From Owenia fusiformis (Eukaryota > Annelida > Polychaeta > Sabellida > Oweniidae), in assembly GCA_903813345.2 (NCBI GenBank), contig CAIIXF020000005.1:31375375-31439374 (forward strand): 64,000 nucleotides of DNA. The letters run 5' to 3'. Below are positions 1 through 64,000 of the stretch, piece after piece. Within the stretch, counting starts at the first letter, position 1. Each line of letters starts with the position of its first letter. The notes below the pieces were generated by a model. The model worked only from the letters and a program-made list of their open reading frames with translations, had not been told where the DNA came from and searched no databases. The translations under genes were made by a program, and so were the position numbers.

Positions 1-800
1 AGTAGATGTATGAAATAATTTTGTTACGAAAAATCAGCGAAAAATTATATCCATTTATTTATTTTCAGCAATTTTAGTTAACATTGATTTGTCCATCTGT
101 CTCGCAAAATCCACTTTTGGACCATTTACCTTAAACCCTCTGTCGATAGGATTCCCATTTTAAGTTAATTTTGTTCAACATCAATACAAAAAACTCTCCT
201 ATGACTCTTGGTTCAAAAGCTCGCCTATTTTCAAAATGGTTGCCATTCTTGTTTCGCGAAATTCACTTTTTGCCCATTTCCTAGCTTTACAAGTAATTTC
301 AGCTGTCCTGCATTGTAAAAAGCCATGTCACTGTAAAAGGTAGTTGTATGAAATAATTTTGTTACAAAAACTCAGCAAAATATTATATCCGTTTTTTTTA
401 TTTTCAGCCATTTTAGTTAACATTGATTTGTCCATCTGTCTCGCGAAATCCTCTTTTGGACCATTTGCTTAAAACCTCTGTCGATAGGATTCCAGTTTCA
501 AGTTATTTTTGTTCAACATCAATACAAAAAACTCCCCTATGACTCCTGGTTCAAAAGCTTGCCTGATTTCAAAATGGTCGCCATTTTTGTCTCGCGAAAT
601 TCAATTTTGGCCCATTTCCTAGCTTTACAAATAATTTCAGGTGTCTTGCATTGCAAAAAGCCATGTCACTGTAAAGAGTAGTTGTATGAAATAATTTTGT
701 TACAAATTATTGGCAAAAAATTATATCCATTTTTTTTCAGCCATTTTAATTGACTGAGAGACAGATGGCTTTAAATAATTTTGTAACAAAAAATCAGCAA
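1..800. repeat. Tandem repeat, ~338-bp unit, about 2.4 copies
   Basis: The string GTATGAAATAATTTTGTTAC recurs near positions 8, 347 and 685. The sequence between the copies matches throughout, including the 'CATTGATTTGTCCATCTGTC' and 'AGCCATGTCACTGTAAA' blocks. The unit is about 338 bp. Copies one and two are complete; the third breaks off around 740-800. The array starts at the window edge, so it may be longer to the left. There is no open frame. It could be satellite DNA or a local duplication of part of a dispersed element. Confidence 0.85.
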
Positions 801-1150
801 AAAATGTGACCATGTGAGCCCAGTACCCATGGTACTAATTTTTTTTTAATCTTTGACCAAATTATCAAAAAATGGGCCTTAAATAAGCCCAATTTTTCGT
901 TTCAGGGGGCATTTTTTCTAACTCGAAATGTGTCTTCCCCTTGTTAGCTTCTGAATCTGCCAGTGGACGTGTCAGATATCATTGTTTGAACAGCCATGAA
1001 TTTTATATGTAGATCAATCAGGAAGAGGTCACATTGACAAGGTCACTCTGACCTAATAAGCGTTGAGTATCTGGCTTTGAGATAAATGAATAAATAGCAA
1101 AAGCTAATTGGAGTTTGATATCTGATCATTAGTTTTATTGGTGATGTAGA

Positions 1151-2410
1151 CTATTTATTATGATCATACCAAAGTCCGAATTTTTTAAAACCAGCAATTT
1201 TATCTGTATGCTCCATGAGGAAATTATTGTGTATTATCACAACTTCAGGTGCAACTTTCTGCATTTGTTTAAGTACCAATCCAGGCACATATTTCTGTTT
1301 GTCTAAAATTTTAATTTTTAAGTCTGATTTTGTAGTTTTGCACAAAATTGGTTGTGCTACTATGTTAAGGTAATCTTGATCATTTCTTGAAAAGTTTCCT
1401 TTTATAGATAATGATCTGACCTTTGTGAATAATGAGATCGTTGGTTTGCTTGCTCTAAGGTACATAAAACCACTGTTGATTTCATCAGTTTTTGTATTTC
1501 TATGGAGACCGCTTTCCTTTAATAGTTGCCAGGGGAGACGCATACCATTACTCTGTACAGCTAGATCACAGTCGGGATAAACACAGTTTAAAGTCTCAAA
1601 TGGATCCCTGAGGAACACCACATCCCCATCAGTAAACAGGACATTGTACCCAAGTTTCAACACTTGAAGTAAATACGTAATCTTTTGGTTTGTTTTCCTA
1701 TTAAATTCCACTGTGCCAAATTTAGAAATGTTTACATTAGACTTTGAGTCATATCCAACTTCGAAATAAGTCGTTATGTTTTTATTTGTAAGTGCCTCAA
1801 AGGTAAAAATGTCTAGCGATATTGGCAGGAAACATTGTGTTAGTTTAACATTATGAAGAGATTTCCAGAGGTTCCAAAACATAGGGAGATACGCTCTATC
1901 AACAATTGTTAAGATTATGTTATTTTCACAAGCGGCTTTTGATAAAATACTAACAAGTTTATTTAGCCTGTGTTCATATGTCTTTTTTGCTGTAACTACT
2001 GCATCGGTGCTGGTATAACTATGACTTGTACTCTTGTGATTCCCATTGTTGACGTCTCGATTTAGTTTTGTCTTTTTATTACTTTTATTTGCTTTCCTCT
2101 TTACATCTCTTGAATATCTGATTGGTGTAGCAGCTACACTGTTATGGAGTTCCTTTGGTGAAACAGTGCTGGGTGCATTTTTCAAACGTTTCATCATAGA
2201 CGATGTACGATCCCTATTCCCACTTTTTAATGTTGATTGTTCTTTACTGTGTGTGAGATGCGGCTCGTTTGTTTTCATATCACCGATTAATCTAGGTCCG
2301 GATATATTTGTATCAAGTCTGCTGTTAGTGTGTATGTACCATTTAGTAGCCAGTACAATAGTTAATACTAGAGAAACTCCTAGCCACATTAGTTTCTTCC
2401 TCAGTTGCAT
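1151..2410 (-). CDS. Type II membrane glycosyltransferase, nucleotide-diphospho-sugar transferase (Nucleotid_trans) family
   Basis: Single coding exon, 419 aa. A short cytosolic N-terminus is followed by one membrane segment (about residues 8-25), a Ser/Lys/Asn-rich stem to about 145, and a catalytic domain. Seen in that domain: 'ILTIVDRAYLPMFWNLWKSL' at its start, the metal/nucleotide-sugar DxD motif in 'LFTDGDVVFLRDPF' (about residues 261-263), 'DLAVQSNG', 'INSGFMYLRAS', 'NDQDYLN' and 'VVIIHNNFL'. These mark the Nucleotid_trans (GT77-like) fold, whose known members transfer xylose, galactose or arabinose in the Golgi; donor and acceptor here are unknown. The frame stays open for 12 codons upstream, but only to a GTG, so I start at the first ATG (2410). 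A splice acceptor near 2484 suggests a separate 5' UTR exon. A minus-strand AATAAA (1134-1139) lies just past the stop. Confidence 0.8.
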   Translation of the reverse strand: MQLRKKLMWLGVSLVLTIVLATKWYIHTNSRLDTNISGPRLIGDMKTNEPHLTHSKEQSTLKSGNRDRTSSMMKRLKNAPSTVSPKELHNSVAATPIRYSRDVKRKANKSNKKTKLNRDVNNGNHKSTSHSYTSTDAVVTAKKTYEHRLNKLVSILSKAACENNIILTIVDRAYLPMFWNLWKSLHNVKLTQCFLPISLDIFTFEALTNKNITTYFEVGYDSKSNVNISKFGTVEFNRKTNQKITYLLQVLKLGYNVLFTDGDVVFLRDPFETLNCVYPDCDLAVQSNGMRLPWQLLKESGLHRNTKTDEINSGFMYLRASKPTISLFTKVRSLSIKGNFSRNDQDYLNIVAQPILCKTTKSDLKIKILDKQKYVPGLVLKQMQKVAPEVVIIHNNFLMEHTDKIAGFKKFGLWYDHNK

Positions 2411-2483
2411 ATTCGCTTTGGTTTTCTGGATCTCCCAAATTTTCACCGTATTCCCTGAACGACCAAGAATCGTCTATGCTATC

Positions 2484-4529
2484 TAAAAATTAAAACAAGC
2501 ATAAAGTATTTTAATATCTTGTGATCTAACCATACCTGTTAAAAGATGGTGGCGGTTTGTCCTAACTTATGACGTCACATACTTACACTTGTTCCTAAAT
2601 AATTAAACCACATTTATTAATCATTCTGGTTTCTGCAATAACTGAAAATCATTCTTCTCATATCGATCACCCACCTCAGTTATTTCCCCTTATCACTTAC
2701 CTGCTATATTTAAACATAAAGCTGGGAATTGTATCCAAGTAGAATGTAATACTTAAAGTGGCATTAGGAGATAGTGTAAAGTGCCAAATGTTACAAGCAA
2801 CTTTTACTCCAAGAAATAATTATGTGTCCCTTACCATCCAAAATATATTAGAAATATTCAAGATGCGCAAATTCTTTTTTAATTGAAAAGGTCATTTCTT
2901 CTCAGAAATATAATTAAGAATCCTTTATTACGAATTGCAGCAATTTACATTAATTAAAGTCCTCGGCAATGAATGCTGTCAGCAGAATAATTTAGGAAAT
3001 TGTGATAGAAACAGCTACCATTAATTTTTCTCTAACCTTTACTTTACCTTAAAAAACTTACCTCACCTCAAAGCTGTAGAATACGATACTTTTGACGATT
3101 CAACGTTTACAGTATCAGTATCAGCCTGCAGTATCAATATTAGCCTCTGTAACCCATACATCCCATCATCCAGTAATTTCAATAATTGCACACCAGTAGG
3201 TCTGTTATGACACTCTGCAGAGCTCAGAGGATAACATTTTGTAACTAATAAATTATTATTCCAGTGTAATTACTATAAATAATGATGGAATATTAGAACA
3301 ACGAGCAGTTTGATTCTTAATAAGCATGCCAGAGAACAGTCTGCTGACTGCGATATCACAGGAGAATTTCGAGACGAGCTTATCATTTTTGTACATATAA
3401 TAATCTATAAGTGGTGGCTTTCTAGTTAATATTCTATCAAGGTTTGAACAATTTATCATTGATAAAGAGATATCCTGTACCACAGCAGGCCTGTAAGGGA
3501 ACATTTGATACATGTTTTCGTTTTTATCAGTTTTTCTGACATGGTCAATGCGATAACAAGGTTTTTATGAAACCAGTTGGTGCGATTAGAGTTCCATCTA
3601 TGCATGGTACAAAGATTCATACAACAGAATTACAGAAATATATCTCTAAAACAAACTCAATGTTCATATCATTCCGGGATCGTATGAATGAAAACTTACA
3701 AATGCGATCCTTCATTTTTTGTGCGAAAACAGAATTGAACGAAGTTAAAACGTCAAGAAATAGAGAAAGTAAAGGGAAGAGTTGGGTGTAGGTTTTAAAG
3801 AAATGCCAGTGTTTCGGGCGGGGGGGGGGAGCATTCTTTGTCATACCTTATTTGGCCTTATTTTATGGCTAAAAAAAGTAAATTTTCCCGGCCCATCCCA
3901 ATAACACATTTAAAGATTGCTTCCAATTATTTACACTCTTAATGTTACGTTGTCAATTTACGATAAAGCTATACTATTTTTTACTATTCCTAGTCATGAA
4001 ACATGTAACTAATAAATAAGTTTTTCTAATTACGCGAAAAGCTTATGACAGGAAAGATCCAAAGTACCCATCTAGTTTTGGAATAACTTCAATGTATAAA
4101 GGAGTCCTCTTGATTGTGAACTACTTTGTAATTAAGAAAAACGATGTTTTCTAATGATTTCATGCAGTTATTATAAAATCGTTGGGAAATTGAAAAAAAC
4201 AATTGTCTGAATTTGGTGTTATTGCCATTGTTTAATTTCCCTATATCATAGCTTTCATACATATCATCATCCAACTTAATGAAATATTTGTAAGTTATGA
4301 TGAGTTGACTCGACTATGGGCTAAACACTTCAATGGAGAAATCCATGACAATTTGACACCAATATTGTAATTATCTATATTTTGTGCTTATAAAGTGGTT
4401 TAGAAATGGTCGTGTCAAGGTATTTGGGGATTTTCCTACTCGTCTATTATAATACGATGATTCCAAAACTATTGCATTTTTGTGACAAGTATGAACCAAT
4501 ATTTCAATTTTGATGTGATTACATAAAGA
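2484..4529. other. Intergenic region without a supported gene
   Basis: This lies between the upstream end of the 1.2-2.4 kb glycosyltransferase exon and the 3' end of the SLC5 gene. Open frames such as 3256-3513 (-) and 3567-3791 (+) have no recognisable domain, no splice context and AT-driven composition. A G-run (about 3821-3830) is the only low-complexity feature. The 5' UTR exon and promoter of the 1.2-2.4 kb gene should lie here, but I cannot place them. Confidence 0.5.
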
Positions 4530-4535
4530 TTTATT
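4530..4535 (-). terminator. Polyadenylation signal AATAAA of the SLC5 gene
   Basis: The plus strand reads TTTATT, giving AATAAA on the minus strand about 60 nt past the stop codon of the SLC5 transporter. It is the only canonical signal in the near 3' flank. Confidence 0.5.
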
Positions 4536-4594
4536 CATTTCATTGTTGTCAAATGTAACATGTATAATATGTCAATCAGTTGACCATCTCATAA

Positions 4595-7500
4595 TTACAT
4601 ATAATCGGGGGTGATACTTTTGATAGAACTTCTGGTTGGACTGTCCTTATCAAATGCCTTGTTGTCCACGCCATTTGCAATACTATTGATGTTTTTCTCA
4701 GCATCAGCGAAAGGTCGCTTGCGTTCTTCATAAGCATCAATCACACTGATGTAATAATCATCCTTTACAGGTCCATTGTGGATGATAACATTGTTGTTGT
4801 TAGCCATTGTCTTATACTCAACATTGTCTAGTTCAATTTCATTGCCGTATTTTTCGTACGTGGTAGTGTCCAATGCAGTCTCCTTAATTATATCACTCTC
4901 TTTCACTACCGTCACTGATCGATCATCACGGTCGAATGCCTGAAATAAGATATGCACACATTCTAATTTTGGTCATGTTTTGTAGGATCTGTTACATAAC
5001 TTGTACTTACTGTAGCTTGCCGCTGATACTCATAGCATCTCTCTCTGTTGCATCGCAGATGGATCCAGAAGGATAGAGATGGAGAGGGCGTGGCTTACCA
5101 CGATGTAGCTTGCTTAGATCACGATAACTTCAACACAACAAGAAACAGCTTAAATGACAATTTCAGGGCGTGTACTGTTTTCAAAGACTTCTTTAAGAGA
5201 ACACACGTCAATCAAAGGTTTTCCCCAGCAGTATGCTAAATGGATATCACGCATATGATCACAAGGGCAACAATTAAGCTGCAATTACCATGGCGACCAT
5301 TGTGATTATGGTAACAATTACCATGGCCAACATTGGCAACATTGATCGTGATGTGGCCAACACATTCACTATTCTTAAAATCACCAAGATGGGAAACAAC
5401 GATCTTACATTTGTATTTGATTCGGTAGCATAGAAGACGCCACATTGCAAGCAGTCTATGGTACTCTGTGGAAGACAGCAGCAACATGTATTAGCACAAG
5501 GCATCAGCAATGAGGAATCCACATCTTCGGATTTAGTCACACCTAGAGCAACATAAAAGGAATCACATAAGCGTGTAACGGATTACTCATGGCTCTTATT
5601 TTTGTCAACACTTTGCACCATTTTGAACACCTTTCAAGTGATTTTGGGGCAAAATTGTCAAATTTGAATCCCCTTGAAATTTGGAATTTGGAAGTGGCCC
5701 CCTTTGGCAAAAGCTGGCTACGCTGTGGTTAACTAGTAACCACCGAGGATAGTATAGAAGATACTCATTCTGAACAATGACACTTATGAATAATAATTAG
5801 ACATGTGAGGGTTAAAGCTTATGTAAAAATGCCGTATAATGTATCTATTTTATAGATTTTATGATTATCAAATGGAGATTTGGGTTGCTTATGGTCTGTC
5901 AAATGTTGCTTTTTGACTTTGTGTTTCTTATTTTAACTTAGTTGGTTTTCCTCTTTTAAAATTACCTACCTACAATACAGCTAGTGAATAGGCCAGCGAT
6001 GACCAAACTGACACAGCCGATCATCGGGTACCACAGGTAGCTGATTGAATAAAAGATCTCTAAACCAGTCCTAAACGTAAAAGAAACATTTGAGATTTGA
6101 AAACTTCATTGTTATGCTGGCTAACAAATCGCATTGCTATTGATGTATTGATTGATGTGTCTTGCTTCGATCTATGGAGTTACGATTGTCATTATTAAGG
6201 GGACTCATTATCATGTCATTATTATGAAGCTGTTACGGAGTTAACCATTTTCTTTATTTCATGCTACCATTTGCATTGTATGTCGCTATAGGGCAATAGC
6301 GTTTGGAAATGTAAACTAGAATTACATAGTTCAATGGGGAAAAGAGTATGGAATGGAGTTTTCATATACCTATCACGGAACACCATCGGGGGTGGGGTCG
6401 ATTGTACGGTTGTGTCAATCATTGTCATCATAGTTGTCACGTTCACATCTGTGTTACTGGGACACATGGAGGTGTCTAAAGGTTTCAAGACAAACCTTAT
6501 AGCCTCAGGATCTATGGTGTATGATCCTACAATCATCCATCCCAAGAGCCCAATGGATACCACTGTTCCAACCAATGTGCCCTGAATGCAGAGAAAAAGG
6601 GAACATCATAAATGTTCGTGTCGTGACGTAGACGCCCCGCTATATTCAGTCTGACGTGTAAATTGGATACGAGACTATACATGTTCGTTATGCTTGTTAG
6701 AGATGACTTAAATTATGGCCAAGGAATGAATAGTTAATGCCATATCTTTTTTTTGTCATTTTGTCGAATTTTATTATGATACAGATTATCATTTTTACCC
6801 ATTTCTCAGCCCATGGGAAAACCGCCCCTAGTACGAATAATCCAATGACAGGACCGCTAATAGCCCCGGTGAAACTGAGGGCGAACTCCAAGACGGTTCC
6901 TTCAAGGGTTGTAACAATCATGGCGAACCCAACTCCAAGTATTCCATATACCACCACTAAAATGATAATGTGCATAAAAATGGACAAAACGGTGATAAAT
7001 TGTTTGATTTACTGGAATTATATGGAAACCATTTTATAACCATACGATTATAAAAATATTTTTATACGATTCTAAATCAACCAAGCTGTTTTTAATGGAA
7101 GGGGTGGTACATTGTGACAGTTGCATTTGCATGTAGTTACATAGACTGGATCATTATGAAGTTTGTAGCCCAAGCCATATAAGTATACAAGTAAATCCCA
7201 TTGAAATAATGTCCAAAGTTACCAAGTATCCTAGTGATCCACAACTCTTGTTTTGGCTTTAGGTCGGTCCACTTCCACCTAATGATATCTTCAAATGTGA
7301 CGGAAGAGAGGGCACTGAGAGACGCAGAGCACGTGCTAAGAGTACCGCTGAACAGGGTCGAGACAAACAATCCAGGAATCCCAGGAATGTCCAAGATTTC
7401 CATCACAAAATAAGGCGTGATCTTTAAAAGTGTTTAATTCCATTTTAAAAATGATGAAAGCTTTATTTATCAAGTATAATGGCATGTATTATCAAAATTG

Positions 7501-10500
7501 AAAAATCTATTCAAAAACATGTAAATCTCCCAAAAGTGGAATAGGTTGCACGTTTGAAACATATCACTTACTTGGTTAATGTTATCAATTTGTCCTGCGT
7601 TTAGGGGATCGCAGCCCATTTTAGCGTAGTAGGCATATATGACGAGCCCAGCGTAACACGTTACTGTCATTAAAATGGGGATACCGGGACTGTTCAAGAA
7701 TACCGACCTTAAATACACAACAGTTTCAAACATACAGGGATTCGCACACTTGTTAATGTAGTAAGATACCAATATCACACTCGTCCCAGATTAATGGGCA
7801 TTTTCTTGGATCTTGGAGTCTAAAATAACTATATACTCCAGTCACATTTAATCTATGGTAACCGTAGTACTGCGGCCGTGGCTTCCCAAAGTCGAGAGAA
7901 ATATATGGCATAAAATAGATTGATAAGGAGTACGATGTCGATTTTCTCTTTCGATTTTGTGAAGTTACGGTCGCCGTGCGGCAGCCGTAGAGCAAATGTG
8001 ATTGAGGCTTAATTAAGACTAAATTGGCAATATAGAACTGTATGTTTAGCCTGGTTTGGTTATAGCGTATCATATACTCACAAAATTGCCTTCCTCTTCG
8101 TTGGTAAAGAGGCATATCTCTGATAAGTAGACTGACTCACTGCATAGTATCCAAGCCAACCAAAGAGTCCTCCAACCATGCATCCCCAGAACGTCACTCG
8201 TACTGTAGGGTCAGGGTCAAAACTGCAAATATCAGTGCAAATAAAATAATAGTTATTCATAGTTTTTAGACAAACGATGGAAAATTGTATCTTTGAAGAA
8301 TTAGTCATTATCTGAAACATTATAAGGAGATTGATTTTAAATTAAATAAAATATTTTAAATTCCAGGATTGAAGAATAATCAGGAAAAAGAGGCATGAAT
8401 TGTCCTGCCCCGGTTACTATCACACAGAATAATATTATGACCCTCATCTAAAAAGGCAATTTAACGTCAGACACTAATCCTGGCAGCTCCACCATTGTTA
8501 AAACTAACTAAACATAAGAATATGATGGTGCACCTACTTGAAGAATTCAAGACGCTGTCCTTTACCAGCCCATTCAAAGACTTCTCCAAACCCTCCAACT
8601 TTGATGGTTCCCTACAGAACAGATTAACAAACAACATAAAACTTAAAATAATGAGATCAGAAAGGAGCTTGGACTTTCAATGTTTGAAATTAGGCATGCT
8701 AACAGCGTGACTTAGAGTCGCTTAGGATCATCATCTCAGGACCAAGGATTCCTTCCAAACGCGCTCGTATTTTTGTACTGAAGTCATATTTATATTTGCA
8801 TTACGGAGCATTGGATACTTGCGTTTTTGGAGATGCGACAACTTGAATACAAGACGATAGCCCCAGCGAGTCTCGAATCAGTAGGTTTTTAACTTTTCAT
8901 ATTTTGAACTGATACTTCTCTCGTCAGCATTTTAGTTTTCTAGCTACTAACAAATGGCGATCAAAACACATTGTGCAACTTTCTCCTCCAGTTTACCTGT
9001 ATGACGAGCGCCAATAACCCGGCCAGGGTAAATACTGTTTGGAAAGCATCAGTCCAAATAACTGCTTTCAAGCCACCCTACAACACATTCGAAAAATAAG
9101 TAAAAGATGTAACCAGTCGCATTGTTGATATGGATCGCCTCGAACACTAGGCTAACACAAAAATTTTCGATCAAATACAGGCTGACCCAAAGCGAATGTA
9201 ACCCATAAATGTACTTGTAATTTCCACACTCGCACCACTTCAAAGTCACTGCAAAGAGAGTAGTGAGTCCCCAAAAGGCGGTCATATCGAATACATTTTG
9301 AGTGAAAATTGAAGCATTTATGTTATTGCTCATAGAAATTACAAGCACATTTATGGGTTGCATTTATTTTGGGCCACCCTGTATTAAACTGTTGTTGTTG
9401 AAGGTTTATTTTTACCTCGAGAAAACGATCGCATTTTTAGAGCTCTACCACTTCCAGACCAACCAATGTTCGTATTCGCGGTGCTTATTATAAAAAGTAA
9501 TACAAAATGAGAAAATTCATACCGTGGTTGTGTAGAAAATTGCAATTGCAGAACACAGCAAAATGGATCCATAGTCGGGAAATCCAGTAACTGAAAAATA
9601 GCATAAGCTTTATGGCGAAGGTATGTTGCAGTACGCATCGTTGCAGTTGAATAGCTAAATAGCTGAATAAAGCTGATGATAGATGTCACCCTTGTCGTTC
9701 TTCATTTTGCTTGGGCCAGACTGCGATTGCCTTCCATGTTAAAATCTTGCAATAGGCACTTAATTTAATGATTTATGAAAAAGTGTGGGTTGAATCTGTC
9801 TGAAACTCAAATGGCGGATACTATCGGATGGCCCTGTCAATGTACTTATTGACTAATGATCAATTGCTTGTGCATGTATCGCTGAATGATACTGCTCTAA
9901 TATATAGGTATACAATCATGTTTTTATTCATCATTTGCAGATTTGAGATTTCAAAGTTTCTAGCTACAAATTGTTGTCCAGTATTTATAACTACCTGCTT
10001 GAAGTGCTGTAGCGGGAGTAAAGAGAGACACACCTATGTTCATTATCTGAAAAATAGAATAAAGAATCATAGAGAAATTCTAACCTAAGTATGTACATCT
10101 AAGAGATACTCTATTCCATATGTTTAGAAACGGTGAATCGAGTCAATAGAGGCTCACGTTAATTCATCAGCGAATTGAATAATATGTAGATTGCTCAATA
10201 TCAACTTACCATAGCTAGAATAAGAGAAACATCTGCACAAAGCTTTGGAATCTTGGACTTGAATCGCACTTCTAAATACTACAAAAGCAATACATAGTCG
10301 ACAAGACATGCAAAATATCACCCCCCTGCCATTTGTTACAGAGGCCGAACGTCGATCGCCGAAACCCGTCCACAAAGGTTGAATAACAATATCTCACCAC
10401 CAATAAAGGATAGGATTGTCAAGGTTCTCAGTAGTGGAACTTAGGCTTATGACCTAGCCTCCACTGCATATCTTGACCAACTTAATTTCAACTTTTCTCA

Positions 10501-11013
10501 TGAAACTATCAATGATTCAAAGAGGAAATGTAACCTGGTCCAACTAAGAATCAGCTTATGCCATTCGAATTACTTTGAAATAATTGTTTTCGGGCTCAAG
10601 ATCAGTGATCTACATATGTACCATATATATCAAAGGTCCGGTTGGTGCAGTTCTTGAAAATGATCGAATAAAATAGTTCTTACCTCGTATACACTGGCTA
10701 CATTGAGAGGATAGAATAAAGGCACAAAGAATACGGCAGTGATAATACATGCTACAATGACGGGGATCACAAACAGATGCCATTGTTGGATACCATCAAG
10801 ATAAACCTCCGCGGGAACGCCCAATATGTAGACTGCAGCTAGCGATCCAAGGATTGACAACACCACAGGAAGTAATCCCATGCTCTTTTTAGCGAGCATA
10901 AATTCATCCGCATCTTCTTGCTTGCGACCAACCACAACTCCAACGATTGCAGAAAGAACTAAAATTGTGGCAAAAACTAAATAGTCCGCCCAATGAAAAT
11001 ATTTCGGTTCCAT
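4595..11013 (-). CDS. SLC5 family sodium/solute cotransporter (SLC5A8-like monocarboxylate / multivitamin / iodide branch)
   Basis: Fifteen exons join in one frame to about 743 aa: 11013-10684, 10278-10210, 10046-9995, 9590-9523, 9077-8997, 8611-8538, 8222-8082, 7707-7572, 7421-7223, 6956-6799, 6581-6268, 6070-5970, 5542-5409, 5040-5011, 4939-4595. All introns are GT-AG. Exon 1 has 'HWADYLVFATILVLSAIVGV' and the 'DADEFMLAKKSMGLLPVVLS' block. Further on are 'GGLKAVIWTDAFQ', 'DPDPTVRVTFWG', 'SQSTYQRYAS', 'FSGTLSTCSASLSAL' (the Ser/Thr pair matches the Na+-site S353/T354 of the iodide symporter) and 'GAISGPVIGLFVLG'. The family couples Na+ influx to uptake of monocarboxylates, biotin/pantothenate or iodide across the plasma membrane; the substrate cannot be read here. 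The acidic C-terminal tail (exon 15) makes it ~100 aa longer than usual SLC5A8. The 30-bp exon 14 is the least certain. Confidence 0.88.
9178..9381. mobile_element. Palindromic MITE, TA-flanked (Tc1/mariner-like), in SLC5 intron 4
   Basis: The ends are CAGGCTGACCCAAA and, inverted, CAGGGTGGCCCAAA. A longer imperfect inverted repeat follows ('AACCCATAAATGTACTTGT' pairs with its complement near 9340-9360). A TA dinucleotide flanks both sides (9176-9177 and 9382-9383), the usual IS630/Tc1/mariner target duplication. Length is 204 bp with no coding capacity. It sits between exons 4 and 5 of the transporter gene. Confidence 0.7.
10306..10402. repeat. Short dispersed repeat with TGTCACCACC-like ends, copy 1
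   Basis: Matches 12640-12737 and 13535-13647 by a shared core 'CTGCCATTTGTTACAGA', two 'CCGAACACC'-type blocks, 'CCGTCCAC' and 'AACAATATGTCACCACC'. This copy lies in SLC5 intron 1 and is the most diverged of the three. Confidence 0.6.
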
Positions 11014-13534
11014 ATTGGATTTCCTCGCACCGATTCAATTTCTTGGATTGTATTCCAACTAGTTGTATTATGTAATTGTCAGCCAGCTCTATTCCTCAAA
11101 GCTTATCTTATACGCCCATGTCAGTGCCCAGCCTTCAATTTTATGAAAATGAATTTGTTGTGTATGAAACTGAGAACAGTAATATCAAAATTGTTATCTT
11201 CCAGAAATAGTTATATGTATAATCAATTGTATTGACCAATACCATATAAGTTATAGATATCTCAATCTAGAGTGGGTGAGACAATAGTCATAAAACAATT
11301 TTAGTTTGAAGGATGTGTTGATTGCCATAAAACCAGGAACCTGTTAAGTTTGTCAATTCGCCTGATACAACAATGAATCACACAATCTCGTATTTTTCCT
11401 CCTCCGTCATATTGTGACATTACTGGTTTACAGTTATACACAATCCCTGATTCTTCTCGGTCATCAAAATGTACCTGCAGCAGACCCATAAACCTGACTT
11501 TTTTATTGCACCCGAAAATCTGATTTCTGATATTTTTAACTTTTGACAAGATGCAGATTTCGACCAAAATTAAAGTTGACGAAACTGAATTTTCGTTAAT
11601 CATTGTATTAGCAGGGAGTTCTTAGTTTAACATGAATAATTTTTGTTCATTATGATAGGTACGTTTTGGATGTTCCTTTTCTTCTAATCTATAACAGCTT
11701 TTATGTTCTCCCCCTACTAGCCCTTTATATTAATTGGTCAAATACGATGGATACGCGACAAGAATATGTGCGAGTACATGTGGAGAAGCATTACTGCAAA
11801 CAGAAATCTGCAAAAATTGATAATATTTTCACATAGTTGATATTCCGCAAAGGGCAGATGGCACATCAGCTCATAAAAATGCCGAAGATATTGCTAAAAA
11901 TAGAATTCAAGAGGCCAAGTCATTGCTCACTTAAACTTTGTACCTCAAAGATGTTTGAAGTATCCACCCATCATCCCAGAATCGCACCCAGAACGAGTAA
12001 GGTCATTGTCCGTGCACGGTATGAAAATAGAAAATAGAGATCATACTGTAAACACAGAGTGAGGCAAAAAATTCTGTACTTTTACTTAAAGCAATAACTT
12101 TTTTATTGTCACATCCCACTTAAATATATTTTTATGCCAGAGTCACATTTGCTCGATTCACCGGCCGTCATTGCAACGTATTGGCCAGGGGTTTCAGTAT
12201 ATTCTAGACAATAATGCATATGAGAAGAATTAAATGAAAATAAATAATTAAAAATGAAGAAATACTAATCAAGAAGCTAGTTGTATAAAAACAGATATCT
12301 GAGATCTCATTCATTGTCAGGAAGATCAGCAAGGTACTCCAACTTTTTGTGGACGATGTACGGCGGTTGGTGGTCGGGGTCCAGTGGTTGGTGTTCTGCA
12401 TTTCAAATATTATTGAAATCCATGCATTGTTAAAAAATTATGGAAGATGTTGGCCCACCCTGTAAATAACAAGAGTGTTTTCTACTGCTCTTACTCGCGA
12501 GAGTTATGATATTAGCAATAAGTAATGATTGAGTCCATAAAATATTGCCTGGATGTGAGTTTAAACTAGTCAAGGTTATGGGAACCTTTGGAAGGTGACA
12601 TGCAATCTTAAGGGTGACGAGGCATTAACATCCAAAGCGCCAACAACTGTCAGATGCCGAACACCAACCGCCGAACACCGTCCATAAAAAGATTGGAGTA
12701 TATAACAATATGTCACCTTTTTTGGTGGTGACATCACAAAAATGATATTTGATAATATCAGGGACCTAAGATATGAAAGGCTTTAAAAGGCGACTTACCA
12801 TAAGACTTCAATTTCACTGTTTCAACTTAAAAACGTTTGAATTAATATTCTTTCTATAAAATATAAACATTTGATGAGGCGGTTATCTCGCTTCTCGTGC
12901 CTCATTCAGAACACAACAACAGGAGAACTCATTTTGAGATTTAGAATCTCGAAAAAAGTTCATGAAATCAAGATGAAACAGCACATTAAAAAAACATTTG
13001 AAAAGCAAAAAAGACATAAAAGCGCAATTATTGTACTAAAACTGCTGGGTACCATTTTTATAAAATCAATAATAATACAAAATTGTAAATTGCTTTAAAT
13101 TAATTTATTAAATAGACATGTCAATCAGTTGCAATTACATGTTAAACAAACTAACATCTGAATAAATAATATACACGTATACCAAATATTCCATTCTATT
13201 GAGGTGAATACATGTTCAGTTTTCACTCGGTATATTTCCCGCAGGGGAATACACATTCAACTTTTTAATCATATGATCGGTTTCTATCAAATGAGAAATT
13301 GAAAAACATTCCAATAATATAATAAATATGTATTTATCCTATACTTGGACGCGTTTAAGGTACATAAAGCAGGTTTGTAAAAACTTACGGCCCTCGGACA
13401 GATACATTATGTTAGCCTCGGGATAATCCCAATATCCTGAACCTCATATAGGATAATCCCGTATATACCCTGATCCGTATAAATATTATCACAGTAACCT
13501 GTGTCAACTCAGTGCAAGGCTTTAACAAGCAAAA
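11014..13534. other. Intergenic region: SLC5 promoter side and scattered repeats
   Basis: Upstream of the SLC5 start codon. No coding exon is recognisable; the open frames 11301-11603 (-) and 12871-13098 (+) have AT-driven composition and no motif. There is a second copy of the TGTCACCACC repeat (about 12640-12737). Near 12052-12466 there may be a TA-flanked element (ends GAGTGAGGCAAAAA and, inverted, CAGGGTGGGCCAAC), but the inverted match is short. The SLC5 promoter is presumably just 3' of 11013 on the plus strand; no TATA box or initiator could be called. Confidence 0.45.
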
Positions 13535-13647
13535 TGTCACCACCTGCCATTTGTTACAGACGCAGACCGTCGAACACCAACCACAGAACACCGTCCCACA
13601 AAAAAGTTGGAGACCATAACAATATGTCACTACTTGTGGTGGTGACA
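13535..13647. mobile_element. 113-bp MITE-like repeat with 10-bp terminal inverted repeats
   Basis: It begins TGTCACCACC and ends with its perfect complement GGTGGTGACA. Two related copies occur at 10306-10402 and 12640-12737. An internal pair of 'CGAACACC'/'AGAACACC' blocks is shared. All copies lie within 3.5 kb. No convincing target duplication was found, so the superfamily is open. Confidence 0.6.
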
Positions 13648-13791
13648 TAAAAATAAAAAGCTGATGATGACCAATTAATGACAGATGAAAGACAAAATAA
13701 AAAGTTGTAAATTGAGAGACCAAATCTCCTCGGACTAGCACATTCCGTTCCTTTGTGACATTAATTTCTAGATGCATGTTCAAAAAAAACT

Positions 13792-14982
13792 TCAAACAAA
13801 CTTTAGAACAGTGCCATTATAAAACAAGTAAATGTTTGCATACTCGTCCTTTCTATACGCCGCACCAAACCCAAAGCTACTGGAACTGACAACGAGTGTA
13901 TCACAATATGCAAGCGCGTGAAAGTCAAGGAGTGTTTTTTGCAGACCTTTACAGGAATCGTCTGCGTTGTCTGCATCCAAATGAGTGATTTGCCCTTCAT
14001 TATCAATGATGCTCTCAGGGAATATACTCTTTGCTTCTTTCCTAACATCCTCAGCATCAGTTGAGATGAAAATTTTGTACTTCCCATGAGCATTTTCTTT
14101 CATGAAATCCCAAACGGCGCTCGCTGTTTCTCTCTTATTAATGACAGGGTCATATCTAATATATGGCGCACCCATTCTCATCTGGGCACAGAAAAGGTGG
14201 TACCCTTCATGTTTCTTACTAATTTGAGCAAATTCTTGGAAACGACGTTCCATGACTGGTGATAACTTAAAAATGAGATCATAGAAGACACCATATATAT
14301 GGCTCTGTGTAAAGGTTGATAAGTCGTATCCAAGAGATTTTATTTTCTCAGCATATACAGGGTTGTCTTTGAATCTATCAACCCCGGCAATTTGTCCTCT
14401 AACGACAATTACGTCTTCGGGAAACAATTCATTCATATGCCTCTTATCGGGCACAAGTTCGATGAACTCTTTCCCATATCTTTCGACGTCCCACTTTACT
14501 TCAATCGTTGACAAACCCTTTGGTAACTCTCGGTTCCATTGCACCTTGTTGGGCTCCAATATGCCATCGAGCGAGCAAGGATGCGTAATCTCAATGAGGA
14601 ATGTTCGATCAGTGACTAGAGCGATGAGGTATCCAGTGACTATAGCTTTAGTTCGATCCCCCCAGCCACCACATCCAAAATTACATTTATACACAACAAA
14701 CCGTTCCTTCTTAGCTTCACCATGATCGTTAGCCATATGCATATTCTGTTGGTTTTCATGTTCTCTTGGAAAATTATCAGCAGCTAATGGTTCATCTTCG
14801 AGGATAACCTTTTCTTTTTCTTTGTGTGTTTTACTGTGCCCGATATCTATATTTGTCTTGTTCTTTGGCCTAGGAGCCATTAATGTAACCAAGCACGACA
14901 TGATAAATATGACGGCTAACGTGAGGAACAGCACCCTCCGGCAAGAGTACGCCCCCATTGCTGAAAAACGCATTATCGACAT
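13792..14982 (-). CDS. Type II membrane fucosyltransferase-like glycosyltransferase
   Basis: 396 aa from the first ATG (14982); the open frame extends further upstream but begins with TTG. A splice acceptor at about 15002 suggests a 5' UTR exon further out. Residues about 15-36 form a single signal-anchor segment after 'YSCRR', followed by a Lys/Glu-rich stem. The luminal domain opens with 'GCGGWGDRTKAIVTGYLIAL' (glycine-rich nucleotide-binding loop with a conserved Arg, about 103-122) and 'HPCSLDGILEPNKVQWN'. It closes with 'YCDTLVVSSSSFGFGAAYR'. This order (GG.GDR near the start, acidic donor-site segment, C-terminal S-S-x-F-G..A.YR) is that of GT-B fucosyltransferases (FUT1/2-, NodZ- and O-FucT-like). 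Transfer of GDP-fucose in the Golgi is an inference; another sugar is possible. No frameshift or stop is visible. Confidence 0.65.
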   Translation of the reverse strand: MSIMRFSAMGAYSCRRVLFLTLAVIFIMSCLVTLMAPRPKNKTNIDIGHSKTHKEKEKVILEDEPLAADNFPREHENQQNMHMANDHGEAKKERFVVYKCNFGCGGWGDRTKAIVTGYLIALVTDRTFLIEITHPCSLDGILEPNKVQWNRELPKGLSTIEVKWDVERYGKEFIELVPDKRHMNELFPEDVIVVRGQIAGVDRFKDNPVYAEKIKSLGYDLSTFTQSHIYGVFYDLIFKLSPVMERRFQEFAQISKKHEGYHLFCAQMRMGAPYIRYDPVINKRETASAVWDFMKENAHGKYKIFISTDAEDVRKEAKSIFPESIIDNEGQITHLDADNADDSCKGLQKTLLDFHALAYCDTLVVSSSSFGFGAAYRKDEYANIYLFYNGTVLKFV

Positions 14983-15321
14983 AATGTGTAAACTACAACA
15001 ACTGAAATGTGCGTAGTAGTGGAATGAATCTAGAATACAATTAATGATTGATGATTGTTTGTTGTCAGTGATTGTTGATACAGATGCGCCAAAACAATTC
15101 GTTTTTATGTCGTTGGATGAAAACAAACATGACGCGTCGAATGTCGTAAATAGGCATATGGAGCTATATACTTTTTATGGCAATGGTTTTTAATAATTAA
15201 CTTTCTGTTGGCTTGTAAAATGAAAAATTGTATAAATGAATATAACGTGAACATACAACATATATGCTATATAGGATATCTTGACATACAAGTACTTAGA
15301 TTTGAAACAATCAATTGTACC

Positions 15322-15510
15322 TCTTTTAGGTTTCTCTTTGTCATCGTATACATCTCTGAATTTCGATGCATTTGAATAAGAAAAACTGTCCGAGAAGGAA
15401 CTGTTTAAGCTGCTGTTTAAACTTTCAACGTCATCGCACATTTCCTCATCAGACATAGACTTGTTAGGGTCACGAAGCAGATCTTCGGAAAATTTTCTCA
15501 TTCGCCTCAT
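15322..15510 (-). CDS. Possible first coding exon of an unidentified protein (acidic, Ser-rich)
   Basis: An ATG at 15510 opens 'MRRMRKFSEDLLRDP', then an acidic and serine-rich stretch with varied serine codons ('DDVESLNSSLNSSFSDSFSY'), up to 'KEKPKRG'. A GT donor (GAG|GTACAA) fits just there; beyond it the frame becomes AT-rich and hydrophobic, like an intron. It does not join in frame to the 14982 ORF through the acceptor at 15002, so it is probably a separate transcript or an alternative start. The coding call rests on composition only. Confidence 0.3.
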
Positions 15511-15897
15511 CTTTACTGATGTGTTTCGGCATTCACCAAACGCTTGTTTCGTTGAGGGTGCGATATGGGGTCGCAGGACTTATTGACTCTGTCTCACCTG
15601 CAAACATATTCGTATCAAATTCTATGATTCTGTAAATTGTTTAAGCACATTTATGATTTGAAGCAACACGATCAATAGACTATATGAGTCTTAAATTAAT
15701 ATTTGGATTATCTGATTAACGACATTCAGAGCATTGAATTGTAAGGAGTTGTGTTATGAAACAAAACTTATGGGCCACCCTTAGCCAAACACCCAGGACA
15801 GACGAGTTTCTTCTTTTTGACATCTACAAATGGAAATTTTAAGATTTAAGTTTAAATTTTTAAGTTTAAGAGTCTACAATTGTCAGATTACATGTAA

Positions 15898-16787
15898 CAC
15901 CCTTGGTATACGCAGCTAACGAAAATTGACCGGCACGGGTCAAAAGCTGGACCGGCACGGGTTAACGGTTTTATTTGAATTTAAAATAGCCATTACTTGC
16001 TCAATAATGACTTCCTCGTGTCTAATTTGAAATATATGATGCCTCCCGATGCTTTTAAGTACCCCAATTTTTTACAGATTTTTAAACGGACCAAAACTCT
16101 CTAAATGCGCATTTATGCTCTTTTCTCTCGAGAACGACTGTCTCATCTTCACGATAACTTTTATTTAGTACTTCTAACATATAAGATCTATTTTTCCCCA
16201 TCAAGGTATGATGTAAATGACATGCTATTTACATCTTGTGAGTTTCAATGACGCGCGTTTGATTTTATAAAAAATGCCAAACTTTGTGACAAAGAATTCC
16301 ATCAGCTATTGCCCCGAACCGGTCCGTCTTCTCTCTGCAAGCAGATTGCCCCGAACCGGTCCGTCTTCTCACTGCAAGCAGGATGAAATTCTTTGTCACA
16401 AAGTTTGGCATTTTTTATAAAATCAAACGCTCGTCATTGAAACTCACAAGATGTAAATAGCATGTCATTTACATCATACCTTGATGGGGAAAAATAGATC
16501 TTATATGTTAGAAGTACTAAATAAAAGTTATCGTGAAAATGAGTCAGCCGTTCTCGAGAGAAAAGAGCATGAATGCGCATTTAGAGAGTTTTGGTCCGTT
16601 TAAAAATCTGTAAAAAATTGGGGTACTTAAAAGCATCGGGAGGCATCATATATTTCAAATTAGACACGAGGAAGTCATTATTGAGCAAGTTATGGCTATT
16701 TTAAATTCAAATAAAACCGTTAACCCGTGCCGGTCCAGCTTTTGACCCGTGCCGGTCAATTTTCGTTAGCTGCGTATACCAAGGGTG
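15898..16787. mobile_element. 890-bp foldback element: two 406-bp arms around a 78-bp loop
   Basis: The left arm 15898-16303 and right arm 16382-16787 are exactly equal in length and nearly perfect complements. The element starts CACCCTTGGTATACGCAGC and ends with the complement. A 5-bp direct repeat TGTAA flanks it (15893-15897 and 16788-16792), read as a target duplication. Each arm carries two GACCGGCACGGGT subterminal motifs ~21 bp apart, plausible transposase-binding sites. The loop (16304-16381) holds two ~37-bp direct repeats beginning ATTGCCCCGAACCGGTCC. There is no coding frame. The arm identity implies recent insertion or gene conversion between the arms. Confidence 0.88.
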
Positions 16788-17541
16788 TGTAATCCCATCT
16801 CAAAATGTATTTTGCATTGTTGCCCATTCTTATATTATTCCCATACAAGGGTACACACAATCTAATCATGGTTAATAATTAATTTCATTTACCATTTGTT
16901 ATTCACTGCTGTACTGCTAATATAAATACATACCTGTGTAAGGTTGCGTTGTTAAAATAATCACTTGCTTCTAGTTATTCTATGGGACACTCCACCGTCC
17001 CAGCCTCTCTTGCAGTTAACAATATAATTGTCACACAGCTTCAGTGTTTCTTAATTGTTCGGCAATTGAATATATGTATGTTTATATTAGAATTTCACCT
17101 GTATCAAGGGTAGTATGCTATCCAAAATCCAATCAAAAACAAATGTCTACTCTGTAAAACGTCATGTAAAGAGACTGAAAGAGCTTCATTTATTGAGCTT
17201 TATAAACCCTTTGAAAAGAATATAAGTCGTATTGATTTTATTTACACATGTATTAACTATACGCTTTATTCATCCTGCTATTGCCATTTGTAATCCACGC
17301 TACCTGAATGGTATTGATTGTACAGTATATCCCCCGGGAATAGTTGCAGTACACAGGACGGGAAAACATACTAAAAGTTAATGCAAACGATAACGTTGTC
17401 ATATTGTAGTCATTTTCATACAATTGTTACCATTTTTATCTGTCCATATTATATGTTCATATTCTATATATGCTTCTTAATTACATCAGCAAACTCTAAT
17501 GATTCGTTAAAGTATTATCTTTAAAAATACATGTACATATT

Positions 17542-17851
17542 CAGGCCTCCTAGACGTCCACTACTCAGTTCCGACCTCGCGAACCACGGTTCTCACAACA
17601 CAACGCGTCGCGAACCACTTGTTCCTCTCTCCCGAACACGTTTCTCTTCTCGCGAACCACGGTTCTCACAACACAACGCGTCGCGAACCACCTGTTCCTC
17701 TCTCCCGAACACGTTTCTCTTCTCGCACACCGAGTTCTCACATCGCGAACCAGAAAGGGAACTCTGTTCGCGAGTGGAGAAATATGTTGTGAGAACCGTG
17801 GTTCGCGAGGTCGGAACTGATGATCGCATAAGTGGATGTCTAGGAGGCCTG
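17542..17851. mobile_element. 310-bp palindromic MITE with internal ~72-bp tandem repeats
   Basis: It begins CAGGCCTCCTAGACGTCCAC and ends with a near-perfect complement. Flanks are ATATT at 17537-17541 and 17852-17856, a 5-bp target duplication. The inner arms pair through 'GAACCACGGTTCTCACAACA' and its complement. The left half carries a tandem duplication (about 17576-17648 and 17649-17720) of a 'CTCGCGAACCACGG...CCCGAACACGTTTCTCTT' block. Much more CG-rich than the surroundings. The long frames on both strands follow from the GC-rich palindrome. Confidence 0.82.
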
Positions 17852-18269
17852 ATATTTAGTAAACCTCTACTTAAAGCGGCTCTAAGGTCTGTGGAGAGAA
17901 AAATGGAGAAATTTTACCTTTTCTGAGCTATCGGGGTGAAGTTTGGTCCAACATCTTCTTCCTTATTCCTATTTTATAAAAATGTATGCATATGGCAATA
18001 TTCATCAACCAGTAGAACTGGCAAATCGTTTAGAATCTACAATTCCATACAAGGAGTCCCACTCATAGATTTTTCAAATTCTTTCCAAGTCGACGTCGAA
18101 ACACCTAGCGGGTGAAATTGAAACTAATTTTTCTGGCTGCTCGAATCGATAAAATCTCTGATAGTGTGAGTCTTTTTATGAAATCTTTCTGATAGAAAAC
18201 ACTTAATTAATATTAGAAAGCATTAAATGTTGAATCCGAAGCGTAATCTGAAATAAAAGTGAAAAAACA

Positions 18270-18390
18270 TTGCGCGGACGTCAGAGAAAAACTTCCGGTT
18301 TAATAAAAAATGGCGGACGTCGAAGGAGAAATTATGACGAAGAATTAGAGGATTTTCCTTTGCCATTATCGATCGTTATAAGGTATGTGC
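18270..18390 (+). promoter_or_regulatory. Candidate promoter / 5' UTR exon upstream of the peroxidase gene
   Basis: ACTTCCGGTT (an ETS-type CGGAAGT site on the minus strand) lies 10 bp before AAAATGGCGG (YY1-type motif), followed by a short uORF-like ATG frame that ends quickly, then TTATAAG|GTATGTGC, a good donor. ETS plus YY1 near a start site is common in TATA-less animal promoters. The peroxidase signal-peptide exon follows 0.7 kb downstream on the same strand, so this may be its 5' UTR exon. No transcript evidence. Confidence 0.3.
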
Positions 18391-18682
18391 ACAAATTCTA
18401 GTAGCATACATGGAAAATAGATACATTTTTAAAGGCAACAACATATTCAAAGCTTTCATTTTACGATAGGCACAGGATCATTGGATACGACTCGGCAATC
18501 GATACTCCCACTTTAATCTTACATGAATAAAAAATTGTTTTGTCAACAGGCAAAATAAGAATTCAAAGAGTGGTACTGCAACAGGTCAAATTCTGGAAAT
18601 ATTTCTCTTCTTTACTTCCGAAATATATACGTCGCTCAACTCGAACGGATTGCTACACGACAAATGTAATGATGTTATTAAT

Positions 18683-18955
18683 GCCTGGGTCACATTTGCT
18701 GCGATTCATCGGCCGGCCAATTGAGTATTTTGTTCGAAATTGAATACATTTCTGAAGAAAATACTCAATCGGCCGGGCGCCATAATGAAAATCGGAACAA
18801 GTATGATGCTTTGGTCACATTTGCTCCAATTTTCTTTACGGCGCCCGGCCGATTGAGTATTTTGTTCAAAATTGAATACAGTATTGAACAAAACACTCAA
18901 TCGGGCGGGCACCGGCCGATGGATCGGAGCAAATGTGACCAAGGCATGACCCAGG
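18683..18955. mobile_element. Nested palindromic repeats with GGTCACATTTGCT ends
   Basis: GCCTGGGTCACATTTGCT (18683) and TTGGTCACATTTGCTCC (about 18812) both pair with GGAGCAAATGTGACCAA (about 18925-18941). Inside, TTGAGTATTTTGTTC and its complement form two further hairpins. The right edge carries a partial inverted 'GACCCAGGC' copy. This is best read as one palindromic MITE inside or beside another of the same family. A diverged fragment ('AGTCACATTTGCTCGATTCA') occurs near 12140. Confidence 0.65.
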
Positions 18956-19081
18956 CATCATATCGTATTACCTTGACCTAATTATAAATATGCGTGTTTT
19001 TTCATGTGAGTAGATCTCTGACCTTGAATGTTGAATCTATGTAAATTCTTCCTGAAGTGCATGGGATAAATGTTTTTGAAA

Positions 19082-19162
19082 ATGTCATCGATAAAATCAA
19101 CTACGAGATATGTTGTTGCAATTATCATCGTTCTGATATCGACATTAGGAAATGCACGAGAG
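19082..19162 (+). CDS. Peroxidase exon 1: signal peptide
   Basis: 27 codons from the ATG to GCACGAGAG|GTGATG. The product is a basic start followed by an ~18-residue hydrophobic stretch ending in small residues, a textbook signal peptide. It ends in phase 0, matching the acceptor of exon 2 at 34956. No alternative downstream exon on this strand was found before 34.9 kb. Confidence 0.65.
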
Positions 19163-22100
19163 GTGATGTTTCTTATTTAGCTGTTATTCAAGATTCTTCA
19201 ATAAAGGTAGATCCGTAAGATGAGTATTTTTATGGGATTTCCATGATTATAATAACAAATATTTTATGAAACAGGAAATCTTTAGAAATCATTGTGGATT
19301 CATTTTATTTATCACCTTCTCCTAGAACCGTCTTAGTATAGAATACATAGTTCAAAATCATGTTGAGATGACATTTCCACAAATCTCAATTTTTCTCTGT
19401 TAGTACGCTTCTGCCTTATGGTGCTATGGAAGTTAACAGGAAATGACAAAACAGGAAGTGATAATTTTTTATGCATTTTTAGACATTTTTTGAATAAAGA
19501 TAACAGAGTTCTGGTTTGACCTCCAGTCAATTTAACTATTTCCACATATCATTTACATGACCAGGATCACAATGTGCATGGTCAGAATGACCCTAAACAT
19601 GATGAAATAACCTTTTTAGCCCTTTGAAAGTGTGACTGAAAAAAAGCTTAAAGTAGGAGCGTAGGGATAGTCACTGAACAGAATCTTTTGAATTTTTCAG
19701 AAAATGTGCCCAATATAATGCTCTAACTAGTACAATCTTTGAAAGGATGATTCTCGGTTTGGAGAACGAAGTTCATCACTCTAATTGAGCGCTATCCCTG
19801 CTTCGGACAAATTTGATTTTTTTACATAATATAGATTTGAATGTCTTCTTTTGAATAGACATAAATTAATTTGGGTAATATTTCTAGATTTTCCATAAAA
19901 AAATTACTAGTGAACCACCCAACGTCGCTTCTATGATTCGTACCACTTTTTTAACTTGATGTATTGCATATTTTCGTGGGTCGATTTAAAAAAAATACAA
20001 ACGACGTATACATGAATATGTCATAAGCATATCGTGAGATAATTGTTAGATTAGGTTTGCTATAAGTGACTTTAAAACAAAAAAATAAAAAACATTAGTT
20101 CACGTGTTAAAGTTCCATTGACCGTGACATCAAGAAAAATTGAGCTTTTTGTCATCAGACATCTTTATAGATGGAACTAGCTATGTACTACATTTTCAAA
20201 TACACTCACATAGAACATATCTAAGATGTTCTTTGTATCGATGAAAAGATTCTTACATTCGGAAGTTACATTAAAATATCAATTGCAATAGCCGCCTGTT
20301 TTTAACATCCCTTTGTCACTCATCCCTTAATTATCTCTGTGTATCCATTCTGATACTCATAGCATCTTTCTGTTTCACCTGAAACATCTCAGGGCTGAGA
20401 AGAAATGAGATGTCATGGTTTATCATGATGCTGTGTATCTTATACTTGTGTGTGTTCGATTTTGATAGCACCCGAGTGCAACCTAAGGAGCACATACAAT
20501 ACATTTTGTGTATGCCCAGTCTGGTCTTATATCTGCCTGCTCCGAGGAATTTTGGTGGCGATTTTTTGATTTTTGTAATAGCCTACTACATAGCATCTCT
20601 TGTGCGCGTAAATCCCAATGTTTTAAAATAGAAAATAGAGACTGAATTCTATATCGATAGTTTCACAGATGAGGGTAGCGAATGGGCGCAGCTTTGACGA
20701 TCAACGAATGATATAACGATATCACGGATTTCACCGAATGTTATATTCATCCCTAAATAGCTTATTTATTTAGTCTTAAGATCCTTGTGATGTTTCTATT
20801 CATTGCAGTGACTCTGAAATTGCTGTGCCAGATATGACGTCACAGCGACTCATTTTCCAACATTTAAGCATTTAACTAAATAATTGAAATATAATTATTA
20901 AAGAATGAGGACCTTGTGTTTCACTCTGGACGAGGGGGGCCATGTCTCGGCTAGTTGTGCATTAACGTTTGATACTCTTTTGTGGATAAAAATAATGAAT
21001 ATATGTTAACGTAGCACTAAGCAGATACTTTTAAAGAATATAGTTACACTTAAAGAATAGGTCCAACGAATAATTGGAGAGGTTAAGCTTTGCATATATA
21101 ATCGAAACTGAACCTGTACGTATCACTCGACCATATACAAATTCATGTAGCCTCCTCATATAAATAGCCGTTCAAATCCAGTGTTTGTTTAGACTACACC
21201 ATAGCGTGTAATGATTCTATAGTATGTCATTGATGCGGTTTTATAGCTGGTTTTCTAATACATATTTTAAACGAGCTCGTTTCGTAAGATTTTTGGCGCT
21301 AAATCATGCATGACATACATCATCGTGTTCAGCAAGAATTCAACTGTGCATCGAAATCAAAATTTACAGCATAGTGTTCAATAGACACGAGTAAAATGGT
21401 TCCCGTTGACCCAACGTCAAATATTCAAATCTCCCGTTCTAAACCCGAAACTCTAAAGCTGAAAGAGTATCTGAAGTAGACTAAGCGCGCATAAAACTAT
21501 GAGCGCTCGATACATTCCTTTGTTAATTTTTGTACTTTGCGTTCACGGTTACGTTGTGAAAAACATCGTTAGCTTAACCTCTCCGATATTGAATATAGGA
21601 CTCGTTTGATGAACGATCGTTGTAATAATTCTAATAAACCTATAGAAATGAATCAACGATTAAAGTGCTTATTCGGTAATTTCTGTTTATTTTTTCTCAC
21701 TGCAGTAGATTAAACAGATATTGGTAAGTAAAAATAGTATTCCAACAGACTCTTAACTCATTCTATTTGTTCATTAGTGGCAAAATAAGATTTCCCGGGA
21801 AAAAACATGACCTCACGAACAGAACCGGTTATGGATTTTTATCGGCAATGCGTTATGCAACTCGAATGTAAATTCAAAAGTGTTCATGTTATACCGTGTT
21901 CTGATTGGCCAGAAAGGAGTAACACTTACCGAAATCACCTCATGGTTCAATGCCTTTTGGTTACAAGATTTTAGACGCCTTATGTTAGGTAATACTATCA
22001 ACTGAGCGTGTTTATTTTCTATATTGTGTTCTGACTGGCCAGAAAGTAATTCTGCATGACTAGCTATGTGAAAACGTACCGCTGGGTCGGAGGCTCTAAT

Positions 22101-25100
22101 TTAGGTATTATTTTTTTTGGTTTATCGGAGGAAAAAACGTGACTCCAAAGTAGTCATCTCTGAATCAATTCCTCACTTCAATGAATGCAGTTGCAATCAA
22201 TTACACTAACACTTTATAAGCACGTTCGGAGATTATGAACTCCAACAACATATTCTAAACCCGTCCTGTTCGTGATGTCATGATAGAGATTTGAAATTGT
22301 GTTCCCGATTTTGAACATTAAATTTCACATTTATAAAAATGTTTACAAGAACGGTTACTGGTTCGACATGTTAGTGGTATTTACTTCATTTAGAACGTGT
22401 ATAAACTGTATTTTGACCCCATGAGCATCGAACAGACACTTTAAGTTAATTGAAAGACTTCGTGTTCAAGTTAGCTGAATTTCGTGTAACTTAACTCTGT
22501 TATGTTTCTAGATTTTACTTGTGGAGAACAGAAATCATAATCACAATCGTATTTTAAGGCAAATAGGCCATGCATATGCTTTGAGTTACACGGTGAATGA
22601 TCAAATTAACATATTTTGGATGTTGAATTTCATTTCAAGTTCATTCGAATTTTACGCATTATCCAATAAAATTAATGTATACTGTCTAGGCTGAGACTAA
22701 CATATATGTTATTTAATGTATTTAATATACAGGATATATCTGAGAAGGTTATACATGTATAATATATCTACAAGAGGAACAGTGGGGACCGAGGGTTCAT
22801 ATATTACCTTTACCTGTCGAAAATCGGGCATTTAATAACTGATTTATTTGTAAATTATGAGGATTAGATACGCATTGAATGTAAGTTATTGAGGTGTTAG
22901 AAAAACAAACTTACAAACAAACCACCGAGTTTAGACATATTATTACATGTATTGTCCTATTATCAAATCATATATTGTGGTCTATTTCTAAAACGTTAAC
23001 AGTTTATGGTGTACAATAAAACTATTACTATGAACCACTTTGATACATTTAGACATAAAATATCAAGTTACTCATCAGCCAACAATCACAAAATATCGAA
23101 AAATGAAAAATACGAGGTACGTGTTCACTCAAATCTTGCAGTCAATATTGGTAATGTATGTTATATAAATAGTATATAACATATATAATGTATATTATAT
23201 AAATAGTTCGCAAAGTAAATGAGCAAAAGCGTAACATTTGTATGTAGCATGCTTCATAAAACAAGTCAGCGTGCATTTTGTTCCTGGCACTGATTGGTTA
23301 ATAAGTGAATACAATTCGTTGAATGCACGATGCACTCACAAGATTAGCAGCTGGGAAAGGCTATTCAACAAAAAGTACGCTTTCGTACTCATAAAAGGAT
23401 TACCCTTTTACAACTTTGACAACTTTGAAGCATGAACTTAGAAATGTACTTACTGTTACTGTTACCCTGTGGATCCCAGGGTTTTGATATGTTCTGCGAA
23501 GTCATGCAAAGAAAGACCATATAGTCCATTTGTCATTTTCTGAACGTATGAATATTTAAAAGTATGATGTTTTTCTGTGTAAATACTATCATTAGGGATT
23601 ATTGGAGTGATTTAGCTGGGTTGCCAAAAAAATAACTTTGGGGAAAATTTTGGTATCTATTACCATAGTAACATACCAGGTATATGGTGGTATCCCAACG
23701 CTAAGTCAATAGTCAACGCCATGTTAAGCGATTGCACCCCTCCCTAATCAGCCTATATAATTTTTTCCCCAAACAAACTTTTTCGGCAACCCAGTTAAAT
23801 CACTTCAGAAAACCCTTATTATCATAAATCGACCATAAAACATCGTACTTTTAACAAATTCCAGGTTCACTATTGGATGTATAGGGGTGACAAATGGACT
23901 AATATACTAAAAGTATATGCCTGCTAGTCATATCTGTGACACTTTTGTATGATATGTATTCCACTTTGAACCACCATCTATTTCAATATTGTGAAAATAT
24001 ATATTTCCCAAATTATAAAATAAATGATCTTGTATTCGCGAATGCCACTAACGCCTGTCGGCTGCCGGATTAACCTACTATTTTATGGGCAATTCATTAA
24101 AATATGAATGGAATATTGGCAGGTACTTTTAATATTTAAATGAGTTGCCCATAGAAAAGTATGTTAATCCGGTAGATAAAATCTTTCATTCCCAAATCAT
24201 AGTCTTAGCTTATATTTGCGAATGCAAATAACGCCTTTCGGCTACCGGATTAACCTTCTATTTCACTGGAGACCCATGTAAATACGAATAGTACCTGCCA
24301 CTATTCCATTCACATTTAAATGAGTTAGTCATAGAATACTGGGTTAATCAGGTAACCGAGATGCGTTAGTTGCATTCGCGAATATAAGGTTAGAGTCCAT
24401 TTCACTGTTTTATTGCGTCAGTAGAACCCCAAAAATAAGAAATCGGGAGACCATTGTGCAATAATATATGGAAAAGTAGATTCATATTGTACATGAATGA
24501 CATTTGTATATTTTAGATTTTCTCGTTTTTTTTGTGCAATAAGACTGTGACCTCTTGTAATTTGAAGAATTTCAGCCATGTTAATCTTATTGAAAATAAC
24601 ATGGCAGAGAAGCATCCATATATAAGAGGCCACACAGTTTATAAGCCAAACTAGAAGCAATCCAAGATATTCAACAGTGAAATGGACTAGCTTGTATTCA
24701 CGAATGCAAGAAACGCCTGTCGGCTACCGGATTAAACTACCTTTGCAATCGTCGGTATTTTAGCGCGGAGATAAATGTTCAATATGACATAAATATTTGA
24801 TATGACATCGATGAATACTTTCATCATTCTGGTGGAAATGTCTACCAAACTCCCCTCCCTTGTTCCCCTTCCCCCAAGTAACTTGTTAAGCTAAGTTCAC
24901 ACCAACGGCGCTTTGATGGCGCTTTTAAGCGGCGTGCAAAGCATAATCAACTGATGTGAATTTCTGAAAATTGTGAATTAAGCTTATATCGAAAAAGCTA
25001 AAAATCCTTTGTTCATGTCACTAAAGGTTCGAAAACGTTATTACATTTTCCAGTTACTTTAGTTACCACAGTTATCCAAGGCTATTTGGGCAAATAAAAT

Positions 25101-28100
25101 CCGTAGTTTGAGTGATCAATTCACGCTCAGCGATACTGCATGGGGGACATGAAAAGTTGTTTATTTTCCAATAAATCCTGCCATCATTTGGTACATCAAA
25201 GAACCTGATTATTGGCTAGATTAATGATGTCAAAGGTTGTAGGTAGCAATATGTCCATAAAAAAGGATTAACTTATTGCTGAAATTGATAAAGAACAACC
25301 CATGCCATCATCAATCTAGCAAATCCAAAATGACTAATGACTCTGTTTAATGGTAACTGAAAAAAGACTGGAAACTTTTATTATATATAGCAACATACTG
25401 AACATAATCGATGGTTTCATTTTGTCAATCGAGGTTTTATTACAGATTCTTATACGATAAACCAAACAACTTTTACATTTACCAGTCGCTTATGGTAATT
25501 AGCCATACATTTCTAGGTATACGTTTTATCGCAATCGTGTCAAAATATAAATTGTATTGATAAACAGAAAAGAACACAAAAAATCATATACGGGCGCCAT
25601 TTTTCTAAGGTGTATCTAAGTGTTGTTTAATCTCTCTAGACTATCTCTCATCAACGGCTTATTGTAGATTGGTTGAACAATGAACGTGTTATTTATAGCT
25701 ATAATAACCACGTTGATCGATGCTTGGGCGAATTTTAAGGTTTAAATCAGGAAGAGAGAGGTAGAAAGAGGCGTAATCTTGTGGCAAGTTCCTCACCTCC
25801 TACGCGCTGAATTGTGTTTCGATTCCCCGTCCATTCTCCACACCGATTTTTTATTTTTAACTCATTGATGTATCCCTTTAAAGGAGTACAGGCTACAGTG
25901 AAGCTGTAAAGGAAGGACGTTTGTTTATTTCCATATTTCTGAATGTAAGCTTATACTAGATTTTACATACATGTTTATTCCAAGTGTTCTACTATATATT
26001 GTATAGATTCATCAGGCAGTTTTCAGTGTATTATTAGCAGAAAATCCCCATCGACCACGTAATCACGTGGTAGGATAGAAGTGATATAAATACACCCTCT
26101 CCAGCTCACAGCAATTGACTAGCTTATATTCACCACTAGCATAGTTCATAGCAAGTGGTGACATCTAATTAATAGATGATTAATCAATTTTATATATGAC
26201 TTGTAAAATGCCAAAAATCTGAAGTCGCTCTTTTGAGAGGCCCTCTATTGGATGAATGTGTATAAAATGTCAGAGAATATCTCGAAAATGGGACACGATT
26301 TAAGAATGAATTATTTTCGAATGTTTCTTAAAAACATATTGAAAGGATTTTTTCATGATATGCTCATGACATATCCCTGTATGCTTTGTTTGTCTTTTTT
26401 CTCAAATTGACCCACGGAAATATGCAATACATCAAGTTAAAAAAGTGGTACGAATCATAAAAGCGACGTTGGGTGGTTCACTAGTAATTTTTTGATGGAA
26501 AATCTAGAAATATTACCCAAATTAATTTAAGACTATTCAAAAGAAGACATTCAAATCTATATTATGTAAAAAAATCAAATTGGTCAGAAGCAGGGATAAC
26601 GCTCAATTAGAGTGATGAACTTCGTTCTCCAAACCGAGAATCATCCTTTTAGAAAATTGTCTTAAACAAAAATGGCGGTCATAAAAAGGAAAATAGATCG
26701 CTTTTCAAATCAGTTTTTTCATTTTTTTTTCTTTTTCTATGAATGATATCAAATTTTCTAAGATTGTATCATTTAGAGCAATACATTGGGCACATTTCCT
26801 GAAATATTCAAAAGATTCTGTTCAGTGACCTTCCCTACGCTCCTACTTTTAGCTTTTTTTCAGTCACACTTTCAAAGGGCTAAAAAGGTTATTTCATCAT
26901 GTTTAGGGTCATTCTGACCATGCACATTGTGATCCTGGTCATGTAAATGATATGTGGAAATAGTTAAATTGACTGGAGGTCAAACCAGAACTCTGTTATC
27001 TTTATTCAAAAAATATCTAAAAATGCAAAAAAAATTGTCACTTCCTGTTTTGTCATTTCCTGTTAAGGCGACGCTATATTAAATAAAAAGTACAAAAAAT
27101 GACTGCCATATTTTTTTGATAAAGACACATGTTTTTAAAATCTGTTTACCTTGTATATGAATTGTGTATCTTGACTAATGAAACATGTCAAAGTTAACAT
27201 CACACATAAACGCATTTTTCCAAACTATGAATTGGAGGTGCATGGATCCCCAAAGCTAGCATGAAGAGTGCGAAGTGAGGCTAATTTTTGAAAGTTTCAA
27301 GGAGTAGCCTTGCAACAGTCACACATTTGCAAGAGTCTAAAATTTCCACAAATCATCTTACCTTTCCCAGGAACAACGAAGGAGCATGAAAATGTGCACT
27401 TCTTGCATTGTTAGAGTATAATAAAGCTCAAACCATTGTAAATTCTAAATATTTCATGTCCACATTTTGTTTGCCGGAACTACTTCTAGACTTCCTGATT
27501 AATCCTCATGCAAGTTTTGTGACTACACCAAGTGGCATGGATTATCACTTGTATGTTTTATCTATTACAGTGTAATTATCATGATAGATACATGATAGAG
27601 GCTTTATGAATGATAAACAATGGAAACATGATGGAAGATAACTCTGGACTAAAAAATAGTTCCAGGAAACAAAATGGTGGACATGAAATATTTAGAATTC
27701 ACAATGGTTTGAGCTTTATTATACTCTAACAATGCAAGAAGTACACATTTTCGTGCTCCTTCGTTGTTCCTTGGTAAGGTAAGACTATATCTAGAAATTT
27801 TGAATTCTTGCAAATGTGTGTCTGTTGCAAGGCTACTCCTTGAAACTTTCAAAAAATAGCCTCACTTCGCACTCTTCATGCTAGCTTTTGGGAGCCATAC
27901 ACCTCCAATTCATAGTTATGAAAAATGCGTTTAAATGTGAGGTTTTCTTTTATGTGTCTCTTTAGTCAGGAAATGCATTCACATACAAGGAAAACAGTAT
28001 ACAAAATCTTCTGACTTTATCAAAAAAATATGGCTCCCATGTTTTTGTACTTTTGATTAACTTAAATGTCACCTTAACTTCCATAGCACCTTAACGGTCA

Positions 28101-31100
28101 GGGTGCATGATGGGAAATTTTCTGCATTCCTCAATTGAGTCACATGTTATTTTTCAAACAAGAATCACTCCTTCCCTCCATTGTCTATATCTTCCAGTTT
28201 TGCACAAAGAGTGCACTTCTGTGCCTTGAAAAGACTTGTGAGAAGAATGTTTTGATAAAGTGCATAAAAAAAGAGTAAAAAAATTCAGTGAAAAAAATCA
28301 GAAAATTTTCAGAAATTTTTTTCACTGAATTTTCTCATTTTTTATACATTTTACAAAACAAACCTTTTCACAAGGCTTTTCTAGGCACATAAGTGCACTC
28401 TTTGTGCAAACTTGGAAGATGTAGACAATGTGGGGAAGGAGTTATTCATGTTTGAAAAATAACACGTGACTCAGTTGAGGAATGCAGAAAATTTCCCAAC
28501 ATGCACCCTAGACTATATCCTCTAGTCTGAAATTTTTTGAAGTTTGGAATGAAAATATTCAGACTATAGCCCACAGATGTTAAAATCTGGGATTGAAAAA
28601 TATTTGTTTACATAGGAAGTGCCATTCGAAATGGCTGATGGAGTAAATTATTTGCATATTTGTTACTTCACCTAGCTTTATTTTCATTTGACAACATGCT
28701 GTGTTACTTTTTATAGCATTTAATTGCACCTTAGTACTTAATTGAATTGTTATAATGTTTATTTTTGGGAAGTGATGCTTCTTAAAATTGATAATTTTGT
28801 GCACAAAATTTCCTGTTTTTTCCCACAGTAGGGAAATGATGATCAACAGACTGAATTCTCAGGATATTCATTCTATTGGATATAGACTAACATGCACCCT
28901 GTTCTTAAGGCTCAGCTGGAAAGTAACATTTTGGTAAAAAATTGCTATACCTGCACATGTTATTTTCTGGTACAAAATTAAGTATGAAGGTATGTGTGTA
29001 TTTCCTTGCTTTTTCCAGGAAAGCATCATTACACAGTCTACTTTTAGTAAACCTGGAAACAGGTCAATGGGAGCTCCTGTGTTGTCTGGAAACTTACCAG
29101 ATATTCTAAAAGACAATGTTATGATACTTTCCTGTTAAAAGCAAGGAAATTGACACATGCATTCTTACTTAATTTTGTACCAGAAAATAACATGTGCAGG
29201 TCTTGCAATTTTTTTACCAAAAGGACGATTCTCGGTTTGGAGAACGAAGTTTATCAATCTAAATGAGCATTATCCCTGCTTCGGACAAAGGAGCAGGTAA
29301 GATATGGCAAGCCATTTTCAAAGGGCTATATCTTTAATTCTAAGAATACTTTAACCACAAAAACAAATGGTTCTGTTAGATCCATGTCTTGTCTTCAATA
29401 AATGACAGTAGGATGATAATCAAGTTGAATGGATTATCTCGTAAGCTGTTCCTAATCCAACCATCTTCACCAATTTTCCCTAATTCGGACGCAATTTTCA
29501 CCAAAAATGCAGCATTTTATTTCAGCTTTTATGGCAAAATTACAATTTATTGTAAGGAATGATCTACCTCTAAAAAGGAAAACTTGATTACTTTGGGATT
29601 AGGATAATCCAAAAACAATAACTTTTTTTAGGCCGAATTTTTTACCTAAAAGTAGCAATTTTTTAATGAGATTGATGCAAGAAAACATTGAGCTTATGTC
29701 ACATGATTGATTTCCAAAAAGAAAAAAATGATCTAAATGAGATAAGCATTATCTGATAATCCATTTGTCATTTTTACCTCATAGGCCATGACCTTAGTGT
29801 GAAGTGTATGAAAAGATGTCACTTAGAGCGACATTAAGATGTACCTATTTTATGCAATGATGTTTATAGATAGAGTTATATATGTTCCCATAGATGGCAT
29901 GATATATTCTACATGGGTGAGTGCTAGATACTCTGTGTATTCATTGTTGCATAATTGCGTATTATAGAAATGAGCATGGATATGTCAACATGACTGGGTC
30001 GTGTAAAGTATGTACAGTAAAACATAAATATGTCTAACACCTAGTAAAACACATAAGAGGAAATATTTGTTTATATATTTGAATTGTATAGTGTAAATGA
30101 ATATTTGAAATATTACACATTTGCGATGTTTCAACAAACATGATTCAATACCATCTTATTTGAAATACCTCTTCCCATGTGTATCTTTCTTTATCATCAA
30201 CCATATTGGGGGTTTCGAAAGTGCCTTATGTAAAGGAGTTTGCTGTAAATGATCTTTCGAATAGTGTTATATGTAGTAGGTATTGATACAGGTACCCCTG
30301 TATACAGAGTACATGCAAATAATAATTTTCTCCAATGGTTTGGCCAAACATTTGTTGCATTTTTTGTTCATTTCAAATTTTATTGGATTGTTTTTGCTGA
30401 TAGGAATTTTTATGGAATGAAGAGTTTAATGCGTTGGGTTTTACCCTTTGACAATATGTATATGGCCTTGTGTAATTATGGCCATGTGTAATTATGATAT
30501 TGTCACTCGATCACTCTATATTCTCAGTCAATACTTCGGGCTTTGTATGAAAAACCTTATACCTCGTACCCACGTACCGGCGTACTTGGGGCATGATACA
30601 TTCTTTGAAGAGTTCAATTCTAACGTTTCAGATTATTCTGATCATATGAATTGTAGGTGCATTAATGCACTTGTAGACCTACGTGTATGTCTTATAGATC
30701 TAACATTTTTCTAGTCATAAATAAGGCCAGAATTGCAAAATTGTTTACCTTTGCTATTTCGATAAAAATTGCCTATTTGAAATGCTCGTTCACTATAGAA
30801 CCAATCTACACTAAAACGTGAATATACGAGACCTGAGACTACAATTATCTTTAATCATGCTGTGGTTAAATAAAATGACACCCTGACATATTTAAATCTT
30901 ATTTAGAATGGATTTTTCTCTATTGAAAAGTCCTTTGAATGGCGCTATTTTGACAATCAATGAAAAACAAAAAATTAACAATTCTGGCTTTATTTTATGA
31001 CTCTGTATCTATCTATCTTTCACTAGACGAAGTTCACATCTATGGATACTATGAATGTATTTATACCTCAGATAGCATTAAAATTGAATAATCTTTTAAA

Positions 31101-34100
31101 ATTTTAAAAATTGAACCCTTCAAAAACTGCATCACCACCCACGTACATGGGTATGAGGTACGAAGCCAATACTTCGTAAAGAAATCATTAAATATAACAT
31201 GTAGAAAAAGGCATTGCCATTACAAAATGTCATCACCGTGTAGTTCAAGTCAAATATTGAAAAGAAAATTATTATATGAAGCAAGTTGAAAAATGCCTAT
31301 TTGAACTTTTTGAAATTGAGAGGTCAAATGTCAATTCAAAAGTCAGATTTGACTTCTGAGAACTTGTAGGTGATTTTGAAAATTCGGTCAATTCGAAGCA
31401 AGTTGAAAAATACCTTTTAGACCCTCTTTACTTTGAGAAGGTCATTGAAGGTCAATTGTAAAATTTAAAGTCAGATTTGAATTTTTGAAAAATTGGTCAA
31501 TTTAAGACCGTTTTCACCTTAAAGAATATGAATATACAGTAGTAAGAAAGAGGAGTGCATTCTTGTTGTATTGTTTTTGAAGAATGGACACTGCAGCTAT
31601 CTAAAACCAGTGTGGCACAAAATATGATTGAAAGTGTTTGGCTCAATATTTACACCTTGACTGTCACATGCAGTGCACCGAAGCTGTTCTTATTAAACCA
31701 TTTTCAATCACTCAATAGTTGAATTGTAAACACAAAATAAATACAATTTTCAATGTACCTTGTCTGATACATGCAGTGCATTGAAGCTGAACCAATCAAA
31801 CCAACCCACTTCTCTACACATTTACCACATAGTTAATACAAAAGAATTTTTCTAGACTTTGATCATGGGTCAATTAACCTTCATAAGAATCAGTGTGGAG
31901 TTTAAGTTAGATAAACTATTCGAAATGGGTCATATGAGAACTATTAGCCTCAGGCCAATCCCCTCTGCTATTATTTCTCATAAAACCCAGTACTCCTAGT
32001 TTATCCGTAACTGAATGAACGATTAGAGGATTCAGTGACCTTCTATAAAATTACAAACTGAACATGTTGTTATACCTTAGATGACTACCTGGTTGTTATT
32101 CACTAAAGGGGGTCTCATTATAGGTTGGCACATAAAAATGCCTTTGGGTTCAATGACTGCCACTTGGTTCGGGGTTGTTGCTTTTAGGGGCTGTAATTAG
32201 AAATGGAGGTTTTGGTTTTAATAAGGGATCCCAAACTTATCTTTAGGCCATAGGTCTATGTAAAAGTAGTAAAGAGTAACCTTATACCTTCCTTCCTACT
32301 ACTTTTCCCTAGGCCTATGCTGTAGGTCAATCGACGGAATTATGATTACGCTTAGGGGTGCTGTGATTCCAGAAATCAATAAATGCTGCATCTAATATAA
32401 CACCATTCTTGAGTCGATTTGACCTAGGATGAAGAAACTACATAGGTGACCACGGGCTTTGAAACCCCATTACAAGTAGTGATAGCGAATTCAACTAACA
32501 ACTGCCAGATCAACCTACTATTTTATGGCTCATTAAATATAAATAGTACCTGCCACTATTTCATTCATATTAAAATGAATTTGCCATCAAAAGTAGGTTA
32601 AATCATCGCCTTTTACCCAACATATGACATCATAAATACTATCAAAGTGCATTCTAATACCGAGTGAGCCAAAAATGTAGCCCAAACTAATTCCGCATCT
32701 GTTAAAATGTTATTTCGCATAATAAAACCTTTTTTAATGTTCTTTCATTTTACTAAGTTTAATTGGCCCTGCCCCAATAGTCGGGATTTTATGGCTATAA
32801 AACGAAACATGGTCCAAAATGCCAGCCTCATCTCATGACTACGGGCTATCTCTGAGATAATGTCAACCCCTAGAACAAGTAGGAGAACAATTTCTGTGAC
32901 CATGAACTTACAACCTCAACCGACCAGTGCAGGTCTGCCTGAAGGGACGAGGCTGAAATTTGTAGAATGGCCATAGAATTGTGACCTTGAGGAATGGACC
33001 CATGAAATATGGTAAAATGCAAAAAGATTTTACATGGTAAAATTAACTAAATATGATTTCAACTCATACTGGATGAATGAGTTAATAACATTTCTTTGGA
33101 TGACATTTTTGCCTCACCCTGTAATTCATTTTATTTTCACACTTATTCATTTCAGCCTGCCCTAACAAAGAATCTAGGTTGAATAGCCAAAACCAGGCAC
33201 ATGTAATTACAAAGAACTATTCAGTATATAAATAGCTATACGTGAATGACACAACTGTTTTATACACAAACAATACAAGGTTAAATACAGGATTATAATC
33301 CATAACGCTGAGTAAGTCACTATCTGAGTGTTTGAAAAGTGTAACAAACAAATTATTTATGGCACTTAGCTGCCCTCTATTTTGTAATTGTATAATATTA
33401 GTATGAAGCACTTTAAAATATCAGAAAAAAATACGAAAAAATCACGAAAAAAATATCAAAAAGTAGGTCTACAATTAACTTTTCCCCTTTACAGTTTAAA
33501 TCATGTCTTAAAGTTCAATACAACTTTGCGCTAAAAATTATTAAAAAGGCCTGCACTTTTGGTGAAAATTGCATCTGAATTAGGGAAAATTGGTGAGGAT
33601 GGGTGGATTAGGGACAGCTTAAGAGATAATTCAATCAACTTGATTATCATCCTTATGTCATTTATTGAAGATAAGACATGGATCTAACAGAACCATTTGA
33701 TTTTGTGGTTAACTTATTCTTCGAACTAAAGATATAGCCCTTTGAAAATGGCTTGCCATACCTTACATGCTCTTTTGATTTTTTTACATAATATAGATTT
33801 GAATGTCTTCTTTTGAATAGTCATAATTTAATTTGGGTAATATTTCTAGATTTTTCGCAAAAAAATATTAGCTCAGTACACTGATGGACTTCTTTCCCCG
33901 AATCGAGACTTGTATTTATATTGATTCGGTCTATTTGAGCATTATCCCTGCTTCAGACCAATTTGTTATCTTTACATCTTGTAGATTTAAATGTCCTCTT
34001 TTGAATATTCATAGTTTAATTTGGGTAATATTTCTATATTTTTCATGAAAAAAATTATTAGCCCAGGAGACTGTTCTCCAAACCGAGAATCGTCCTTTTA

Positions 34101-37100
34101 CTTTCCAGCTGTACTTTGCCTTTGCACATGTTATTTTCTGGTACAAAATTAATTCTGATATTTCACGCTTTCTATCTTTCCAAATTATTCTTAACATGTG
34201 TTAATATCCTTGCTTTTTTCAGGAAAGTATCATTACATTGTCTGTATAGTAAATCTAGTAAGAGTTCAATGGGAACTTCAGGAAAATCTGATATTTCACG
34301 CTTTCTATTTTTCCAAATTTTCTTTCAAAGTTTCCAGACAACACAGGAGCTACCATTGACCTGTTTCCAGGTTTACTAAAAGTAGACGGTGTAATGATAC
34401 CTTCCTGGAAAAAGCAAGGAAATACACACATACCTTCATACTTAATTTTGTACCAGAAAATAACATGTGCAGGTATAGCAATTTTTTACCAAAATGTTAC
34501 TTTCCAGCTGAACTTTAAGGTACTATTTGTTCTTTTTCCCAAAAGGAAAAGTAGATTCCTTGAACGATATCAAAAACTGATTTTGAACGGCGGGAAACGG
34601 GTGTTTCGGACGGCGTCAAAAACAAATTATATTGAACGGCGTCAAAAACGATTTTTGAACGGCGTCAAAAGATTTGGAACGGGTTCATGAATTGCATGTG
34701 AAACGTAAATGATTTTTAACGGCGTACAAATCATTTTTGACGACGTCAAAATGTTTTTAACGGCGTACAAAATGATTTTTTGACGCCATTAAAAAGGGTT
34801 TTATCATTATCGTATATTCTTATCACTTGCATATGACATCTCTTGAGTTTCAATATCACATGGTGGATTTAATAAAAAATAACAAAAAACCATGACCATG
34901 TGAAAGAGTTTCACAACACCTAAAAATTTATTAAAAAATTTTGTTTACTTTATAGACTGAAGACGATTTGGAGCAAACGATTAGAACGTCCATTGTAGAT
35001 TACATTAACTCTAAAACAGATAGATTTGGGAACCATTTCCTCATAGCAGGATTTGTTTCACTGGTCTTCCATGACTGTGTAGGAGGCTGCGATGGGTATG
35101 TAGTTTTTATATACATAATCTAGATTATATTCCTGCACGTATTTATATTTAAATCGATGACATCATATGACGTCTGTGTTGCGTATGATAATTTGGGAAT
35201 ATGACTAAGCAATTATATATTATAGTTTATCATGTATCTCAAACCCGATTCAATATGTATAATATATCTACAGCCCAGTTCATTGTTTTATTTCGTCAGT
35301 AAAACCGAAAAAATAAGAAATCAAAAGATCATTGTGCAATGATATATGGAAAAATATATTAATATTGTACAAAGATGGCATTTGTATATCTTGGACAGCT
35401 TCAAGTTTACCAAAGTATGTGGCCTCTTATATTATGATTATTCTCTGCCATAGTATTTTCAAAAAGATTAATATGGCTGAAATTCTTTAAATTACAAGAG
35501 GGCATAGGCTTATTGTACAAAAAAACTAAATAATCTGAAATATACAAATGTCATTCATGCACAATATGAATATACTTTTCCATATATAATTACACAATGG
35601 TCTCCCGATTTCTTATTTTTGGGGTTCTACTGACGAAATAAAACAGTGAAATGGGCTGTAGATCGCATAAGATGTTGAGTTTCTTGTATGAGTACCTGTG
35701 TAAGATCGTCCTTTCTTGATGAGCTTTGATACTTTTTCTTTATAGAGTCGAATTTTCTCATATGACTCTGTACTATGCCATATTTTCACCTTTTTATGAT
35801 AAATTTGAGTTATATAATTGCATTCGAGTTTAAAACAAAGTCTGATGAATCATAAAATTATTGACTGTTGTAAGCTTTTAACATTTAAACGTATGGCAGT
35901 CTGTCCCAACCAAAACAATTAAAAACAAGTAGTGACATCTATTTATTCAGCTTTAATCAGCAGTTCCTTATTAGACTGCGGTATTCAAATGAAATAAATT
36001 AGCAAATCTGAACCAAATATAAAACATATTTATAAAATAGATGGAACTACTGAGTTTACTGTCTGATAGTACTAGAATACACTGAATATAGTTCTATTCT
36101 ATTTAGTTTATTTTGTATTTCAAAAAAAGATTTTCTTATAAAAACTCCATGGGTCTTTAAGTTATGTCTGTCTTGTTTTGGTAAATGTTGCCATTTGTGT
36201 TTTTACATGATAACGACTATTTTTTGTTAAACAGGCAATGCGCCTATTTTTGAAGGAAAAAGGACAAAATATTATTTGAGACATGTCACTCACACAGTCA
36301 ATCAAATATGATGAAAACTTTAATTTGGGATAATACTGAAGTGAAAAAAAAATTATTCGCATAGAAAACTGCATTTGAAGTTCAGAGATTGAAAAAAGTG
36401 AATTACCACTTTTCACAAAATGTATGTTTTAAATAACTCTTGGATTAAAAGATGGCGTATGCTTGAAAATCCTATCAAAAATGAATGGATAATCAATGCA
36501 AACAACAATGCCATCTTTCTATGGCATTGCTAAAAACTTGACACATATAAATTGATAGATCAAAAATATTTTTTCATGATCTAGTGTCAAGTCTGATGTG
36601 GTCTGTTTGAGCTATTTTTGGTGTCAAATGAAAGATCAGGTACTTATTTATACATTGGAAATACTATGAAGATCAAAAGTGAGACTTCATTTCAGCACTT
36701 TGTCCCTTTAAGATACTTATTTTGACTCTCAGCAATAATAATTAGCGAGGGACGAACAGGCCATATTCCCGACTCATCCTTTTGATTTTTCTTATTAAAA
36801 TGTCATGCGTTCGTGAATATAATTCAATAATACGTATATGTTTGTTTGCAATAATGATATTTCAAATTTAACCCACCCATGAATGTTTTATTTTAGCTGT
36901 ATAAACGATATACACCCGCAAAATGCACCGGTATTACGTTACATTAATGAAGCAGAGGCCGTATACATTAACTATTCCCCATCCCTATCCAGGGCTGATT
37001 TTTGGGCGCTGGCTGGCATCGTGGCTACGGATATGGCTCTTGGCTACAACAACGGCAGCAATGTGACTCAACTTGTGTACAGACCAGGCAGAGTCGACTG

Positions 37101-37716
37101 TCCAACTTCCCCATATACAAAGAAATTCAACAAATTTCCGACTAATGGGGGCCATGGTGACTTTAATGATATGTTGGATTTCTTACAGCGGCAATTCAAT
37201 TACAGCGACAGACAAGTCGTCGCAATCATGGGTGCGCACAACCTGGGACGTATGAGCCGTGAACACTCAGGGTTTATTGGTCCATGGACGCCTTGTCCTG
37301 ATGTTCTGGACAATGAATATTATATCTATTTGGTGCAAAACGATTGGGTGCAGGTAAACACAGTTGTTAAAACAACCGGGCACAGAGATATTCATGACAG
37401 GTTCCAGTGGAGTGACCGTTCACATGTTCCCGATGCGTTCGACCACAATGTAGAAAAATACCTCAACGTTGATATAGCAATATATCGTAATATATCCACG
37501 ACAAGCAATGGAAAGGTAGAGGTTCCACTTAACCAGACATCATTTTCTCGTACAAAAGCTATCGTAGAGGAATTTGCGGGTAACAACGACATTTGGTTGA
37601 AGGAGTTTATATCTGCGTTTCAAGCAATGATTCAATCAGGATGTGAACAAAAAGGTCTTAAGCTTTCGCCAATAGAGAAACAGTATCCTCTTGAGCTACC
37701 ATGGTCAGATCTCTAA
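19082..37716 (+). CDS. Secreted ascorbate-peroxidase-like haem peroxidase (three exons)
   Basis: Exons 19082-19162, 34956-35095 and 36897-37716 join in frame to 346 aa. Exon 1 encodes a signal peptide: basic 'KSTTRY' then hydrophobic 'VVAIIIVLISTLGNA'. Exon 2 carries the distal haem pocket 'LVFHDCVGGCDGC' (distal His66). Exon 3 has 'RPGRVDCPTSP', the proximal-haem block 'VVAIMGAHNLGRMS' (His188) and 'HSGFIGPWTPCPDVLDNEYY'. The order matches the plant/fungal/bacterial peroxidase superfamily as found in invertebrate ascorbate-peroxidase-like proteins; the role would be H2O2 reduction outside the cell or in the secretory pathway. Odd: the residue four before the distal His, Arg in active class I-III enzymes, is Ser62. 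The intron 2 junction splits a Gly codon. Intron 1 (15.8 kb) is full of transposons. An ATTAAA signal lies at 37810-37815. The exon 1 link is inferred from phase and signal peptide. Confidence 0.8.
23606..23804. mobile_element. ~199-bp MITE with AGTGATTTAGCTGGGTTGCC terminal inverted repeats
   Basis: The left end AGTGATTTAGCTGGGTTGCC pairs with the right end GGCAACCCAGTTAAATCACT (one mismatch), with AAAAAA/CCCCAAA stretches inside. It lies in the interior of E1. The exact outer boundary and target duplication are uncertain because the inverted match may include a palindromic target. Confidence 0.6.
24029..24740. repeat. Cluster of related palindromic repeats ('CGAATGCA..ACGCCTNTCGGCTNCCGGATTAA')
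   Basis: The unit CGCCTGTCGGCTGCCGGATT occurs at about 24053, again at about 24230 ('CGCCTTTCGGCTACCGGATT') and about 24713. An inverted arm at 24345-24389 ('GATGCGTTAGTTGCATTCGC') closes a ~180-bp hairpin with the second copy. A separate hairpin with TCCATTTCACTGTTTTATT ends (about 24393-24687) sits between this arm and the third unit. That second hairpin is related to the TA-flanked element at 35271-35658. A fragment of the first family recurs near 32500-32610. Confidence 0.65.
27067..28073. mobile_element. 1,007-bp TTAA-flanked foldback MITE inserted in the right arm of E1
   Basis: TTAA at 27063-27066 and 28074-28077 frames the element exactly. The ends GGCGACGCTATATTAA and, inverted, GGTGACATTTAAGTTAA lead into ~420-bp imperfect arms (for example 'AACCATTGTAAATTCTAAAT' near 27432 pairs near 27700). 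Removing it with one TTAA restores the E1 right terminus to match the E1 left terminus, so its insertion into E1 is directly visible. The end GGTGACATTTAAGTTAA resembles the E1 end GGTGCTATGGAAGTTAA, hinting at the same transposase. Confidence 0.82.
28095..28904. mobile_element. TTAA-flanked element with CAGGGTGCATG termini and an internal hairpin
   Basis: TTAA at 28091-28094 and 28905-28908 bracket 810 bp. Just inside, CAGGGTGCATG (28099) pairs with CATGCACCCTG ending at 28901. A second hairpin, 28100-28509, pairs 'GGGAAATTTTCTGCATTCCT' with its complement. The right part (28510-28890) has no long pairing. Two readings fit: one element with a duplicated left terminus, or a 410-bp hairpin next to a solo end. 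Confidence 0.5.
29223..29290. repeat. Shared subterminal module 'GATTCTCGGTTTGGAGAACG' (E4 left copy)
   Basis: GGACGATTCTCGGTTTGGAG, followed by a 'GAGC..TATCCCTGCTTC(G/A)GAC' block, occurs at 19745-19805 (E1 left), inverted at 26590-26650 (E1 right), here, and split with internal duplication at 33775-34100 (E4 right). It links E1 and E4, although their extreme ends differ. Confidence 0.7.
32660..33121. mobile_element. 462-bp TA-flanked MITE (Tc1/mariner-like) inside E4
   Basis: The left end CCGAGTGAGCCAAAAATGT and inverted right end CAGGGTGAGGCAAAAATGT are imperfect inverted repeats. TA occurs on both sides (32658-32659 and 33122-33123). The termini resemble those of 9178-9381 (CAGGGTGGCCCAAA). 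No open frame. Confidence 0.6.
34580..34795. repeat. Array of ACGGCGTCAAAA-like motifs
   Basis: About seven copies of (G/T)AACGGCGT(C/A)(C/A)AAAA lie 20-60 bp apart: near 34607, 34634, 34657, 34717, 34738 (GACGTC variant), 34757, and one inverted (TTGACGCCATT) near 34780. The core GACGTC/GGCGTC is close to a CRE/bZIP half-site. The array begins 65 bp after the TTAA closing E4 and ends 160 bp before peroxidase exon 2. Confidence 0.6.
34956..35095 (+). CDS. Peroxidase exon 2: distal haem pocket
   Basis: Acceptor TTTACTTTATAG and donor GATGG|GTATGT. It encodes 46 codons plus two bases, including 'FHDCVGGCDG' with distal His66. The residue at the distal-Arg position is Ser62 (codon TCA). The split Gly codon is completed by exon 3. 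Confidence 0.85.
35271..35658. mobile_element. 388-bp palindromic MITE, TA-flanked, in peroxidase intron 2
   Basis: It begins CAGCCCAGTTCATTGTTTTA and ends with an imperfect complement (AAACAGTGAAATGGGCTG). TA flanks both sides (35269-35270 and 35659-35660). The arms pair almost to the centre ('ATTGTGCAATGATATATGGA' with its near complement). Related to the hairpin at about 24393-24687 in intron 1. Confidence 0.75.
35660..36896. other. Remainder of peroxidase intron 2
   Basis: AT-rich intron sequence with no exon-like frame and no repeat that I could match elsewhere in the window. The acceptor at its end is GTTTTATTTTAG|C. Confidence 0.5.
36897..37716 (+). CDS. Peroxidase exon 3: catalytic core, proximal haem site and C-terminus
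   Basis: 273 codons including the TAA. Contains 'RPGRVDCPTSPYTKKFNKFP', the proximal His188 in 'VVAIMGAHNLGR', the conserved 'HSGFIGPW' and 'DNEYYIYL' blocks, and N-glycosylation sequons (NGS, NVT, NYS), consistent with secretion. No transmembrane tail follows. This exon alone carries most of the family signature, so the family call does not depend on the distant exon 1. Confidence 0.88.
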
Positions 37717-39036
37717 TAGTACCTGATCACATTGATCAGGTCTACCAAGGAAAATTGTATTATTTTCCTTCAAGATTATGTACCAAAGCGGGAGAAAATA
37801 CATTTAAAAATTAAAAGATGATGGCATCATTTAAAAAATTGAACTCAATTGTTAAGTCAGTCTTTCCAAAAAGCACATGTTCTGTTTGATCCGGATGTTC
37901 AATTTGCATCACACTGCCTTCTTAGCGTTTTTCTGGAACATCTAATTCATTTTTGATAAGAGCATTAGTGGGACGGCACATTCAAATACCATTTCAATGT
38001 ATGTAACTGTAAACAAAACACATTTTGAATAAGTATGCTATTTTATTGTCACTTGGCATCAATACTGGTTAGAGACCAGTTTTCACTATATACAAAATGA
38101 GTTTTCAGGAGACAATAAGTGTGTGCTACAGTTCGACAGTTTAATTAATTTTCTCACCAAATTATGCGAGATCAATTAATTGATGGCAGCTCGTATGTCA
38201 TTGAAATAACTAATCAAAACAAAAGGCTTAACAGTACACATCTTTCTTCATAGAACCAATCTGAATATATGCCTTGTAAGGAACGCTTATTTATCACCTA
38301 ATTGAATGAAGTCTGTTCTCGCTAATTTTCTTTTCATCCGATCACACTTTGTCAATGTTGCTCATTAAGTCTCAAACAGATCAAGAGCTTAAAAAGCTTA
38401 GCCTTGTGTTCCTTTAGATGTTTTTCTTAAAGTTGAAACATCGTTACCTGTACTAATATGGAGTAGTGCACTACATACATAGTTGCATTACACGTGGGTC
38501 GTGTTGATGCTATCGGATAATATCATTTTTATTATATCACTGTCATATTCCTCACTCACCGATTGGTCCATGTCCTACACGTGACTAAAAATAGATAGCG
38601 ATATTCAATGGAAGTCACTGGAGTTCATTCGGGCTTCGTGGAATATCACTTGTGAAAGATGCACAAGTATTCACCTCAAATATTAGATATTTGTATAATA
38701 TTTTTAATTCTTATATTTTCATATATATATTATTATTGTGTCGCCTTTATTCCCATAATAAAATGGATTTCATATTTAACACATGCCTTTTAAATAGACA
38801 TATGTTCCATTAGCTGTCACCCACCGGGTCAATACTGTATCAGTGTCTATGTTGGTACATGGTATTAGCTCATATATAGTCGCAGACATTTCACCATTAT
38901 GCAAATTCACCGTGATCAAGCCAAAATTACGAACGCCAAATCTTTGTCGGCGTCCCCATAACTACTCGTTCGGATTTCGACAGAACATGTACATGTACTA
39001 CCTGTAGCTATTTCCCTCATACATCATAGAGACGTT
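37717..39036. other. Converging 3' regions of the peroxidase (+) and GPCR (-) genes
   Basis: The two genes face each other tail to tail. The peroxidase has a variant ATTAAA signal at 37810-37815. The GPCR has a minus-strand AATAAA at about 38746-38751, 286 nt past its stop. No other feature could be supported. Confidence 0.45.
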
Positions 39037-39995
39037 TTATACTTTATAACCATTCTCTTTGTAAGATACCAGGGGTTCCAGAGTTGATCTTGTATTGTCA
39101 AATTTCATTTTTGACTTGTATCCAAGTTTGAATTGCACTGATGAACCATTATTCAAGTGGTCTAATGAAGTTTGGGAGGGTCTAGAGTTCTTAACAGATG
39201 ACCCCGGGTAATAGCCCGTCTGGCTACTCGAAACGCTGTCTCTGTGAGACGTTACCGTCATACCAGTGTTACTTAGCGTCGTGACAATCGTACCTCTTCG
39301 ATAGAATCCCCTTTTACGAAATCCCAGTGCAACCATAAAGGCCTCCCGAAATTTGGTTGACATGATATTGTAAAGTACCGGATTGATTGAACTGTTCAAA
39401 TAAAACATTCCCCGACACGAGTAAATGAGATTAGTATACCTTTCAAGACCAAGGATTCTTAACTGTTCATTCGTACGCGTTGCAATCCACAAGCGGATGA
39501 CAGTCTGTGGCAACATACAGATGAAGTACATAATCACCACCATAAACAACATCAAGACTACCTGTTTGCGCGCCCTACAACTTGTATGTGACGTGTCAGC
39601 CTTTAATTCCGAAAGGTTCGAGTCGGTCATAAGCTGGCGACTGATTACACTGTACAAAACGAGAAGAATAACGAAGGGTAACGCAAATAGAACGCATGTT
39701 GAAAATACAATATACACCATCATCCACGTTTCTTTGATCTGAAAACGGCATGCTTTTATGGGAGTGCCATCCAGCCATTTTGTGTCCTTTTCCTCGGGGA
39801 TGATCGCAAACGGACTGGACACTATCAACGCAGTTAGCCATATGAATATCACTGTCTTGATCATACGGGCAAAAGTGCAAGTATACTGTGCCTTGAGGGG
39901 TTTACAAATGGCGTAGTAACGCTCGAAGCTGATCGCTAGTATCGTTAACACCGATGCATTTGTCACTGCCCATTCCAAAAAGGGTATAGCTTTAC
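39037..39995 (-). CDS. GPCR exon 2 (TM3 to C-terminus)
   Basis: Acceptor TTCTTTCCAG|GTAAAGC. Encodes TM3 through TM7 and the cytosolic tail, with stop at 39037-39039. The tail has several Ser/Thr clusters ('TSHRDSVSSSQTGYYP') suited to receptor-kinase phosphorylation and arrestin binding, and ends 'SYKENGYKV'. Confidence 0.85.
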
Positions 39996-42900
39996 CTGGA
40001 AAGAATAAAGGCAATTTTGTTAAAATGTGCTGTTCAGTAAATAATTGAATCCAATGAAATTTTGAAAACAATACTACATATCTAGTAGGCCTATTAAGCA
40101 AGTGATCTGTCTGTATGTCTGTCTGTTCGGCTGTCCTCAAGGACGTTCAATCTTCGATCACTATTCTTAATACAATTACCCTTGGGAAGACATGCTTTGT
40201 CCTAAGTGAGTCGAGCTGTGGAATACAAAAAGGTTGTCTGAGGTTGGGGGCTAGTTTCGAACTTCCAATTGGTGTTGAAGGTCAAGGATCATTCGAATCA
40301 ACACAATTTTGTGTTGATACACATGATCCTTGACCTTCAACACAGAAAGCCTAGGTCACATTAATGGGTCAAGGTCAGTCAAAGGTAAAATAAATATGAA
40401 CATTCATTATATGCATGAACTACTGAATGGACCAGATACTAACAACCATCTCCTAATTTTTGACAAACTGAACCAGTTTTTTTCATTGAGCGCTGGCGCA
40501 TGACGCTGACGTATTATAGCAGTCGTACTATAAGTTCATATAGACAGTAATCTACATGAAATGGCCACTAATTCTCGTCAAAGGAGCATTTTATTGTCAT
40601 GAAATGTTTTTCACTCTGTGTAATTTGTAGTTTGTGCATTAAAAATACGAGATTACTGCCATTTGCATTTCCTTTTAACTTAAAAGGTCGGATGTTTTAG
40701 CTGCTAGTGTAATAAAAATTACCGTTTTCGACCGTGGTATCAACTAATCAACACAATTAAGGCATCAATATACCTATTTTTGGCTTAAAATGTAGGATTG
40801 AGTATTATCCTCACAATTGGAAATATTGATTAAATATAGTGTTTCCTTCATAACACTTTTCCCCCTATTGCTCTTTTGTACCCCAAAGTATCGCCCATAG
40901 CCTGGAACCAGAAGCGCATTGACTAAAGATGAAAGTTGGATGCCTGTACACACAGAGTACACTGTAAACGAGTGTCGAAAATATCTAAATGAGTTAGAGC
41001 TTTCTAGTACTACCCATACGAACATTTATTAATACCACTCGAAAAGTGTATCAATACTTCACCGAATACATAGGAGTATAAGTACCACAGAAAAGGTATC
41101 AGTACCACTGTCATTGTATACGACAGTCATCATTGTATACAAGTGAGTATTACTAGTACCATCGAAATTAGTATTAGTACCATATTCTATATAAACTTTT
41201 ATATAAACTAGTATCAACCGGAAAAAGCTTAGTACCGCAGTGTATGTAAACTAAATACAAACTAGTATAAGTACCAACCAACAAGAGCATATTGCTTTAT
41301 AATAGATCACCAAAACCAAGTAAGTGATTGCTAGATGAGTTTATATTCAAGTAGCGAATTAACCCTAGTTATCAACATGTTTGTTTACTGTGTTTTTTCA
41401 TCGTTATAAAAGAATTATCGATACTTAGTGCAAATAATAGGCATATATCACTGATTACCCATCCGCTAAACCCTAAGGGAGAATCCAGCAATGGAAATGA
41501 AAGAAACTGATAGTTTCGCGTGCGTCACCACAAAAGGTTGATGAAAGGTGAAGGCACACCCTCCTTAATAAATCTGGAAATTCGAAACTCACCATTGTTA
41601 ACATATATGTATATACATTGTTAACATATATGTATATAATATACATAATTATCATTTGCCTTGACTTCCAATGCATCTAATTTTTCCAAAATGATTATCT
41701 TTTAAAGATTGGAAATTGTATATATATTTTTTAAAAAACTCGCCATTTCAATCCACGCAAAGGGAAATAGGTTGTCCACTGCTAGTGAGTTAAAAAATCA
41801 CCAACTATAATTATCTAGGAAATTGAAGATAATTTGATAAGTAGAATATGAGCCAAGCCACAGGAAAATGGGTCTTATCACAGATTTTTTCAATATTCTG
41901 ATTTTTTTGCTTATCTTAAAAAGCTCAACGAGACCTTTCAAATGAGCCATGCACTGGCGGATTAGGGGGGGGGGGGGGGGGGGGGGCCTGGGGGCCCGGG
42001 CCCCCCCCCTTGGGTGGGCCCAGAAAAAAAAATTGGGCCCAAAAAAAATTTTGGGCCAAAAAAGGCCTTAAGGCCCCAAAAAAGTCGGCCTTTTTGGTCA
42101 TTACTGGGCCTTTTAAGGCCTTATTTTTTAAATTCAGGCCAAATTTTGAAGAAAATGGGCCTCAAAATTTCAAAATTTGGGCCCACTTTGGCGTTTTAGG
42201 GGCCCAAAATTTTTTTCCACGCAAGCGCGGACGTTATTTTCTCTGACAGGAAATTTGGGCCCCCCCCCCTTGTTGGTTCCCAGATCCGCCCCTGCCATGG
42301 CTTGTGTCTTAACATTTTTTCCTTGCGTATGTAGACCAAAAAGTCGGATTTGAATTTAGCACATTTTCCTCTTAATCTTGGGCACACTTATGGCTCTGTA
42401 GCACAATTTTAATTTTTGCGATAAGGCCGGTTTTCCTATGGCCAGGCTCATATATCGAATCTCTTTTTGTCACCCATACTATATATTAACATGTTTTGCA
42501 GACAAAAATTCAAAAACAGAACATAGAACGACTTTGATAGTCCAGCGATGGATCGTGCGTGGTTTTCAACGCTTATGGAGTGAAAGTAAATCAGTAAATT
42601 GGTGTTCAAGACACTCGGAATTTAAAATAAACGGCGAGCGTATATTTTACAAATCACTATGATTATGACATCCTGTCTACAATTTCTCATTCTAAGAAAT
42701 GCACGTTTTCCTCCTGTATCAGATTATAAAGTCACGGCGACATAACAGACCACAAATTCAAAACCGCGAAAGAACATGAAAATAAGAAATGATTTTACTG
42801 CATTAGTTACATAATAGGAAGACACAGAGTTTATTTATGATGTACTATCCTATAGTAAGACGTGGTAATTACGGTTGAAATAACGTGAGAATCGTCCTCT

Positions 42901-45900
42901 TGTTTCTCGTCTCTTATACCATTTCAGTTGCATAAAGTGGTTACTGATCATTAAATTTTGAAAACATTGTAATTTTCTGCGTAATTGTTTTCCGTAACGG
43001 ATATAAATATAATATATGATGATTTATAGTTGGACAAAGAAGAAACGCGGTATGTGATAATACCCATTGAGCATCTTTTCTCCTAATTCGTATAATTATG
43101 GTTATTAATGAAGAAATCATTCATGGACGTCCGAACGTTTTGCTGAGGAATTATTTCATGAAATACTTCAGTGTGAACAATGGTAGTGTATGGAAAGCGC
43201 ATCGACAAATTCTTGTTAAACTGTTAAGATTATTAATAACCTCGATGTTAATGGCGTTCAGAGTAAAGAAATTTTTCAAACGTAACTCAAATGTAAACTA
43301 GATTTTGGGGTAAAATGTAATTGCGTCGGTGGTAGGTCTTATCCACGCGAGACTTGGATATTTAACAGGGGCGGATCTGGGAACCAACAAGGGGGGGGGG
43401 CCCAAACTTGTGGTCTGAGAAAAAACGTCCGCGCTTGCGCGGAAAAAAATTTTGGGCCCCAAAAACCCAAAAGTGGGCCCAAATTTTGAAATTTTGAGGC
43501 CCATTTTCTTCAAAACTTGGCCTAAAATTAAAAAACAAGGCCTTAGAAGGCCAATTTAAGACCTAAAAGGCCTACTTTTTGGGGCCTTATAGCCTTTTTT
43601 GGCTCAAAATTTTTTTTGGGCACAATTTTTTTTTTCTGGGCCCACCCAAGGGGGGTGGGGGCCCGGGCCCCTGGGCCCCCCCCCAGATCCGCCAGTGTTT
43701 AAATACAGGATAGATACGCTTTGAGATTTCGATCATGAAAATGAGGAATTTTGCATAACATACAAAGATGATTCGGTACGGCGCAATGTTGTTAATGTAC
43801 AGTTCTCTCAGGGCATTCGGACGACATGGGGATAAATAAATTTTAGATTTAGATTGATGCATGCGCCTGTCGGTCTGACACGTTGTTAGTGCATTCGAAG
43901 GCAGACATGAAGGCAGAAATTATTTTCCTAAATGACCTGGGGAAGAATCCCAGGAGAATTAAGATTGTATACTAACATCAGACAGGAATATGTATTAACA
44001 CAAAGCAGAGCATAAACGTTCATTTGATTGCATTTTAACGATTGGAACAAGATTATTAATAGCATGTTTGACCTCGGTACTGATAGACTACTAAAACAAA
44101 AGAAAGTTTTCAGCAATTTCAGCACAAAGATTTGGAATCTTAGTATCTTGTTGAGAGATATAAGCGCAGAAAACTAGATTTGAGATGAGAGCAAGGAAAA
44201 AATTGTTGCAATATGTTTTGCTTTCATCATTCCATCATGCCCATTTCCTAAAACGCCAAACGATTCTGACTTTATTCTAGGTAAAATGGTAAAATTAGGA
44301 GTGGGGACGTGTAAAGCTAGTAGTGCGTATATACATAATGTATTTGTAAAAGATTCGTCTTTGTCCAGGAGGCCCAGGAGTACGTTTAAAATGTTTAAAA
44401 TATCCGCTAGTGTACATGGTGGTGGTTCAGTTCAGTTCAGTTCAGTGTCTTTATTTCCTCCACATAGGTGAAGATTTAAACATTACATATAATTACAGAC
44501 AATTCACATTAACAGATTATTTACATTTGTACATATGGTTACATATAGATTTACATTTAGAGTTTTTACATTTCTGTTTGTTTGATAACTGTTTTCACCA
44601 TAAGATCAATGTAATATGCACTATTCAATAGGAACTGTTCAATTGTACCATCTTGGCAATTTTGAAGTACATCAGTAGTGCTTCCTAATAACGTTTCTAC
44701 AATAATATCTTCAGAAGTGTTCAATAATTGAACTGATAAATCAATAGGTAGTATATTAACAATACCATCTAAGAGTTTCTCTCTCAAATAAATAACTCGG
44801 ATATGCTGGCAGTGAAGAACAAGGTGACTGACCATATCAATTGTTAACTTTTTACATGCAAGGCATTTCGTTTCTTTTTCGGTAAAAAGTAAAAGGAGTG
44901 AAAGTAACTGGCCAAATCGCCAAGTAAACATGGGATATTTTAGACCAAGTTCCCAATAAATAATAGGCTTATACTCTATATGAACATTTGAAAAGCGTTG
45001 TAATCTTGGATTAATGTGGACAGTCTCTCGCCATGTTTTTGATTCTGTATACTGAATTTGGCCATTTACTAATAATTTCCATTTTCCTTTGTCCATAATT
45101 CTATGTTTAAAAGTATTTCCTTCCAAATAAGTTAAGAATTCTTGACGGATAACAGGATATGTATCTAAAATAGACATGACGTCACTTAAAAAACCCTGAC
45201 TATGCAGATTATGGACATCTCGTACAATCGTGCTCGCAAGGCGAATTATAAATATTTTTTTCTGTATTAAGATGTCACTTAATCTGCATAGTCGTCCTAG
45301 AAACATTAATTTTAATTTATGTATATACGATTGCACTGAATATTGCCCCAGAGAGCTTATCACAGCTCCACTCGGTGTACGATTCACCATACCCTGAAAT
45401 CTTTTTGCTATGTGACGCTGTGTAATCTCTACTGTTTCAATTTCATTAGGACTTAAAGAATACCATAGTTCGCATCCGTACATTGCCGTCGGCATAATGA
45501 TACGATTCCATATTTTAAGACTTACTAATGGGTTAAGTCCTCCATTGTACATTCCAATGTTGCATAAAGAGTTAAAACACGCTCTAGCTTTTTTATTAGC
45601 ATCTATCAAGGCAGGTTTGGAAGTGAGATTTTTGTTGATAATATTGCCGACATATACTTGTTCATTTCTGGTAGGTATTGAATCCTTACCTAATGACCAG
45701 TTTGAGTTACACTTATTTAGGTTTGATTTCCCAAAGATAATTACAGCACTTTTACATTGATTTAAAGGTGGGCCAGCATGATATACTAGTCTCCAACGAC
45801 AGCTGTATTTGTATGCAATATCTAATAGATTTTGTAGACCACTAGCAGTGGCAGATATGACCGTCGTGTCGTCGGCTACAAGTATACATGGCAATTGTAA

Positions 45901-48900
45901 ATCTGGTGCAATCCTAACACCAAAAGATGACTGGCACATTTCAATTATTAGGTCATTAATGTAGATTTGAAACCAGATTGAACTACAAATTCTTCCTTGA
46001 CCACAGCCTTGATTTATGGTTATCTCCCTAGAGTATTCATCATCGTACAAGACTCGAGCACTGGTATTGCTATACCCTTGTACTATGAGTCTCCACGAGA
46101 GCCCATTGATACCTAAATTAAAAAGTTTTACAAATAGCCCATGTCTATACAATAAATCAAATGCCATACGATTATCAAGAAATGCACAAAAAACTGTAGA
46201 GTGTCGTTCATTAAAGTGATGTAAAACGTACGTTGCCATTTGGCTACCTCCACCATTTTTGCTAGCAAATTGCAAATTATGTGGAACACCTGCCCTCTCT
46301 AATACAGACATGTTTCGGTTTAGAATTATAGTGTCCCATATCTTGTTGATAACAGGTGTAAGGGTTAATCCCCTAAAATTAGTTCGTATTCTTTTGTCTT
46401 TCTTCTTACCCTTATGTAAGGAAATGATGGTGCCAAGTTTTTGACTTTTTGGGACACATTCTAACCTAATCATAGTATTAAAGAGGTTTGTAATTGTTTG
46501 TATAAGCATACTCCCACCATGTTTAAAGTGCTCGTATGTTATCAAGTCATAACCTGGAGCCTTATTGGACGAACTAGATTTAATGACGTCATATACGTCC
46601 TGTGACGAAATTGGGGCACTCATTTCTCTATCCTCATTATGATATGACTCTATGTAACATTTTTTGAAATCAGATTCTATTTTACTCATGAACTCGTTAT
46701 CAAAATGTGGGTAGAGAGAAGGAGTTCCCAATTCCTCATAGTAATCTGCCCAGGCATCACGAATTTTGGCTGGATCACGGACAATTTGCCCATCAACGAG
46801 GAGCTCATGAGATTCCCTTTTTAGGTTTCTAGACTTTCTAACTACTTTATAGAAATCGTGTATATTCAAATCTGCAGCTTCCTCAAATTTTGTATCTTGA
46901 GAACGCTCCTACATAATTTTAGCACGTCGTAATTCAGCCCTGAAACTTCGCTTCGCTTTTTTATATTCAATTAAGAACATGTTACATTTAGTTTTTGGTT
47001 TACCGTTACTGATCCAGACACGTCTGGATTTTCTCATTAAAGTATGTAGTTCTTTAACTCTACCAAATTTCCAAAATGGATTTAAAAAATGTTTAAAACA
47101 CGATTTTGGAATTGCACTATTTGCTGCCTCTTTAATAGCATTCATAATATCAGATGTATAATGCTCAAGATCTGATTCATTCGTTGCATTGCTCATATTA
47201 ATTGACCTTAGTTTTCTCTTCAGTGATTCACGATAATTCATTAAATCTTCTCTGGAGGATTTATTCCACTTCAGCATTGTTACTTCGCTATACTTTTTTA
47301 ATTTTTGTTCGATGCAAAATTCCATAAATATTGGACAATGGTTTGATAGAATCAGATCATGATCATCTGTGACAGAGCATCTTTTAACTAAATCCAGTTT
47401 AGAACCTGGTATCATGATAAAATCAATGAGAGACTGGTGCATCATGTCACTACTAGTGTATGTATACAGTGGACCAGTAGTGACTTGTTGCGTATTGACA
47501 CATACAAATTCGCAATCATCTAAAAACTGCTCAATATATTTGCCACGTTCATTGGGTGTTCCAAAAAATCGTGGCCCACACTTTGAGGCTGAAAGATGAC
47601 CGTTAAAATCCCCAGCAAGAATAACAGTTCCTATACTATTATATCTATCACATACATCTTTCAGATCGCTAATGTATTCCCTATATTCATATGTTGATTT
47701 ATTAGTAGAGGGAAGATACACACCAATTATAAAAAGTGGTTCTTTTGATAAGGTAATCTGGATACCACAAATTCTATCACTCGATATTTCTAGATCACAC
47801 ACATATTTAATGCTTTTTCTATAAAGTATAGCTACTCCCCCACAACCACGCCGTTTATTTACTATATCAATTGATAGGGTTTTATCACAAGCAGCAACGC
47901 TTTTAAAATCTGAGTCAATTGTATTTAAGTAATTCACATTACTTGGGTACAACCAGTGCTCCTGGATGATGCATATATCAGTTTGCTGTAGTCTCTTACA
48001 CAAGTATGGGGTGCTATGCATAACCCCTTGTACATTCCATGATAGGAGTCTAATTGTCATTATTAAAGATATAAATATAAGATTTATTCCCATGAATTGT
48101 CTTGTTCAGTGTTGCTCTTATAGTTTGGAATCCATTCTTTACAAAGTACACCGTCTGGCCAAAAATGTTGGTCATCTAATACAGAATGGCTATGCTGTGC
48201 AAGTACATTGATCCGTAATGAATATGAATGAGTAAGGCCAAAGTTTGAAGTATACGTTTTAAGGAGACGGACGAATGTAATTGTCACACCCTTGCTAAGG
48301 GCGAAAGATTGAATTTTCTTACTAAGATCACCAAATGGCAATTTGGATCGAAGACGCGATACGAATAAGCGCTTTATGTTTTGCCGTCTGTTACGTGGGC
48401 GTTGATATCCCGAGAATCCAATGTCGTGTTCACCTTCGTCATCGTTGTTAGTAACAGCTGTGTCATTAGATTCTTGTCTGTATGAAGTTACAACAGGAAT
48501 AGTATTCACCTTAGTTGTGGCTGCTAGGCAAAAGGAATGTTCACAGGGTGAAGAAGGTGTCCGTTTACCTTCACTTGTAGTAGGTGTTGTCCTTACACGT
48601 TTGGACGAGTCAGGTTTGGCCATATTGTCACCTCTTTCCTTAGTCGTATCTGCATTGACCGATGACTGCTTGGCAGAGCTGTTAGTCGTTTTTTGCTGAG
48701 GAGATGACGACATACTGTTATGGTCATTTGGGGAAGTACATATGTCAGGCACTGGACTCGTGGGATCAGTAGCGTCCATTGTTTCATGTTGGTTAGCAGT
48801 TGATACAAACCGTTTACGAGAATAAGTATCCTTAAGTTCATTAACATTCTTGTGGACAGTTCCGACTTTTCCTTCAAGAGCATTTAGTCGTTGTTTAACA

Positions 48901-51900
48901 TCATTTTCATAACTTTGCATTTTGGATTTAAATTCAGAGACTTCGTGTTCTCTTTCTTTTAACAGTAATTTTACATGTTTTAGCTCATTTTTGGCTTTTG
49001 CCTCACAGTCTCTGATTGTTTGTTCACTTTGTTTGTATTGCTTAATTTGTTTTTGTAGGTCTTTAATTTCAGCATTTTGTAGCTCGAGGGTTTGAGAAAT
49101 TTCAGCGCATGTTCCTTTAATTGTAAATATATAAGACATCATGGTCTCCATCATTGAGAAGTGGGTTGACGTAGTCGGTTGACTATGTTGATTGATGGAA
49201 TCAGGGTCGCAAACATCATCATTTGAAATAAATGATCTAGCGAAGCGTGACGTATGTTCATTGTCAACTATTGGAGTTTTCGTGAATATTGACATGAGGT
49301 CTGCAACACTATTGCCTTCTGTGAATTGATAAAGTGCGTAGCAATCACTAGCAAGTTTGCTTTTGCGATCTTCACTCCGTCCACCTTTCCTTGCTATCAG
49401 CTTGAATTTAGGTGTTTCAGAGCGTTCCATTCGTGCTCTGATGAGTAGATAATCCCTGAAACCATCTATAGATAGGTTACTGTGCTCACACAACGACAAC
49501 AGTCTTTCAATATACACATCTTTCGGCAGTTCCTGCAATGTTTCGAAAAGTTTATCCCATGTACGTTGTGCACTTGGGATCTGGCTTTGGGTTTCATCTT
49601 CACCAGCGCTCGAGTCAGAATATTCATGGTCATTGTTACTACATGCCATCTTTCCAGCATTTATGTAGATTTTTTTTTATTTCAATTGAAAGAGGATAGC
49701 ACTGGGCTTACACCGTTCCATTCCATTTCAGCAACGCATTGAGCTACTCAGGCCGATGTGACCTCGGGTATTGTTTTAATCAGCAAAAATTATCAAAATA
49801 GCTATATTATAGTCTATTCCACTGGCCACTGTGATTTTTTCCGTAACTGGTCTTTAGTAAGTTAGAATATGTGGTTAGCCTACTAAATAGTTAGGAATGG
49901 CGTTTGAATGTAGAGAATCAGTTCAAAGGATTTATGTAAAAGCGTTTTACCGTTTTTCCTGTCGGCCAATGTACACTAATATATATCCAAAATGATCTCG
50001 GAACTGTCCGATTTAATTGTGCCTGAAGCTCCAAATCCTAGTTTGATCTAAATAAGCACAATTCCATATTTAATTCCAAATCTGCAGCAAAAAATATAAA
50101 CATGCCACGGTCACGCATGCGCATGCGCATCACTTATCTTACTTACATGTATAAATATAAGACTGATTTTTATAAGCTTAATGGATAAGAATAAGACAGT
50201 TTTTTTTTATTAATGACAGTATACCCGGGCGTCATATGATAACCATGGTAGACACACCACGTCAACTACGCACGTCATTTCAGCATGCACCTTCTACCTC
50301 TTACACCTAATCGGGTTGAAACGTGAACTTAACGGGATTCTTGAAGTCTTCAAAACCTAATAATTCATCTCAAAAGGTGTAAACTATCGGTTGCCATTAC
50401 CAAATTTGTAATTTGTCATTGAACTGTTCAACATGCAAGTGATTCATTTCAATTACCATCAAGATATTTATTGCCTTTTCTGTCATGTGTTTTGTAGACT
50501 GTTTCTTGTTTAGTATACTTACTTAGACTATCGTACTTTCCCCAATCTACTAGAAATTGTGGAATAAATTTGAAACCTGACACTTATTACAATATACGAC
50601 ACAGTTTAGTAGGTATAACGTTTTGGTATAATTGTATTGTCTGTCTGGATATCTATTTCTATTCCGAGAGTACATATTATGGCACGATTAATAGATTTAT
50701 GACCGGCCGTTAGTAGATTTTTTGAGATGGTTTGCGCATCAAATCTAATTGGTGTCAGGTTGAACCGTATCATATTTAAAGTGATCAATGCAAATGCAAT
50801 GCGCATCGACAAATTCTTGTTAAACTGTTAAGATTATTAATAACCTCGATGTTAATGGCGTTCAGAGTAAAGAAATTTTTCAAACGTAACTCAAATGTAA
50901 ACTAGATTTTGGGGTAAAATGTAATTGCGTCGGTGGTAGGTCTTATCCACGCGAGACTTGGATATTTAACAGGGGCGGATCTGGGAACCAACAAGGGGGG
51001 GGGCCCAAACTTGTGGTCTGAGAAAAAACGTCCGCGCTTGCGCGGAAAAAAATTTTGGGCCCCAAAAACCCAAAAGTGGGCCCAAATTTTGAAATTTTGA
51101 GGCCCATTTTCTTCAAAACTTGGCCTAAAATTAAAAAACAAGGCCTTAGAAGGCCAATTTAAGACCTAAAAGGCCTACTTTTTGGGGCCTTATAGCCTTT
51201 TTTGGCTCAAAATTTTTTTTGGGCACAATTTTTTTTTTCTGGGCCCACCCAAGGGGGGGGGGGGGCCCGGGCCCCTGGGCCCCCCCCCAGATCCGCCAGT
51301 GTTTAAATACAGGATAGATACGCTTTGAGATTTCGATCATGAAAATGAGGAATTTTGCATAACATACAAAGATGATTCGGTACGGCGCAATGTTGTTAAT
51401 GTACAGTTCTCTCAGGGCATTCGGACGACATGGGGATAAATAAATTTTAGATTTAGATTGATGCATGCGCCTGTCGGTCTGACACGTTGTTAGTGCATTC
51501 GAAGGCAGACATGAAGGCAGAAATTATTTTCCTAAATGACCTGGGGAAGAATCCCAGGAGAATTAAGATTGTATACTAACATCAGACAGGAATATGTATT
51601 AACACAAAGCAGAGCATAAACGTTCATTTGATTGCATTTTAACGATTGGAACAAGATTATTAATAGCATGTTTGACCTCGGTACTGATAGACTACTAAAA
51701 CAAAAGAAAGTTTTCAGCAATTTCAGCACAAAGATTTGGAATCTTAGTATCTTGTTGAGAGATATAAGCGCAGAAAACTAGATTTGAGATGAGAGCAAGG
51801 AAAAAATTGTTGCAATATGTTTTGCTTTCATCATTCCATCATGCCCATTTCCTAAAACGCCAAACGATTCTGACTTTATTCTAGGTAAAATGGTAAAATT

Positions 51901-54900
51901 AGGAGTGGGGACGTGTAAAGCTAGTAGTGCGTATATACATAATGTATTTGTAAAAGATTCGTCTTTGTCCAGGAGGCCCAGGAGTACGTTTAAAATGTTT
52001 AAAATATCCGCTAGTGTACATGGTGGTGGTTCAGTTCAGTTCAGTTCAGTGTCTTTATTTCCTCCACATAGGTGAAGATTTAAACATTACATATAATTAC
52101 AGACAATTCACATTAACAGATTATTTACATTTGTACATATGGTTACATATAGATTTACATTTAGAGTTTTTACATTTCTGTTTGTTTGATAACTGTTTTC
52201 ACCATAAGATCAATGTAATATGCACTATTCAATAGGAACTGTTCAATTGTACCATCTTGGCAATTTTGAAGTACATCAGTAGTGCTTCCTAATAACGTTT
52301 CTACAATAATATCTTCAGAAGTGTTCAATAATTGAACTGATAAATCAATAGGTAGTATATTAACAATACCATCTAAGAGTTTCTCTCTCAAATAAATAAC
52401 TCGGATATGCTGGCAGTGAAGAACAAGGTGACTGACCATATCAATTGTTAACTTTTTACATGCAAGGCATTTCGTTTCTTTTTCGGTAAAAAGTAAAAGG
52501 AGTGAAAGTAACTGGCCAAATCGCCAAGTAAACATGGGATATTTTAGACCAAGTTCCCAATAAATAATAGGCTTATACTCTATATGAACATTTGAAAAGC
52601 GTTGTAATCTTGGATTAATGTGGACAGTCTCTCGCCATGTTTTTGATTCTGTATACTGAATTTGGCCATTTACTAATAATTTCCATTTTCCTTTGTCCAT
52701 AATTCTATGTTTAAAAGTATTTCCTTCCAAATAAGTTAAGAATTCTTGACGGATAACAGGATATGTATCTAAAATAGACATGACGTCACTTAAAAAACCC
52801 TGACTATGCAGATTATGGACATCTCGTACAATCGTGCTCGCAAGGCGAATTATAAATATTTTTTTCTGTATTAAGATGTCACTTAATCTGCATAGTCGTC
52901 CTAGAAACATTAATTTTAATTTATGTATATACGATTGCACTGAATATTGCCCCAGAGAGCTTATCACAGCTCCACTCGGTGTACGATTCACCATACCCTG
53001 AAATCTTTTTGCTATGTGACGCTGTGTAATCTCTACTGTTTCAATTTCATTAGGACTTAAAGAATACCATAGTTCGCATCCGTACATTGCCGTCGGCATA
53101 ATGATACGATTCCATATTTTAAGACTTACTAATGGGTTAAGTCCTCCATTGTACATTCCAATGTTGCATAAAGAGTTAAAACACGCTCTAGCTTTTTTAT
53201 TAGCATCTATCAAGGCAGGTTTGGAAGTGAGATTTTTGTTGATAATATTGCCGACATATACTTGTTCATTTCTGGTAGGTATTGAATCCTTACCTAATGA
53301 CCAGTTTGAGTTACACTTATTTAGGTTTGATTTCCCAAAGATAATTACAGCACTTTTACATTGATTTAAAGGTGGGCCAGCATGATATACTAGTCTCCAA
53401 CGACAGCTGTACTTGTATACAATATCTAATAGATTTTGTAGACCACTAGCAGTGGCAGATATGACCGTCGTGTCGTCGGCTACAAGTATACATGGCAATT
53501 GTAAATCTGGTGCAATCCTAACACCAAAAGATGACTGGCACATTTCAATTATTAGGTCATTAATGTAGATTTGAAACCAGATTGAACTACAAATTCTTCC
53601 TTGACCACAGCCTTGATTTATGGTTATCTCCCTAGAGTATTCATCATCGTACAAGACTCGAGCACTGGTATTGCTATACCCTTGTACTATGAGTCTCCAC
53701 GAGAGCCCATTGATACCTAAATTAAAAAGTTTTACAAATAGCCCATGTCTATACAATAAATCAAATGCCATACGATTATCAAGAAATGCACAAAAAACTG
53801 TAGAGTGTCGTTCATTAAAGTGATGTAAAACGTACGTTGCCATTTGGCTACCTCCACCATTTTTGCTAGCAAATTGCAAATTATGTGGAACACCTGCCCT
53901 CTCTAATACAGACATGTTTCGGTTTAGAATTATAGTGTCCCATATCTTGTTGATAACAGGTGTAAGGGTTAATCCCCTAAAATTAGTTCGTATTCTTTTG
54001 TCTTTCTTCTTACCCTTATGTAAGGAAATGATGGTGCCAAGTTTTTGACTTTTTGGGACACATTCTAACCTAATCATAGTATTAAAGAGGTTTGTAATTG
54101 TTTGTATAAGCATACTCCCACCATGTTTAAAGTGCTCGTATGTTATCAAGTCATAACCTGGAGCCTTATTGGACGAACTAGATTTAATGACGTCATATAC
54201 GTCCTGTGACGAAATTGGGGCACTCATTTCTCTATCCTCATTATGATATGACTCTATGTAACATTTTTTGAAATCAGATTCTATTTTACTCATGAACTCG
54301 TTATCAAAATGTGGGTAGAGAGAAGGAGTTCCCAATTCCTCATAGTAATCTGCCCAGGCATCACGAATTTTGGCTGGATCACGGACAATTTGCCCATCAA
54401 CGAGGAGCTCATGAGATTCCCTTTTTAGGTTTCTAGACTTTCTAACTACTTTATAGAAATCGTGTATATTCAAATCTGCAGCTTCCTCAAATTTTGTATC
54501 TTGAGAACGCTCCTACATAATTTTAGCACGTCGTAATTCAGCCCTGAAACTTCGCTTCGCTTTTTTATATTCAATTAAGAACATGTTACATTTAGTTTTT
54601 GGTTTACCGTTACTGATCCAGACACGTCTGGATTTTCTCATTAAAGTATGTAGTTCTTTAACTCTACCAAATTTCCAAAATGGATTTAAAAAATGTTTAA
54701 AACACGATTTTGGAATTGCACTATTTGCTGCCTCTTTAATAGCATTCATAATATCAGATGTATAATGCTCAAGATCTGATTCATTCGTTGCATTGCTCAT
54801 ATTAATTGACCTTAGTTTTCTCTTCAGTGATTCACGATAATTCATTAAATCTTCTCTGGAGGATTTATTCCACTTCAGCATTGTTACTTCGCTATACTTT

Positions 54901-57900
54901 TTTAATTTTTGTTCGATGCAAAATTCCATAAATATTGGACAATGGTTTGATAGAATCAGATCATGATCATCTGTGACAGAGCATCTTTTAACTAAATCCA
55001 GTTTAGAACCTGGTATCATGATAAAATCAATGAGAGACTGGTGCATCATGTCACTACTAGTGTATGTATACAGTGGACCAGTAGTGACTTGTTGCGTATT
55101 GACACATACAAATTCGCAATCATCTAAAAACTGCTCAATATATTTGCCACGTTCATTGGGTGTTCCAAAAAATCGTGGCCCACACTTTGAGGCTGAAAGA
55201 TGACCGTTAAAATCCCCAGCAAGAATAACAGTTCCTATACTATTATATCTATCACATACATCTTTCAGATCGCTAATGTATTCCCTATATTCATATGTTG
55301 ATTTATTAGTAGAGGGAAGATACACACCAATTATAAAAAGTGGTTCTTTTGATAAGGTAATCTGGATACCACAAATTCTATCACTCGATATTTCTAGATC
55401 ACACACATATTTAATGCTTTTTCTATAAAGTATAGCTACTCCCCCACAACCACGCCGTTTATTTACTATATCAATTGATAGGGTTTTATCACAAGCAGCA
55501 ACGCTTTTAAAATCTGAGTCAATTGTATTTAAGTAATTCACATTACTTGGGTACAACCAGTGCTCCTGGATGATGCATATATCAGTTTGCTGTAGTCTCT
55601 TACACAAGTATGGGGTGCTATGCATAACCCCTTGTACATTCCATGATAGGAGTCTAATTGTCATTATTAAAGATATAAATATAAGATTTATTCCCATGAA
55701 TTGTCTTGTTCAGTGTTGCTCTTATAGTTTGGAATCCATTCTTTACAAAGTACACCGTCTGGCCAAAAATGTTGGTCATCTAATACAGAATGGCTATGCT
55801 GTGCAAGTACATTGATCCGTAATGAATATGAATGAGTAAGGCCAAAGTTTGAAGTATACGTTTTAAGGAGACGGACGAATGTAATTGTCACACCCTTGCT
55901 AAGGGCGAAAGATTGAATTTTCTTACTAAGATCACCAAATGGCAATTTGGATCGAAGACGCGATACGAATAAGCGCTTTATGTTTTGCCGTCTGTTACGT
56001 GGGCGTTGATATCCCGAGAATCCAATGTCGTGTTCACCTTCGTCATCGTTGTTAGTAACAGCTGTGTCATTAGATTCTTGTCTGTATGAAGTTACAACAG
56101 GAATAGTATTCACCTTAGTTGTGGCTGCTAGGCAAAAGGAATGTTCACAGGGTGAAGAAGGTGTCCGTTTACCTTCACTTGTAGTAGGTGTTGTCCTTAC
56201 ACGTTTGGACGAGTCAGGTTTGGCCATATTGTCACCTCTTTCCTTAGTCGTATCTGCATTGACCGATGACTGCTTGGCAGAGCTGTTAGTCGTTTTTTGC
56301 TGAGGAGATGACGACATACTGTTATGGTCATTTGGGGAAGTACATATGTCAGGCACTGGACTCGTGGGATCAGTAGCGTCCATTGTTTCATGTTGGTTAG
56401 CAGTTGATACAAACCGTTTACGAGAATAAGTATCCTTAAGTTCATTAACATTCTTGTGGACAGTTCCGACTTTTCCTTCAAGAGCATTTAGTCGTTGTTT
56501 AACATCATTTTCATAACTTTGCATTTTGGATTTAAATTCAGAGACTTCGTGTTCTCTTTCTTTTAACAGTAATTTTACATGTTTTAGCTCATTTTTGGCT
56601 TTTGCCTCACAGTCTCTGATTGTTTGTTCACTTTGTTTGTATTGCTTAATTTGTTTTTGTAGGTCTTTAATTTCAGCATTTTGTAGCTCGAGGGTTTGAG
56701 AAATTTCAGCGCATGTTCCTTTAATTGTAAATATATAAGACATCATGGTCTCCATCATTGAGAAGTGGGTTGACGTAGTCGGTTGACTATGTTGATTGAT
56801 GGAATCAGGGTCGCAAACATCATCATTTGAAATAAATGATCTAGCGAAGCGTGACGTATGTTCATTGTCAACTATTGGAGTTTTCGTGAATATTGACATG
56901 AGGTCTGCAACACTATTGCCTTCTGTGAATTGATAAAGTGCGTAGCAATCACTAGCAAGTTTGCTTTTGCGATCTTCACTCCGTCCACCTTTCCTTGCTA
57001 TCAGCTTGAATTTAGGTGTTTCAGAGCGTTCCATTCGTGCTCTGATGAGTAGATAATCCCTGAAACCATCTATAGATAGGTTACTGTGCTCACACAACGA
57101 CAACAGTCTTTCAATATACACATCTTTCGGCAGTTCCTGCAATGTTTCGAAAAGTTTATCCCATGTACGTTGTGCACTTGGGATCTGGCTTTGGGTTTCA
57201 TCTTCACCAGCGCTCGAGTCAGAATATTCATGGTCATTGTTACTACATGCCATCTTTCCAGCATTTATGTAGATTTTTTTTTATTTCAATTGAAAGAGGA
57301 TAGCACTGGGCTTACACCGTTCCATTCCATTTCAGCAACGCATTGAGCTACTCAGGCCGATGTGACCTCGGGTATTGTTTTAATCAGCAAAAATTATCAA
57401 AATAGCTATATTATAGTCTATTCCACTGGCCACTGTGATTTTTTCCGTAACTGGTCTTTAGTAAGTTAGAATATGTGGTTAGCCTACTAAATAGTTAGGA
57501 ATGGCGTTTGAATGTAGAGAATCAGTTCAAAGGATTTATGTAAAAGCGTTTTACCGTTTTTCCTGTCGGCCAATGTACACTAATATATATCCAAAATGAT
57601 CTCGGAACTGTCCGATTTAATTGTGCCCGAAGCTCCAAATCCTAGTTTGATCTAAATAAGCACAATTCCATATTTAATTCCAAATCTGCAGCAAAAAATA
57701 TAAACATGCCACGGTCACGCATGCGCATGCGCATCACTTATCTTACTTACATGTATAAATATAAGACTGATTTTTATAAGCTTAATGGATAAGAATAAGA
57801 CAGTTTTTTTTTATTAATGACAGTATACCCGGGCGTCATATGATAACCATGGTAGACACACCACGTCAACTACGCACGTCATTTCAGCATGCACCTTCTA

Positions 57901-60900
57901 CCTCTTACACCTAATCGGGTTGAAACGTGAACTTAACGGGATTCTTGAAGTCTTCAAAACCTAATAATTCATCTCAAAAGGTGTAAACTATCGGTTGCCA
58001 TTACCAAATTTGTAATTTGTCATTGAACTGTTCAACATGCAAGTGATTCATTTCAATTACCATCAAGATATTTATTGCCTTTTCTGTCATGTGTTTTGTA
58101 GACTGTTTCTTGTTTAGTATACTTACTTAGACTATCGTACTTTCCCCAATCTACTAGAAATTGTGGAATAAATTTGAAACCTGACACTTATTACAATATA
58201 CGACACAGTTTAGTAGGTATAACGTTTTGGTATAATTGTATTGTCTGTCTGGATATCTATTTCTATTCCGAGAGTACATATTATGGCACGATTAATAGAT
58301 TTATGACCGGCCGTTAGTAGATTTTTTGAGATGGTTTGCGCATCAAATCTAATTGGTGTCAGGTTGAACCGTATCATATTTAAAGTGATCAATGCAAAAT
58401 TCAATGTTTATGACTCTAATGCACATTTTCCGTTATTTTAATGTTTTGTATCTATGAAACTAATGATTGTAGAATATAGAATAACGACCACAATTAACAG
58501 CAGCCAATTTCTCCATTTAAAAACGAAATAGATATTAACCCCCTGAGACACTATACACCTTGGAGCATGCAGTCAATTTAGATAACGGATACCCTTTGCA
58601 TTCGTTCTTATGAATAAAAGAGAGCATCTCTAGCTAGACTCTTCGCGCAGGGATAACAGAAGACAAAGATGACAAAGATGTTTCGTGATGCATAATTATA
58701 TAACTGCAAATACATAAAATATTATCACCCATAAAGTATTTCAAAACCAGTCACGCATTGCCTTTAAATCAATATTTGCAGGAGCAAGCCTGGAAGTTTT
58801 CTTTAATAGTGGCGGACTTTTTCAGAATTTTCTAAATGTCAATTTTGTTTGTTCATAAAGAAGTCAAAATTCCTTTGGAATTCCTTGCAGTAGCAAGTTC
58901 ATGATGTCCGCCTGAACTTTTGAATCCCAAACAATTCATGTAAACCCTGGGGACGGGGGCAATAATCTCTTACATCCTTACCATAAATTTCAAATTTCCT
59001 GCCGAGGCCCTAGGATCTTTAACATTATTGAATTGAAACCAACGCAACGTGAGTTAGAAGCACTTCTTGTTCCATCAAGGTAGGTCATATGATTGAATGA
59101 ATGTACAGTATGTTTGAAGCACCTCATAGTTAGGTGTTAAATACCCGACGAAACGCCATTACACCGTATCGATTTTATAGCTTTCACATGGTACATAGAT
59201 TACCTTACTATCATTAATTATGGGTTTTATGTTTTTCCAATTAAACAGACAATTACTCTCAAGTACATAAAAGTACAACTACTCGAACATTGAAACGGAA
59301 ACACTGGAACAAAATATATAATTTACACGGTTTACGAGATCCATGATAATCTTGGGTATCGTCACGTCATCGATATATAGCCTAATACGATCTTCAGGCA
59401 TTTAGTGGCAACCATCTATTTTTATTTGGCTATTTTCAAAGGAAAAATCAAAACATGAATTTCCGACCTAATGAAACCAAGGAAATCTTCAGGCATCAAG
59501 TTACAACTATCAGTTTTTGTTTGGCTATTTTCAAACGAAGAATCAAAACATGAATTTCCATCTAAAGAAAACGAGGAAATCTTCAAGCATCAAGTGCCAA
59601 CTATCTGTTTTTGTTTGGCTATTTTTCAAACGAAGAATCAAAACATGAATTTAACACCTAATGCAACCGAGGAAATCTTCAGGCATCAAGTGGCAACCAT
59701 CTGTTTTTGTTTTGCTATTTTTCAAAAGAAGAATCAAAACATGAATTTACGACCTAATGAAACCTAGGAAATCTTTAGGCTATTACAAGCTGTCCAATAG
59801 GAAGTGTACAATGAATAGAGCTTTTTAATTATGTTTATTTGAGAAGACCTATACGCCAATCATTTTGCCATAAATAGCATGATTCATTTCCAAGAAACAG
59901 CGTCTTCTATCTTTAAGGCTTCCTTTTCGACTTGTTCTTACATTTCTCATAATAACGGCCATGTAAAGTTCCTACGGGAAATCGTTTACTATTAGTCTTT
60001 TTTGATAAATCAAAATATTTCTGTGAATTTTTTTAAATGAGAAGATATACTGATTTTTGTGAAACGATAAGCAACGTTAAATACCAAGTTGAATTTTGTG
60101 AACAATTTTTCTACTTCTAGTAATTTTAAATGAAGAGTTATTTATCTGTTCACAATGAATCACCTTGGACAGTAACGCGTATTCACTTTCGTCAATTTAC
60201 ATAGGAATTATTGGTTTTATGGAGTTTTTCATCAAGTTACGGTGTTAGTTGATAAAAGCATTGTTATATTTATTTGCCGCGTTGTTATGATCTTTAGTGT
60301 TCCGGATATCAGCAAAATAAGATCTACGTGTAAAATGTCTTCTCGTCTCAATACTGATAGACATCGTTTTGTTTACGAGGAAATTGCGTGTTGTTGTCAT
60401 CATCTTATTGATTTAAGAGATATTAATGAAAAATGTATGTCATCTTAATTCAAGTCGATTAAAAGACATTTCTTACTCATATATCGAATTATTTTGAACA
60501 GTCAGTGTTGTCTTGATAGGCATCTTGTCATGTTGTAACAACGTGATTGGTTTTTCTCGGAATTTTACTAATTAATGAAACGTCATTGGATGATATGTTA
60601 CATGCATGATTTCAGGTAGACCTCCATTTTGAGACAATTATATGGAGCCATATGTCTCCCTTTACTTGTTTTGTTTTGATTGAAAGTATTTTGTTTGAAA
60701 AAAACAGATTTGTCATTCAGATAACACAGTCTGACCTTTATTCTTGCAATAACAATTAAGACATTAATATACATCATTGAATCAATTTCCAAGTTTCTCT
60801 AACTCAATTTCCTTAGCGGAATTCTAGCCAAATCCCAAGTGTTGGTATTAAAACTGGATATTGCTTCGCTCTTTATAGATGCCAAAGGGGAAATTATGGC

Positions 60901-61738
60901 CAACAAGTGTAAAATGACTGCCCCTCATTATTTGGGTTCCAAGCTGATCTTTGACCTACTTTTGACCCAGACGCCTGTCCCACCAGGACCGTCAAACCTG
61001 CTAGGCCCTAAGAAATAATCTAAACTAAGTCGATTGTCAATTCATAGATACAGTAATCATGCATGGTAATCATCACGAGCCAAAAATAAATAAACAAGTA
61101 AAAGTAAACAAAAAAGTTAATTTGAAAGATTCATGCATTCTAAAAGTTTAGAAAAACTTTGGAATATGTATATCATGTTCCATATTACAAATCTCTCTCA
61201 AATTGTCATATGAACAAAACATAAATGCTGACAAAACATACTCACACATGACTTCCCCAAAATACCAAACATCCCTCGAGTAGACGTCCACGAGTGAGGG
61301 AGGCATGGCTATAATCAGGACAAGGAGGTCAGCAATGCTCAAGTTGACCAGGAAAAAGTTTGTTGAACTTTTCATATCCGGGTTCTTTGAGACCACGAAT
61401 ATCACCAAGATATTACCCAAAACACCAACCAGGAAAATCAACACGTAGAAGAACGTGGTTGCAATGACTATATACTTGGGGATCGTTGGGACAACTGACC
61501 TCCCTCTGGGCCTTTCTGTTGTATCATTGGTGCGACGCTCAACTTGTACTTGGATCGACCCATTTTCGGTATATTTGGTGTTTGTGCTTTCAGACTCCGT
61601 TGTGGCTGTGTCAGTATGCACATCATTCATTGGATCTGTATTCACTGTTGTGTCATACGAAGTGACATTCCCCTTTATCTCACTCGATGTTGGTAGCACC
61701 ACCAGTGAAAATGCCGTCCACAGTATAAACACATTCAT
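39037..61738 (-). CDS. Class A (rhodopsin-like) peptide GPCR, GHSR/TRHR-like, two exons
   Basis: Exon 1 61738-61246 and exon 2 39995-39037 join in frame (phase 1) to 483 aa across a 21.2-kb intron. Exon 1 has a signal-peptide-like start ('MNVFILWTAFSLVVLP'), a long Thr/Ser-rich ectodomain with N-glycosylation sites, TM1 with 'GNILV' and TM2 'LSIADLLVLIIAMPP'. The splice completes the TM3 disulfide Cys ('FGEVMC|KAIPFLEW'). Exon 2 has the ERY form of the DRY motif ('SFERYYAIC'), TM6 'MLPQTVIRLW' (CxxP kept, aromatic of CWxP missing), and TM7 'SSINPVLYNIM' (NPxxY), then a ~100-aa cytosolic tail rich in Ser/Thr. TM2 'MPP', 'WYFGEVMCK' and 'CKPLKAQYTCT' are reminiscent of ghrelin/motilin, neuromedin U and TRH receptors; the ligand cannot be read. 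It would signal through Gq or Gi at the plasma membrane. Confidence 0.85.
40272..40340. repeat. Near-perfect 69-bp hairpin in the GPCR intron
   Basis: GTTGAAGGTCAAGGATCA pairs perfectly with TGATCCTTGACCTTCAAC, and inside it ATCAACAC pairs with GTGTTGAT around an AATTTT loop. No flanking duplication is evident and the sequence was not seen elsewhere in the window. Confidence 0.7.
41050..41290. repeat. Degenerate 'AGTACCA' repeat tract
   Basis: AGTACCA/AGTATTAGTACC-type words recur about ten times, spaced 20-40 bp, with a local duplication of 'TCATTGTATAC'. Low-complexity DNA in the GPCR intron. Confidence 0.45.
41952..42294. mobile_element. MITE with CACTGGCGGAT termini and GGCC/AATT block core, copy 1
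   Basis: Starts CACTGGCGGATTAGGGG, ends CCCAGATCCGCCCCTG; the inverted termini share (T/G)GGCGGAT. Flanked by CCATG at 41947-41951 and 42295-42299 (5-bp target duplication). The body alternates GGGCCC and AAAATTTT blocks, giving many small palindromes, between poly-G and poly-C tracts. It is inverted relative to the copy at 43366. Ends and 5-bp duplication would fit a hAT5-type element, but this is not settled. Confidence 0.82.
43366..43697. mobile_element. GGCC/AATT-block MITE, copy 2
   Basis: Inverted relative to 41952-42294. Starts CAGGGGCGGATCTGGG and ends GATCCGCCAGTG. The target duplication TTTAA is perfect (43361-43365 and 43698-43702) and differs from that of copy 1, so this is an independent insertion rather than an inverted duplicate of the locus. 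Confidence 0.85.
44566..46908 (-). CDS. LINE ORF2, reverse transcriptase part, copy 1
   Basis: About 780 aa after the TAG at 46911-46909; there is no ATG nearby (the frame's first start-like codon is TTG). RT blocks in order: 'NKAPGYDLITYEHFKHGG', 'LGTIISLHKGKKKDKRIR', 'NFRGLTLTPVINKIWD', 'CAFLDNRMAFD' (first catalytic Asp), 'INQGCGQGRICSSIWFQIYI' and 'LVADDTTVI' (YADD box with Val for Tyr, both Asp kept). The C-terminus has a Cys/His cluster 'CLACKKLTIDMVSHLVLHC' as in many LINEs. It copies LINE RNA at the nicked target. It reads on from the endonuclease in the same frame, so the two were one polyprotein. Confidence 0.85.
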   Translation of the reverse strand, partial: ERSQDTKFEEAADLNIHDFYKVVRKSRNLKRESHELLVDGQIVRDPAKIRDAWADYYEELGTPSLYPHFDNEFMSKIESDFKKCYIESYHNEDREMSAPISSQDVYDVIKSSSSNKAPGYDLITYEHFKHGGSMLIQTITNLFNTMIRLECVPKSQKLGTIISLHKGKKKDKRIRTNFRGLTLTPVINKIWDTIILNRNMSVLERAGVPHNLQFASKNGGGSQMATYVLHHFNERHSTVFCAFLDNRMAFDLLYRHGLFVKLFNLGINGLSWRLIVQGYSNTSARVLYDDEYSREITINQGCGQGRICSSIWFQIYINDLIIEMCQSSFGVRIAPDLQLPCILVADDTTVISATASGLQNLLDIAYKYSCRWRLVYHAGPPLNQCKSAVIIFGKSNLNKCNSNWSLGKDSIPTRNEQVYVGNIINKNLTSKPALIDANKKARACFNSLCNIGMYNGGLNPLVSLKIWNRIIMPTAMYGCELWYSLSPNEIETVEITQRHIAKRFQGMVNRTPSGAVISSLGQYSVQSYIHKLKLMFLGRLCRLSDILIQKKIFIIRLASTIVRDVHNLHSQGFLSDVMSILDTYPVIRQEFLTYLEGNTFKHRIMDKGKWKLLVNGQIQYTESKTWRETVHINPRLQRFSNVHIEYKPIIYWELGLKYPMFTWRFGQLLSLLLLFTEKETKCLACKKLTIDMVSHLVLHCQHIRVIYLREKLLDGIVNILPIDLSVQLLNTSEDIIVETLLGSTTDVLQNCQDGTIEQFLLNSAYYIDLMVKTVIKQTEM
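46909..48093 (-). CDS. LINE ORF2, AP-type endonuclease part, copy 1
   Basis: 394 aa ending at a TAG. Exonuclease-endonuclease-phosphatase motifs: 'IRLLSWNVQG' (Asn), 'ICIIQEHWL' (catalytic Glu), 'GVYLPS', 'VILAGDFNGHLS' (Asp/Asn), 'SLIDFIMIPG', 'DHDLILSNHCPIFMEF' (terminal His). This nicks target DNA. The ATG at 48093 overlaps the end of ORF1 by 10 bp in another frame; a second ATG at 48063-48061 is an alternative start. Confidence 0.85.
   Translation of the reverse strand: MGINLIFISLIMTIRLLSWNVQGVMHSTPYLCKRLQQTDICIIQEHWLYPSNVNYLNTIDSDFKSVAACDKTLSIDIVNKRRGCGGVAILYRKSIKYVCDLEISSDRICGIQITLSKEPLFIIGVYLPSTNKSTYEYREYISDLKDVCDRYNSIGTVILAGDFNGHLSASKCGPRFFGTPNERGKYIEQFLDDCEFVCVNTQQVTTGPLYTYTSSDMMHQSLIDFIMIPGSKLDLVKRCSVTDDHDLILSNHCPIFMEFCIEQKLKKYSEVTMLKWNKSSREDLMNYRESLKRKLRSINMSNATNESDLEHYTSDIMNAIKEAANSAIPKSCFKHFLNPFWKFGRVKELHTLMRKSRRVWISNGKPKTKCNMFLIEYKKAKRSFRAELRRAKIM
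48084..49649 (-). CDS. LINE ORF1 protein (coiled coil plus RNA-binding-like C-terminal domain), copy 1
   Basis: 521 aa, uninterrupted. Acidic start, then a globular part (to ~125), a long coiled coil (~165-280, heptad-rich 'LQNAEIKDLQKQIKQYKQ'), a Ser/Thr/Pro-rich linker (~285-400), and a C-terminal domain beginning 'KRLFVSRLRSKLPFGDLSKK' and ending 'DDQHFWPDGVLCKEW'. The C-terminal pattern ('lFVsrL...d......G...', then '..FWP.gv....W') is like the RRM-like nucleic-acid-binding domain in ORF1 of CR1/L2-type LINEs. It is expected to coat the LINE RNA. Confidence 0.78.
   Translation of the reverse strand: MACSNNDHEYSDSSAGEDETQSQIPSAQRTWDKLFETLQELPKDVYIERLLSLCEHSNLSIDGFRDYLLIRARMERSETPKFKLIARKGGRSEDRKSKLASDCYALYQFTEGNSVADLMSIFTKTPIVDNEHTSRFARSFISNDDVCDPDSINQHSQPTTSTHFSMMETMMSYIFTIKGTCAEISQTLELQNAEIKDLQKQIKQYKQSEQTIRDCEAKAKNELKHVKLLLKEREHEVSEFKSKMQSYENDVKQRLNALEGKVGTVHKNVNELKDTYSRKRFVSTANQHETMDATDPTSPVPDICTSPNDHNSMSSSPQQKTTNSSAKQSSVNADTTKERGDNMAKPDSSKRVRTTPTTSEGKRTPSSPCEHSFCLAATTKVNTIPVVTSYRQESNDTAVTNNDDEGEHDIGFSGYQRPRNRRQNIKRLFVSRLRSKLPFGDLSKKIQSFALSKGVTITFVRLLKTYTSNFGLTHSYSLRINVLAQHSHSVLDDQHFWPDGVLCKEWIPNYKSNTEQDNSWE
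49650..50794. other. LINE 5' flank and unique intron sequence, duplicated unit 1
   Basis: The sequence just upstream of ORF1 is probably LINE 5' UTR, but I could not fix the 5' end or a target duplication. The rest holds no gene; a CATGCGCATGCGCAT alternating purine-pyrimidine run lies at about 50115. The identical region in unit 2 is 57254-58398. Confidence 0.4.
50970..51301. mobile_element. GGCC/AATT-block MITE, copy 3 (duplicate of copy 2)
   Basis: Same target duplication TTTAA as copy 2 and at the same place in the duplicated unit. It therefore arose by the segmental duplication and not by transposition. The G-runs differ in length by one base at each end. Confidence 0.85.
52170..54512 (-). 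CDS. LINE ORF2, reverse transcriptase part, copy 2
   Basis: Identical to copy 1 apart from one Ala-to-Val change a few residues after the ADD box. Catalytic Asp residues are intact. Separated from the endonuclease by the same in-frame TAG. Confidence 0.85.
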   Translation of the reverse strand, partial: ERSQDTKFEEAADLNIHDFYKVVRKSRNLKRESHELLVDGQIVRDPAKIRDAWADYYEELGTPSLYPHFDNEFMSKIESDFKKCYIESYHNEDREMSAPISSQDVYDVIKSSSSNKAPGYDLITYEHFKHGGSMLIQTITNLFNTMIRLECVPKSQKLGTIISLHKGKKKDKRIRTNFRGLTLTPVINKIWDTIILNRNMSVLERAGVPHNLQFASKNGGGSQMATYVLHHFNERHSTVFCAFLDNRMAFDLLYRHGLFVKLFNLGINGLSWRLIVQGYSNTSARVLYDDEYSREITINQGCGQGRICSSIWFQIYINDLIIEMCQSSFGVRIAPDLQLPCILVADDTTVISATASGLQNLLDIVYKYSCRWRLVYHAGPPLNQCKSAVIIFGKSNLNKCNSNWSLGKDSIPTRNEQVYVGNIINKNLTSKPALIDANKKARACFNSLCNIGMYNGGLNPLVSLKIWNRIIMPTAMYGCELWYSLSPNEIETVEITQRHIAKRFQGMVNRTPSGAVISSLGQYSVQSYIHKLKLMFLGRLCRLSDILIQKKIFIIRLASTIVRDVHNLHSQGFLSDVMSILDTYPVIRQEFLTYLEGNTFKHRIMDKGKWKLLVNGQIQYTESKTWRETVHINPRLQRFSNVHIEYKPIIYWELGLKYPMFTWRFGQLLSLLLLFTEKETKCLACKKLTIDMVSHLVLHCQHIRVIYLREKLLDGIVNILPIDLSVQLLNTSEDIIVETLLGSTTDVLQNCQDGTIEQFLLNSAYYIDLMVKTVIKQTEM
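54513..55697 (-). CDS. LINE ORF2, AP-type endonuclease part, copy 2
   Basis: Protein identical to copy 1 (394 aa), with all endonuclease motifs kept and ending at TAG. It overlaps ORF1 of this copy by 10 bp. Confidence 0.85.
   Translation of the reverse strand: MGINLIFISLIMTIRLLSWNVQGVMHSTPYLCKRLQQTDICIIQEHWLYPSNVNYLNTIDSDFKSVAACDKTLSIDIVNKRRGCGGVAILYRKSIKYVCDLEISSDRICGIQITLSKEPLFIIGVYLPSTNKSTYEYREYISDLKDVCDRYNSIGTVILAGDFNGHLSASKCGPRFFGTPNERGKYIEQFLDDCEFVCVNTQQVTTGPLYTYTSSDMMHQSLIDFIMIPGSKLDLVKRCSVTDDHDLILSNHCPIFMEFCIEQKLKKYSEVTMLKWNKSSREDLMNYRESLKRKLRSINMSNATNESDLEHYTSDIMNAIKEAANSAIPKSCFKHFLNPFWKFGRVKELHTLMRKSRRVWISNGKPKTKCNMFLIEYKKAKRSFRAELRRAKIM
55688..57253 (-). CDS. LINE ORF1 protein, copy 2
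   Basis: Protein identical to copy 1 (521 aa): coiled coil and RRM-like C-terminal domain, no interruption. Confidence 0.78.
   Translation of the reverse strand: MACSNNDHEYSDSSAGEDETQSQIPSAQRTWDKLFETLQELPKDVYIERLLSLCEHSNLSIDGFRDYLLIRARMERSETPKFKLIARKGGRSEDRKSKLASDCYALYQFTEGNSVADLMSIFTKTPIVDNEHTSRFARSFISNDDVCDPDSINQHSQPTTSTHFSMMETMMSYIFTIKGTCAEISQTLELQNAEIKDLQKQIKQYKQSEQTIRDCEAKAKNELKHVKLLLKEREHEVSEFKSKMQSYENDVKQRLNALEGKVGTVHKNVNELKDTYSRKRFVSTANQHETMDATDPTSPVPDICTSPNDHNSMSSSPQQKTTNSSAKQSSVNADTTKERGDNMAKPDSSKRVRTTPTTSEGKRTPSSPCEHSFCLAATTKVNTIPVVTSYRQESNDTAVTNNDDEGEHDIGFSGYQRPRNRRQNIKRLFVSRLRSKLPFGDLSKKIQSFALSKGVTITFVRLLKTYTSNFGLTHSYSLRINVLAQHSHSVLDDQHFWPDGVLCKEWIPNYKSNTEQDNSWE
58399..59384. 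other. Unique GPCR intron sequence
   Basis: No exon, palindrome or repeat of another region was recognised here. Confidence 0.4.
59385..59780. repeat. Minisatellite, ~95-bp unit, four copies plus a partial
   Basis: The block CTTCAGGCAT begins units at about 59392, 59487, 59581 and 59677, with a fifth start near 59772. Shared words are 'TTTTTGTTTGGCTATTTTC' and 'GAATCAAAACATGAATTT'. The open frame across it (59471-59767, +) encodes a repeated peptide only because the unit length happens to keep frame; no gene is implied. Confidence 0.85.
59781..61147. other. Unique GPCR intron sequence before exon 1
   Basis: AT-rich intron. Short frames at 60242-60448 (+) and 60598-60792 (-) have no motif. 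Nothing further could be supported. Confidence 0.4.
61246..61738 (-). CDS. GPCR exon 1 (signal peptide, ectodomain, TM1, TM2)
   Basis: Starts at the ATG of 'MNVFILW' (61738); an earlier in-frame GTG is not used as a start in animals. Donor GTCATGT|GTGAGT ends in phase 1 and is completed by exon 2 to the conserved TM3 Cys. TM1 'FFYVLIFLVGVLGNILVIFV' and TM2 'FFLVNLSIADLLVLIIAM' are clear. Confidence 0.85.
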
Positions 61739-61750
61739 TGTAGGTGGCAC

Positions 61751-63235
61751 TAGAATACCTTTACCAGTAATACTAACTTAGTCTTATCAAGCAATCGACC
61801 ACCTAGAGTTCTTGCATCTAAAATGTCTCATATTCTTTTGGCATATCTAGTTCTTAAAGTGGGTCATAAGTGTGCTAACCCATGCGCAGCTATTATTGAA
61901 ATTGAGGATATGCGTGCAAACGCTGTCTTGTTGCTTACTTGATGCAATCCGATGAATTTGTTTATCCTGACATTTATTTTCAATTGTCTCAATAAGAAGT
62001 TCATAACTTCCATCAGCTTTTCCCGACAACTCCAATCAGAGTCTAAAAAGTATATGCTTTCTTAATTAATGTCACGGTTGAAGTCCAAACAGTGATTAAA
62101 TATTTACTGGTAACGTGAAAAACTCATATCGAATATCCCTCAAAATGAGCTGTAACTTATAAGTGTCAAATTTTGATTAACAATTATCCTGTTTCCCGGC
62201 TTCAGTTCAATGTATTACGTTGACGTAGCTAAAGATATTCTTGCTTCTAGCGAAGCATCTAATTTGATTCTTCCACGAGAGTTCCTGAGAAAGTGTACAT
62301 TACTACGTGATATAGCACATCAACTGTTCGCTGTGTAGTTCTGCTTGCTGGTTCTCATCAATTTCGGAAAGAACTTGGCCCATGTAACCTGAAGCAGAAA
62401 TCAAAGAAGTGCTTAAAAACATTCAATAAATATAGGTTATTTACTGGGAGGGATTGGATATGGGTTTTATTCCGAGGGGCAATATGATATTGACCGAAGG
62501 GTGATATGATATTGGCCGAGGGAGCGCAGCATTCGAAGTGGAAGTTGGTGTATAAAAATAAATTTCGGATAAGCAAAACAATATGCGCGTATCTCTAAAC
62601 ATCTGCATTACCGTATCAGTCCATCATCAGTGCCCATCGTTTTTGGCATGATAGTGTTAAGATTATGTACAAGCTTGAAAGGCCATATTTAAAAAGTCAA
62701 CGTAAAAGCTATATTTATTAACCCCTAAACACGATTTCAAATACACGAATGATCCAAAACACTATAATGACACCTCAATTGAAACAATTCATTAGAGCAA
62801 GCCATGAGTTTATGCAGAAACAGCAACCTCTACCAATTGCTTTAAATCACAACAGGTCGGTACATTTGAATATTAGGATAATTATAAATGTTTGTATATG
62901 TAGAAAGCTTTCTTGATAACGCAATGGCATTTGTTCATTCAATATCAACAAATGCTAAGTGAGTTCTTTTTACTATTTAGCCGAAACTTGTTTTCCGGTC
63001 TGGAATGTTATTTTTTTTTATAAGGTGGCATTACAAGAATTACAGTCCGATGCCATCGACTGGGGTATTATTGATTATAAATTAAGTGGAGATCAATTAT
63101 ACATTAATATAAATTTGCCGTCGGGGTTAATTTGTAAATAGCTATTTGGTATCATCAAAGCATGCGACTAATTAAAAACCTAGTGATCGAACTCCTGAGA
63201 GGGTATGTACTCGTAGCACTGAAGCTCCATTGACA
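61751..63235. other. 5' flank of the GPCR gene
   Basis: No coding exon recognised. Two adjacent similar phrases ('GGGCAATATGATATTGACCG' and 'GGGTGATATGATATTGGCCG', 62477-62520) form a short tandem duplication. The promoter and any 5' UTR exon should be here, but I cannot place them. Confidence 0.4.
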
Positions 63236-63247
63236 GATCACGGACGC

Positions 63248-63280
63248 AAAGAAATAAAACTTAACCTTAAAAAAAAAAAA
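63248..63280 (+). mobile_element. 33-bp poly(A) retro-insertion with 12-bp target duplication
   Basis: GATCACGGACGC occurs at 63236-63247 and again at 63281-63292. Between them lie AAAGAAATAAAACTTAACCT, T and a 12-13-base A-run. The insert holds an AATAAA signal ~10 nt before the A-run. This is what the extreme 3' end of a polyadenylated transcript looks like after severely 5'-truncated reverse transcription into the genome. Confidence 0.75.
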
Positions 63281-63292
63281 GATCACGGACGC

Positions 63293-64000
63293 TATTATAC
63301 AATATGCCAATGTGCATCATACTGATCATTTGCTTTGTCGTTGTTTTCACAATTCCCGAGGACTACTTTTGGCCAAGGGATGATTTAAGTTCTTTAAAGA
63401 TGAATTGGCAATAATGATTAGTTTAGCGAGGACATCATTTGCATTTCGCCAACTGCCACCAATGTATTTGACTTTGGCAGTCTATGTATTGTATATTCAT
63501 ATGTATTAACATGAAATAAAAAATATATAAAATTACATTTCGGGAAAAATTGCAATGACAATCCATCCATCTGAACTACAAACGGATTTGTTTTTACGTC
63601 GTGACGTGTTTCACAACTTCTTTTTGTGGTTCTGTTCTCAGCGTTGAGATTAGTCATGCTTCAAAACCTTGGACCACCCCTTATCTACTTTTTCAGGGTT
63701 GTATTGAGAAGGTGGAGTACACAGAGGGGGAGGGGGGTAAACAGTCCTGAAGTCTTGAGGCAAGACTATGTTGAGCTGATCAAGTAAGTTTTGATAACGA
63801 TCAATTCTCGTTGGATGCAACTATCAGTCTCTCATTGAGCATCTCGTTGAATATTTTTCCGTTGATTAGCTTCCGATGATTTTAAAAGATACACGTCCAA
63901 ATGTCAAGTAGCGAAGATCTTAAAGAATTCTTTGCCTCTCTAGCCTTCGAAGAAGTTCATACAACTAAGCAAACACAATCTTTAAATTTTAACAACAGTG
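63293..64000. other. Right edge of the window, no supported gene
   Basis: The minus frame 63418-63657 has no motif. A plus-strand ATG at 63901 opens a frame that is still open at the window end (33 codons); this is too little to call. Confidence 0.35.

Follow-up and report, generated by a model that had tools for sequence, protein, structure and literature searches.

Nested TTAA MITEs and Spy-type elements in a 15-kb region of the Owenia fusiformis genome

In the 64,000-nucleotide stretch of Owenia fusiformis DNA analyzed here (the window), a region of 15 kb is, with little doubt, a layered pile of independent TTAA-MITE, Spy-type, and Q insertions. The palindromic TTAA MITEs A, P, D1, and D2 are stacked edge to edge, with one common TTAA at each of the A-P and P-D1 borders and a decayed D1-D2 border, and MITE-B lies in a TTAA internal to MITE-A. 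The original prediction had placed two giant TTAA elements, E1 and E4, in this region. They do not exist as such; each is made up of small TTAA elements that other transposons have interrupted. E1 is the palindromic MITE-A (about 760 bp), whose center holds a 6.9-kb body, and E4 is two adjoining D MITEs, the first of which is split by a small element that is split in turn by a 4.5-kb body. E3 (28095-28904) is the TTAA MITE-P split by Q, an element with a 10-bp duplication. What appeared to be a new class of giant TTAA elements becomes a clean case of nesting, with the warning that a palindromic MITE interrupted by another element can mimic a giant inverted-repeat transposon. The features (TIR, terminal inverted repeat; TSD, target site duplication) carry no strand assignment and are as follows.

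19420-19744: left half of MITE-A, palindromic, TTAA type (end GGTGCTATGGAAG; left target TTAT; 97% to solo copy L053)
19742-19744: AAA half of the Spy target AAATTT, center of MITE-A (joined flanks ungapped in 13/14 MITE-A copies)
19745-26646: Spy-E1, large, apparently non-autonomous Spy-type element, 6,902 bp, no TSD (TIRs about 250 bp, GGATGATTCTCGG)
19809-19814: AAATTT in the Spy-E1 TIR, paralogous empty site of the Spy-E4 insertion (from the joined E4 flanks)
21073-21584: 512-bp insertion inside Spy-E1 (inverted ends GGAGAGGTTAAGCT; also in the C9 and C12 copies)
26647-27066: right half of MITE-A, ending in an internal TTAA of its own TIR (starts with the Spy-target TTT; 98% to L053)
27067-28073: MITE-B, palindromic TTAA MITE, in a TTAA 13 bp inside the right end of MITE-A
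28078-28090: final 13 bp of MITE-A, at its right end (junction letters read)
28091-28094: single TTAA common to MITE-A and MITE-P (extra C at 28095)
28096-28508: main part of MITE-P (414 bp, GGTCAGGGTGCATG...; about 96% to most scored genomic copies)
28509-28889: Q, in the right terminal repeat of MITE-P (ends TAGACTATATCC/GGATATAGACTA)
28900-28904: last 5 bp of MITE-P, after the second Q TSD copy (from the Q TSD reading)
28905-28908: single TTAA common to MITE-P and MITE-D1 (P-TTAA-D also at L095, L100, and L101)
28909-29222: body of MITE-D1, TTAA type (GGCTCAGCTGGAAAGTAAC; 86-96% to the L095 D unit)
29223-29289: left part of a small Spy element whose ends are of E1 type (preceded by AAA at 29220-29222; 91% to the Spy-E1 TIR)
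29290-33773: Spy-E4, large, apparently non-autonomous Spy-type element, 4,484 bp, no TSD (between AAA at 29287-29289 and TTT at 33774-33776; TIRs about 280 bp)
33774-34095: right part of the small Spy element whose ends are of E1 type (end GAATCGTCC, followed by TTT at 34096-34098)
34096-34114: right terminus of MITE-D1 (CTTTCCAGCTGTAC; outer TTAA decayed to TTTG)
34115-34514: MITE-D2, the second copy of D, degenerate at its left terminus (34194-34513 is 94% to the D unit of L095)
34515-34518: TTAA, right end of the stack (junction letters read)

The E1 body belongs to a dispersed family of at least 27 scored loci and the E4 body to one of at least 37. The match of other copies to the window is confined to positions 19742 to about 26649 in all five whole E1 copies and to about 29286 to about 33785 in all four whole E4 copies. 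AAA precedes 89 of the 93 listed E1 ends (4 are without it; the listing pattern omits those whose sixth flanking base is C) and 12 of 12 E4 left ends. In the right flank of one E1 copy (L003) TTA stands in place of TTT, and another copy (L005) has an insertion close to its left end. When the flanks of Spy-E1 are joined, they match 13 of 14 MITE-A copies ungapped over the junction, 12 of them with AAATTT; L046 has AAGTTT, L049 is identical to the joined flanks over all 120 bases, and L059 does not reach across the junction. For E4, one empty site is available: joining its flanks restores the E1 TIR, with bases neither added nor removed, and the site is intact in the E1 terminal repeat. Seven E1/E4 insertions were examined for direct repeats at their ends, and none of 2 bp or longer was present.

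AAA/TTT flanks without target duplication, together with clean empty sites, are the signature of a Spy transposon, for which the published accounts give, in the parts cited, an AAATTT target and no TSD (PMC4482050, PMC11304231). Spy-E1 and Spy-E4 both lie within AAATTT without a TSD, and both have TIRs (254 bp at 96% identity in Spy-E1; 281 bp at 85% identity in Spy-E4, whose right end is CTCT and not the exact complement of GGAG). Spy-E1 sits at the center of MITE-A between AAA and TTT, target bases being neither gained nor lost. A small Spy element with E1-type ends lies in MITE-D1 with AAA/TTT flanks; the compared D copy, L095, has ACCAAAATG at that place and so does not show the empty site. 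Spy-E4 lies in turn within the small element, again between AAA and TTT and without gain or loss of target bases.

Two other readings of the large bodies have to be weighed. The long inverted arms of E1 (19433-19751/26748-27066, 95% identity) and E4 (28904-29095/34328-34519, 97% identity) and the palindromes at 27062-28078 and 28100-28509 are where the original prediction had put them. TTAA borders are likewise present at 27063-27066, 28074-28077, 28091-28094, 28905-28908, and 34515-34518, with TTAT at 19416-19419, and the single-TTAA junctions between units hold, apart from the extra C (28095) between the TTAA and the MITE-P end. Inverted outer arms with TTAA outer borders (one TTAT) are what would be seen if E1 and E4 were giant TTAA elements, long-armed and non-autonomous, that piggyBac or Kolobok moved in trans. 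However, this reading is scarcely credible given the ends of the other genomic copies, on which the rejection of E1 and E4 as single units is based. The borders of other copies had been proposed as the place to look, and copies of both interiors end there at AAA/TTT, not at TTAA. The outer arms were found in none of the nine whole E1 and E4 copies searched and in none of 36 flank pieces: the 20 pieces at expected E1 outer ends (from 10 copies) gave no match at E<=1e-10 to window positions 19000-35000 on either strand, and 9 of the 16 E4 flank pieces match the window, none of them the outer arms. Instead of being parts of giant elements, the arms are separate small MITEs found alone, as MITE-A and as D units, and the E1 empty site lies inside MITE-A. 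The second reading assigns AAA and TTT to the elements, which would then be blunt insertions at other sequences and not Spy. Because AAA is almost invariant at E1 ends, end alignment alone cannot separate element from target. We nevertheless regard this as very improbable, since 12 of the 13 empty sites of E1 carry AAATTT (AAGTTT in the remaining one), as does the E4 empty site, and since exact loss of six target bases would be required; the reading also runs against the Spy target as published, AAATTT without TSD (PMC4482050, PMC11304231, in the parts cited).

The Spy-type window elements resemble members of Spy (PHIS superfamily), as far as described in these sources, in their position between AAA and TTT, absence of TSD, inverted ends, and long TIRs, and this genome has a DDE_Tnp_4-type transposase with similar ends and flanks. 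In contrast to Spy, they have no recognizable transposase. Furthermore, Spy-E1 (6.9 kb) exceeds both the 1,165 to 5,910 bp given in the cited parts for intact Spy elements, with TIRs of 5 to 691 bp (PMC4482050, PMC11304231), and the 3.7-kb element of the candidate transposase. The annelid host is outside the phyla named in the part cited of a 2024 survey (Arthropoda, Cnidaria, and Mollusca; PMC11304231), and our literature search found no paper combining a Spy transposon with an annelid. The window adds Spy families that are large, young, and apparently non-autonomous, and for which this annelid genome offers natural empty sites.

Judged by their coding content, the Spy-E1 and Spy-E4 bodies look non-autonomous. 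No DDE transposase is encoded in the window bodies or in nine whole copies, where the longest frame is 108 amino acids (aa); the longest frame in two diverged E4 relatives is 115 aa. A Pfam search over 10 window frames gave no match above the cut-off, and ORF lists, tblastn, Pfam, Rfam, and ARAGORN returned nothing over threshold that would point to a transposase or RNA gene hidden in the bodies. A RAG1 hint at window positions 24418-24723 (E of 0.13, below the cut-off) was treated as noise. Because no transposase coding was found, Spy-E1 and Spy-E4 are at most non-autonomous members. In tblastn searches with three Spy-type proteins, run on the L063 sequence among others, the only matches were weak (E of 0.028 to 0.042), between the C-terminal part of a 687-aa protein and E4 copies; they might reflect a remnant of coding sequence.

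The original prediction that the large bodies, having no transposase, move in trans is retained, with a Spy-type DDE transposase likelier than the piggyBac or Kolobok driver then proposed; such an enzyme would cut and paste them. For E1, the candidate driver is a 599-aa DDE_Tnp_4 protein, whose element reads AAA, GGATGAGTCTGGG..., TTT at two loci with differing flanks. Of its first 13 end bases, 11 are identical to those of E1, and nothing is common beyond the outermost bases. On the E4 side there is a mere resemblance to the GGAGTTGGGTAAAC element in L080. No Spy-E1 or Spy-E4 copy carrying a transposase was found, and none of 150 DDE_Tnp_4 places, compared by eye with 93 E1 ends, was seen within 10 kb of such an end. 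Two of the 150 are near E4 TIRs (C11:10133743 and C2:17062554-17063572; 40 scored TIR places). For the 687-aa and 614-aa relatives (L064 and L065) and for L075 to L079, no convincing TIRs were present within the pieces examined.

TTAA is present on both sides of all 14 fetched MITE-A copies and of 8 of 9 uninterrupted MITE-P copies (the ninth has TTAA/TTAG); D is flanked by TTAA at L095 and by ATAA at L093, and B by TTAA in the window. MITEs A, B, D, and P thus have a TTAA target duplication. Their termini are purine-purine: all four start with GG, and the window copy D2 has AG at its right end. By this target and these ends they look Kolobok-like, and a Kolobok-type transposase may have moved them. 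They are similar to Kolobok and the Xenopus T2-MITEs, as far as described in the cited part of PMC6004289, in TTAA duplication, GG termini, and high copy number, but differ in that the window families are strong palindromes that form chains through common TTAAs. Q has a 10-bp TSD (ACATGCACCC, at 28499-28508 and 28890-28899), and its duplications are of 10 bp at three of three sites (window, L093, and L094), within the 9 to 12 bp of Mutator-like elements (PMC11304231, in the part cited). It differs from the latter in its short ends (12 bp) and a length of 381 bp. It sits in MITE-P with this duplication.

Repeated TTAA insertion at the edges of older elements, as originally proposed, is supported by junctions of A, D, P, and B-like ends that recur elsewhere in other arrangements, above the chance estimate. 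D adjoins 3 of 100 listed A ends, and P-, B-, or D-type ends lie across one TTAA at 4 of 100 listed D ends. Edge junctions are about 10 to 100 times as frequent as expected by chance, an estimate resting on assumed copy numbers. At L102, the B neighbor of a D end has 12 B-type end bases and its B body match begins about 375 bp further; therefore, it was scored as a B-like end. An insertion into TTAA would leave two new TTAAs framed by CC/GG, and chains would grow through the preferential use of these over other TTAAs. We tentatively entertain, at somewhat less than even chances, that TTAA MITEs target their own kind, the CC/GG-framed edge TTAA being strongly preferred and chains forming genome-wide, with the AT-rich palindromic centers then serving as Spy landing pads. 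The edge excess is interpretable as tethering to resident copies or as a plain CCTTAAGG preference. A search for literature on chained MITEs found nothing apt, and with the surplus of common-TTAA junctions, the selection of older copies' edges as targets can be put to the test.

Alternatives exist for both the driver and the chains of the TTAA MITEs. piggyBac also duplicates TTAA, and 113 piggyBac transposase-domain matches were found, the best seven in intact-looking open frames of 560 to 606 aa. However, 5 of the 7 piggyBac loci read have TTAA-anchored TIRs that start with CTC or CCT (CTCATT, CTCTTTC, or CCTTTAGCAG), as opposed to GG in the MITEs, and no TIRs were found at the other 2. These loci were rejected as the source of the GG-ended MITEs, and the piggyBac driver named in the original prediction is unlikely. 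The GG starts of A, B, D, and P agree with what is given for Kolobok, TTAA and a terminal RR (PMC6004289, in the part cited), and a Kolobok-type driver is preferred. The chains, for their part, might be composite elements (e.g., P-TTAA-D) that jump whole by their outer ends. The P-D junction is indeed repeated in the window and at L095, L100, and L101, and sequential and composite histories leave identical TTAAs. Still, we doubt this explanation, because partners and orders vary (D-A, A-D, D-P, and P-D-P); at L097, D sits in the internal TTAA of an A copy, the same internal site that MITE-B occupies in the window.

The inverted arms of the original prediction, and the junctions that it named (TTAA, with one TTAT), are present in the window sequence, which lies on contig C5 of the genome searched (498 Mb, 525 contigs). 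The two largest blocks, E1 and E4, had been proposed to be giant TTAA-delimited elements. However, genomic copies align with the window only from 19742 to ~26649 for E1 (five other copies fetched whole) and only from ~29286 to ~33785 for E4 (four other copies fetched whole). Pieces from the places where E1 was expected to end matched window 19000-35000 in 0 of 20 cases (10 copies, both strands compared); for E4, 9 of 16 such pieces matched the window, none of the nine in the outer arms. Thus, the genome does hold dispersed copies of both interiors, but the true ends lie elsewhere than at the predicted borders. The impression of giant TTAA elements is an artifact of nesting, and the elements in the region are of known kinds, resolved unusually well. 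The arms of E4 are the outer ends of two copies of a small TTAA-type MITE family, D1 and D2, the border between which has decayed. Likewise, the inverted-repeat unit E3 is a MITE-P split by a further element, Q, because Q sits in the right end of P with a 10-bp duplication (ACATGCACCC).

19420-28090, E1, first proposed giant element
19745-26646, Spy-E1, the large body inside E1
27067-28073, MITE-B
28095-28904, E3, MITE-P split by Q
28509-28889, Q
28909-34514, E4, second proposed giant element
29290-33773, Spy-E4, the large body inside E4

The true ends of E1 copies read AAA-GGATGATTCTCGG...CCGAGAATCATCC-TTT. In the window and five further copies, AAA flanks the element in 6/6 and TTT in 5/6, the exception (L003) having TTA. 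A pattern search, which misses ends whose sixth flanking base is C, listed 93 E1 ends, and AAA precedes 89 of them (the remaining four have GAA, TAT, TAA, and TAA; binomial P of ~1e-118 against an assumed 4%). The E4 left ends read AAA-GGAGCAGG or AAA-GGAGCACG in all 12 places read. Direct repeats at the borders of the two window insertions and the five E1 copies do not exceed 1 bp. Spy-E1 and Spy-E4 therefore resemble published Spy elements, whose hallmark (PMC4482050, PMC11304231) is insertion between AAA and TTT without target duplication.

Empty sites were found for both bodies. When the E1 flanks were joined by script (60 + 60 bases) and aligned to 14 MITE-A copies, the alignment ran ungapped across the junction in 13 (L059 does not span it), with AAATTT in 12 and AAGTTT in L046; in L049, all 120 bases are identical. 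The joined E4 flanks give GGACAAATTTGATTTTTTTAC, exactly as in the terminal repeat of E1 itself, and E4 therefore sits in a small Spy with E1-type ends. This small Spy, located in D1, is also flanked by AAA/TTT; the D copy compared (L095) has ACCAAAATG there and does not show the precise empty site. Because the two kinds of empty site, MITE-A copies and the E1 terminal repeat, both contain it, AAATTT predates insertion. Judging from the nesting, the TTAA MITEs would form the earliest layer, followed by insertion of B into A, Q into P, Spy-E1 into A, and the small Spy into D1, and Spy-E4 would have entered the small Spy last.

Both bodies belong to dispersed families. The E1 interior (19990-26400) occurs at no fewer than 27 loci, window included, a lower bound since 27 were scored among 8,751 first-look candidates, and its long matching pieces are for the most part 98-100% identical. 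The E4 interior (29590-33480) occurs at no fewer than 37 loci, window included (39 scored of 3,718 candidates), with long pieces mainly 94-98% and some 79-91% identical. Spy-E1 is young, because the window and C9 copies are 99.9% identical across 6.36 kb and share with the C12 copy a 512-bp insertion (window 21073-21584). This insertion has inverted ends GGAGAGGTTAAGCT, and no clear target duplication was seen at its empty site in L002 and L004. A 360-bp palindrome within Spy-E1 (24029-24388) and 100 bp within Spy-E4 (32502-32601) are related at 77-80%; the two bodies therefore have a common internal repeat.

As predicted, the large bodies show no transposase: no frame exceeds 108 amino acids in the window or in nine copies fetched whole, and the longest in two diverged E4 relatives has 115. 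None of ten window frames gave a Pfam match above the cut-off, the bodies yielded no RNA family or tRNA, and tblastn of three Spy-type proteins gave only weak matches (E of 0.028-0.042), between the C-terminal part of one protein and E4 copies. The genome search gave 150 DDE_Tnp_4 matches. Among the nine loci fetched first, one (L066, contig C4) has a 599-amino-acid open frame in an element bounded by AAA-GGATGAGTCTGGG... and TTT across ~3.7 kb. A 99% identical relative lies at another site, on C7, with these same ends and likewise AAA/TTT flanks, and 11 of the first 13 end bases of the L066 element equal those of E1. We infer that the 599-amino-acid protein is a candidate mover of E1. Longer relatives of 614 (48% identical) and 687 (41% identical) amino acids are present, for which no terminal inverted repeats were found, and a further relative (L080) lies between AAA-GGAGTTGGGTAAAC and TTT, with a faint likeness to the end of E4. 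In its C-terminal part, the 687-amino-acid relative (L064) weakly matches the SWIM zinc finger (PF04434; E of 0.0096, below the cut-off), and the 599-amino-acid protein has a Cys-rich stretch that looks similar by eye.

The small elements do use TTAA. MITE-A is a palindrome of ~760 bp with TTAA on both sides in 14/14 copies (picked by internal pattern), and MITE-P is a 414-bp palindrome with TTAA on both sides in eight of nine uninterrupted copies read and TTAA/TTAG in one. MITE-B lies in a TTAA 13 bp inside the right end of MITE-A, and a D occupies the same internal site in another A copy (L097). Q has 10-bp duplications at two further loci, L093 and L094; at the latter, P is inserted in a TTAA of Q, the reverse of the window nesting, and the window Q is the matching empty site. 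L093 (324-729) also holds a chimeric MITE, left half A and right half P, inserted in a D; it resembles the product of a deletion that fused two abutting elements, A and P, arranged as in the window. The GG start and TTAA of the small MITEs fit Kolobok, for which PMC6004289 gives a TTAA target and terminal RR. They are unlike the piggyBac elements resolved here, whose ends start with CTC or CCT at five of seven loci read (none shown at two).

The idea of insertion at the edges of earlier elements survives for these MITEs, if not for giant TTAA elements. Across a single TTAA, 3 of 100 listed MITE-A ends (of 354 exact matches to a pattern including TTAA) continue directly into a D-type end, and among 100 listed D ends (of 371 exact), two continue into P, one into a B-like end, and one into a D-type end; the rows are partly nonindependent (two A rows with one common flank, two overlapping). 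The genome should contain ~4.34 million TTAAs, as extrapolated from the 412 counted in 47.3 kb of sequence lying outside the finding. If between 1,500 and 10,000 partner copies are assumed, chance would give 0.03 to 0.23 such neighbors per 100 ends, and the excess is ~13- to 116-fold (P of 7e-6 to 2e-3 for three or more and 6e-8 to 1e-4 for four or more; at an assumed 20,000 copies, 0.012 and 0.0013). The excess of edge junctions is therefore likely to be real.

At the six of seven chain loci fetched (the D-D locus was left out), the arrangements vary (D-A, A-D, D-P, P-D-P, D next to a B-like end, and D within A), and these loci are therefore not copies of one composite, although P-D chains may, less probably, be composites. 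GG follows TTAA at 12/100 A ends and 11/100 D ends, compared with 58 of 2,414 TTAA sides (2.4%), and still at 9/97 A (P of 6e-4) and 7/96 D (P of 9e-3) ends without recognized neighbors. This residue would be explained either by additional GG-ended families at the edges or by preferred insertion into sites resembling CCTTAAGG. G is the first flanking base at 32/100 A (P of 7e-5) and 24/100 D (P of 0.03) ends, compared with 16%. Tethering and sequence preference are both compatible with the present counts.

Elsewhere in the window, a 7.6-kb unit stands in two tandem copies, 99.87% identical (43190-58406). It is probably a non-LTR retrotransposon, because the frames of one copy contain reverse transcriptase and endonuclease domains, and it was doubled either by a recent tandem duplication or in the assembly. 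A 0.9-kb palindrome (94%) lies to the left of the finding, at 15897-16788. The putative peroxidase frame at 36883-37716 matches PF00141 (E of 2.6e-9), a heme peroxidase family of plant, fungal, and bacterial type; a peroxidase of this type is unusual in an animal genome.
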